In this document: positions 1 through 64,000 of the stretch, in pieces
How positions within the stretch are numbered: position 1 is the first letter of the stretch
How the letters are laid out: each line of letters starts with the position of its first letter
Source of the DNA: Kryptolebias marmoratus
Taxonomy: Eukaryota; Chordata; Actinopteri; Cyprinodontiformes; Rivulidae
Assembly (NCBI RefSeq): GCF_001649575.2
Contig: NC_051433.1
Location: 23,736,525-23,800,524, forward strand
Length of the DNA: 64,000 nucleotides
Direction of reading: 5' to 3'
The notes under the pieces: generated by a model
Databases searched by the model: none
What the model was told of the DNA's origin: nothing
What the model saw: only the letters and a program-made list of their open reading frames with translations
Program-made: the position numbers and the translations under genes

Positions 1-376
1 CGTACATTATTCAGTCTTGATCGCCCTTCTAAGTCCTCACATTTCTTTGACGTGGACTCCACCATATCCTTTAGCGAAGCAACAGTAGCTCCAAGGGTAG
101 TTAGCTTATCCTCGTGGTCAGTAGCAGAGCGCTCAAGGTCCGCAATAGCTTGTTCGTGTGAGGTAATTTTAGCTTCCAGCGGAGTAAGAGCGGTCGTAAT
201 CTCCCTTCTCACAGCCCTGGACAAAATTTCGTCGAATTTACTCAGCGCACACCCTCCAGCATCTCCTCCATACGCTTTAGCAGAAGCTCATTAGCATCGA
301 GTACTGGAGCAGCCTCAGGCTCAGGCGACAGGCGTGATTTGCTACGGCCTACCTTCGAGGTGTCGGATTTACCCAT
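1..376 (-). pseudogene. 5' part of an L1/Tx1-type non-LTR retrotransposon ORF1 (runs off the window, frameshifted)
   Basis: Read on the minus strand, an ATG at 374-376 opens a frame starting MGKSDTSKVGRSKSRLSPEP and continuing acidic/helical (..ANELLLKRMEEMLEGVR) to a stop at 242-244. Shifting frame by one base just before that stop gives a long coiled-coil-like stretch to the window edge (LSKFDEILSRAVRREI .. LEAKITSHEQAIADLERS .. KKCEDLEGRSRLNNVR). The final motif resembles the region just ahead of the RNA-recognition domain in vertebrate L1-type ORF1 proteins, which are RNA-binding chaperones of the retrotransposon particle. The stop plus one-base shift indicates a dead or mis-sequenced copy. 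The rest of the element lies left of base 1. The L1/Tx1 family name is inference. Confidence 0.7.
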
Positions 377-949
377 CTCAGCTCCATCTCAGACTCTACA
401 GGCCTCAGTTAGCAGGTCAAATGTTAAAGTTCATGACAGGGCAATTAAAAAAAAGACTGAACAAGTATGGTTAGTTTGGAAGGGTTGCACAAGAAAGCTA
501 CCAAAGCTTGGCGCTATTTGTGTAAACAACGAAAGCGCTATGGACAACTTTGGCCCAGTGTTGTTGCTGTTTTTTAAACTTATGGGGATTCCCCTGAGAC
601 TTCAAGAAGAGAGGCGCAGTGGAAGAAATGCTCTGGATGCTGCGATTGTTGCGCAGTGTAGGACAGCTGTTATCAGCCGGAGATTTCAGGCTTTACAGCG
701 CCTTCAGCTGGGGGACAAACGCTATAAACGTTGCAGGGTAAGCTAACACTGTTGTTTATAGTCCTACCGTTCGCTCTTTATGCTTGCATGTGGTCACACC
801 CACGACCAATGAGTGAACAGGAGCTAAGCTTGTGCCACCCACGAAGCACTCCGAAGCAGGGACCGGCCTCGAAAAAATGCCGGTGGAAACGCGCACAAAG
901 CAAGCGGAGTAGAGTAGAGCCGGGACCTTTGGAGCCCATGTAAAAGGGG
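377..949. other. Sequence 5' of the L1-type ORF1, with a GC-richer block
   Basis: No credible gene. Bases 377-780 may be the 5' untranslated region of the minus-strand L1-type element. Bases 790-950 are GC-richer and rich in AGTAGAG and CGGGACC motifs, like the ends of some fish DNA transposons, but I could not find paired terminal inverted repeats. Confidence 0.3.
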
Positions 950-1445
950 CATATCTGCCTGACAGCTGAAGATTGGACCAAACTGGGTCAAGATGCAACA
1001 AAACAATTATCCCAAACACAGCAGCTAATCTACAATAGGAAGGCTGAAAAAGAAAAAAAAATTAAAAGAGTCAAAGTCTAGACATTAACCTGACTGAAAT
1101 ATTGTAACAGGACCTTAAAAGTGATGTGCAGAAACAAATGGCTGAACACTTAAATAAATCGAACTAACATTGTAAAGAAGAATGGACCCAAATTCCTCCA
1201 CAACGGTGTGAGACACTAACAAATCCAAACAGAAAATGACTTCTTCAAGTTATTGCTGAAGGAAAAGTTATTATCGTTTGTGACTCATGGGGTGGACTTA
1301 GTTTTCCACTTTGGTGTAAAAAATAACAACATGGTGGAATCTGCTGTGTGTTTTGTACCATCGAGGTTATATCTGAATAATTTTAGACCCTGCCCTGCTG
1401 AAGACCAGAAGATTTTTTATTATGTCCCGGTGTGTAAAACCCTGA
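950..1445 (+). mobile_element. Decayed Tc1-like transposon, 3' end of the transposase gene and terminal region
   Basis: Translated with frame changes and stops, this stretch still shows the C-terminal order of a fish Tc1 transposase: a QQLIYNRKAEKEKKIKRVKV segment, then remnants of the 'pDLNpIEmlWrdLK' region as TLT.LKYCNRTLK, then NIVKKNGPKFLHNGV.H and a final ENDFFKLLLKEKLL. It is followed by a terminal-like sequence near 1405-1445 (TTATGTCCCGGTGTGTAAAA). Several stops make it inactive. The left part of the element, with the catalytic aspartates, is absent. Confidence 0.65.
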
Positions 1446-2489
1446 AACTGAACTTTCTTTTTTCCATGATTTTGAATGAGTGAATCAAAATTTTATCTCT
1501 TGGGGCATGAATGTTGGTCGTTGCCCTAACTAGGAAAAGATCAATATGCATGTGTTACCTTTTAACTGTCTTTTTTTTTCGGCTTTATAGTGGATTTCTC
1601 ATTCAAATACAAACACTCAGTGTTTACGACACACACTGTACATTATATGTGCAGCACATTTTTCCTACAGTCACAACAACAACAATCAGCACATGACATG
1701 AAGGCGAGTGTCTTTCTGCAGGACATTTTGACACACAAAGGAGACAGAAGTTGAATCACCAATCTGCTGTTTGGAACACATTGACACTAATTTGAATCAC
1801 TCAAGACTAAATAAATAGGATGGCAACATTTTGTAGATTTTGATAACTTTGGTATGAAAACATATAACAACATTCTGAGTAATCATGACAAACATTTGTT
1901 TTCCTTCAGAGTTGCATTGAGGAAATGTCAGACAAAGACTGTTGCACCTCTCAGAATCCAATCACACAAAGCAGGCTCCGCATCCTTTATGTGTTTGGTT
2001 TTCTGTGTATGTGTGTCGGGAGTTTTAGTGGGGAAGTTCACCTCATGTGATTAACTGCTGGTTGCTAGGTGACCATCCTGGAAAAGAGCCACTCACTTGC
2101 AGCCGTTTTCTTGAACAGGCCGTGCCTGAGATTAGCCTTCACGCACCTCCGGATCTACCGTCACTGTCCAAATCACCTCCAGTACACACAACCGGTTGCC
2201 ATGGTGATTCCAGGGACATCTGACTCAAAATGACATGAGTCATAAATTTAAAAAAAAAGAGGAACAAAGCTTTTCTCTTTATATTGATAGATTTTATCGA
2301 ACAAATCCGATGTCAAAAGCAAAACAAAACAAAAAGGCTAGATTTAGGGGATTTCCACTCATTTAGCTAAAGTATAAGGTCAAACATGATCTAACAGCTC
2401 ATGAAGAAACTCTCTCTGAAGCACAACTTTCAATATATTTTTATCTGTCTGCATCTATTTTCTGCTTTATCTCTGTCCTACTTTTCTAC
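1446..2489. other. Intergenic sequence, no gene seen
   Basis: AT-rich unique-looking DNA. The open frames here are short and have no recognisable domain. I see no convincing repeat beyond short A runs. Confidence 0.5.
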
Positions 2490-2852
2490 GAGGCCACATG
2501 CAGCATGTAGCTGCATTGCTCCACCTGCGTGTTCAGTGTTCCTGATAAGTAAGAAGGTCGCAGGTTCGCCTCCCAACCTTTCTGTTTGGAGCTCATGTTC
2601 TCCCTGCACACGTGTGGTTTTTTACCAGGTGCTTGGGTTCCCTCCCACAGACCAAAAACATACATGTTAGATTCACCTGTAACTCAAAATTGTCCCTAGG
2701 TGTGACAGAGAGTGAATGGTCCCTGGGATGGACTGGAGACCTGTCCAGGGTGTCTCCTGCCTCGGGCGCAGTGACTGCTGGAGGTAGACACCAGCTCCTT
2801 GTGACCTGGACGAAAAAGCAGGTAAAGAAAATGGGTGGATGGATGTTTCTGA
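2490..2852 (+). repeat. SINE-like dispersed repeat, copy 1 (GGAT-tailed)
   Basis: The copy contains a tRNA B-box-like AAGGTCGCAGGTTCGCCTCC, then the blocks TCCCACAGACCAAAAACATA, GTCCCTAGGTGTGA, GATGGACTGGAGACCTGTCC, AGGGTGTCTCCTGCCT and CACCAGCTCCTTGTGACC, ending GGGTGGATGGATG. The same blocks in the same order occur at about 17,040-17,335 and 20,175-20,540. This layout matches a repeat that is very common in percomorph fish genomes. Calling it tRNA-derived rests on the B-box-like head only. Confidence 0.75.
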
Positions 2853-3009
2853 TGATCTCATACTATTGTTTACTTCTACAGCTGCTCTTTCTGACATGTG
2901 CCTATGCCACATACACTATCTGTAATTTGGCTGCATGTTGTAAATCACACTTAAGATGTCATTTGTTTACATAATATCATATTATTTAAAAATGAGTTTG
3001 TCCCATTTT

Positions 3010-3650
3010 TAATCTCCTGCCACCAAAGGCGTAGGGATAATGTTTTTGTCCATCTGTGTATGTTAGTTTTCTCTGAATTAGCAAAATATCCCAATATCCA
3101 GTGGATAGATTTGCATGAAACTGACAAAAAGAAATTATTGGATAAACATGAACAGCTGATTCACTGTTGGAGTCAATTCTAGTCAAGATGGCCACACACA
3201 AACATAGAAAAATGGACATGACTCAGTCAGTTTTACAGATATTCAGCTTAAATTTGGTGTGGTAGTAGCTGAGAATCATCTCCAACACAGACTCAGCATG
3301 CTATCCCATTTTTGCTTAAAACTCTGGCATTGATTGTTACAGTCAACACTGCCAGTTAGCAAATTATTTTATGAACCACTGGACGGATTCTGATAAAAAA
3401 AAATTTAAAAAGTAATCACCAGATGTTCATCTGCAACTGATTGACATTTGGAGTGAACCAATTTCAAGATGGCGGACATAGCTAATCTACCTTTGCCATC
3501 ACAAAAATGGCTATAATTTACTCAGAATTACAGATAATGAACGGGGTGAAGGTTACATGGTTAGCCAAGAGTCATACTCTGAGCATTGACACTTCTCAGG
3601 TGATGGGGATGTGGCGGCCATCTTGAATTAAAACTCATGTCATGAACGAC
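3010..3650 (+). repeat. Dispersed repeat R1, copy A (head-to-tail dimer)
   Basis: Two units of about 290 bp in tandem. Each runs: TTAGCAAAatAT..atgAACCACTGGA-like block, ..GGAT..ACAT, ..TTTGGAGTgAACC, TTCAAGATGGC.., ..AAAAATGGctATAA.., ..TTTGGTGTGGTAGTAGCTGAGA.TCATC.., then ..GCAT..CTCTGGCAT. Related single or double copies lie at about 11,990-12,292, 15,655-16,010, 21,970-22,390 and 59,345-59,990. There is no coding capacity. The family is unnamed here and its class is unknown. Confidence 0.75.
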
Positions 3651-5390
3651 GGTGGGTGATAGCTTTCCCTTCAAGTAATGCTGGGGTCTTAATTTTAATT
3701 TATAACTTTTGAATGGGGATCAACTTGGACACAAAAAAAGCTCACTCTGGACAGAAAGAATCATGTAAAACGTAGAGTGGAGGGGAAATATTGTTCGTAA
3801 CAGTTTCTTTCTCGCTGACTGACCCCAAAAAATGCTCAACTCGCCGGTGGTCTCCGACCAACAGAAGGTTTTTCATCTCCATCCCTCTGCTGTACCCACC
3901 ACCATCGTTCGGTCCCTCTCAGCCCTGGTGGGGCAGCAGCACTGATCCCATTTCAGGATGAAACATGGTCTCCATCCTAATTAACCCAGATGTGGATATT
4001 AATAAGATGAAAGCAGGTCTAGAGTAGAAATGGGGCAGATGGAGAGGAGAAGGTCCTGATTTCAGAATGGTCACGTTAGAGCTAAAGTAGGACACCTTCG
4101 CCCCTCCTTTGCCAGGGGAATATAATCGGTTTCTATATAAGCTATACCTCCCGGCCCTTTTTAAATGGTCCCACCTCTCGTGAGGTATGAGCAGCTGAGA
4201 ATATCTACAAGAGGGGGAGGGAGGAGGTTCACATGAAAACAACCGAGAAATGGTGAACTAATTGAGACATATAAATGGCATAATTTAACTTATTTTTTAA
4301 TGACAAGAACTCTGCAGCCTGTGTGGCTATTTGAATAAACTTTTTTTAGGCATTGTTCTTTTCCGTTCACGAGTGATGGCTCTCACATGCGGTGTGAACG
4401 AATGTGACTAAACGAGGCACTTCAAGTTAAAGAACCTCTCCCGAACTAAATGTTTGTTTCAGGTGAAACGGCTGACAGGAATCTCAACGAGATCGCGCCC
4501 TCAGATAAATAAAACCTATTCTATTTGCTCATGTATGATCTTCTTAGGCTGAGTGGGAGGCAGCATTAAGACACAGGAGGATCAGGAGACGCACAGGGGA
4601 CCAAACAGGAAGCAGTGACGAGCACAGTCATGACTCATCCAGCTGATTGTGTTCATCAGCCTCCAACGTGTTGCGCCGTCTTCTACTAATGAGCAGCTGA
4701 ACCAACTGAGTTCAACGGAACTGGAAATAAACCGACTCGTAGCTAAATAGAAATCAGCTAAGCTGAACTGTATCGAATGGTGCCGTTTGAACAAGTTTAC
4801 CCCCGTAGTTTTTAGATATATTGGTATATGATTCTGAAATGTGGGTATGCTCTCAATGTAAACAAAGAACTCAGCTGAATCTGGCGAACACCACGTGGAA
4901 GCTCAGGTCACGTGACGGACCTACGTAAGGCTGGCTGCAGTCTATGTAGGTAAACAAATATGGTGGAATCGGACAAGTTAGAGTTGAGGAGATGTTTAGG
5001 TGGAATAATCAGAGTGAATCTGCAGCTAAAAGAGAGAAAAAAAGAAAGATATAGTAGGACAAGTGTCAAAAATAAATACTGAAGATGAAGCAGGGAGGTG
5101 GAGCGCCGTAAAGACAGCTCGGCATTCAAACACACAGGAAAGTTTATTGTTTCACACAATTTTTTTTTATCTGCATACTGTATTCAACAAAACTGAGCTT
5201 AAACACGTACCATTCTTGACCACTTCGACTGTTTCTGTAGTTAAACAAACGCACATCTTAAGGACACATTTACCATTGTTATAAGAAAAATATTGTGCAA
5301 ATTTTATTTCTTACTTTATGAATTGTTTATGAACGGTCCTTCGTGACTTTGAGTAGTTTTAAAAAGAAAAACGTCTGTATTTGGAAACAA
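3651..5390. other. Intergenic sequence 3' of setmar
   Basis: No gene or family domain recognised. Short open frames in this stretch lack similarity to anything I know. The setmar 3' untranslated region enters from the right; a minus-strand AATAAA lies at 5391-5396. Confidence 0.5.
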
Positions 5391-5396
5391 TTTATT
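5391..5396 (-). promoter_or_regulatory. Candidate setmar polyadenylation signal
   Basis: TTTATT on the plus strand is AATAAA on the minus strand, 54-59 bases past the setmar stop codon at 5450-5452. Other AT-rich hexamers lie further down, so the site used is uncertain. Confidence 0.45.
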
Positions 5397-5449
5397 TAAA
5401 AAAAAAAGTTTATATTAACACAAATGCATTCATTTTGTTTTACGTTATT

Positions 5450-7809
5450 TCAGCTGAGAACAGATAAGTCCAGTGGAAGGAAGTGTGTGCAGCTGCTGGC
5501 ACCACAGTGACACACTTTCCTCTGAGGTCCGTCAGCAGCTCCACTCTGAGCGGAGAGCATCTCTGCAGGCTGCTGGTTGCTATACCCTCCTGAGTAATCA
5601 AAGGTCAGTTCTTCTTCGGCATAAATGTCCCTTCCAGCAAACAGTGCCAGCCTTGGAATCACAGAGTGCACACGCACCGGCAGCATGAGCAGGTTGGGGA
5701 GGCAGGAGTGGTTCAGGAAACGGCCCACGTTTCCCACCTGAGCGGGGTCCACGAACGTCTCGGTGACGCAGCTCGGTCCCGAATGCTCCCTCACGGCGAT
5801 GATGTAGTTATTCTCCTCAGAAGTCTGGCTGAGCTGTCTGCGCTTGGCCTCGGCAAAATCGATCACCTCGCCCGCGTACTCGCACACGAACGTTCCACGT
5901 GGGATTCCCTCCAGCGTTCGAACTCCCCAGCCCTTGTCCCCGGCGCCGCAGACCTCCAACCGGAGCCTCAGCCCTCTCTGCACCACGCGGTAAGAGCAGG
6001 AGTCGCCGCAGCCGCAGAGGGCGTTACACTCAAACAGAGGGGAACAGTAACCGGAGTCCGACCTGCTGAGTCTGCCAGCGCCATCGAACGCCTGTCCGCC
6101 CATCTGCAGGCAGGAGCAGCTCTCAGGGCAGCAGGAGCGGGTCAGGCAGGAACATCCAGGAAGAGTCACTTCGCTGGGGTCTACAGAGCATCCGGGTCCC
6201 GGGACGTTATCTGTGCAGTACTGGAAAATAAACATGAGCACCATTTAAAGAGAAATATTAAAGTGGAATGTGTATATATAATGAAGTATTAAATGAAACT
6301 TGTTTCTCCAGGAAAAAGAAAATGCCTGGAAAGTTTGCTGCTTTTCTTTGTTTCAGTATAAAACACTGAAAATAAATACATATGAGCTGCAAATCAATAT
6401 AATAAAAGCTATAAACCTTACTCAAAATATTAAGCTTAAGGGATATGTAAGCCCATGAACCCTGCCTACCTCCTTTATCCAACCTGTCTGCATAAAACAG
6501 CCAAGGAAGTAGAACAAGTTTAAAATAGAGCAGCGTTCAAATCCAGATATTTCTGACCTGCTGTAGTCCTGTTAGGGCTGCTGTAATGATTTGCTGCCAC
6601 CTGCTGGTCACAGATGCTTTTTCTAAAGTTTGTCACTTATTCAAAAAGAGCTCACTAGGATTCATTCAGTCTTTATTTTCTTATTTTTACAAGTTTATCC
6701 CAACACAGACACATGTTCACAACAAATAAATAAATTAGAGAAGATAAATGTGTTTTCAAAGCTCACACGACTGTCGACTTTTTAAATAACCAACCGTTTC
6801 CAGATTGTGAAAGTGCAATGTCTGACTGGTCAGGACACCTCAGACCTGTTAGACACTGAACCCACAGAGCCAACAAATATTACATCTGACTTCTTGCTCT
6901 CTAAAGCTATAAAACGGTCTTCGTTTTCTCATCAAATTATCTATCATTGGCTAAACACTATTTGGAATAAAGTCAGTGAATCTGCTGAATAGTAAGAATT
7001 ACAGGCTCAGTTTTAAACAGTTGGTGACTTTTGGTGTTTTTGTCACTGAAGCTCATTTATGTTGTCAGCTGTTATTAACATAATAAACTTAGATTGCTGT
7101 GAAGGCTGCAAAAAAAAAGTTCTCCTCACTTTCTCTTCTGTCATCGCTATCATCTAAACCAGGGGTGGGCATCAAGGCCAGTGAGAGTCTGATGGATTCA
7201 ATAAAACCATTACTAACATACAGAACATGAATGCATGGCGCTTGAATGGTTTATTGCAATCCAAGCTGTCTTTTGGGTGTGCTGATATGACCATACATTT
7301 TTGATATACTGTGCAGCTCTGCTCAGAGCAGTCCCTGATTGAAGGCGACACCTCCTTGCTCCATTCAGGAGGAGGCTCATCCCTTCCCTGCTCATCATCT
7401 CTTCTAGTTTTCGCAGGAGAGAAAAAAAAAAAAATCTCAATCAGCTCCCACACACAGTCTGATTTAAAGCTGCCTCATTTACTAACGATTACGAGCTGCC
7501 ATGTATTTAATTTGTTTATACTGAATCGCTAAAGCAGTATTGAAGTAAAACATGTTTATCCTGTGGACAAAACGGATTACCAGGGAACCAATACAGACCA
7601 GCAGCAGCTTCAAAAACCTTAAGTTTAGAAGATATTTCGACCTGCATCAGTACAATCAATGTATCAGTCGTGGTAAACTACAGTACACTTACTACAGTAA
7701 GTATTTATTTTTTTACCTTAAATTTAGGAAACGTCGGCCCTCTACATAAAACAGGAACATCCTCCAAGCCGCCACTCAAATCCTGACCATGCTTATCGTA
7801 TCCAGTCAT
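5450..7809 (-). CDS. setmar: Histone-lysine N-methyltransferase SETMAR-like, SET-only form; join of 7717-7809 and 5450-6220
   Basis: Exon 1 (7717-7809) starts at ATG 7809 and encodes 31 residues (MTGYDKHGQDLSGGLEDVPV..), ending AAG before donor GTAAAA. Exon 2 (5450-6220) begins after acceptor TATTTTCCAG with YCTDNVPGPG and keeps phase 0, giving 287 residues. The pre-SET zinc-cluster cysteines are visible (C54, 56, 61, 62, 66, 68, 96, 100, 102, 106). SET motifs are GWGVR at 128-132, RFLNHSCLPN ending at 207 and ELTFDY at 235-240; the post-SET CHCGASSC is at 268-275. The family methylates histone H3 (H3K36 reported for the human protein) and aids DNA repair in the nucleus. No mariner transposase follows exon 2; that fusion is known only in anthropoid primates. 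Leu205 in NHSCLPN replaces the usual acidic residue. The start is chosen by the exon 1 match to the SETMAR N-terminus (LENVPV-like). The family call is firm; the exon 1 limits are inferred by eye. Confidence 0.93.
6221..7716 (-). other. setmar: setmar intron 1
   Basis: A 1,496-base intron bounded by GT (7715-7716 on the plus strand as AC) and AG (6221-6222 as CT). It holds no other gene that I can see. A CAGGGGTGGGCA motif at about 7161-7172 resembles the end of hAT-type fish transposons, but no partner end was found. Confidence 0.8.
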
Positions 7810-7930
7810 GTTTTAGCGGTCATGATTAGCTGGAGATGTCAACAAACTCGGGAGCTGCGACTTCCGCTTTCGTCACGGTCCTCTGACTCCCCCTAGCGGT
7901 GAGAAGGAATCATTACACCTGTATAGTTTT
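7810..7930 (-). promoter_or_regulatory. setmar: Probable setmar promoter / 5' leader
   Basis: The bases just upstream of the setmar ATG include a short CpG-containing, GC-richer patch (around 7850-7905: CTGCGACTTCCGCTTTCGTC and AGCGGTGAG) in otherwise AT-rich DNA. On the minus strand it carries GCGGAAGT, an ETS-type motif common in housekeeping promoters. The transcription start is not determined. Confidence 0.4.
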
Positions 7931-8238
7931 CTGCTCTTTATGTGATTTCACTTTCATAATTGTTTTTAATATATTCATATGAACTGTCATTTATACACAC
8001 ATACATATAAAACAAAACAAAAAAGCCACACTTTTAAACAATTCAGGTATGTTTGAGCACTCCAAATTCCAGCATCTTCTTTAAAGCCACTTCATAAGCA
8101 AGTTATTTGCAGCCTTTAGCTTTTTAACCACATTTTACAATTGCAAATGGATAATGTAGTTAAATAAAATCTACTGAAGCACTTTTAAACCTTTAAAGCT
8201 CATTGATTAATGTTTCCTTATTTTTCAGTATTTACTGC

Positions 8239-8274
<36 letters not shown>

Positions 8275-8920
8275 TAACATTGCTTTGGTTTAGCAATGTT
8301 ACTGTCATCATTTGTGTGTATGCATATACCTAAATTATAAGTAATTCAAATTTGTCCATGTTATATTATATTAATTATACTATACCAACTTTATAGTTAG
8401 CATAATAGATGAGTGACAGTACATTTCTACATAGTTATGTTCTTCAGGGTTTTCATAAACTTTATTCTTTCTTACTAACTTTACTTTCAGTGCTTAACGT
8501 TTTACTTTACAGTTGTTGATATACCCATAAATAGCATAAAATGTAGTTTTCATATTCCTGCTTGCATGCGTGACTGAAAAACCTGTTATGGCAAATAGTT
8601 TATAATCCAGAACTGTCTGGAATGGCCTTTATGGAAATGTCTTTAAAACTATAGATCGTAATTATTCATGGTGTACATCAAAGCTTTTACACAGGGGTCT
8701 TTTGGGATCAACTCCATTTTAGAGGCAGCTACAGGTGGTCGTTTATGCTACTGCAGTTTGCCACATTTTTCATCTTCTCAGGTAGCCTTCATACAGTTGA
8801 GACTATTATGACTCTGGATCATAAAATGTAAACTGACATTTACGCAGATGAGCTATTTATTTATTTTAAATGAAGGGATACCAAAGTGAATCATAGTAGA
8901 AAATCGGATCAATGGTTAGT
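7931..8920. other. Intergenic AT-rich DNA
   Basis: No gene recognised. It contains the (AT)n(GT)n microsatellite listed separately. Confidence 0.5.
8239..8274. repeat. (AT)n-(GT)n microsatellite
   Basis: A compound dinucleotide run: eleven AT units followed by seven GT units. Confidence 0.95.
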
Positions 8921-9120
8921 TGGGGGAAAAGACTAACAAAACCAAAGTGAATTGCTGCCAACTTAAAACAGCTTCAAGCTCCAAAATCTTAAAGCAAATA
9001 CTACTACTTAATACTGACTTAAGTTTTAACACTATTGTCAGTTTTGTGTTGCGTGGCTATTTACATAAATTCTCAGGCAAGCACTGGTGAGCTGTAACAC
9101 TTCTGGTGCAGCCTGGCCTC
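8920..9120 (-). repeat. Dispersed repeat R2, copy 1
   Basis: The minus strand reads TTTTAAGTTGGCAGCAATTC-ACTTTGGT, preceded about 110 bp upstream by CCAGAAGTGTTACAGCTCAC. Both motifs, in the same relative orientation, occur near 50,480-50,655. Single-motif matches are at about 9,985-10,045 and 25,790-25,850. Non-coding; class unknown. Confidence 0.45.
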
Positions 9121-10600
9121 AGTTTGGTCCATACCCAGCTCCAGAAGAATTTAAAATAAAGGTTTACGTAACCTTGTAACTGAAATACCCATATGTTGTT
9201 TATTAATACAAAACATATAACTTAACAGAGACATGTAGTCACCAGAAAATGCTGAGAAATTGTGCTCAGGTTTTCATAAACAATTTTTGCATAAATCTTA
9301 GAAACTAGCACTGCATTATAATCATTGTGCTTAAAACACAGTAACACCAGAAACTTAAAGGCAATTGTACATGAACTTCTCCTGAAGAGAGGTGGGAATG
9401 TTTTTTAAAAAATACAGAACATTTTTAACATTTACACTCTTTTGTTTAACAAACCTGACATGCAAATAAAGAAAACTCCATCCATCTTAAAAAATGATTG
9501 AACTCAATAATCAGATTTTCTGCCTCTCTATAGTGAAAATACACTGAACAGGTTCATCTTTTTCGACTCTTGAGTAAGGAATCCCTCATTTTAATCGCCC
9601 ACAACACCCTCTGCTGGTTGTCTTGAGTCACTACATTGCATAGGTTCAACTAATTTACATGGCCTAGTAATCTCTCTTGGGGAGGGGGCGAATAACTGAA
9701 TGGGAGGCCCAGCCTGCTAGGCCGCCCTCTGTTGCCGGGTCCGATTTGGTCAAGAATTTTGTAATATTTCTGCATTAAAGTGTAACATAAAACATAACAG
9801 AATGTAAAACTGACAGTAATTTTATGAAACCCCTGCTTGGAAGTGACCCCAGGCTGCGCTGAAAGGGCTATGCCTTGCTGCTGCTATTTATGCTTGCAAA
9901 AAACCCATCTATTTATGTAAATAAGCTGTATTGCCAAACTGATGATGGTGTGAAGGTCTATGAAACAGGGTTTGCATAAACCAGTATGACATTTTGGAGA
10001 CTGAAATTGTTTTAAGATGGCAAGCATTCCACTTTGGTCTTAATATGGATTTTGTGCTGATGGTATTTTTTTTTCACTCCTTTAATAATAGGGCTTTTTG
10101 TAAATGTGATCCACTCTGCCATCTCATCATCTACACATTCACACTGATGTGTCCATGGAGATTGTTATCAAGAAACAGCTGCGAAATACGCTTGGAGTTT
10201 CTGTACCTCAATCAGTCTTTTTTGTTTTTCTGGGGAACAAAACAAAAACAGGCAGATACTTTAGCTTTACTGTGTACCATCAACCTGCAGGGGTCCACAG
10301 ATGAAAATTAGCCTGTACAACTAAACCTGGCATATTTAAATGTTGTGCTTCATGACTGACTAATGTGCATTGTCCCTCTTTTAAATGAATAGACCTAACT
10401 TAAATGTAACTTTAAAATGTTTGCACATTTGGCATAGTGACTAATTTACTGAATGTTTTGCATCACTAACAACAACAGAGCAGTCTGAATACTCTGACAT
10501 GTTTGAAAAGTAATGTGGCACACACATCACTTTATTTAAAATTATTTATTTTTAATTGGGCTAAACACAAGCCCTGCTCCACGACCAAAAGTTACTGTAA
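9121..10600. other. Intergenic DNA with a partial R2 match
   Basis: About 9,985-10,045 has GTTTTAAGATGGCAAGCATT-CCACTTTGGTCTTA, matching the core of repeat R2. A patch at 9,590-9,740 is GC-richer, with no identifiable gene. Confidence 0.4.
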
Positions 10601-10609
10601 AACTGCATC

Positions 10610-10862
10610 ATCCAGGGGGATGATGGAGCTCTGAATAGGATGCCTCCTGGAAGTGTCCCTTTGGAGACTAGGGCAGACCCAGAACTCACTGGAGGGATTA
10701 TATATCCTCTTTGACCTTGGGACACCTTGGGATCCTCCGGGGAGAAGCTAGAGAGTGTTGCTGGGGAGAGGGAGGTTTGCGTTTCCCTCCTGGACCTGTT
10801 GCCTTCGAGACCAGACCACAGATAAGCAGAAGAAGGTGGATAGATTTAAAAAGGAGGACAGG
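10610..10862 (+). mobile_element. 5'-truncated non-LTR retrotransposon, 3' end of the reverse-transcriptase ORF
   Basis: In mixed frames it encodes the C-terminus typical of an abundant fish LINE: a degenerate RMPPGS..P..TRADPELTG..YI stretch, then LGTPWDPPGEKLESVAGERE and VCVSLLDLLPSRPDHR, a stop, and the usual tail CAGATAAGCAGAAGAAGGTGGATAG. Only the last roughly 250 bp are present and the frame is broken, so it is inactive. Confidence 0.75.
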
Positions 10863-11729
10863 GAATATGAACCAATCCACCCATAGAATTGCTTAGTTTT
10901 TCCACACATTTTTTTTCTTTAAATAAAGTCAGTTCATTGTTTAAATAGCTACAAATGTTACAAAGTGCTGCAAAATAAAATTCCCATAATATAAACACAA
11001 GTTCTAAAGAATCTCTTTCTGGATGACATGATACAACCTGACACTGAACCTGTGTTTCTGACAGCAGGATGAAACAGCCTAACAGTCCTCAGTGTGTCTA
11101 CATGTCAGTGAGGTTTGGACTTTAATGAGAATGCACACACACACTTGCAAACACACACACACTCGCACACATCCCCACAAAGAAGCTGAACTTTGAGGCC
11201 TCACTTCAGTTTGTTGGAAAGTGATTGTACCAAAGACTTGTCAGAGCGCGTTCTCTGGAGAAATTACCAACTGTCCGGCACTTTGTCTGATACTGAGCTG
11301 ATTGACTCGGCCTCAAATTGCCTGTGATGTTTCTCCCACTTGTAAGGAAAGATGTTGCCGTGGCCTCCTGGATGCACTCTCGTCGGGTCTGACAGTGGAG
11401 AACAAAGAAAATGTTCAAAGCCTTTTGTCTCGAATGTCTTGTCATTGTGAATAAACATGATGATGATGGTGTAGATGATGAACTGACCTCAGACGTTTCA
11501 AAGGTGCTTCTTCAATGCTTTCCTTACAAAACATCAAATTACAGAAATTGGAAGTCAGACATGCATATTACTGGTAGAAGGCATGTTAGTCCAAAGTTGT
11601 GCAGTACGTCCTCATTTAATATTCTGTCCTCTCAACAGTCCCCTTAGTCATCGATACTGCTATATAGTGGTTTACATCCTGTCTTCCTAAAAGGAGTTTT
11701 TGCATCTATATAAACCATATTATTCCTGA

Positions 11730-12670
11730 TACTGACTTTTACTGTGGACAGGGTTCTGTTCTGGGGCCTATTCTTTGTTTTAGCTTTATGTGCTTTCGGT
11801 CAAATTATTATTAAATTCAGCAATATTTGTTGCCACATTAATGCAGATAATATCCAGCCATAATGCTGCTTTAAGGACTTTGAGTTGCTCATATTTTCAA
11901 ATGGAAGTGAGCGCCTGTCAGACATTAAGAATTTGATAAAAATAACTACCTTCAATAAAAGAATTGCATATTGCCCACTGCCTTGCAAGCCATAGCTTTA
12001 AACAGAAATCTTGTGCAATCTTCTGTTAGTGCTCCAAGTACGTGATAAGGATGTCTCTCAGCTACCACTACACCAGAGTTTAGCTCAACATGTGTAAAAT
12101 TGACTGAGTTATAGGAAATTTAGTGTCAGCCATCTTCATTTGGGTTGGCTCCAAAAATGAATCAGTTCTAGATGTGCATTCAGTGAATATTTCTGAGAGT
12201 TTCAAAAAAAACATTTACAAGATAATTTGCAGACAGATGGACTTACACACAAGTGGGCAATTATATGATCGTCTGCCACCATGAAAGGCAGACAATAATT
12301 AAACCCTGATAAGACAGAATGTCTGATCATTGCCCCTGACAACACGGTTCCACAAATCAGGCAACAAATAGGTCATTTAGACTCAGCTGTTCGGTCAAGT
12401 CTGAAAAACTTTAGTTTTTGATCAGTCAGTCATTCCAAACAGCTGATTGCAAATATGTTTCTTCCACCTACCAAACATTTCTAAATTAGAAAATCTATAG
12501 TATTGAAATTAGAATTAGAGATGATGGTCTATGTTTTTATTTTCTCTCCTTTAGATTGTAACACTTTTGGTTTGTCTTTAAAAAAGAAAAAAAGAAAAAT
12601 AAAGCCCTTGATTGACTTCAGCTGGAACAAAACTGCAGTGAGGCTCTTACAGTCTCTAAACAATCTAGAC
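11730..12670 (+). pseudogene. LINE reverse-transcriptase relic, split by an R1 repeat
   Basis: At about 11,746 the frame GQGSVLGPILCFSF matches the conserved 'QGSVLGPLLF' block of LINE reverse transcriptase, followed by .CHINADNIQP (degenerate catalytic ADD region). After the R1 copy at 11,990-12,292 the frame LNPDKTECLIIAPDN and VPQIRQQIGHLDSAVRSSLKNF corresponds to the 'LN.dKTEvlii.p' and '..LGV.fD' region that normally follows within about 30 residues. 12,600-12,670 retains SWNKTAVRLLQSL, like the 'naAaRLL' block. Stops and frame changes show it is dead. The L2/Rex1-like assignment is tentative. Confidence 0.7.
11990..12292 (-). repeat. Dispersed repeat R1, copy B (inserted in the LINE relic)
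   Basis: The minus strand reads through the R1 order: ..GAAACTCTCAGAAATATTCA.., ..ATTTTTGGAGCCAACCC, AAGATGGCTGACA, ..CTATAACTCAGTCAATTTTA.., GGTGTAGTGGTAGCTGAGAG, then ..GCACTAACAGAAGATTGCAC. It is a single unit of about 300 bp between two halves of a reverse-transcriptase reading. Confidence 0.7.
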
Positions 12671-12679
12671 AAACTCCAG

Positions 12680-15220
12680 TGGAGATTTAATCTGAGTTTT
12701 CTTCTACAGAGTCTCTGTTTGCCACTCTCCCATAAAGCTCAGACAGGTGAAGAACCAGGACAACAGTCTCTCCCATCTGACCCTCTGAAGCTTGGACCTC
12801 CTTCAGAGAGCTCACAGGTGCCTCTGTGGTCTCTCTCACTATTTTCCTTCTTCACAGTTTCTCAGTTTGTGAGGACGGCCCCACAAACTGTACAGATACT
12901 TGTAACTGACGCTTACCTGCCGTTTGTTTCATGTTGCTACGGCAACCCAGAAGTTGGCAAGTCAGTTTTTTCCATGTTCAAAACGGACACATTTCTTTGA
13001 GCAACATTGAATATTAAGGTATGTCGGATGTTTGGGTTTATTTAAGTGAAATTGTTTTCTTTGAAACGCACAACAGCAAACTGGAAGCGCGACTGAAAAT
13101 GAAATGAGCCAAACAGACAGAGACAGAGAACAGCGCCGTTGGAGATACGTTTAGAGGCTTCCTCTTATTTCTGCAACTGGTTTTAACTGGCAAACCCGGT
13201 AATACTGTTAATAATTGTAATTTATGTTCATTTTTTAAATTTTGTTAAGCTATGTATAATGTAATACTGTGAAAGAGAGAAAAAAGAACTCCGTATTGTT
13301 TGTTTATTGAAGCTTGTGCTTAATGTTGTTTTGTCATGTTTTATAGTTTTCACGGTGTTCCGTGGTTGTTGAGTGGAATAAAGAAACTGGACATCAGTAC
13401 GAAGAGTGGATTTTTGAGACCAGTGCAGTTAAAGTACTGTATAAAAGAACTTTATCTACTTAGTTACTCGAGAGATGTTTGAATTCTGGTTCTGCTGCTA
13501 CATTGAACTCCAGCAGCAAAGGGGTTGATCATTAGGCTGCGTTCAAATAGATCTTATCTTCTACTACGTTTTCATACTTGATCTTATACCAAAATGACAA
13601 ACAATGCAGTGATCTAATGCCAAACAGGCTGTGCTATACATCCCATAAATAAAACCCCTTAACAACAAAGTCAGCAGGATTATTTTACTGCCTGTCTCGT
13701 CTTTCTTTTTCTTGTTATTTGATTCAGCCATTAAATTTCAGTTAACCTGAAGGATCTCTTTTTTATGAACAAATGTCAAACTTCTCGAGTAAATTATTAT
13801 AAATAATGTATTAAGTAAGTTAAGCTTTTCTGATTTCAAGTAAATAAACAACGCTTCCCACACTTTTCAGTTCTAACCAAACTCATAGTTATCTAGTCAG
13901 GTTTGATTTTACATCACTTTTTATCATTCTGTTTTATTCCCTTCTCATAAAAAAAACCCATGACCCATCAATGCAGTGAGTAAAGAGGGTTAACAGCAGT
14001 CCAGAGCCTTCAGAAATCAATGCTTGGTTTTAAGAAATCCATTCAGTCGAGTGAGTTCACTGTGAGGATGTTAAATCTCACAAGAAGTTCTGCTCTTTCC
14101 GCCCAGTCGATTTTCTTTCTCTGTTTCCACTTAGCCAGTTATGGGCCGGTGTCTGTTCTTTCATTACCAGTCGATATATCAGCAGAACATTTTCTGAGGA
14201 GAGACAAAAGATGATCTGTTTCAAAAGCAATGTCAGATTTCAACTACATGCATTAAAACCAACAACAGAACAGAACAAATCTGCCAATGAAAGTCTCAGG
14301 TGGGCGTTTAAGAAAAACTCAACCAAACTCGCTCACTCTTATGTTTATGTTTTGTGCCAATTTGTAAAGCAGATGAAGATCTGGGTCTCTAACTGAATAG
14401 TCAGTGGATCGCAAACGCAATATTTATTCAACCCCCTGCCGAGTCTCCTTGTAGCTTTGACTAAAAATAAAATGGCAGAGAGATCAATAGGAAGCAGTTA
14501 GTTTGGCCAAATTCATTGCTATGTGCAGCACAGAGTCAGTGTCAGGCTACAATAAACAAATTCAGAAAAAATTAAGATATTAGAGAATATCTGTTGGAAG
14601 AACATCATTCAGTCTCTTAGTGTTTTAGGAACCTTTAGCATCAGGATTGAGGCTTCCTGAAGCTAATCTGAGAGAACGTGGTACTTCAACATCTCAGTAA
14701 AGTCTGTATTTTGCTGTATAATGAGTTACAAACCATTTATTAAAATATTACAGCAGCAGGGACATCTCCACACTTTCATGCTTTGTATTAAAAGAACAGT
14801 TCCATAAAGGTGAGGCCTATCTGGGCTTTGCTAGTGAGCAGAACTTTGACCTTTTCTAACTTGTTTCCTAACATAGTTGTTGTTCTAGAGGAGAGGTCCA
14901 AGCTAGCATGATGTATGGCCAAAGTATGTTGAAAATGTTTGTATACTTATGTGAAATTTACAGGATCAGTATAAGTCCGCTTGATTTTGAGTGGTTTTCA
15001 TAACCGCTCAATCAATTCTAGAAAGAGGGAGCAAGTCTTTTCACTTTCATTACCATTAAAGAGAGCTCTGTTTTATGAATCTGTTTACAAATGAAGCTGT
15101 GTGCTCATGAATACTTAGGTTTGTTTATTCATTACTACTTTAAATTCTTAATCTGAATTTAGATTACTGCTGTAAATTCAATACTCCTTTATGAATAAAG
15201 TCACAAGGCTTACAGTGAAA
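12680..15220. other. Intergenic DNA, no gene identified
   Basis: An open frame of 165 codons at 12,503-13,000 is mostly LINE relic and simple A-rich sequence. Around 12,810-12,910 a stretch (CAGTTTCTCAGTTTGTGAGG) resembles a piece of a common fish transposon. Nothing else is recognised. Confidence 0.4.
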
Positions 15221-15226
15221 GCTGCA

Positions 15227-15229
<3 letters not shown>

Positions 15230-15276
<47 letters not shown>
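15230..15276. repeat. (AT)n microsatellite
   Basis: About 23 AT units without interruption. Confidence 0.95.
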
Positions 15277-15280
<4 letters not shown>

Positions 15281-15654
15281 GAGCCTGAAGGTTTTGCGTC
15301 AGCCTGAACTGAGTCTAAACACACATTCAGGCTAACAGTATGCTGCAGGCTGTAAGCAGTGCTCTTTAATTGGGCCCTCAGAGAAAACACCAGAACAATC
15401 CACCTAACAATTCATTATACATTAAACAGATGATTACCACTACAGAATTTATTTTTTTGTTACCATTATTTTGATATTATACTAATAGTCTGTTACAGTT
15501 AAGTTTCCCATGACAAAATGAAAAAAAAAAGTCTTCCTCTATTGTTGAATGTTAGTTCATCATCAGTCATTATGACTAGCATTTTATGCTTCGGTTTAGA
15601 CACCAAAGTTGGTGAAGAATTACATTATTACTACTCAACATGTACTCAACATCT

Positions 15655-16010
15655 TTATCCATTGCCATAAATAGCAGGCGATCATGTGACTGACTGTGTG
15701 AGTTTGTCTGACTTTTAGCAAAATATCTCATGAACCACTGAACAGATTTAAATGAAACTCAGAAATTAATCACTGAAAATACATCTATAGCAAAATTAAC
15801 TTTTGGAGTTGACCTGATTCGAGATGGTCGCCACACCTAATCAAAGTGAGCAAACACAAAAGTGGTTATAATCATGTAGTTTTTACAGATACCAAGCTAA
15901 AACTTGGCATGGTAATAAATGAGAGTCAACCTCAACGCATACTCTGAGTGCGAACAAATTGCACAAGATCTTTGTGCAAAACTCAGATGAGACATGAGCT
16001 TGAGATGGGG
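15655..16010 (+). repeat. Dispersed repeat R1, copy C
   Basis: It contains TTTTAGCAAAATATCTCATG-AACCACTGAACAG, ..CTTTTGGAGTTGACCTGATT, CGAGATGGTCGCCAC, ..ACAAAAGTGGTTATAAT, ..GCTAAAACTTGGCATGGTAA.. and ..CATACTCTGAGTGC..TTGCACAAGATCTTTG. The motif order is the same as in the other R1 copies. Confidence 0.75.
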
Positions 16011-16029
16011 GTGGAATTACACTCGGAAT

Positions 16030-16545
16030 AAGCACTGAGCCTCTTCCTGTTTGCGGTGATGATAGGCAGTTTGACAGATTCCATCAGGCAGAAGTCCCCG
16101 TGTACTATGTTTGCATTGGGATCTGTTGTGAGGGAAGGTAGCAGGTGGAAGAGAGCACAAAGAGGTGGAAGCATGCTCTGGAGAGGTAGAGAATGGAAGC
16201 TAGTATGAGCAAAACATAAATATGTGTGTAAATGACAGGAAGACAGGTAAAGAGTGAAGCTGCAAGGTGTAGCTGTACTGGAGGAGGATGAGTTTAAGTA
16301 CATGGGATCAACTATCCAAAGCAATGGACAGAACAGTAGAGAGGTGATGAAAAGAGAAAAGACAGGGTGGAGTGGAAAGAGACCTGCCAAGGTATGCATG
16401 GTTTGGTGATGGTGGCTCTAACATAAAGACAAGTGGTGGAGCTGGAGTTGGCAGAGATGAAGATGTTCATTCGGAATGACCAAAATTGACAGGATTAGAT
16501 TTGAATACATCAGAGGGACAACTCAGCTCAGGTTAAAAATGGTAT
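16030..16545 (+). pseudogene. LINE relic (RTE/Rex3-like reverse-transcriptase C-terminal region)
   Basis: Frames piece together as RWKR.. (from 'RWRYALERRGMKVSRSKTEYMCVN'-type sequence), VLEEDEFKYMGSTIQSNGQN, SREVMKREKTGWSGKRPAKV, and after stops MTKIDRIRFEYIRGTTQLR. These are ordered blocks of a widespread metazoan LINE. The minus-strand LINE at 24,557-24,942 carries the next downstream part of the same kind of protein (MDRIWNEVIRGTAQVEELGD). Several stops make this copy inactive. Confidence 0.7.
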
Positions 16546-17039
16546 GATTACTGTACTGAAATAAATCAATAATAATGAAGTTTACATTTGTATTTCTCAT
16601 CAAATACTTTGCATTCACCAACAATCTCAGGTTTTCAGTGGTATATTACATGTGCAGTGTGCACCAGCTCGTAAAAAAGGAACTTGTGTACACAGCAGAT
16701 TTGCACAAGAAAACCTGCTTGTAAAGTTTTAAAAGACTATAGGAAAAAGAAAATCTTAAGTTTTGTTTGAGAAATTCTGTTAAAATGATAATTTTTAATT
16801 GAAAAACTCGAAACACAGACCGTATTAATGTTTGAAAAAAATCGCAAAAGCTTTTAACAACATTAAATTGTAAAACATCTATGCGTATGAAGGACATTTC
16901 ACCAGTAAAAGTTAAAACCAAAACAGATGGTCCAGCTTTAACATGCACCACAATACCCAGAATTACAAAATTCTCCAACAAATCTGTATATGATGATTTC
17001 TTTGGCGTCCCAACTTTTCATTATTCACAAACTGAGTCA

Positions 17040-17338
17040 AGAAGAAGGTTGCAGGTTTGACTCAAGAACCTAACATGCGTCTTTCTGCTGAGCTTGTACT
17101 GTATGTTCTACTTGGGTGGGTTTTCTCTGGGAGCTTTGGATCATCCCACAGCCGCCAAACATGCATGTTAGGTTAATCGGCCAGTTGAAACTGTCTGTTT
17201 CTCTTTTTTATCTTTGGTGTATGTGGTATATGGAGTACTTCACCCCTCGCCCAATGACAACTTGGGATAGGCACCAGCTCCTTGCAACCCTGAAGAGGAA
17301 CACTCGGGTAAAGAACATGGATGGATGGATGTGGCTTG
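17040..17338 (+). repeat. SINE-like dispersed repeat, copy 2
   Basis: Blocks shared with the 2,490 and 20,175 copies: AGAAGGTTGCAGGTTTGACT, TCCCACAGCCGCCAAACATG-CATGTTAGGTTAAT, TGGGATAGGCACCAGCTCCT and the tail CATGGATGGATGGATG. Diverged and non-coding. Confidence 0.7.
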
Positions 17339-17730
17339 TGCCCTTTTGTCAAATCATACTGTTTTGTTCTTCACATTAGATTTAGTCCAATACATGTTTG
17401 GTGTTTATATTTAAAAGATCTGAAATCAGAACCTCCTGAGCTCAAACTTGGTTACCGTCGGCGTCATCAATGTATCATTCAAATTTCTGTACTTCTGATC
17501 CATTTAAAACAGCCTCTGAACCTCCATAAGCCAGTTTACTTGCACGGTAAGAAAAATTATCCTTCCTTAACTATTTTATTTAGGGTTGCTTGTGTATACC
17601 AAGTACTTAATTAAAAGTATAACTTCTAAACAAATTGTTATAGTCTTGTAAGATCTGTATTGGTTTCTTTGTTTCTGTGTTTAAAGCAAGCTGCAGTTAT
17701 TCAAATAGTAAAAATGACATAGAACATCAC

Positions 17731-17764
17731 TATATATAGATATATATATCTATATATATATATA
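17731..17764. repeat. (TA)n microsatellite, palindromic
   Basis: TATATATAGATATATATATC followed by more TA units; self-complementary. Confidence 0.9.
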
Positions 17765-17953
17765 AATCACTCTAGTGTCTAACTGTTGAATGAGCTGTTT
17801 TGTTCAAGTAAAAAAAAAAGAAATTCCCTCCACATATAAATATTTTTGTAGTTGTTCCTGACCTTGGATGGTGTGTTTCACTGTGGCTTCTGTTCTGTAA
17901 GTTTTTGAGGTGATTCCTCACACTGTTTTTCATTTGTCAGAGCTGATTCAGAA

Positions 17954-20900
17954 ATGGAGGAGTTTCTGATTGTAGACCTGAGCAACTCCAGCACCACAAG
18001 CTTGACAATAGATGAGGTAAGTCTCATTAAAGTTGACTTACTTTTATCATTATTATTTAAAGTTTAGAACCCTGAAGAAAGTTTAAACTGGTTGCTAAGA
18101 AACAACAAAAACACTCAAAAGTGTTGTTTTGGATTTTTCATGACATATGGAGAAACTTTATTTCATAACGACTACCGTTTCATTTACTGTAAAAGTGAAC
18201 AACTAGCTTTACATTTCCAACTTTAGATTTACAGAAATTGCTTGAAATATTTGCTGTTTGTGGCAGCAGCTGAGGTTTAACAATGCTATCACTGATCTGC
18301 TGGTCTTTCTAACACTTTCCAACAGTGTGAGTTGAAAGCACACACACACACATCGGGATTCAAACTCTCGTTCAAATTAAAGATCATTTCGAAACTCTGT
18401 CAGTATCAAGTTATTTTGCAATTTTGAAAACAAAAATTACCCATGCTGCTTTGATGTTTTCTTTTTCATATTTTAAATGAGCTGTAGCTGTTAACAGATG
18501 GTTAAAACAAGAGCATTTGTGCCAAAACTGAATGCAATGAAACAGTTTCCTTGGAAACTATTGAATTTTATGCCTATATAAACTCTAATAACACATTAAA
18601 TACCATAATGAATTACTTTAACTGAGGACATTTTTGAGGGATTCTTTCAAATGCTTTTAAGCTAAAGAGTGATTAAACCTCATGAATCAAACCTAAATGT
18701 GTCACTGACTGAGGTACTTGTCCGGCTTATAAAATCAACATTGGCATTGGTGTTATGGCTATGAAATTTTTAGGAATCAAGATGACTTTGCTTATTATTT
18801 ATTTTAAAAAAGTCCTCCAGTTGTTGTTCTTTGCTGTAGTTTTTGTGACAGTGCATCATGTGTTTCACAGATGTATAATTGCAATTTAAAGACCCTTTTA
18901 TCTGGACCTACAGCAAAAAAAGGACAACTCATTTTGAATTTAGTATAAGAGGTGAAGACAACATTGTGGACTTTGAAAGTGTGTAGCAAGAAGAAGAAGC
19001 ACAGAGAGTTGGAAAAGTAAGAACAGAGCAAAGTCTGCAAGGTCTTTGCAAGTTTTCTTTCAGTGCTAGCAGAGCAGCTCCACCTGTTGTCATCAGTAGT
19101 TCCAGGTAGACAAGCTGGTGCCAACATTGCTTCTGCTGCAAGCCAAGAGAGAGGAGCCAGGGATTATGAACTTACAAGACTCTATCATACTGATCAGGAA
19201 AATAACTAATGACTGTTAAAATTATATATGTATTGTTTATTTATGATACATATGTGGGTTACGTTTGCTTGGTTTTGGCTGTTATTGTTACCAAGTTTTG
19301 AATAGCTGAAAACAGTGTTGGGTGAAACAAGCTGAACCACAGTGACTGAGAGATCTGAGGAAATCTCTTGACTTGTAGTGTTTGAGATGGAGCGCCTGTT
19401 TTTTTTTTTTTTTTTTTGTAATTACTCTGCACATTTCATGGTCTGATTCGGGGGTGGCAAACTGAAATCTTTTTTATGTTTTCCACTTACAAATACTTTG
19501 TCTGTTTGCACATTGATAAACTCTAGAAATGACCCTGAACTCTTCCCAAACTGATGGAAACAACAATTGTTTCTCTCAGATCATTGCTGATGTCTTTTCT
19601 TGGCATTATGTTAACACACCTGAATGCTCCAAAACAGCAAAATGCTACAACATCTGTCGAGGTGCTGTAATTTTCTGAGGATCAGTTAATTCAAGTATTT
19701 GATTGGCAGTGGCTGACTGTTATTTAGTCTTTTATTGCCTTTTGATGCAGTAAAAGTGGACCTATTTCATATTCAAACATTGCTTCTGCATGGTGGGTTA
19801 GTTTTAGTTAAATAAAAAGTGACACTGGTTAATTTGTCACCTGTGTTGTTTATCTGAGGACAAATGCACCTCATTTTAAGATATAATATGGACTAAATTA
19901 TTATTTATCAGGGCCTATGGAATACTTTTTAGTTGAAAGTGGGTCTACTTTCTTTAATATCTCAACGTAGAAGCAACTAAATGTCTTGTCAATCACTGAG
20001 CTTTTCTTGAACGAGGCTACCCACAAAAGGTCCATAATAATGTAAAACTTCAGAAACAGAAACAAGTTTTCAACTCTTTTGTTTAACAAATACACACACA
20101 AACATACATTTTTGATACATGTACAGCTTATACAGTTTAAAATATCTTTTTTTTTTTTTAGAAACATGATACCTTTTAGGGCAACATGGTAATGCAGTGA
20201 TTACAGCTGTCACCTCCCATCGAGAAGGTAGCAGGATCACCTCCTAACCTGGGGGCTTTTTGGGGGTAGTTTGCATGCACTCCCCACATGTGGGTTTACT
20301 CCGGTTTCCTTCTACAGACCAAGAACAGGCATCTATAGTTAATTGGCAACTCTAGATTGTCTCTAGGTGTGAGTGAGAGCGTTAATGGCAGTTTGTCTTT
20401 TTGTGTCCCGGTGATGGACTTGCGACCTGTCCAGGGTGTCCCCTGCCTCTCTCTTTACAGTGATTGCTGGAGATAGGCACCAGCTCCCTGTGACTTGGAA
20501 ATTAGAAGCGGGTAAAAGAAAATGAATGAATGGATAATGCCCTTCAATCAGAGCACATCTTCATGTGGAATGAAAAAGGAGCTGATAACTCTTGCATGGC
20601 TCTAACATTATCCTCTATCTGTTTTTGTTTCATTGAATCAGACCTGTGAAATTCCAGAAGGACCTGAAAATGAGGATAGAGATGGTTTCAGTAAGCAGCA
20701 GCTTATTCAGTCAATAAAAACTCCAGAGACACCACACAGCAGTGACCTCAGTGAGGAAAGCTTCAAGGACAAAAGTGATATAACACGACATGAACTCAAC
20801 CCCACTGCTGAAAAAAAGTTTATCTGCAACCAATGCGACAAGAGATTCAGCAAGTCAGGGACTCTGAAGACTCATCAGCGGATCCACACTGGAGAGAAAC

Positions 20901-21196
20901 CTTACATCTGCAACCAATGCGACAAGAGATTCAGGTCGCATGGACATCTGACACGTCATCAGAAGACCCACACTGGAGAGAAGCCTTACATCTGCAACCA
21001 ATGCGACAAACGATTCAGCGAGTCAGGGGCTCTGAAGACTCATGAGCTGATCCACACTGGAGAGAAACCTTACTACTGTGACTCATGTAGGCAGCATTTC
21101 AGGCAGGCAACTCATTTGAAATCTCACAAGCAAGGACATCCACACTGGAAAAAAGCCTTACTTCATAATTTCATCAACGTTAAAGAAATGCTTTAA
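17954..21196 (+). CDS. Small C2H2 zinc-finger protein; join of 17954-18016 and 20642-21196
   Basis: Exon 1 opens at ATG 17954 and encodes MEEFLIVDLSNSSTTSLTID-E, ending GAG before donor GTAAGT. A likely 5' leader exon acceptor (TTTTCATTTGTCAG) lies 13 bases before the ATG. Exon 2 follows acceptor TTTCATTGAATCAG in phase 0 (TCEIPEGPENEDRDGFSKQQ..), giving about 205 residues. Three near-identical fingers (consensus CNQCDKRF..H...H, with HTGEKPY linkers) and a fourth, YYCDSC..HLKSHKQGH, make a four-finger array. Residues -1/2/3/6 are K/G/T/T, S/G/H/R, E/G/A/T and Q/T/H/S. After finger 4 a one-base shift puts an IHTGKKPY-like linker out of frame, so the array ends abruptly in PHWKKALLHNF. The family binds DNA in the nucleus; the target is unknown. 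No KRAB or BTB domain is seen. Additional exons in the intron cannot be excluded. Confidence 0.75.
18017..20641 (+). other. Intron of the zinc-finger gene
   Basis: It is bounded by GTAAGT and CAG. It holds a T run at about 19,400-19,418 and the SINE-like copy at 20,175-20,540. No further coding exon was recognised. Confidence 0.65.
20175..20540 (+). repeat. SINE-like dispersed repeat, copy 3 (in the zinc-finger gene intron)
   Basis: The most complete head of the three copies: GGGCAACATGGTAATGCAGT, GAGAAGGTAGCAGGATCACC, then GTTTGCATGCACTCCCCACA, GTCTCTAGGTGTGAGTGAGA, GATGGACTTGCGACCTGTCC, AGATAGGCACCAGCTCCCTG and the tail GAATGAATGAATGGATAA. Confidence 0.75.
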
Positions 21197-21261
21197 ACCA
21201 GTTAAGGATTAAGAAAAAACCTTTATTTCACTGTTGGCTTTAAGCTCCATCCCAAAAGTAC

Positions 21262-21267
21262 AATAAA
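21262..21267 (+). promoter_or_regulatory. Candidate polyadenylation signal of the zinc-finger gene
   Basis: AATAAA, 66 bases past the TAA stop at 21194-21196. Confidence 0.6.
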
Positions 21268-21544
21268 GCATCAAAAAGCGTATCAGAACAAACAGTGCTT
21301 GTTTTATAAATGCATGTTTTATCAAATCTGTCACTGAACTTCCCCAGTAATAATGGTAGGTATGCAACTTAAACAAAAGATTTTTAGTTTTTTAGTGTCT
21401 GTGCATCTTTTCAAGCAAGTACAGAATCTTTGTATGACTGTTTAGGTAAATAAAAACTGCATCAGAAGGCATTTTGTAGAACTTAAATTAAGTGTTTACA
21501 GTGTGGTGCATTCCAGGACATTTAACTGCTTTTTATTAAACTAG

Positions 21545-21960
21545 TGAAGTGTGGCTTCAGCAGAAAGTTTGGGGTCATTGTCCTGCTGGAAGGGGAACTT
21601 CTGTCCTAGTCTCAAATCTTTGGAATGCTCAAATATGTTTTCCCCCCAAATTCTCTACATTTTGCCCCATCTGTCTCTTATCTTAGTTAAAAAAAATAAC
21701 TATGGTGATTTCTGTTGTTATATGAAGCTTAGCTCTGTGCATTATCTAGCTAATAAAGGTTCTTTGGACAGATACGCCCATCTCTGCAGAAGACTTACCT
21801 AGTTCCCTCAGGATCATGATGGGCCTTTTGGTTACTTCTCTGAATAATGCTCTCCTTGCCTGGTCCATGAGTTTTTGTGAACAATCATGTTTTGGCAGGT
21901 TTGTGCCAGTTCCACAATCTTGCCATTTTTAAATAAAACTAGCACTCCTTGAAGAAATGC
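21545..21960 (-). mobile_element. Decayed Tc1-like transposon with an internal deletion
   Basis: On the minus strand, the right part (about 21,790-21,920) reads LMDQARRALFREVTKRPIMI-LRELGKSS, the N-terminal helix-turn-helix region of a Tc1 transposase. 21,750-21,790 continues AEMGVSVQRT. The left part (about 21,555-21,625) reads like the segment before 'FQQDNDPKH' (..D.DRSSPSSRTMTPN). The catalytic middle is missing and the frame is broken. Terminal repeats were not found. Confidence 0.65.
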
Positions 21961-21969
21961 ATATCACCA

Positions 21970-22390
21970 GCTGTCTTAGATGCCAAAGTTTAAGACAGAT
22001 CTTACCCAATCTGTTAGTGCTCGGAGTATGCAATGGGGATGACTATCATCTACTACCACACCAAATGTTAATTCAATATTTGTAAAATTGGCTAAGGCAT
22101 AAACATTTTTATGTTTGCTAAATTTGATTTGCCATATTACATTAGGTTGACTTCAACTATGAATCCAATGTAGATGTGCATCCAATTATTACTTTCTGGA
22201 AGTTTCATTAAAATTTTGCAAAATGACAGAAGGGTTCAGTCTAGGTAATGCACATGTTTTGTTAAGTTAGTGCTCTGTAAGTGCTAAATGCACTGGGGAT
22301 GACATAGCTCCCACCACACTAAATTTTAGCTCAATACGTGAAAAGTTGACTGAGATAAAGTGGCAGACAAATACACACAGGAACACACAC
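21970..22390 (-). repeat. Dispersed repeat R1, copy D (about 1.4 units)
   Basis: The minus strand gives ..TTTTGCAAAATTTTAATGAA-ACTTCCAGAAAGTAAT, GGATGCACATCTACATTGGA, ..TTTGGTGTGGTAGTAGATGA, ..GCATACTCCGAGCACTAACA. A second partial unit at 22,255-22,370 repeats the TTTAGTGTGGTGGGAGCTAT and AGCACTAACTTAACA blocks. Confidence 0.65.
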
Positions 22391-24538
22391 AAAAAGACCT
22401 GTTGTAATCTCTGACATTCTCTTTAACTATGTTAAACAGGTTAATGTTGTTGATGAGCTGTTTGAAAGTAAAGACTCTTCAGTAAGGTTAAGTCCATAGA
22501 CAAAAATCGTAGGGGGGTTGGACCCCCCCCATCCCGCCCCCCAAAAATTAAACAAATAAAATGGTGATTGCACCCCCCCAAAATCATTTGAGGAAATTCT
22601 ACTTTTAGGCAATATATTATTTAAAACATATCCACCCTTTATATAGACAAAACGATGCAGTTAAGCTTTTCAAAAATGCCTTTCCCCCACTTACAGAGAG
22701 AAGAATGCAGAAATCATTCCACTTAAAAATAGGACAGATCAGATGGATGAAGAGGAGAGAGTCGGCATAGGGGCTGCTGTTTGTACAGCAGCTGCTAATG
22801 CTAACTTGGAGAGAACAGCAAATAGCTTTGCTTTCTGTCAGGACCTGTTCAAAGTAAGAGATCAAATGGATTCTTGTACAGATTAGACAAATGCGTGACA
22901 AATGGCTATTTAACATTAGACATATATGTTGGGCCAACATTGGTAGATGGGGCTAGTGCCAAAGATGCCAGGTGATGTCCAAATAAAATAAATTTTTCAA
23001 AATTTATTTAAAAAATAGCCAACAGTATTTATTCTAATTGATAGAAGAATTTAGTAATAATAAGGTGTCCATCTGTTCATTTTACAACAGTACATTTGAC
23101 TGTACCTTTGGCGTGCTCCTGAAAATTGCCTCTAAAAAATCTTCCTGTTTATTGTCTCTCCCCAATAATGAAGTGTGATTTCTACCCTTGGTGCTGAAGC
23201 TGAGATAAACAAATATTACTACAGTATTGCTCTTAATAAAGTGAAATTCCTTATAATTTAAATTTCAGCACAAAAAAAAATGTTGAAACAACACTTGTCT
23301 ATTGAGACTTGAAATCAAAACATAATCGATACACATTAAAATGCATCTGTGGTATACTAGTTTATTGTTATATAAATAGCAAAATGCATTTAACAAGAGA
23401 TAGACTACAGACTTTAAATGTGATCCATATTAAAAACTGATATGAACATAATATGAATAATCAAGCCATAACATTTTACTTGCTGGCTTTATCACAGTGG
23501 TTACACAGAACACATACATTATGTCTGCATCCTCTTCGGGTATTTCCTCCTACTTCCCTTCATAGCAACTCTAACCAGGAACATTTGGTTTATTAAGCCA
23601 CATGGCTTCACTCACTGAGGCCATGTTCTCATAGTAAATTTAAAACTATCTTTCTAAAAGAGTCAGAAATGCAAAAGTTGAACAAATTCTTAAAAGACAA
23701 TGACTGCAACTGTTAACTAGACCAAGGGACATATGACCTCCAGCAGCTCATGTCAGCTTAGCTATAGGCTTACTTGCACATCAGTCATTAAACAAAGAGC
23801 CATGTCTCTAAAGTTTTAAGTGGTGAAAACTTTACTTTTAATGCTGAATAGGTTATTTCCTGCAGTAATGAAAGACATTACGGGGTGTGGCAGCAGTAAC
23901 AGGAACAATGAGAGCTCAGTGCAATGAAATCTGACGGAGGATCCTCACAGGATGTATTAGCCTGACACTGATTGGTTGATACCAGATAAATATTTGTATC
24001 CAAGGTTTTCATCTTTATTTGAAACAATTCTCTCTTAGTTCTTGTATGATTCTACGCCATTATTGGCAGCAGTTTAGTGTGTTTTATCTCATCATGTTAG
24101 AAGGAAAAGAAGTTGAGCTTCGGTGCAAAGATTGGAATGTTTCTCGCTCCACACCTTTGAAAGTGGACAAGATGTTTTAGTGGTTTCCTATCTGCAGGTT
24201 GTTGACCTTGTCAGTCACATTTCAGGCACTGGGGACTTGTTTCACTTGGCAGCCAGCAAGCTCACAGGTGGATGGCGGAAAGAGTTGTCATGGAAACAAG
24301 CCACCAGGATGGGACACTGTGCAGACTGCAGCAAAAGCTTTTATTGATAGCTATCCCATTGAGCTGATTTCTGGACTGTTACTGAGCTACCTGCTGAGTT
24401 TGTAAAAAAGAGGTTCAATCATTTCCTGCAGATAAAAGAATGACAGAGACTTTTAAAGAAGCAGCTTCAGTCTTCAAGTTTAACAAATGCTAGAATACTG
24501 CTGTATTTCTTTCAGGGTCTCCTGACATTAATATACAA
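22391..24538. other. Intergenic DNA
   Basis: No gene recognised. 22,500-22,590 has a G run followed by short C runs (GTAGGGGGGTTGGACCCCCC), like the ends of some fish transposons. The frames at 24,123-24,405 lack domains. Confidence 0.4.
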
Positions 24539-24960
24539 TCAAAATCTAAATTCATTCCTCTTCTTTTTCTTTCAGCTGTTCCCTTTTTAAGGGTTGCCAC
24601 AGCAAGTCATCCTCCTCCATCTAACTCTGTCTTCCGTGTCCTCTGTCCTCTGTCCTCACTCCAACTCCCTCCATGTCCTCTCTAACTGCATCCATATGTC
24701 TTCTGTCTGTCTTTTTCTTGGCAGCTGCATCTCTAACATCCTTCTACCAATATACTCACTGTCCCTCCTCTGCACATGTCCAAACCATCTCAGTCTGGCC
24801 TCTCTAACTTTATCTCCCAGTTCTTCAACCTGTGCTGTACCTCTGATGACCTCATTCCAAATCCTGTCCATTCCTGTCTCTCTCAAGGAGAACCTCAACA
24901 TCTTCAGCTCTGCCACTTCCAGTTCTGTCTCCTGTCTTTTTGTCAAAATCTAAATTCATT
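24539..24960 (-). mobile_element. 5'-truncated LINE insertion with 18-bp target-site duplication
   Basis: The sequence TCAAAATCTAAATTCATT occurs at 24,539-24,556 and again at 24,943-24,960, flanking a 386-bp minus-strand insert. The insert encodes, from 24,946 downward, MTKRQETELEVAELKMLRFS-LRETGMDRIWNEVIRGTAQV.. RRDSEYIGRRMLEMQLPRKR, the C-terminal part of an RTE/Rex3-like reverse transcriptase, and ends in an A/G-rich 3' tail (GCTGAAAGAAAAAGAAGAGG). A long duplication and 5' truncation are what target-primed reverse transcription leaves. The 97-residue frame is intact, so the insertion is fairly young. Confidence 0.85.
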
Positions 24961-26124
24961 GGATAATAAGAACTAATACACATTTTGGGTTGTATAGAAA
25001 AACAAATTCTTACTGTTTAAAGTCAACATTAAAAATTAGTTTTATATTTGGATATTCGGATCTGTCTGAAGATCACATCAATTTGTCCTTAAAAAAATAT
25101 TTCAGTCATTTTGACAGGTGGTTCTGTTTAGAAGTCCTGAAGAATTATTATCTTAAATGTTTTAGATAGCTCCTTGAATGGTCTTAGTTTGGAGAAATAT
25201 ATGTTACATTGAACATTGCAACTGACTGCAACTGAGTCAACTTGTTGGTCTGTTGTTTTATTTTGATAAAAATTCTCAAAACCTTTGTACAGGATAGAAG
25301 AATTTTCTTAACTTTAAATATAATTTCTATGCACTGTTGCACCGATTTTAGTTCCTAACTACCTATTGTAGCTGTGGGGCCATAATTGGTGATGCACAAA
25401 AGATGCGTGAGAGATTTAGTTGCAGCCTGGTTGTAGACCATTAAACTGGGGGGTGGGAGAGAGTGTGCCAATGTTGTACATTAATTGTTCCCCTTGTTAC
25501 TCTTTTTAAACTGTGCTGGAGAATAAATGTTCAGGTCCTGACTGCTGGTGTGATGAGCATTAATCTGCTCATCTATAATAGTGAGTCATGCAAAACCGAT
25601 AACATACACCTTTACACCGCCATCAGTTTTGCTATAGATGTTTCTCGACATAGAATTTTGCATTTTGTTGCTAGCATAAACAGCAGCAGCAACTAGCGGT
25701 AGCACTTCTGGTGCAGCTTTGGATTTCTCAGGCAATAATTATGTAATGCAGAATTGAAAGATGTGTAAAGATTTAAAAAATATGGTTAAACCACAAGAAA
25801 ATTGAGTTATTTTAGGGTGACAGCAACCCACTTTAATCTTAGCTCTGGTTAGATTACCTGCCAGCTCATCTGTCTTGTCAGAATTAAACCTTATTTCTTC
25901 AAACAGATAAGATTTTATTCTGATAACCTTTCTTCATAACCTCATTTCAAAATGGCTGAAGTATTCCTTTAAATGCTTATTGGGTTTTTTATTATGTAAA
26001 ATCTTTACATTAAAAGTAGTTAACCAGTAACTGAATCATTTAATTAAATGCAGTGGAGTACAAAGTTTAACTCTTTGCTCTAAAATGTGGAGAGTTGGGG
26101 TACTGAGAACCATGACAACATAAA
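24961..26124. other. Intergenic DNA with a partial R2 match
   Basis: No gene. 25,695-25,725 has AGCACTTCTGGTGCAGC and 25,825-25,845 has CAGCAACCCACTTTAATCTT, both motifs of repeat R2. Confidence 0.4.
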
Positions 26125-26126
26125 TA

Positions 26127-26893
26127 CACTGTATTCCAAATTATTATGCAAAACGTGTTTAGGAGTGACAAGGTAAGAAATTTTTGGTTTGTCAGCTAAA
26201 CTCATTGATGGTGATGTGTGTCAAGGCTCCTTATATCATTGAAAGCAATTGCAGACACCTGTGCTAATTAGTTTGGCACGTGTGTCCAATTAAAGGCAAG
26301 ACTACTTAAGAAGGCTGTCCCACATTATTAAGCAGCCTACATTTTCAGCCAAAATGGGAAAGAAAAAGGATGTGTCGGCTGCTGAGAAGCAACAAATTGT
26401 GGAGTGTTTAGGTCAAGGCATGACTACAATCAACATTGCCAAGACACTTCATTGTGATCATCGCACAATTAAGAAGTATGTAGCTGATTCACAGCACACA
26501 CGTGTGCGTGCTGATAAGGGAAAATTGCGGACTCTTTCCAACAGGCAATTCCGTCGGATTAAAAGAGCAGCTGCAAAAATGCCTTGTCATGGCAGCAGAC
26601 AAGTTTTTGAAGCTGCTGGTGCCTCCAACGTCCCCCGCACAACAAGATGCAGGGTCCTTCAGAGATTTGCAGCTGTGCGTAAGCCATCCTGTCGACCTCC
26701 TCTATCCACTGCACACAAGCAGAAACGGCTCCAGTGGGCCAAACAATACATGAAGACTGACTTCAAAACTGTTTTGTTCACCGATGAGTGCCGTGCAACG
26801 CTCGATGGTCCAGATGGATGGAGTGGAGGATGGCTGGTTGATGGACACCCCATGCGAACAAGGCTACGGCGCATAATAATTTGGAACACAGTG
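26127..26893 (+). mobile_element. Internally deleted Tc1-like element with intact terminal repeats
   Basis: The left end CACTGTATTCCAAATTATTA (continuing TGC) at 26,127-26,149 is the inverted repeat of the right end at 26,871-26,893 (GCATAATAATTTGGAACACA, then GTG), with one mismatch. TA dinucleotides flank both ends (26,125-26,126 and 26,894-26,895), the Tc1/mariner target duplication. At 767 bp the element is about half the usual 1.3-1.6 kb because the catalytic centre is deleted right up to the inner edge of the right repeat. Confidence 0.93.
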
Positions 26894-26896
26894 TAA
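26354..26896 (+). CDS. Truncated Tc1-like transposase, DNA-binding half, 180 residues
   Basis: Starts MGKKKDVSAAEKQQIVECLG. Two helix-turn-helix units are visible: residues about 8-50 (GMTTINIAKTLHCDHRTIKK) and 60-115 (RQFRRIKRAAAKMPCHGSRQ ..VPRTTRCRVLQRFAA). The first catalytic aspartate is present in VLFTDECRATLDGPDGW, but the frame then passes from RTRLRR directly into the right terminal repeat (IIIWNTV), and its stop codon TAA is made by the target-site TA plus one host base. A full-length family member has about 340 residues with three acidic catalytic residues, so this copy cannot cut DNA. It could in principle still bind terminal repeats. Expression is unknown. Confidence 0.8.
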   Translation: MGKKKDVSAAEKQQIVECLGQGMTTINIAKTLHCDHRTIKKYVADSQHTRVRADKGKLRTLSNRQFRRIKRAAAKMPCHGSRQVFEAAGASNVPRTTRCRVLQRFAAVRKPSCRPPLSTAHKQKRLQWAKQYMKTDFKTVLFTDECRATLDGPDGWSGGWLVDGHPMRTRLRRIIIWNTV

Positions 26897-26922
26897 AGTA
26901 AAAGCACAATTACAAAACTTAC

Positions 26923-26924
<2 letters not shown>

Positions 26925-26951
<27 letters not shown>
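26925..26951. repeat. T27 homopolymer
   Basis: 27 consecutive T. Confidence 0.95.
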
Positions 26952-26955
<4 letters not shown>

Positions 26956-27666
26956 GCCAATCAAGGCACTCTCATCTAGTGTAAAAACTCACTTACATCG
27001 ATTTATATAGAAACTATACAATATATTGGGTCAATGAAAACAGCTGCTTCACACATACCGTACTTGCAAACAGTCAATGAAAGGTCTACTGTGTTCCCAA
27101 CACCAAGGTATATTTGTCTTCATTCCCGCAGTAATAGAGGGGAAGAGGGGTGGAGACAGTATGCAGGAGATGAAACATGTTGTCAGGGGAAACTCAACAG
27201 AGGTTGTCTGATTGCACCTCGAGGCTCCAAGCTGTCAGTCAACATCAGAAACTAACAGAACCTCCAGGCTTTCACTAGAGATCCACTGTTTCTAGATGAT
27301 GTGCCAGTAAGGTTTAGATTTGCATTGTAGTAAAGGAAGAGTATTTTTTAAGATATCGACACAAGGTTTGCGGGAATCTTACCATCTCACTAGTAAAAGC
27401 AGTAGGAGCAGATGGCAGTTTAATGTAATTTCACAGACAGAACTAGATGGAAATCCAAAATGGCACAAATTTTCAGTCATCATATCAACTGGCTAAGTTT
27501 TAAGTAAAAAATATCTGCATTCTGCAGGGCTTAAGATTCAAATTATTCCCAAATAAATGCCATTCAGAGAGAAACACACTGCTAAGTACAGCAAGTTTGT
27601 GTTGTAACCAGCCCCCGCTGCATGGTTAAATTCAGATTCTTTTTTACAGTATAGTATGTACATACC
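26952..27666. other. Intergenic DNA
   Basis: No gene or recognised repeat. Confidence 0.5.
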
Positions 27667-27671
27667 CAATG

Positions 27672-28342
27672 TGTGGTGATTCTGGACGTTTGGTATTTTT
27701 TGTACTTCCTGGTGGGCCGTCTCGACGGCTGATTGGCAGCTCTTCGTCACTCCCTCTACACCTGTGGCAGATCAGGCTCATCAGGAGACAGATGGTACTT
27801 AAGGCCGTGGTGGGAACCAGACCAGCGCTGGAGCATTGTTTTGCCTCTGTGGTAAAGTGCTAAGCCTCTTGTGATTTACGAGTTTCTTAGTGAACCCTTT
27901 TCTGAGCTTTTTGCATTTTTGTGCTTTTACCTACCTAGGACAACCTGACCTGCATGGATTCAGTCTGGTCTGTTTGTGGAAACCTGCCTTGGAGATAAAC
28001 TACCTATCTGTTTGCCTGTGCCTGTCTCCCTGCCTTGAGAGGGATACTTACCCACTGCCTCCTGGAGAAACTGCTAACCTGCTACTGGGAAATACTTACC
28101 TTCGTACTCACCTCCGTGCCGTGGATCACCCTTTGCACAGTAAGGCCTCTCACCTGAGGATTAATACTTACCTGCCTCTTCACCAAGGTAATACTTACCA
28201 CGACCTCTGCTTCCAGGTCCTGGTTCCTGTTATTATCACCGTTCCCGATTCACTGTAAAATAAACTCACTGTCTATTATCTTGGTCTCCCGCGTCTGTCT
28301 GACGCCGAGCTGCTCATTTTAGAATATTGCCGAATCCTGACA
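27672..28342 (+). mobile_element. Solo LTR of a retrotransposon (probably Gypsy-type), with 5-bp target duplication
   Basis: It begins TGTGGTGATTC and ends GAATCCTGACA, an imperfect inverted terminal pair with the canonical TG...CA. CAATG flanks it on both sides (27,667-27,671 and 28,343-28,347). Inside are a TATA-like TACTTAAGG at about 27,796 and a polyadenylation AATAAA at about 28,259-28,264 followed by a GC-richer tail, as in a U3-R-U5 layout. No internal gag/pol lies next to it, so the element was probably removed by LTR-LTR recombination. Four ATACTTACC motifs lie at 28,044, 28,092, 28,164 and 28,191. Confidence 0.85.
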
Positions 28343-28414
28343 CAATGTCTTTAAATAATGCACATAAAAACAGACATGGTCTTAAAATCATAGTTTAGAA
28401 AATATGAGGAAAGA

Positions 28415-28420
28415 AGATTT
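28415..28420 (-). promoter_or_regulatory. lrrn1: Candidate lrrn1 polyadenylation signal
   Basis: TTTATT on the plus strand (in GATTTTATTGAAG, about 28,413-28,420) gives AATAAA on the minus strand, about 810 bases past the lrrn1 stop and just short of the solo LTR. Another candidate is at about 28,883. Choice uncertain. Confidence 0.4.
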
Positions 28421-29227
28421 TATTGAAGTTGTTCATTAAACATGTTTCTGTGTGTAAACCACAATGAAACCAGTGATTGTAGACATTCTAGCAAAATAAG
28501 AAACACATTTTTTTAAGAATTTTAAAAAAGCCTTACATCTATTAGTTTATCTAGTGTATAACATTCATATTTCTATTGCTGGTTTACAGTACTCTGCAAA
28601 CTTAAAGTCTAAATAAAACATTGTTATTTAATGTACAAAAAAGTAAGTCAAATCAGAGCTGATACAACATTACAGAAGTGTTTCTAACATTTTTCAATAT
28701 ATATCAAGTCTAAATGTATTTCATCAGCTTACATTTGAGTTGATAGACAAATTAGTATATATTTATATGTATTTCAGTGCACAACAGTCAACAGTGAAAC
28801 TGTTTTTATAATAAACCAAACAAATTGAGTCTCTTAACAGTTCTGCCAGAGAAACATCCAAAAAAATGTTTGGATTTCAGCATTTATTTCTGTCCGCACA
28901 CTGAATCCATGACAATGCTCATGCTGCGTTCATCAAAATAAGTTACTAAAAGTAAAGCACAGTGACTACTAAGTTCAGGAAGCTTAACAAAGCTGGCATA
29001 TTGTGTGTCAAAATAAGTGAGAGGTAAAAAAGTAGTATTCTAAATTAGAGATTTAAAAATGTTGGTTCATCGATCGCCTTAGTCTAAGAAAATCAAAAAA
29101 AGAAAAGAAAGGTATATAATACAGAAAGACAAAATGAAAAGAACGTTCACTTTTACATAAAGAAGCAAGTATGTATATTTGTGCTACTGGACAATACTGT
29201 CCCTGCATCTCCTACAGGAATGCTTCT

Positions 29228-31546
<2,319 letters not shown>

Positions 31547-31548
31547 CT

Positions 31549-34540
31549 GAAAAACAAAAGACAAAGCTTAAAGTTTTAGACTAACAGCTGGGTGAAAACC
31601 AATCAATGTCCAAGGACAAACTTACAACATCCTTTCTAACACTCCAAAGGATTATTATAAAGCCTGTGACCTTCATAAGAAAATTATGAAAAAAAAATCC
31701 CAAAACAAACCTAACTAACAAACAAACAAAAAACAATGAGAAGAAGCTTTTAGAAGCTGCACAACTACAACAGCAACTTTGTATTGAGGCGACTGCAGCA
31801 CTCTAACAAAATATTGCTTATATCATTTCTCAGTCTTACAAAACAACTTTTTCTCAAAAACAACATACCCATGTGAATGAACGCTGTGTTAGCTAATGTT
31901 AAACCTAGCTAATTTATTATTAATATTAAACTAAACTATATGTTTAGTTTTATGCCATTTTCTTAACTGAACAATGTCCATGTTTTTATGTGAATGTATA
32001 TGTTGAGCATAGATCCACTGAAACAAACTGTGTTAATACCCATGGTGCTGAGGCTGCAAATGTATTAGTCCACCGGGGATTGAATAAACTTGAATTGACT
32101 AGACTATCATTTTAAAGGCCCTTATTTCTTTGTTCCTTCAAATTTTTAAGGCCAACTTCACTTTACTTCACTTCAGTATCAAGGCCAACTGTTCAGCAGG
32201 TAAACTAGGAGCTTTCCACTTGCAAAAAATATTGCCTGCTTGTTGTTTTGAACTCACCCCCCACCTATTTTTCTACTGTACTCCACAAAACTCAGTGTGG
32301 AGGTCTAACTGCTAAACTTACCACCAAGCTCACTGCATGATGCTTTCAGTTTGAAGGGCCATTAGCCTGCAGCATGTAACTTAAAGTACAACCAGACAAA
32401 AGACCCTAACAAAAGATATTTAGTCTTGCTACATCTAAAATTTCTTTTTTTTACATAGTACATGTTTCTCATAAATGCAGCAATTAAATAAGAAAGTAGA
32501 GTGACAAAGAACAACTGTGTCTACACCATTCTTGCGAGACTGAGTTATGTGCATCATCAACAGTTTTGAGAAAATGCAGGTTCAGCTCATTACAATGCAT
32601 ACACAAAATGCTGCTCTGAATTACTTGGAAAGAGATCAAATTCCATTGAGAGCTTTCATCTATCCAACAGGCCCATAAGGACTCCATCATTAGCTTCTCA
32701 GAACATCATTAAACATGATGAGATACTGATACAGACCGTGCCTTAAAGAAAGCAACAAAAAGATAAATGCCTTAATTTTTAATGCAACTTTCTCAACATC
32801 CAGAATATAGGACAAACATGGAGAAAAGTTTTTAGTGGGCTTTCAGTTTTTTTCCCCAGTTGAATGAACAGATGGAATAATATCCAACTTTTTTTCTGTG
32901 TTCTTTAAGTTTGTGATGGCTCATGACTACAATTGGGATTTGAAGGAAGGACCAGAGAAAAGGAGAAATCAGATGTAGACCTCTCAGTTACTTAATGGTA
33001 CAGGGTGGGGAAGATAGTAAGAGTTTTAATGGGCATCTGTCAGCCCAAACGGGAATTACAATCTGTGAATTAGAGGGGAAATTATTACATTTGGCATATT
33101 TTACTTAAAAGCAGTGCTACAGTGTGTAAGACCCCCATTCATACTAGATAACAATGCAGCTGAGGCAAAAATAAATCAGCCAGAACATTGAGCGTCTGCA
33201 GGGTCCAGGGTGCAGTGGACTCCCCATGACAATACACGTCATAGGGTGTGATATGGTATAGGGTTTTGAGCATGTACAACACTTTTGTAGCAAGGTCATG
33301 GAGGTGTCCTAGGTGGAAGAGTTGTGGCGGTGGTGGAAGTAAATCCATGGTATGGGCCCTGCACACACTAAAGGCCTCGTGTGCAAAGGGTCCTTTTGCA
33401 CAAAAATGGGGCAATACGCCCTTTTCCATACAAAAGTTAAGATGTATAAATAATGAAATTACTGTGAAAATGTGCACAGCCCCACCCCAACTTCATGACT
33501 GGCATCTGTTTGTTTCATTTTCACACTTAAAGGGTATGACGGGAAACTGTTAATGGTGTGAAAACAATTACTGTACACACCTAAGGGGTATACGACAAAG
33601 TGAGATTTACTGCCTTGTCAGCTATGTTGAGCTGAAAGTCAGAGTTATCAGTGTAACAGAGGATTTAGAATGGTTAGATGATTTTTCTGTTCTTAATAAT
33701 ATCCCAGGTAGAAAAATCATACAGTTATGTTTATATTTCATCATAGTTTTGGCTGGTGCTGGAACATTTAAAATAATTGTCTGATCGTCAAATAGTAACA
33801 AATAAATATTTCACCATCTTCTTGAGTCAGTCGGAGTCCCGCATTTAGGTTCTAATTAAATGTCAGCCTTATAATTGTCAAATTTGACCACAAGCTGTTA
33901 TTAATCAAATATATTTTCATTTATTCATCCGATCTATTAAAAACTGTACAGGCTAAGGTTTCTAATCTTAAATAAAAATCTTCCTGTTTGACCAGAAATC
34001 TTTTTTACAATATACTTGCATAATTTTCAGCTTAAGAAATAGCTGAAAAATGAGTTTGGAAACTTGAAAATACTAATAAGCCATATTCCGGCTGTGTGCC
34101 ACTAAGAATCTGCAGTTAGACTGCAGTATGCTTAAAAATGGAAGGATTATGCAACACGACACCATCAGAATCATATCAAGTTGCTGCTGTATGGCCTGTG
34201 TATCTTTTATATTTTGCAGGATTTGCTGAGACATCTATAAAACAGTTCATATTAGATTTAATTTGTTAGTACCTCTGTACATCAGAGAATGTTTAATAAA
34301 TGTTTGATTTGATCAATGAAGTGAGATCGGACAGAGTCAGAGTTGAATAAAACTTTATGATTGTGGAGTTTAAAGCTTAAAAGCTTTTTGTCTTGATCCA
34401 AACAGCAGAAGGCAGCCTAATGGTTCAAGAGAGTGACTTTGTGTTCTTCGCTGGCTAAACTACAGTTTCAGAGCATACCAAGACCCTGGTGTCTCAGTAG
34501 TTTTACAGTAGTTATATCTATAAACATGTGTAGCTTGAAA
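31549..34540. other. Probable lrrn1 intron, first part
   Basis: No coding exon recognised. Bases 32,460-32,760 are less repetitive and carry ACAAAGAACAAC and CATCATCAACAG-type motifs. They could be a conserved non-coding element, but this needs a multi-species alignment. Confidence 0.4.
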
Positions 34541-34549
34541 TGCCTCAGT

Positions 34550-34890
34550 CTCACTCCCAGCCCACTTCTGCATTGATTTACCATGCGTGTAATCCATGTA
34601 ACTGGTATCCAATATTACTGGGCAGCGATAACAATGTGCAGCCATCCTCCGGTTCACTTCCACCTTAATGCCTGACCATTTGTTTCTGACTTCTGCAGGT
34701 GTGCGGTGCTCTGACCACAGCAGCTGCACAAACACTGCCACTCCTCTTGCGCTTGGCACTAATGCCAGAGAACAGCAAGTCAAACATGTTCCTACACTCC
34801 GTTACTTTATTTAGTAGCATAACCTACTCACATTTCCTGAAATTCCTCTTTTTCCGGCATGCCAACATAATTTTTGATCGTGCAGAAAGG
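34550..34890 (-). pseudogene. Myb/SANT-like (Harbinger MYB / NAIF1-type) DNA-binding domain relic
   Basis: On the minus strand one frame gives CRNMFDLLFSGISAKRKRSG and, after a frame change, LLWSEHRTPAEVRNKWSGIK-VEVNRRMAAH. This is the order of the trihelix Myb/SANT domain in fish Harbinger-associated and NAIF1-like proteins (..RKNVLF..fSGIsaKRKrseW .. RTpAEVrkKWsdIKvevKRRmAaH). The first helix region (RNFRKCE, stop, VMLLNKVTE) has a stop, and the tail after AAHCYR is not recognisable. So it is a broken gene copy, probably from a PIF/Harbinger transposon. Confidence 0.65.
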
Positions 34891-36439
34891 AGAATGACAC
34901 ATGCAGGTCATATTTGAATTTTTTTACTTGTGGCATGTCGGGGGTGGTGTCTCATGTGGGCTCACATGTTACTGTGTGTGTTGTTTACGCTGCCTCTGTG
35001 ATTCTGTCTTGGTCCTTGTTTAAGTGATCTGGGGTGGCTGTGTGAGATGGTGGAACACTAAATTGTTCATGTAAGGCTGATGCTGGACATGTGAAGAGGA
35101 CAGATGTCCACTCACTCAATCATCTTCATTGGCCTCTGATTCTGAAACACTCATAAGCATTTTTATGCGCTTCTGTTTGTGTTGGACATGTTAGAACACA
35201 ACTAAAAAAAGGAAATTATTTAGTGAGCCACTATCTTGTTAGAGATTAAATCGCCACAGCAAAACCACAGAATGTATTTATTAAATAAAAGGTTTCCACC
35301 TGACAGTAACAATAAACATGAAGCATAAAGTATGCAGGCTTTACATCAAGCTATTATTTGTGTTTGAATAAACTGTACCGCAGTCCAATTGAAGGATTGT
35401 TCAGAGTAAGGTTTTTCCTTTGTGCTTTTTACGAACAGATGCTAGCAAACTGAAGGAATATGAAATGTATGGAAAACAGTAGAAAATGTCGAATATCAGC
35501 ATGTTTAGCATTCTCTCTATGAGAATGTCCATTCTCGTACTTTATTCAAAACAATGCTGTGCCACCAGAGTCAACAGTATGTCTTTGATTCTTCTCTCCT
35601 AATGTCACGGAAATGAGATGTCTTAATATAGTTATTGTTTTAAATATGGTGAATTTATGTCACCTTTGCAACAGCATTGCTCATTAGCAAGATCAGTTTG
35701 CCAGCAGGTGTTTAACAAGCCTATGTACTTGCTGTATTATGCCAACATTTTAAGATGTCCTTAACTTAATTAGGTTTATTTACGGGGCACTTCAGCCAGT
35801 GTCAAGCCAGATAGAATCCACCTACTTAATGCCCGGCACCACCTTATGGAGATGCCACCTAAGAGGCTTTCAAGCAAAAGAGCTGAGGAATACATCTGAA
35901 CATAGGTAAACTGCCTGGCAACAGCACGAAGGAGGAAGAAACACCACTCCGCTCCTCCTATACTGGGGAGACAGGGCGGAGCGAGGGGAGATCAGGGCTA
36001 CAATGGGATCTTGTTTTTAAGCTAAAGCATTGTATATTGTGCCTAGTGCTGTTTCAGTCAGGATTAGCAGTTGGAGATCCTGGAGGGGAGATTAGCTGGG
36101 GTTGTGTACAGAAATCACACCCAGAGGAGAGAAACGAGTCTCACAGCACTTTATTAAAGGCAATACATCTGCAGTAGCTACAACTGTAAGATCGGTGCAC
36201 AGTGTCTTATATGAATTATTGCTCAATTTCTTGTAGCAATTTTTGTCTATGACTTTATTTACTAAATATTTAATGAATCATTTTGTAGTGCTATAGTACT
36301 AGGAAAAGCGTTTTGGAAACTACAAAGTAAAATAGTGCACCAGAAGTTGTGATTTCTGCTAATTCTACTCACTCAAATAAGTAAAACGCCTTAAACTGGT
36401 AGATATTTTGTCACAAAAATCTATTTCAGTATTGTATTG
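34891..36439. other. Intronic/intergenic DNA
   Basis: No gene recognised in either strand. Confidence 0.45.
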
Positions 36440-36573
36440 TTCTTGCTTTTGGTTATTGTTAGTTTTGCTGCCGCGTCCGCCTTTTTGTTTGTTTATTTAA
36501 GTCAATAAATTAGTTTCCTTTTTAAATGATGAGTCTGCGCTCTGGGTTCGCCTCCGTCTCCCTCCCTTCTGAC
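36440..36573 (+). mobile_element. Possible LTR 3'-end fragment
   Basis: A T-rich tract leads to TCAATAAATTAG (polyadenylation-type AATAAA) and then TGAGTCTGCGCTCTGGGTTC-GCC..CTTCTGACA, the look of a Gypsy LTR R-U5 end. No matching 5' end or target duplication was found. Confidence 0.35.
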
Positions 36574-37929
36574 ATAAAATAACCATTAATAAGTGATATT
36601 TGATATTATTTTGGCATCAAAGGTAATAATAATTTTATTGTTGTGTTTAAATGAAAGCTAATTTATCTACTGATAGATTTTCAAATTTTTGTTTTAATTC
36701 TGTTAAATTGTAGTGTTTTCGTTCATCATACAATCAGAATCTCATACTGGCCCGTGTCTACTCCAGGATTGTTTTAGTGTCTGTGTTGTTTCTGCTGTTG
36801 ATCATTTCAGATTCAGTAAAGCCTGGCGTGTTTACAGTTCACCAAGCTGGTCAGGTAAGAATCCTGCTGGTCATGAGAGTGCTCACAAAAAAACTTTCTA
36901 ACGCCTGTGAGGTTTTGCCACCAAACTGCAGATTGCAGCTGTGCACTTAGGTGATTCATTTCCTACAGTCTGACAAAATTAATTTGTCTCCTCCTGTGGT
37001 AGGGCAAAGCTTTTCCAGGATGCCAGAAGAAATTACCTGGCTGATCATTTTAATTACCGTAGGCGGGCCCAAAGAGACACCCATGGAAATCACTGCAAGT
37101 TATGAAAGCTAAGCATAAAGATTGTTTATTCTATGTGATCTGGTGAGAGCATTATTAAAATGAAATTTAGACATTTAGTAACATGGTGGGTAGGAAAAAA
37201 GAGCAGTAATAATGACCAGGAAATTGCCCAAGTCAGATCTGAACCAGGGCCCTGATGCAAGAAGAACTTCTTCTTCTTTATGGAAACTCTTTAAGGAGTG
37301 ATATAGATGTGCCCCAAACATTTAATAATTAAACTGATCTTAGTGTCTGCACTCACAGAAAGACAAAAAGGTTCACCAAGTTTTCTACTACAATTATGTA
37401 ATATCTATTTGTCCAATATACTTAATTTAAAGAGGGACAATGCATAAAACAATGTTATACGTTAACAGACCCCAGCCCTAGTTAGGCTTTGTTTTAAGAG
37501 ACACAGAAACATTAAACTACTTTTGTATTTTAAATAATATGTGATTGCTTGGGTGAGATAATTAGACAAGACCCCAGCCACTGAAGGGCCACACAAACAC
37601 TGAATGGCATTTGGTCTTATGAGCTGAAAATCTCAGTGTGGAATTTCGACAAAACACTTTGTAAAATGAGCTAAACAACACCAGACTAACTTGCGTTCAC
37701 CTGCAAACATCTGCCGTTTAATACTAATTCAAACGCAACATTCAGAGGTTACTTCTGAAAAACTAAACAAGACCTAAAGAATACAAAACACTGGTCTGCA
37801 GGTATATGATTAGTTGCTACATTTCTTTATTATAGACAGTATTTATACTAAAAAAAAAACTATAGAAATGCATTTAGCAATTTTTAAAATTCTATATTTA
37901 GGAATAAAAAAGAAAAAAAAACCTGTAAT
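36574..37929. other. Intronic/intergenic DNA
   Basis: No gene recognised. Confidence 0.45.
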
Positions 37930-38093
37930 TTGACAGGATCTAGTACACTATGGTCCCTTCGAATCGCTTTCAAAAAGGCAAACATTGCTACAGGTACTGT
38001 AAGAACATACACATACTCCATTCTTTTGACTGTCCCCTCCGCCCGTCTCACCACCATGGGGAGCAGAGCCTTCAGTCGCTCTGCTCCCCGACT
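37930..38093 (+). mobile_element. LINE C-terminal fragment cut by the assembly gap (first copy)
   Basis: It reads ..PSARLTTMGSRAFSRSAPRL and stops at the N run. The intact version is at 48,037-48,490. Confidence 0.7.
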
Positions 38094-38193
38094 NNNNNNN
38101 NNNNNNNNNNNNNNNNNNNNNNNNNNNNNNNNNNNNNNNNNNNNNNNNNNNNNNNNNNNNNNNNNNNNNNNNNNNNNNNNNNNNNNNNNNNNN
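38094..38193. other. Assembly gap, 100 N
   Basis: Exactly 100 ambiguous bases, a conventional placeholder for a gap of unknown size. It sits between the two copies of the 10,007-bp block. Confidence 0.99.
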
Positions 38194-38449
38194 GGGAAAT
38201 ACTTACCTTCGTACTCACCTCCGTGCCGTGGATCACCCTTCGCACAGTAAGGCCTCTCACCTGAGGATTAATACTTACCTGCCTCTTCACCAAGGTAATA
38301 CTCACCACGACCTCTGCTTCCAGGTCCTGGTTCCTGTTATTATCACCGTTCCCGATTCACTGTAAAATAAACTCACTGTCTATTATCTTGGTCTCCCGCG
38401 TCTGTCTGACGCCGAGCTGCTCATTTTAGAATATTGCCGAATCCTGACA
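38194..38449 (+). mobile_element. Solo LTR, 3' part (second copy)
   Basis: Corresponds to 28,087-28,342. The left part is missing because the contig starts inside the LTR. Confidence 0.85.
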
Positions 38450-39334
38450 CAATGTCTTTAAATAATGCACATAAAAACAGACATGGTCTTAAAATCATAG
38501 TTTAGAAAATATGAGGAAAGAAGATTTTATTGAAGTTGTTCATTAAACATGTTTCTGTGTGTAAACCACAATGAAACCAGTGATTGTAGACATTCTAGCA
38601 AAATAAGAAACACATTTTTTTAAGAATTTTAAAAAAGCCTTACATCTATTAGTTTATCTAGTGTATAACATTCATATTTCTATTGCTGGTTTACAGTACT
38701 CTGCAAACTTAAAGTCTAAATAAAACATTGTTATTTAATGTACAAAAAAGTAAGTCAAATCAGAGCTGATACAACATTACAGAAGTGTTTCTAACATTTT
38801 TCAATATATATCAAGTCTAAATGTATTTCATCAGCTTACATTTGAGTTGATAGACAAATTAGTATATATTTATATGTATTTCAGTGCACAACAGTCAACA
38901 GTGAAACTGTTTTTATAATAAACCAAACAAATTGAGTCTCTTAACAGTTCTGCCAGAGAAACATCCAAAAAAATGTTTGGATTTCAGCATTTATTTCTGT
39001 CCGCACACTGAATCCATGACAATGCTCATGCTGCGTTCATCAAAATAAGTTACTAAAAGTAAAGCACAGTGACTACTAAGTTCAGGAAGCTTAACAAAGC
39101 TGGCATATTGTGTGTCAAAATAAGTGAGAGGTAAAAAAGTAGTATTCTAAATTAGAGATTTAAAAATGTTGGTTCATCGATCGCCTTAGTCTAAGAAAAT
39201 CAAAAAAAGAAAAGAAAGGTATATAATACAGAAAGACAAAATGAAAAGAACGTTCACTTTTACATAAAGAAGCAAGTATGTATATTTGTGCTACTGGACA
39301 ATACTGTCCCTGCATCTCCTACAGGAATGCTTCT

Positions 39335-41536
<2,202 letters not shown>

Positions 41537-41655
41537 TCATCAACCAAAGTTTCCACTGATGATGCCTTTCAGTTGATGAAACAAAACCCTCAGGAGACAA
41601 AGGTGCTCATGTAGTCAGCGGTACAGCAAAGGTTTCCAGGGTTTTTGGACTTTCT

Positions 41656-44646
41656 GAAAAACAAAAGACAAAGCTTAAAGTTTTAGACTAACAGCTGGGT
41701 GAAAACCAATCAATGTCCAAGGACAAACTTACAACATCCTTTCTAACACTCCAAAGGATTATTATAAAGCCTGTGACCTTCATAAGAAAATTATGAAAAA
41801 AAAATCCCAAAACAAACCTAACTAACAAACAAACAAAAAACAATGAGAAGAAGCTTTTAGAAGCTGCACAACTACAACAGCAACTTTGTATTGAGGCGAC
41901 TGCAGCACTCTAACAAAATATTGCTTATATCATTTCTCAGTCTTACAAAACAACTTTTTCTCAAAAACAACATACCCATGTGAATGAACGCTGTGTTAGC
42001 TAATGTTAAACCTAGCTAATTTATTATTAATATTAAACTAAACTATATGTTTAGTTTTATGCCATTTTCTTAACTGAACAATGTCCATGTTTTTATGTGA
42101 ATGTATATGTTGAGCATAGATCCACTGAAACAAACTGTGTTAATACCCATGGTGCTGAGGCTGCAAATGTATTAGTCCACCGGGGATTGAATAAACTTGA
42201 ATTGACTAGACTATCATTTTAAAGGCCCTTATTTCTTTGTTCCTTCAAATTTTTAAGGCCAACTTCACTTTACTTCACTTCAGTATCAAGGCCAACTGTT
42301 CAGCAGGTAAACTAGGAGCTTTCCACTTGCAAAAAATATTGCCTGCTTGTTGTTTTGAACTCACCCCCCACCTATTTTTCTACTGTACTCCACAAAACTC
42401 AGTGTGGAGGTCTAACTGCTAAACTTACCACCAAGCTCACTGCATGATGCTTTCAGTTTGAAGGGCCATTAGCCTGCAGCATGTAACTTAAAGTACAACC
42501 AGACAAAAGACCCTAACAAAAGATATTTAGTCTTGCTACATCTAAAATTTCTTTTTTTTACATAGTACATGTTTCTCATAAATGCAGCAATTAAATAAGA
42601 AAGTAGAGTGACAAAGAACAACTGTGTCTACACCATTCTTGCGAGACTGAGTTATGTGCATCATCAACAGTTTTGAGAAAATGCAGGTTCAGCTCATTAC
42701 AATGCATACACAAAATGCTGCTCTGAATTACTTGGAAAGAGATCAAATTCCATTGAGAGCTTTCATCTATCCAACAGGCCCATAAGGACTCCATCATTAG
42801 CTTCTCAGAACATCATTAAACATGATGAGATACTGATACAGACCGTGCCTTAAAGAAAGCAACAAAAAGATAAATGCCTTAATTTTTAATGCAACTTTCT
42901 CAACATCCAGAATATAGGACAAACATGGAGAAAAGTTTTTAGTGGGCTTTCAGTTTTTTTCCCCAGTTGAATGAACAGATGGAATAATATCCAACTTTTT
43001 TTCTGTGTTCTTTAAGTTTGTGATGGCTCATGACTACAATTGGGATTTGAAGGAAGGACCAGAGAAAAGGAGAAATCAGATGTAGACCTCTCAGTTACTT
43101 AATGGTACAGGGTGGGGAAGATAGTAAGAGTTTTAATGGGCATCTGTCAGCCCAAACGGGAATTACAATCTGTGAATTAGAGGGGAAATTATTACATTTG
43201 GCATATTTTACTTAAAAGCAGTGCTACAGTGTGTAAGACCCCCATTCATACTAGATAACAATGCAGCTGAGGCAAAAATAAATCAGCCAGAACATTGAGC
43301 GTCTGCAGGGTCCAGGGTGCAGTGGACTCCCCATGACAATACACGTCATAGGGTGTGATATGGTATAGGGTTTTGAGCATGTACAACACTTTTGTAGCAA
43401 GGTCATGGAGGTGTCCTAGGTGGAAGAGTTGTGGCGGTGGTGGAAGTAAATCCATGGTATGGGCCCTGCACACACTAAAGGCCTCGTGTGCAAAGGGTCC
43501 TTTTGCACAAAAATGGGGCAATACGCCCTTTTCCATACAAAAGTTAAGATGTATAAATAATGAAATTACTGTGAAAATGTGCACAGCCCCACCCCAACTT
43601 CATGACTGGCATCTGTTTGTTTCATTTTCACACTTAAAGGGTATGACGGGAAACTGTTAATGGTGTGAAAACAATTACTGTACACACCTAAGGGGTATAC
43701 GACAAAGTGAGATTTACTGCCTTGTCAGCTATGTTGAGCTGAAAGTCAGAGTTATCAGTGTAACAGAGGATTTAGAATGGTTAGATGATTTTTCTGTTCT
43801 TAATAATATCCCAGGTAGAAAAATCATACAGTTATGTTTATATTTCATCATAGTTTTGGCTGGTGCTGGAACATTTAAAATAATTGTCTGATCGTCAAAT
43901 AGTAACAAATAAATATTTCACCATCTTCTTGAGTCAGTCGGAGTCCCGCATTTAGGTTCTAATTAAATGTCAGCCTTATAATTGTCAAATTTGACCACAA
44001 GCTGTTATTAATCAAATATATTTTCATTTATTCATCCGATCTATTAAAAACTGTACAGGCTAAGGTTTCTAATCTTAAATAAAAATCTTCCTGTTTGACC
44101 AGAAATCTTTTTTACAATATACTTGCATAATTTTCAGCTTAAGAAATAGCTGAAAAATGAGTTTGGAAACTTGAAAATACTAATAAGCCATATTCCGGCT
44201 GTGTGCCACTAAGAATCTGCAGTTAGACTGCAGTATGCTTAAAAATGGAAGGATTATGCAACACGACACCATCAGAATCATATCAAGTTGCTGCTGTATG
44301 GCCTGTGTATCTTTTATATTTTGCAGGATTTGCTGAGACATCTATAAAACAGTTCATATTAGATTTAATTTGTTAGTACCTCTGTACATCAGAGAATGTT
44401 TAATAAATGTTTGATTTGATCAATGAAGTGAGATCGGACAGAGTCAGAGTTGAATAAAACTTTATGATTGTGGAGTTTAAAGCTTAAAAGCTTTTTGTCT
44501 TGATCCAAACAGCAGAAGGCAGCCTAATGGTTCAAGAGAGTGACTTTGTGTTCTTCGCTGGCTAAACTACAGTTTCAGAGCATACCAAGACCCTGGTGTC
44601 TCAGTAGTTTTACAGTAGTTATATCTATAAACATGTGTAGCTTGAA
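41656..44646. other. Probable lrrn1 intron (second copy)
   Basis: Same sequence as 31,549-34,539; no gene. Confidence 0.45.
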
Positions 44647-44656
44647 ATGCCTCAGT

Positions 44657-44997
44657 CTCACTCCCAGCCCACTTCTGCATTGATTTACCATGCGTGTAAT
44701 CCATGTAACTGGTATCCAATATTACTGGGCAGCGATAACAATGTGCAGCCATCCTCCGGTTCACTTCCACCTTAATGCCTGACCATTTGTTTCTGACTTC
44801 TGCAGGTGTGCGGTGCTCTGACCACAGCAGCTGCACAAACACTGCCACTCCTCTTGCGCTTGGCACTAATGCCAGAGAACAGCAAGTCAAACATGTTCCT
44901 ACACTCCGTTACTTTATTTAGTAGCATAACCTACTCACATTTCCTGAAATTCCTCTTTTTCCGGCATGCCAACATAATTTTTGATCGTGCAGAAAGG
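44657..44997 (-). pseudogene. Myb/SANT-like domain relic (second copy)
   Basis: Identical to 34,550-34,890: the RTPAEVRNKWSGIKVEVNRR block and the frameshifted upstream SGISAKRKRSG block. Confidence 0.65.
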
Positions 44998-46546
44998 AGA
45001 ATGACACATGCAGGTCATATTTGAATTTTTTTACTTGTGGCATGTCGGGGGTGGTGTCTCATGTGGGCTCACATGTTACTGTGTGTGTTGTTTACGCTGC
45101 CTCTGTGATTCTGTCTTGGTCCTTGTTTAAGTGATCTGGGGTGGCTGTGTGAGATGGTGGAACACTAAATTGTTCATGTAAGGCTGATGCTGGACATGTG
45201 AAGAGGACAGATGTCCACTCACTCAATCATCTTCATTGGCCTCTGATTCTGAAACACTCATAAGCATTTTTATGCGCTTCTGTTTGTGTTGGACATGTTA
45301 GAACACAACTAAAAAAAGGAAATTATTTAGTGAGCCACTATCTTGTTAGAGATTAAATCGCCACAGCAAAACCACAGAATGTATTTATTAAATAAAAGGT
45401 TTCCACCTGACAGTAACAATAAACATGAAGCATAAAGTATGCAGGCTTTACATCAAGCTATTATTTGTGTTTGAATAAACTGTACCGCAGTCCAATTGAA
45501 GGATTGTTCAGAGTAAGGTTTTTCCTTTGTGCTTTTTACGAACAGATGCTAGCAAACTGAAGGAATATGAAATGTATGGAAAACAGTAGAAAATGTCGAA
45601 TATCAGCATGTTTAGCATTCTCTCTATGAGAATGTCCATTCTCGTACTTTATTCAAAACAATGCTGTGCCACCAGAGTCAACAGTATGTCTTTGATTCTT
45701 CTCTCCTAATGTCACGGAAATGAGATGTCTTAATATAGTTATTGTTTTAAATATGGTGAATTTATGTCACCTTTGCAACAGCATTGCTCATTAGCAAGAT
45801 CAGTTTGCCAGCAGGTGTTTAACAAGCCTATGTACTTGCTGTATTATGCCAACATTTTAAGATGTCCTTAACTTAATTAGGTTTATTTACGGGGCACTTC
45901 AGCCAGTGTCAAGCCAGATAGAATCCACCTACTTAATGCCCGGCACCACCTTATGGAGATGCCACCTAAGAGGCTTTCAAGCAAAAGAGCTGAGGAATAC
46001 ATCTGAACATAGGTAAACTGCCTGGCAACAGCACGAAGGAGGAAGAAACACCACTCCGCTCCTCCTATACTGGGGAGACAGGGCGGAGCGAGGGGAGATC
46101 AGGGCTACAATGGGATCTTGTTTTTAAGCTAAAGCATTGTATATTGTGCCTAGTGCTGTTTCAGTCAGGATTAGCAGTTGGAGATCCTGGAGGGGAGATT
46201 AGCTGGGGTTGTGTACAGAAATCACACCCAGAGGAGAGAAACGAGTCTCACAGCACTTTATTAAAGGCAATACATCTGCAGTAGCTACAACTGTAAGATC
46301 GGTGCACAGTGTCTTATATGAATTATTGCTCAATTTCTTGTAGCAATTTTTGTCTATGACTTTATTTACTAAATATTTAATGAATCATTTTGTAGTGCTA
46401 TAGTACTAGGAAAAGCGTTTTGGAAACTACAAAGTAAAATAGTGCACCAGAAGTTGTGATTTCTGCTAATTCTACTCACTCAAATAAGTAAAACGCCTTA
46501 AACTGGTAGATATTTTGTCACAAAAATCTATTTCAGTATTGTATTG
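44998..46546. other. Intronic/intergenic DNA (second copy)
   Basis: Same sequence as 34,891-36,439; no gene. Confidence 0.45.
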
Positions 46547-46680
46547 TTCTTGCTTTTGGTTATTGTTAGTTTTGCTGCCGCGTCCGCCTTTTTGTTTGTT
46601 TATTTAAGTCAATAAATTAGTTTCCTTTTTAAATGATGAGTCTGCGCTCTGGGTTCGCCTCCGTCTCCCTCCCTTCTGAC
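46547..46680 (+). mobile_element. Possible LTR 3'-end fragment (second copy)
   Basis: Same sequence as 36,440-36,573. Confidence 0.35.
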
Positions 46681-48036
46681 ATAAAATAACCATTAATAAG
46701 TGATATTTGATATTATTTTGGCATCAAAGGTAATAATAATTTTATTGTTGTGTTTAAATGAAAGCTAATTTATCTACTGATAGATTTTCAAATTTTTGTT
46801 TTAATTCTGTTAAATTGTAGTGTTTTCGTTCATCATACAATCAGAATCTCATACTGGCCCGTGTCTACTCCAGGATTGTTTTAGTGTCTGTGTTGTTTCT
46901 GCTGTTGATCATTTCAGATTCAGTAAAGCCTGGCGTGTTTACAGTTCACCAAGCTGGTCAGGTAAGAATCCTGCTGGTCATGAGAGTGCTCACAAAAAAA
47001 CTTTCTAACGCCTGTGAGGTTTTGCCACCAAACTGCAGATTGCAGCTGTGCACTTAGGTGATTCATTTCCTACAGTCTGACAAAATTAATTTGTCTCCTC
47101 CTGTGGTAGGGCAAAGCTTTTCCAGGATGCCAGAAGAAATTACCTGGCTGATCATTTTAATTACCGTAGGCGGGCCCAAAGAGACACCCATGGAAATCAC
47201 TGCAAGTTATGAAAGCTAAGCATAAAGATTGTTTATTCTATGTGATCTGGTGAGAGCATTATTAAAATGAAATTTAGACATTTAGTAACATGGTGGGTAG
47301 GAAAAAAGAGCAGTAATAATGACCAGGAAATTGCCCAAGTCAGATCTGAACCAGGGCCCTGATGCAAGAAGAACTTCTTCTTCTTTATGGAAACTCTTTA
47401 AGGAGTGATATAGATGTGCCCCAAACATTTAATAATTAAACTGATCTTAGTGTCTGCACTCACAGAAAGACAAAAAGGTTCACCAAGTTTTCTACTACAA
47501 TTATGTAATATCTATTTGTCCAATATACTTAATTTAAAGAGGGACAATGCATAAAACAATGTTATACGTTAACAGACCCCAGCCCTAGTTAGGCTTTGTT
47601 TTAAGAGACACAGAAACATTAAACTACTTTTGTATTTTAAATAATATGTGATTGCTTGGGTGAGATAATTAGACAAGACCCCAGCCACTGAAGGGCCACA
47701 CAAACACTGAATGGCATTTGGTCTTATGAGCTGAAAATCTCAGTGTGGAATTTCGACAAAACACTTTGTAAAATGAGCTAAACAACACCAGACTAACTTG
47801 CGTTCACCTGCAAACATCTGCCGTTTAATACTAATTCAAACGCAACATTCAGAGGTTACTTCTGAAAAACTAAACAAGACCTAAAGAATACAAAACACTG
47901 GTCTGCAGGTATATGATTAGTTGCTACATTTCTTTATTATAGACAGTATTTATACTAAAAAAAAAACTATAGAAATGCATTTAGCAATTTTTAAAATTCT
48001 ATATTTAGGAATAAAAAAGAAAAAAAAACCTGTAAT
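46681..48036. other. Intronic/intergenic DNA (second copy)
   Basis: Same sequence as 36,574-37,929; no gene. Confidence 0.45.
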
Positions 48037-48490
48037 TTGACAGGATCTAGTACACTATGGTCCCTTCGAATCGCTTTCAAAAAGGCAAACATTGCTACAG
48101 GTACTGTAAGAACATACACATACTCCATTCTTTTGACTGTCCCCTCCGCCCGTCTCACCACCATGGGGAGCAGAGCCTTCAGTCGCTCTGCTCCCCGACT
48201 CTGGAACTCGTTACCACCTCACATTAGAAACATAAAGTCATTCTCACAATACAAATCAGAACTCAAAACACACCTTTTTAGATCTGCTTTTTCCACCTGA
48301 CACAATTGGTTTGCCTGATTTTTTTATAGATTTTATATAGATGTCTTTTCTTGTTTGTTTTATCTATTTACTTTTATTTACTTTTTTGATTGTTACATTT
48401 TATTTTCTGTTGCTGCTGATTTTGTTCTTTGTACGGTGTCCTTGAGTGCCAGAAAGACGCCTTTGAAATAAAATGTATTATTATTATTAC
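48037..48490 (+). mobile_element. 5'-truncated LINE, 3' end with (ATT)n tail
   Basis: The frame ends TVPSARLTTMGSRAFSRSAP-RLWNSLPPHIRNIKSFSQYK, then SELKTHLFRSAFST and a stop at 48,298-48,300. This is the hallmark C-terminus ('..RaFs..aPrLWNsLP..ir...s...FKs.LKThLFr.aF') of an abundant fish LINE reverse transcriptase. A 3' untranslated stretch then ends GAAATAAAATGTATTATTAT-TATTAC. Only the last part of the element is present, so it cannot move. Confidence 0.8.
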
Positions 48491-50479
48491 AGGCTGCTGC
48501 TTCAGCTTCAGAAGCCTTCGGCATTCATGCAGTGCTCAGTTTCATTTCATGATTTGAATACAGAATCTTACCATTTCCATCTAAGAAATTCTCTTAAAGA
48601 GGCAAATTCAGAGTCCACTTTTTAATTGACATCTGGTGCAGAGCGCCTGTACGCTGCATGACACTGAAGCACAAATATATCTAGAAGATCGCTTCAAAGA
48701 ATGATTTGATTGAAATAATTTACCATGAATATGAATAAAGTTGCTACAGAGAAACATGTGGGGCAATTAGACTAAATATCACATGTGACAAATCATCATT
48801 TAAAAAAGGTTTACAGATGTGTAAACACCTGTGAGCAAGTATGTGAGCACCAATAGTTTAACATTCTTGTACTTAATTCCCTGGCTGAAGAAGACCGGCC
48901 CATATAATGATGGTCAGGTTACTGATTTTACATCAGCTTCATCTGCACTTCTGAAAATAATTTCACCTACAGTCAGCAAGAGCACGATTTCAGCAACTTG
49001 ATCCTCCCTGAAAACTAACTGACTGCAGTTTGGAGACCAAAAAATATTAAACTATGCGGTGGTGCAAAAAAAAAAAAAAAAAGAAGCTCACATTAAAATA
49101 TTTTGGCAAGAGGAACAAACAACATAAAAAATGTCCCAAAGCTTGTTGTTGAGTTTTGTTTTCAGCAGTGGGCGATAAGCATTGAAGCAAGGCAAAGCAC
49201 GACTTAGAGCATTTAGCAAAACTAAAAAACCTACTCACTCAAATAAATGGCTCGGTGTGTCACAAATGTTGACTTAAGCATTCCAGTTAGCTGCAGCCGT
49301 TCAGTCTCTACCACGCTTGATGGTAAATACTGACTTTCAGCTAAAGAAAAGCAAACTTTTAGTTAGGCTGTGAAGTGCATCTACGGATGGTTTCAACAAT
49401 ATGCTAAAAGAACATGTTAGATTAAATGTTAATCTTTTTTCAAAACAGTTCAGAACTTTTACTTAATATTTTTTGTGGCTTAAAATTACTAACGGGGCAA
49501 AAAAAAAAGTTTCATAGTCAAAAACATGGAACTGAATTTAGATTTAATCGACGGTTAAAATAAAACAAGCATATTTCTGAAAGCATACTGGTCCAGATCT
49601 GAAACAATGATGGAGTGTAGACAAACATGGGCTGGTCGTGTTCATTTATATCACTTTTCAAAGGCAAACAAAGGTAGGTCAGCTGTGGTTTCCTCACACA
49701 CCATAAAAATATAAAAATGTTAGTGGCCTGATCATTCTGAATAGGAGAGCTTTATTCATACCATTGAGTTAAGAGATAAACTGGAAACAGGTTATGCCAC
49801 AGGGTTTGTGAAAACTGTTGCACGAGTTATTCTGGGGAATAATTTTCATAATGTCCAAAATAAAAGCATAGGTGTAAATATTATCAGCTGTATCAAACGT
49901 AAATAACAGACAGGTAGTTTTGGTGATTTAAGTATAAGCTTTTTTCTTACGTTTTGTACAAATTCCCAGAATTTATAATGTTCTTGTAAAAATGAATCTA
50001 TGGGTTTTAAAACTCTCTGTGTGGACTTGATAATTTGACTGATGCAAAAGCTAAAGATGAGATCTGTTCCCAAACCACAGGCATAATGCAGGCTTAGAAG
50101 TTGCCACGTGTGGTTGCTTTTCTGGACAGGTCATGTTTTCTGCAGTCAGTTCTGAATAAATAAATAAGAATGGAAATTTGGCCCAGGGCAAACTGCCTGA
50201 TAAATGTCTGATACCAAGCTAAGAATCCAACAGGAGGTCAAACTTTACAGAAATGTATTAAAGGGATATTCCAGACTGCTTGAAGTGGGGTTCTGTAAAA
50301 AGGAAATGAACAATTTATATCTTACCTGTTGTCAACAACTATTTTACGGGATTCAATTTGGAGAAATACAGTTTAGGTCTGTCAGGTCTGATGAGCTAAT
50401 GGCTGATCCAAACGCTTTTTTTTTAATCTTCATGCTGCTGTCAGTTTTCCATTATACAAACATTTCAGAAAGATTATGA
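48491..50479. other. Intronic/intergenic DNA
   Basis: No gene. 48,590-48,770 looks less repetitive (AATTGACATCTGGTGCAGAG) and could be conserved non-coding DNA of the lrrn1 locus; this is only an impression. A-runs at 49,064-49,082. Confidence 0.4.
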
Positions 50480-50660
50480 AATTCTTGCCAGAAGTGCTGC
50501 AGCTCACTGATGCTACCAGCTTTTGTGCTGAAATAACAGTGTAATGTTAAACTGATCTCAACACAAACGTTTATAAAATCTGCGTTAACCGCTACCAGTG
50601 GTTGGATCTTGGAGCAGTTTTAAGACAGCAGCAATCCACTTTGGTCTTGCCCGCATTCAG
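50480..50660 (+). repeat. Dispersed repeat R2, copy at 50.5 kb
   Basis: It has CCAGAAGTGCTGCAGCTCAC and, about 110 bp on, GTTTTAAGACAGCAGCAATC-CACTTTGGTCTTG. This is the same motif pair as the minus strand of 8,920-9,120. Confidence 0.45.
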
Positions 50661-51050
50661 TCCACCTGTCAACACTATTTCTCTAAACTGAGTCTGTTCA
50701 AAGACCTATCTACAACAGGCAAGGTGTTAATTCGCCATAACTATCCACAAAACACCACAATAAAATATCCAAACTGTCCCCCTAAATTATTAAGGACTAA
50801 AATAATATTAAAAAGTCTTTTGATTCTTTGATCACTTAAATTGCTGTGAAAACTACCAATCAGTCCCTTTCTGAGTCAAGACATTCAGACAAGATCTATT
50901 TGTTAGTGGTTATGGATTTTTGTGTTTGAGGTTTGTGTTAATCTTTTCCTGTTTGTATGGTTCAGAATATCTTGGTTAGGTTTTCTTTTGTATTCTTATT
51001 ATCCCTCGGTCAGTTGTGTTTGGTCTGGTCCAATAATTAACACACCAGCA

Positions 51051-51659
51051 ATGAATCACTCATCTTCTCACAGTAAACTGTATGCAGCTCTTGGTTTTCA
51101 GTTACTCCTTAGTCAGACTGTCATTGCTCTTTTGTCTGCTTTGTTTTTAGGTTTTGCTGGTCATAGTTTCAGCTCTGCCTGCTGCAGTTTACCGGCTGTC
51201 TGCATTGGAGCAGCATTTTGTGAATACACTAAAGTTCTTCCAACCTATGACCCCAAGTGTGTCCCTTTCCTCTTGTTGTGTTTACATTTTGCACTCTGTG
51301 TGATTTGCTTTATGTATGTGCTCCACGCCTTGTTTCCTGTTTTTAGTGTTATTTCATGGCAGCGTGACAGTGCCACACACAGGCCTGGAATAGCTACTGC
51401 AGCGTCTTGTGTAGTTTTCTGTGTTTCCATGTGGATGAACACATTTGTAGTATATCTCCTCATAAACAGTCCCCTATTTATGAGGAGAATTTTAGAAATT
51501 ACAAATAAAAAGATTGTTTCCGAAAGCCTGCATTTCTGTGTGGACAAGTCTTGGCTTGGTGAACAAAAATTCATGGGTTTGTTTACCTGTCTGATGCCTC
51601 TGTTTTGTTTTCTGCAAATGGGTCACTCAACCATTGTCACCGTCCATGTCCTCAATTGA
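51051..51659 (+). other. Long open frame, 202 codons from its ATG; coding status doubtful
   Basis: The open frame runs upstream to 50,922 without a stop (245 codons from a GTG). From ATG 51,051 it reads MNHSSSHSKLYAALGFQLLL and is strongly hydrophobic and Cys/Phe-rich. It has several stretches that would score as membrane segments (SQTVIALLSALFLGFAG; VPFLLLCLHFALCVICFMYV). T-rich, A-poor DNA gives such frames by chance, and I recognise no family. No splice signals or polyadenylation site clearly support it. I regard it as a probable non-gene within T-rich repeat-like sequence. Confidence 0.2.
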
Positions 51660-51671
51660 TACAGAATTAAG

Positions 51672-52552
51672 GCCTTGATCACATGGAAATGCCGTTTTTT
51701 CCAAACTATCTTTTCTTATTTCTAGAAAGGTCTTCATCCACACGGAAACACTGAAACTGCTGTAGTAACTATGCCACGCCTGTATGTGGTGCTGTAACAC
51801 TGCCACAAAAATCCTGCAGAAATGAGAAACAAGCCATCCAAAAACACGGACGGAGACTACAAGGGCAAAAACCAAATCCTTGAGTACTGCTGAAGAAAGG
51901 GAACTTTCACTTCATGTCACACTAAACTGCAATTGTCTGGGAGTTGTGTCGGTCCAAATACTGGACAAAATGGATGCTTTTCAGGCTCAGTATCTCAGGA
52001 GAGATGATGGGAAGGGCGTTAAAAGCTTATCAGGCAGTTTTTTAAAAACTATTCCCTTTTCTTATGTTTTTTAAACACATACATGATGTTTATTGATAAT
52101 CTTTTTCTGCAACACATGTTTTGTAATATTGTTGCCAAAGAATGTTCAATAAAGTGAAAAAACAGTTTTTTGCTCTGTTCTATGCAAGGCAACATTGTTG
52201 ATCAGTCTTGTCCGTTCATTGAAGTAAGACAGTATACCAAGGTTCTACTGTAGTTGAGAAAGTAACATGTGCAACACAAACACAAGCATGTAACATGTTG
52301 TTACGTCTGTCACACTTTGGGTTGTAGCTAACGCAGGAGGTGGGACTATGACATCATTGTTGTCAAACGTTTTGGACATGCACATGAGGACGCAAGAGTG
52401 GGGTTTTAAATGGCTTTCACTCTGGAGCCAAAAAAATACTATTTGGGGGCTTCTTAAATACACTTTCTGTGTGGATGCAAGGCTGAAATTATTAAAAAAA
52501 AAAAAACTTGCATATTTACAAAACGCTGTTCCCATGTGGACGGGGACAAAGA
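51672..52552. mobile_element. Non-autonomous DNA transposon (hAT-like by sequence style)
   Basis: The left end ..GATCACATGGAAATGCCGTT-TTTTCC and the inverted right end (on the minus strand ..CGTCCACATGGGAACAGCGT-TTTG) match imperfectly over about 24 bp. Internal blocks (CCACGCCTGTATGTGGTGCT-GTAACACTGCC; CATCCACACGGAAACAC; CATGTGGACGGGG) match a family common in fish genomes with 'tgtggacg' ends. There is no transposase ORF. A target duplication was not resolved, so the exact ends are approximate. Confidence 0.6.
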
Positions 52553-53179
52553 GCTAGCAGCTTAGTTCCTCTTCTTGAAGAAATAATGATGGGGGTTTGA
52601 GCTGCGTAATCCAGATTCCCCCCTCCTATGTAGCCTGCTTTATACCCCTGGGACATAAGGACCAGTAGTTGGGTGGGTGGAGGGGATGAAGCCTTGAACC
52701 CCCTGCTATAAGCTCTTCTGTTCTCTTACACACACACCCACACACACACGACTAGAAGGCCTTGTAACCCTAAAGGAAAAAATACTGCTGCTGAATTGTT
52801 TTGATCAAAATAAAACCCTTCAGTTACTGGGTGACAGAGTTGTGTGAGTTTTATGGTGTGTGTGCGTGCGTTTGACCATTTGAGGCTGGACGCCCACGGG
52901 GGACAAAAATCAATCAGGTGACCCTGCCTGTCATGTTCAATCTGTTTTAATTGATTCAACCTCTGCTCCTGTAGAAATATGTCCTGTGACACAGCGTCAA
53001 GTGAGAAGGGCAAAATTTGCAACAAGTCAGGAGTGTCAGCCTTAAGTAAATGATCGAGCATAATATTTTAGCTGTAAGTGGAAAAAAGGGCAAGCCTTTC
53101 CACCGAGTTCACTGTCTGAAGCAGCAGTCAGTTAGACTTAAAGCTCCAGAGCCATCAGGACTTTCTTCCAACAGAGGTC
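52553..53179. other. Intergenic/intronic DNA with a CA-rich tract
   Basis: 52,728-52,750 is an imperfect CA run (ACACACACACCCACACACAC). No gene. Confidence 0.5.
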
Positions 53180-54027
53180 ATTCTGTTAGGAAGTGAGCTA
53201 CAGAGGCTAAATTCTTCGAAAGAAACAGAGCAACACCTCCTCCACAGTCCTGTAGCCCCCGCGCCCCCTTCCCCCCGGTATAAAAAGCGCAACAGCTGCA
53301 GCGACAGAAGCGGACCACAATAGACCCCCTGCTAATGCAACCCCATTCTCTCAGCGCATCTCTGGGCCCCGTCGCTGTCCCTGAGGAAGACCTTCCGCTC
53401 GGAGCGGAGGAACCGAGACATCTGCCGGCACACTTTAACATTAACATGCAAATCGCATCTCCAACACGCACCGCACCGCACGCGGCTCCCGCACGGCTAA
53501 GGCGCCCGCCTGCCCTCCCTGCCGCAGACACACATCAAAGTTTCCCTGCAGAATGTCTATTTGAAGCGTTGAAGCACGGGTCTGATGTCCTGCCTCTACC
53601 TACGAACCGGGTTGTTTATAAACGCTGTGTAATGATGATAATGGTGCACCTTGAGCATCACAACTCTGCGTCGCCCCTGGTTGGGTCTGATTAATCGGGG
53701 GGCTTATTCAGATCCACTCACGTTTTTATTTATTTATTTTTTTTTAGTTCAGTAACAGCTGTGGGGATCCTGCATCTCCTCCTTTTTTCCTCACCTTGTT
53801 CCAGTCCACAGCTCCTTCCTTTCATCCAGGTGTTCGCGTCAGGAAAAAAACACGAAGAAGAGGAAGAATGTAAAATCGTGCCAGGTGAACGGGCTCGTCA
53901 AACAGCGTAACCAGGTATATTCCTGCTTCAGATGGTGCTGTTTACAGCGACTCGCCTCCTATGTGTCCCATCAGTCCCAGAGCGCCTCTGAGAGACGCAT
54001 GATGCGGTCTGCAGAGGGGGGGGGGGG

Positions 54028-54077
<50 letters not shown>

Positions 54078-54400
54078 CCGACCCGCTGAGACCCACCACC
54101 GACCAGTTTGTCACTCTGATATCCCTCCGCACCGCCGCCTGATCCAGTCCCTCTCCACGGTTGTGGAAGAGAAATGATTAGAAGAGAAAAAAAACACCTG
54201 GCGCTGTCCAGACGAGGCGCCCATTGGCTGAGAGCGCCTGTCAGTCACCGCCGGGGCGGGGCAGAGCAGAGCGCCATCTGCTCCGGGGCTTGTTGTGAGG
54301 AGAACAAAGGCGGCGGGGGTGGCAGGGCATGGGGGGACGACGAGGGGGAGGGGAGGCGTGTAGGGGTATAGCTTCATGGCATTACTGTCGTGGGGGAGGT
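53180..54400 (-). promoter_or_regulatory. lrrn1: CpG-rich block; candidate lrrn1 promoter and non-coding first exon
   Basis: This is the only extended CpG-dense stretch right of lrrn1 (for example 53,390-53,525 and 54,195-54,360, with CGCCGGGGCGGGGC at about 54,248). lrrn1 is on the minus strand and needs an upstream leader exon, because its coding exon starts at a splice acceptor. On the minus strand a good donor, GGAACAAG|GTGAGG, lies at 53,793-53,797. GC boxes (GGGGCGGGGC) and ATTGGCTGAG (inverted CCAAT type, 54,222) are present. A plus-strand TATAAAAAGCGC at 53,279 could serve a divergent transcript. Long frames here (53,178-53,531 minus; 53,335-53,694 plus) look like CpG-island artefacts. 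Confidence 0.5.
54016..54074. repeat. G15 followed by (AG)22 microsatellite
   Basis: A G run at 54,016-54,030 followed by uninterrupted AG units to 54,074, inside the CpG-rich block. Confidence 0.95.
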
Positions 54401-54959
54401 GGGTCCTTCTCTAAACACAAAGCTTAGCGGAATGATCTGTGAATATTATTATGACTTCAATGTTATTCTGTTGTTGTTGTTGTTGTTTGACAGAAGTCCT
54501 TGTGTTTCTTAAGGAAAACAAAAAAAGAATGTTTGTTCCCCAGAAACAGCTACTGTTCCACTCTCAGAACAGTTTCAGCTCCAGCTGAGCTGCAGAGGCA
54601 AAGTTCTGGCAGATTATTTTATCCTCAGATCTGTGCCCATGGGTTTAAAAAACAAAACAGCAGTGGTGTTGTTGGTGAGCTAATATATTCCTGACTACCA
54701 GGAGAAAAAATATATTGTCCCATCACATCTTTTTTTTTTTTTAATTCCCCAATCTTTGTAAGGTAATTAGCTTCACCCCATCACATTTGGTAACACTGAA
54801 AATCCCTAAATGTTCTCTGTAAATATCAAAATGAGTTAATTTAGTAGTGTGCAGTGGGTAGGAGATATACAGGTTTACAAACGTCCTCCACAGAGGACAA
54901 ATTTGAACTGCTAATAGTCAGGAGGATATACAAGCCCAATTCTTGAAAGAATAATAATA
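54401..54959. other. Intergenic DNA
   Basis: No gene recognised. Confidence 0.5.
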
Positions 54960-55150
54960 ATAATAAAAGTTTGGATGTTGTGTAAAATGTAAATAAAAAC
55001 AGAATGTAATGACTTGCAAATCTCAAAAATCCATATTTTATTCACAATGGAGCATAGTAAACTTATCAAATGTTGAAACTCAAAAGTTTAACTTAAAAAA
55101 AATAATAAATAAAAGGAGTAATACTATCAAAAAAAGTTGGGACGCTATGC
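54960..55150 (+). mobile_element. Terminal fragment of a fish Tc1/mariner-like transposon
   Basis: GTTGTGTAAAATGTAAATAA-AAACAGAATGTAATGACTTG-CAAATCTC, then ATATTTTATTCACAATGGAG and CATAGTAAACTTATCAAATG-TTGAAACT, is the conserved end of a widespread fish DNA transposon. The same end recurs at 56,910-57,020 next to transposase sequence. AAAAAAGTTGGGAC at about 55,127 is also typical of the family. Confidence 0.6.
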
Positions 55151-56035
55151 CTTTGGTGATGGGTGATAATAAAAAAGTAGTTGGCAATGTTTGTTGACAT
55201 TGTATTTGATGTTTTGTTTTTAATCACCAAAACATGGCACTACTTTGAACAGTTTTATCATCTTTTCTGATAAACCTTTTATTGGAACATGTTTCTTCTG
55301 TGACTAAAGTTGTACAATAATAATGTACAACCATAATACAAAGTTTCAAATGTCCCAGAGTCAACAGAGTCTTGAAGTCAGATATTTTTTTTTGTCTAGG
55401 TAAACAGTCCAACTTGAAATAATCTTGTATTTAGTTTTTATATATGTTGAACTTGATTTAGTATTTTCTTAAAGCAAAATGAAAAGTTTATCTTTGTCGC
55501 GTGGGATTTTCATTTTCTGTAATGGTGGAATTTATTATAGGGTAACACCTGTTGTTGATAAATCCTGACTATGTTATGACTTCTATTCCAAGTCCCATGG
55601 GTTCTCACAGAATGAACTTGTTTACAGGAGTGATGTTGAATTTTCTCCTCATGGGACCCAGACTGACTTGCTTTTCCCTAGCTCCTCCTTCAAGTCCAGT
55701 ATTTCAGTATCTTTAATATAACCTCCTGTGTTGATTTTGGGGGGCAGAGCTTTGATTTAGAGCTTCCCGTTCAGACCTGGAACTCTGATATATATTGGTA
55801 ATTGTCTTTAAGGCTCTCTGTATGTCGTGCACCATGTTTGAGTGATTTCATCTAACAGTGCCTGGAATTATTTTTCTGCCACGACACTGCTCAGAGTATA
55901 ATCAGTTCAGCACCATGGAGAGCTCACTTTTACTCCCCCCCCCCCCTTTTTGTCCTGACTAATGAAAGTAGAGAAACTGTATTTTCTGTGAAAAGGCAGT
56001 GTGAAAGCTTAGCACTGAATGACTCTGCTGAAATT
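55151..56035. other. Intergenic DNA
   Basis: No gene recognised. C13-type run near 55,936-55,948. Confidence 0.5.
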
Positions 56036-56292
56036 TGCTGAATAAGCTTAAACTAATGATAAAACTAAAAGAAGCAGAACATTAGATGAAAGCTAAAAGG
56101 AGCAAAACATTATCTAAACGGTAAAATAAGCAAAACATTAGCTAAAAGTTAAAAGGAGGGAAACACTAGCTAAATGATAAAAGGAGCAAAAAGCTAGCTA
56201 AAAGTAAAAAGTAACAAAGACTAACTAAAACTAGAAAAAGGCAAGTTAAAAGCTAAAAGTAGCAAAAGGCCAAAAGCTAAAAGTATGTTAAA
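56036..56292 (+). repeat. Degenerate minisatellite, AGCTAAAAG unit, array 1
   Basis: About eight to nine imperfect units of roughly 30 bp built from GCTAAAAGGAGCAAAACATT-AGCTAAA, for example at 56,092, 56,122, 56,148 and 56,180, ending AAAAGCTAAAAGTAGCAAAA-GGCC. The same unit forms a second array at 60,640-60,880. Confidence 0.8.
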
Positions 56293-56905
56293 TCAGGAGT
56301 CACAATAACCTCAGTTTCTTCCATCAGTCCTTAATTTGCACATCTAAAACATTTAAAGCTGAAACTTTGACATTTAGAGTAATTTGGACATTTTTCCACT
56401 ATCTGATTCTAAAAAAACAACAACATAGAAACATATTTCCTTTGTGACTGACATGAAACTGTAATCTTTTCAAAAACCATTAAAAACACATAAAAGAGAT
56501 GTATTGTTGTACAGGATGGCACATTCTTTGTACTGGCACAAAAACAGAGTTTATTTTGAGTAAAGCTCAGATGCATCATCTTGTTCAGTTGCATTTCATG
56601 GCTAAATATAGAACCCAACTAGTAGGTCATTTACTTCTCCTGATTTAACAAACAGTAAGGACAGCTATTGCTGAGCATGAATGCTCTTTAGAAAACAGTA
56701 TTTGTGACTCTTTTATGCCAAATTACAGCATTCCTTACAGTCTTAAAAAGTGTGGAAAAGTATGGGATTTGGTGTTAGCGTTTTCCAGGTCTCAAGTGGG
56801 GTGGGAGATAAAAAAAGAACACAGATTATGTAAAAATATTAATGTTTTCAAATGCAGTTACTTACAGCAATTTTTTACAAAATAAAAAACTACATTTATA
56901 ATTGT
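56293..56905. other. Intergenic DNA
   Basis: No gene recognised. Confidence 0.5.
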
Positions 56906-57560
56906 AATCCTGAAAAAGTTAGGATGTTGTGTAAAATGTGAAAAAAAATGTCTTAAACACATGCTTTGTTCCCAGTGGGACATAGTAAACACATCAAATG
57001 TTGAAACTAAGAAACTTTACAATCTTTTTGTTTAAAAAAATCCATCCAGGCTCATTTTTCTTTCCTTTGGACTGGAGCACATGTTCTAAAATCTGTATAT
57101 ACTTTTCTGCATTGATGGCACCTTTCCAGATGTGTAAGCTGCCGACGTCATAGGCACTAATGCACCCCAATGCCATCAGAGAGGCAGGACTTTGAACTAC
57201 ACTAATAAAAGACCAAATAGTCACTGTTCTTGTTAGAACAAATACGTGGTATCTGTGGTTTCCAGAAAGAACTTCAAATTTGAATTTGTTTGACCAAAGA
57301 ACAGTTTTCATTTTCACCTCTGTCCATTTCAGAAGAGCTTTGGCTCAGAGAAGACAGTGGTAACATTCAGCCTTGTCCTTCGCACACAAAGATGTCCCCA
57401 AATTTTTGAAATGTTTTGATAATATTATAAACTGTATATAATAAAATATTTAAAGTTTTCCCAATTTTCCAATGAGGAACATTATTCAGAAATTGTTTCA
57501 TTATTTTTAGAGACTGTTTTCCATTTTTATTCCACACTACATAAACCTTTTCAGAATCTG
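56906..57560 (-). pseudogene. Tc1/mariner-like transposase relic with one terminal region
   Basis: The terminal region 56,906-57,020 matches 54,960-55,080. On the minus strand, 57,317 down to about 57,050 reads MKMKTVLWSNKFKFEVLSGN-HRYHVFV..SPASLMALGCISAYDVG-SLHIWKGAINAEKYIQILEHV, the catalytic-core region (conserved 'W.GCiSa.G.gsLhi..G.inae.Yi.iLe' block) of a Tc1/IS630-type transposase. 57,320-57,540 continues upstream in broken frames (..NVPHWKIGKTLNI). Frame damage and a missing left part make it inactive. Confidence 0.7.
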
Positions 57561-59340
57561 GGTTGTGTAAAAATTACTGAAACAATCAAGGTATTTCTTT
57601 ACATCGATTGCAAATAAAAGTTAGACATTGTCATAAAATACCTATTTTTGGTCTAACCACCACCTTCAGTGTTGAGGTTTGTGTGGTACTCATGCGTATG
57701 ATAAGTTTATGTAAAATCCTGACTGAGTTTACCTTTATTTATGACGTTTCTAGAAGCTAGCCTTGCCTAATAGACTTTTGCAGCATTTTTGTTGTTAAAT
57801 TATTGGCAGAAGCACAAAAATAATGCCTAACCCTACACAGTAAAAAAGTTAGTTTATTTAGATGGCGCCTTTCTCAGATAAAAGTCACACAGCGTTAAAA
57901 TAAAAAAGGTAAAACAATAAATAATGGGAGTAAAACAGTGATAGAGAGGTCCCAATAATAAATTTGTGTAATATCAATAAAATTACATATTATTAAGTAA
58001 AATTATATACAATAATAGCTCTTTTGAATAAGACTTCACCAGCTTTTTAAAAGAATCAAAACTGTTAAATTGACGTAAAAATACGGAAAGTTTAATCCAA
58101 GGTCAAGTTGCAAGTGGTTTAAAGGTGCAGTTCCTTTATGTTTTAAATCCTTGCAAAAACACTAATAATTTCTTGTTAGAAGAACTAATGGCCCTCATTA
58201 CTTTTAACAAACTAGCAGAAAGTCTCAGCTGTTAAATCCAGTCTTTTAAATCTCTGCATGATAATCTCCAAGAACCTTCCTAGCAGCTGTGATCAGCCCA
58301 GTATTAACTCTGAAATGAACCTTTTGACACATGTGAGTCAGTAAATGACACGAGCCACTCGGAATGGTTGCATTCATATCTTTGTCACAGAAAATGCAGA
58401 AAAAGCAGCCCTTTCTGTTTTACACTTTCCACATCAGTTGCCCTTCATCAGTTTCATTCTGTGCTTCAGAATCTGTCATATAATTCAGACGTTTCCCCTC
58501 ATTTCAGAGACACTTATTGGTCTCTAAAAGCCATCGAGGGAAGATTCACTGCTTAAATGTGTAAAATTGTGAAGCTGTGAGGCTTATTTTAATAGTTGCT
58601 GATTTCATTATCGGTACTCTCACTAAACCAAGATGTTACACAGATTTGAAGGTGATTTTATTCCAGTGCATTTGGCAAAAGGTTCACTGAGCAAAGAATT
58701 AAAATAAAGTTTCAAGATCCTGTCATTTTTTTGGAGCATATCTGCACTGATGATGTTGTTTAGTGGTGGAAACATTTAAACAGGATTTGTTTCATTTGGG
58801 TCCATTTTTAATTTAGTTTTGTTTCAGCTCTCCTACTTTTCTACTCTGGCTTTGCCCACACAACACCAGTGAAATTTGTGATGCAAAATCTTTGTCTGTG
58901 CTCTCAGCCTGCAGTGTGCTCAGTCAGCAATTAAGAAAACACAAGTATGTTTTTTTTTGGTCTGGCTACAGTATGATGTCAGTTTTTTGTGAAGCCCTGC
59001 CCAGTTTCCATTCCAGCCAGGTGGTATAGCTGTGCTTGAGGGTTTTTTTGCATTCAGAGTATTGAGTGATGCTATTGATCGGCCCTGTTAACTTTCACAG
59101 TAAACACTCTGGTTCATCATCTATCAGAATGAGACTTCTTACCTGCTAATTTTAGATGAAGCAAACCACTTCAGAGGCAGCTCTGAATAGCAGAAAACTG
59201 CATATTTAACACTCGTTTTACTTTATTTCAACCAAACTTCAATCTCTCTGAGTAAATTCATAGTTCAATCAAATAAGAGGGAAAACATCAATAAACTAGA
59301 AAGTGCAAAGGTCAGCCAAAGCCCATTATTACTGCGACAA
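57561..59340. other. Intergenic DNA
   Basis: 57,840-58,330 has the style of a minus-strand LINE 3' untranslated region (ATTTAGATGGCGCCTTTCTC near its left edge), but no coding block could be read. No gene recognised. Confidence 0.35.
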
Positions 59341-59344
59341 TGAG

Positions 59345-59990
59345 TCAGTTTTTTTTTTTTTTTAATCGTTCCATTGGTTCATAAGATGTTTTGCTAAAAG
59401 ACAAACAGGGTTCACTCCCAGTTATTGCGAGGGTTTTAAGCAAAGATTTGATGCAATGAGTTGCACTTGGAGTATGTGTTGTGAATGCCTCTCACCTACA
59501 GTCACAATAAATTTTTGCACATTGTTTGTAAAATGGGCTGAATTCTAACTATTTTTGAGTTTTCTAATGTCAGTTGACTGTGGTGGCCATTTTAAATTGG
59601 GTTGTCTTCAAACGTTAATCATTTGCAGATGTACATCCAATGATTATTTCCAGAAAGTTTCATTAAAATTTGTCCTGTGGTTCATGAGATATTTTGCAAA
59701 CAGACAGAGTTAACTCCAGTTATTAGCAACATTTTAATCAAAGATCTTGAACAATGTGTCAGTGCTCAGAATATGTGTTGGGGATTAGTCTCAGGTACTT
59801 CCACACCAAACCTTGGATCAATATCTGTAAAACTGACAGAAATCACCTGCTGCTGAAACGCAAAGGCAGCAAGCAATAATGAGTCTGTGCGGCACAAATC
59901 TGCAGGTGTAGAAATTTCAACACAAGTGGATGTGGTGAATGGTGTTAGAGTTGGGAGGGGGAAAATGACTGAGGGTGGGGCCATCAGCAC
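59345..59990 (-). repeat. Dispersed repeat R1, copy E (head-to-tail dimer)
   Basis: The minus strand gives two successive units, each with TTTTGC/TTAGCAAAA..ATCT.ATGAACCA..GGA, and between them ..CCCAATTTAAAATGGCCACC, ..TTTACAAACAATGTGC, GAGAGGCATTCACAACACAT-ACTCCAAGTG and ..CTCGCAATAACTGGGAGTGA. Same order as copy A, opposite strand. Confidence 0.75.
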
Positions 59991-60635
59991 AAATGTACCT
60001 CAAGGTGGTAAAACTAAAATCACTGTGAATTAATTTGCTGTTCTAACACAGACTGAGTGTTAAACCTTTCACCAACTGTGTCACAGAGTTCAGGTGTTCA
60101 TCACGTGAATCATTTGTCCCAAAGATGAACTCTTCATCAGTTTGCTTTCTGTTCTCGACGTCTCTATTTTTAGCCACAGAGCTTGTGCTGCTGTGTCCGC
60201 TGGTAAAGCAAATTATCCTCATAGAGACTCTTCTTCATGCAGGTTTCTTCTTCATTTTGTGCCAAAGAAGAGATCAAAATGCACATCAGAACTTCTTCAT
60301 GCTTTGATTAATTTTGGATGGAACCAATGGGATCCAGTGACTAATATATCTTTCAGTCTGTTACCTGAGGCAGAGTTAGTTGAAAAAAAAATCTAGAGTT
60401 TTACTTTCCTCTCCTGTTAGAAACAAGAATTTCACAGTCGTGTAGAATAAGATTTGAAATTAGACCTTATAAAAGTGTATTTTTAAACCTGGCCAACTTG
60501 GCCAAAAATAAGTGGTTGTAAATAGCATTAAAAAAAACAATCCCAAAAAACATACAAAAAAAATTACAGAACTCTACAAAAATGCTGTGACAACACTAAG
60601 TGCTGATTGACTGTATTGCAATTTGCTAAAGAAGC
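59991..60635. other. Intergenic DNA
   Basis: No gene recognised. Confidence 0.5.
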
Positions 60636-60880
60636 TAAAATTGGGTTGTTCTATCTAAAAGAAGCAGAACAATAGCTAAAATCTAAAAAAAAGCCAAAGG
60701 TGGATAAAAGATAAATTTATTAAAAGGCTAGCTAAAAGTCACAAACATTTAATGATAAAGGAAGCAAATGGGCAGGTAAAGGCCAAAAGTTACAAAACAC
60801 AAGCTAAAAGGAACAAGGCTAAAAGCTAAAAGTAGCAAAAGGCTTGCTAAACTAGAAGTATAACCAGAAGTATTAAAAAG
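60636..60880 (+). repeat. Degenerate minisatellite, AGCTAAAAG unit, array 2
   Basis: Units such as CTAAAAGAAGCAGAACAATA-GCTAAAAT, GGCTAGCTAAAAGTCACAAA and AGGCTAAAAGCTAAAAGTAG-CAAAAGGCTTGCTAAA match array 1 at 56,036-56,292, 4.6 kb away. Confidence 0.8.
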
Positions 60881-63265
60881 TTGGTAAAATAAATTTTATT
60901 ATATTTTTACTGGGTACTTTTTTTAAAAAACAAAATTAAATTGAAAAGTATAAAAGTTACAAAAACTAAAAGCCATAGCACCCACCTCCTGCATAAACTG
61001 AATGTTTTGAAAAAGTGAATAGATAAAATAGCGCAAAGTATGCAGAGGTAGTTAAATTACAAAAGAATACACAGAAAAATAAAATTCACAATTGCGTGAA
61101 CGCTATTAAGTTTAAAAATTAAACTAAACAACAATAGTAAAATGAAATGGAACCTAAAAACTCTGCCAGGGTGAAAGTTTGAGACATTTTTTTGTGGACT
61201 CATTGAATAATTTCAGTCTGCAAAGATAAAAATAGCCAAAGGAAAAAAAAATCTGCTTGTTCAAATTTTATATTTTATTGTGAAATATGTTTGTCACATC
61301 GCAACAATATAAAGTGGTTGTTATGAGATGGGGATGAAAATTGTTCTTTAGCTGGATTAGAATATCTTTAAGTGCAAAATAAAAACAGTGAGAAGTGCTT
61401 TATTCCATTCCTTTCACAATCTTAGACTAAAATCAGCTGGCAGGTTTCTTTAGTTATGAAATCCTTACAAATATCTTCCCTCTTCAGTCTTCAGAGCTTC
61501 CAAAATGTCCACCACGGCAGACATTAAAACTCTTCAGTTTTCCCCACCGACTCCTGCAGGGAAAGAGCTTTTGTGAAGGAAATTTGGGATTTCTAGCAGA
61601 CCTGAGTAGTTTTACAATTTACACAGTAATGTACATCTATGGAGGCTCCAGCAATAAATAGATTATGATCACCCCCTCCTTAAATGATGGTAGTTATTAA
61701 GTCTGCCAATACATAAACACTGTAGCAGCCATATTCCTGTTCAGTCATAAATTCTCCACTTTGTCACAACTTCTGCTTTGCTACGCCTCTTCTACCACAC
61801 ACAGTAAATGGGATTTTGGCAAAGAAAACCCAGCTGCTTGGTGCTTTATATCTCTGGCATACTTCCCAATAAAAACACCAAAGTTAGACTTTACCTCACT
61901 AAATTGGCATTTTTAGATCTTATGTTTTTAAAGATTTTATCATAGACTGTTTAACTTAAAGCAAAGATAATGCCATAAAGTTTAACCTTTTCCCCAACAT
62001 TTAAAAAACCCCCATCAGATTGAACTCATTTTAAGTTCTTTTCCTGTCTAACCATCCATACTCTCCATACAGCTGATGACCAGGCCCTGTGTCTCCAGTC
62101 CCTGACTTCTAATCTAGTCCTGTCTGAATAAACACATAAACTTGCTTTGGTCTCCTGAGTGTGTTCTGCATGTGGGCTAAATTCCTAGCTAGAGCCATGA
62201 CAGTTCAGTAGTTTGATCACAATCCATCCTGAGCCCCACCACAGGACCGCCTATCAAACTGATGTGACCTCACACAAGCAGCAGAGTTGTTAGCTGGCTT
62301 TATCATGGGGGTGTGGAGTGTGTGGTGTGTGTGTGTGGGGGGGGGGGACTCAGCCACCTGCTGATTAAAAATAAATAAACAGCCATTATAGAGAATATTT
62401 AGATTTTTGTTTTTTGTTTTTTATTGCCTGCTTAGTTTTTTCACCTAAAAATTTTCATGAAGTGTTTTTCAGAATCATTCTTAATAAATTGTACATTTTG
62501 ACTGGATTATTTTTAAGCAGAGTTGACTACCAGTGACCCACTGTGGTCACTGATAGCCCTTAATGTGCTGTCAACAACAACAGCCTGAGCAGAATTTTAT
62601 AGATTCAAATCTTCAATCTTTGCTCTGACACAACATTAGGTTAGCTTACAAGACAACTCTATAAAAAAATGTGTCTCAAACGGCTCTGAACCATGTTAGT
62701 TCAGATGTTTGGTCGTATTGTCATTTTTGCAGAAACATCGGCAGACCTGCTGATGTCCTGTTTGTTGCACAGCTCACTGTGGGACATGGCTGTGTGTGTG
62801 TTTGCATACAGTTCCGGGAACTGAAAAGTGATTGCAAAGACATTTTGGGGAACACATCAACTACCAGGTGTGAACGCTCTCAATCAGAGCTTTCCACTTG
62901 CAGTCGAATCCCCCAAGACAGATATGTAGTACTGGATCTGAACAATCTCAAAGAGTGCTGTCTGGTCTGGTAGAGTTAATGACTGTTACTGGGCAGATTT
63001 GGCAGCTTCACGCTGGTTAGACAGCCTGATCACTTTCTCACTTGTTCTTTTTTTGTCCTGTTTTTTTTTTCTCTCCACCTCCTTTTCTACCCCATGAAGT
63101 TGGCTTTTCACCATGTAACAGATTTCAGAGGTGTTTCATTACCGAGACACTTCCTTCAATCTCTTAACTCACAACCCAGCATTAGCGCATGCATGCAAAC
63201 CCATCCGAACACAGTAGAAAATACTCATTTAGACATCCAGAATATACACATACATATATATACAT

Positions 63266-63296
<31 letters not shown>

Positions 63297-64000
63297 ACTG
63301 AGGCGTATCTTTCTCAATCTGTTTGAAGTTTGAGGGATTGAGGATATAAATAAGCAAACACACACTAAGTGAGTTTTTCTGTCATCTGTCAGCTGAGTGT
63401 GACAATAGATGAGTCAAAAAATTTTCCAGGAGACTTTCCTTCTTATCCCAGGAGAGCGGGCAGCTTTCGCACCACTGAAGAAGTGAATTTGCACCACAAC
63501 GTGCACAGTAACACTGTCTTTAATTATTAATAAAATCTGCCTGGTAACCAATCCGAAACTCTCCGTGGAATGCTCTCAAAGGTTGGAGAAGTGGAAACAT
63601 GTCCAGCTTCAGAGAGAGGTCAGCCGTTCACGCAGACGCGAGGACTTATGGAGCGAAAAATCAAGAGGTGTGGAGTCAGGGGGAAACTTCAAAAGACGAA
63701 GGAAAAGCCAACAGATAATCTGCTCCTGACCTTACTGCTCCACGTCCAGGTGGAAACTTCCTCCTGTGATTGCTGAGAACCTGAAAGGAAAACTGATGTG
63801 TGAATGGACTGATATGTTTCCTGACTCTTTCTGGTGGGAATCGCTTTTAGGATTCATAATCAGAGTCCTGCAGCCTGAGAGCGCTGAGGTAATTTTAGCA
63901 CCTCAGTGAGAGCTGACAGCTTACAGATGGAAACATCCCACACGCAAGAGAAAAGTTGTGCCTCCAAACTGTTTTCCCCTCAGCTTTTTTAAGCTGGATT
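60881..64000. other. Intergenic DNA to the window edge
   Basis: No gene recognised. 62,095-62,205 resembles an LTR 3' end (CTGAATAAACACATAAACTT, then ..GAGCCATGACAG), without a partner. 62,311-62,347 is a GT run followed by a G run. The frame at 62,671-62,973 has no domain. Confidence 0.4.
63266..63290. repeat. (AT)n microsatellite
   Basis: About twelve TA units followed by A7. Confidence 0.95.

Follow-up and report, generated by a model that had tools for sequence, protein, structure and literature searches.

The window, by which we mean the whole analysed stretch of 64,000 nucleotides, contains a block of 10,007 bp in two nearly identical copies, lying on either side of an assembly gap. 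The duplication is a real property of the assembly and very probably not of the genome. The sequence features, taken together, point strongly to a homotype overlap artefact, where one locus was assembled into two overlapping contigs, placed side by side without being merged. That the duplication is an artefact at all, either of this kind or of the heterotype one discussed below, and not a real gene duplication, can be held with near certainty. The coordinates of the block, of the gap and of the gene features found within and around them are reported in Table 1.

Table 1. Position of the duplicated block, of the assembly gap and of the associated gene features, in window coordinates.
Feature	Position	Strand	Basis or remark
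Setmar-like SET-domain gene, expected lrrn1 neighbour	5,450-6,244	-	same strand as lrrn1
Block, first copy; suffix (right-hand end) of left contig	28,087-38,093		base comparison, blastn, suffix/prefix test
Only two differences between copies	38,241 C vs 28,134 T; 38,303 C vs 28,196 T		47 and 109 bases from right contig start
lrrn1 coding exon, first copy	29,228-31,375	-	715 aa; ORF, Pfam, protein search
Candidate splice acceptor TTTGTTTTTCAG, upstream of lrrn1 start codon	31,547-31,558	-	sequence only
100-N gap between the two contigs	38,094-38,193		base comparison
Block, second copy; prefix (left-hand start) of right contig	38,194-48,200		base comparison, blastn, suffix/prefix test
lrrn1 coding exon, second copy	39,335-41,482	-	identical to first
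CpG-rich stretch outside block; candidate promoter and exon 1 of lrrn1	53,251-54,000	-	inferred from sequence

When the two copies are compared without gaps over their full length, two mismatches and no indels are found. The pair is also returned as a single match of 10,007 bp, 99.98% identical, when the window is aligned to itself by blastn (E up to 1e-4, low-complexity filter on); the remaining listed self-matches of at least 60 columns are at most 76.2% identical. The gap is the sole N run in the window and is exactly 100 N long: it coincides with the junction of the copies, which no contiguous sequence crosses. The copies are thus carried by the facing ends of two contigs, with the gap between them, and the suffix of the left contig equals the prefix of the right one over 10,007 bp, down to the terminal bases, as in a clean dovetail overlap. 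In a suffix/prefix test, covering lengths from 100 to 24,999 and scored where an exact 50-base anchor was present at one end, 10,007 is the only overlap length with less than 5% mismatches; a dovetail match of this extent is far above chance. The size of the block is plausible for a long read. Tandem Repeats Finder reports nine rows for the window, none of them inside the block, and a search of Rfam at gathering thresholds gave no match. The sequence-only reading, from which this analysis started, had placed the block at exactly these coordinates, with copies of equal length free of indels, and had correctly counted two T/C differences close to the start of the right contig.

Essential identity of the copies (two of 10,007 positions differ) goes together with a marked clustering of the differences, both located within 110 bases of the contig end, while the rest of the block, 9,897 bp, is identical. 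Under uniform placement, the probability that both fall in the first 110 bases is 1.2e-4 (2.4e-4 for either end), where the 110-base limit was chosen after the differences had been seen. At position 28,134, the first copy features a TpG and the second a CpG; at 28,196, the first copy retains a motif recurring nearby, ATACTTACC, which in the second copy reads ATACTCACC. Judging from their position and sequence, the two differences fit a poor consensus at the contig end: they may be due to consensus errors, to reads from another copy of a repeat or to reads from the other haplotype.

The 9-base motif ATACTTACC flanks the left edge of the block, with one occurrence outside, at 28,044, and three inside, at 28,092, 28,164 and 28,191. 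At the right edge, an open frame resembling the tail of a LINE reverse transcriptase is interrupted. A protein search with a 50-residue piece of this frame, spanning the right edge, returned no candidate, and an exact scan of viral contigs with 32 bases taken close to the left edge gave no match; because both edge searches were negative, the labels of LTR and LINE, previously assigned to the two contig ends, are unconfirmed.

The simplest sequence of events compatible with these observations would start from two contigs of one locus, left and right, sharing a dovetail overlap of 10,007 bp. The scaffolder would have set them adjacent, with a 100-N gap, rather than merging them, and the same DNA, including the lrrn1 coding exon, would thus have been written twice. 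Both contigs would derive from the same chromosome copy, their overlap would correspond to about one long read, and the two differences would be either consensus errors or repeat reads misplaced at the contig end. The artefact is favored because of a combination of features: the exactness of the ends, the position of the differences, the length resembling that of a long read and the absence of a match between the ends of the block. The idea of two overlapping contigs, already put forward in the sequence-only reading, is supported by the dovetail extending to both termini, by the 100-N gap and by the near-zero divergence; the same reading had expected the true locus to be about 10.1 kb shorter, and merging would shorten it by 10,107 bp (10,007 bp plus 100 N).

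Each copy of the block contains an open frame of 715 aa, with all 2,148 bases of the coding sequence identical between copies. Pfam was run on six of the nine ORFs of the window (all but the second lrrn1 copy, an ORF antisense to setmar, at 5,594-6,292, and an ORF at 12,485-13,000): in this frame it detects leucine-rich repeats and an I-set Ig domain, while the fibronectin III (fn3) match is weak (23.5 bits versus a cut-off of 25). Among the best 120 of 1,602 protein matches, the highest-ranking named ones are lrrn1, with an identity of 96% to that from the killifish Nematolebias whitei and of 92% to that from Nothobranchius pienaari; a further protein, at 95%, ranks between the two. Judging from these identities, the DNA probably comes from a killifish. 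The chick Lrrn1 gene has CRBN and a SETMAR-related gene as its neighbours (PMC2225406); the setmar-like gene found in the window has SETMAR itself (3bo5) as its best PDB sequence match, with an E value of 2.4e-89. The frame is identified as LRRN1, a nerve-cell gene, by its LRR and Ig domains and the weak FN3 match, by a length close to 716 aa within a single exon, and by its setmar-like neighbour.

LRRN1 is described as a gene of two exons, the second of which carries the entire reading frame; the intron between them is large (chick, 15 kb; human, 44 kb; mouse, 37 kb; PMC2225406). The candidate splice acceptor found upstream of the start codon has its counterpart in the second copy, ending at 41,654, at the same 10,107 offset. 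From these sequence features, the block appears to hold the lrrn1 coding exon and about 6.5 kb upstream of the candidate acceptor, part of the presumed first intron. Exon 1 and the promoter likely lie outside the block, the best candidate being near 53.8 kb. A CpG filter, applied to all windows not touching the N run, was passed at three places: at 4,251-4,750 (barely), at 5,501-6,250 (within setmar) and in the CpG-rich stretch of Table 1, where two 500-base windows show a GC content of 0.54 and 0.49 and a CpG observed/expected ratio of 0.95 and 0.76. The same stretch shows a donor-like CAAG/GTGAG at 53,795/53,794 (minus strand). If exon 1 is located at 53.8 kb, the intron leading to the nearer copy would be about 12.1 kb long, and exon 1 would be unduplicated. 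The wording "false duplication of lrrn1", used in the sequence-only reading, is therefore to be narrowed: the duplication is well explained as an artefact, but the block includes only the coding exon and part of the presumed first intron.

A different origin of the overlap, also artefactual, is conceivable but very improbable: the two parental haplotypes of the block could each be represented by one contig, left and right, and both have been retained in the scaffold (heterotype duplication). Such duplications are the main source of false ones in the study of Ko et al. 2022 (PMC9516828), and the "flanking contigs" of Rhie et al. 2021 share the A-X, X-B layout observed here (PMC8081667); the two T/C differences could, in this case, be heterozygous sites. 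Haplotype separation, however, normally requires divergence, and finding no difference in 9,897 bp has a probability of about 5e-5 at 0.1% heterozygosity, and of 0.007 at 0.05%. These figures disfavor the heterotype origin only on condition that the animal is not strongly inbred: for an inbred or selfing fish, the two kinds of artefact are hard to distinguish by sequence.

Still less credit can be given to a real, very recent tandem duplication (A-X-X-B), where the assembler would have failed at the X-X junction and the contigs would end exactly there. An assembly graph may end exactly at the boundary of an unresolved repeat or tandem, and write the repeat into both flanking contigs. In the HiCanu assembly of human CHM13, 49% of the contig ends fall in segmental duplications, 59 of the 95 regions concerned corresponding to long (>10 kb) ones, more than 98% identical (PMC7545148). 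Coincidence of the copies with the gap is thus strong evidence, but not proof, since real segmental duplications also break contigs (PMC7545148); the earlier argument, by which the limits of a real duplication would not coincide with a gap, holds for a gap placed at random, and is too strong for one which the duplication itself may have caused. Near-identity does not argue against a real event either: no difference in 9,897 bp corresponds to a divergence of 0.03% or less, or about 30,000 generations at an assumed rate of 5e-9 per site per generation. The intact sequence at 28,086/28,087 and at 48,200/48,201 does not discriminate, as the two outer junctions would be retained in a real tandem duplication too.

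A real duplication, on the other hand, requires that both contigs broke off precisely at the junction, and that the two differences lie beside the contig end by coincidence. No match able to promote unequal crossing-over is found between the two ends of the block (self-blastn, E up to 1e-4); three bases of microhomology are present at the hypothetical X-X junction, in favor of a real event, though near what is expected by chance. In the data of Ko et al. 2022, gaps between copies are typical of false duplications and absent from the true duplications described, but a gap between copies was also a selection criterion, and the support drawn from this source is partly circular, because the gap is among the criteria by which the duplications were selected (PMC9516828). 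As exon 1 and the promoter likely lie outside the block, even a real event would therefore not obviously have produced two complete genes. It would rather amount to a genuine young tandem copy of the lrrn1 coding exon, with one upstream promoter and first exon shared by both copies and the junction hidden by the gap, a reading that we consider very improbable. Finally, an origin of the block as a mobile element was set aside, given the host coding exon inside it and the absence of a match between its ends in the self-blastn.

Several other features are present in the window. At 26,125-26,895, a short element resembling a DNA transposon is bounded by 25-nt inverted ends, 96% complementary (26,125-26,149 and 26,871-26,895); its short transposase frame (26,294-26,896) is Tc1-like and scores 29.2 bits with HTH_Tnp_Tc3_2, below the cut-off of 31.5, and 25.4 with HTH_23, above the cut-off. 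A C2H2 zinc-finger frame at 20,606-21,196, containing an 84-bp tandem repeat in three copies, may represent part of a zinc-finger gene or pseudogene. A frame of 250 codons at 50,907-51,659, hydrophobic by eye, is matched by no Pfam family at E up to 0.001; for a 203-codon part of it, none of 132 candidate proteins is a homologue at the same limit. It is probably a chance frame. At 56,066-56,230, a tandem array is composed of 5.9 copies of a 28-bp unit, with 76% matches, and related sequence is found at about 60.6-61.0 kb.

The protein search also revealed, in several fish, a second lrrn1 paralogue of older origin, with 76-79% identity to the protein encoded in the window (pairs P0001/P0112, P0032/P0073 and P0030/P0115) and unrelated to the 10-kb duplication. 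The two paralogues are perhaps located on one chromosome in Nematolebias whitei, Dallia pectoralis and Thalassophryne amazonica, species noted without a systematic count, where the contigs given for the two members are equal in length; the entries from Dallia pectoralis carry no other name than hypothetical protein.

Annotating this assembly might yield two lrrn1 genes, or a single one whose coding exon is doubled, and might inflate gene-family counts. The finding is a matter of data hygiene only, and adds nothing new on the biology of the fish: it is almost certainly an ordinary assembly error, of a known artefact type. It provides, nonetheless, a clean example of an unmerged overlap for which the sequence itself can raise suspicion, once the contig ends facing each 100-N gap are compared as suffix and prefix.

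Similar cases have been described under different names. Kelley and Salzberg 2010 define as duplicated overlapping contigs (DOC) nearby contigs which overlap at their ends (PMC2864568). The two contigs of the window resemble them, being near each other and sharing an end overlap; DOC, however, are ascribed to differences between haplotypes and judged by mate pairs, while the copies described here are 99.98% identical (PMC2864568). The heterotype duplications of Ko et al. likewise feature adjacent gene copies, an assembly gap between them and a false gene gain, but are defined by haplotype-specific k-mers, while the present copies are almost without divergence (PMC9516828). In the homotype false duplications of Rhie et al. 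2021, overlapping sequences are found at contig boundaries, often with the length of a corrected read, and scaffolding turns them into tandem copies separated by a gap (PMC8081667). In the VGP pipeline, 100 N are inserted at each scaff10x join (PMC8081667). Compared by sequence features alone, a level at which no difference was seen, the block is like these homotype duplications: gapped tandem copies at contig boundaries, of a length plausible for a read and essentially identical.
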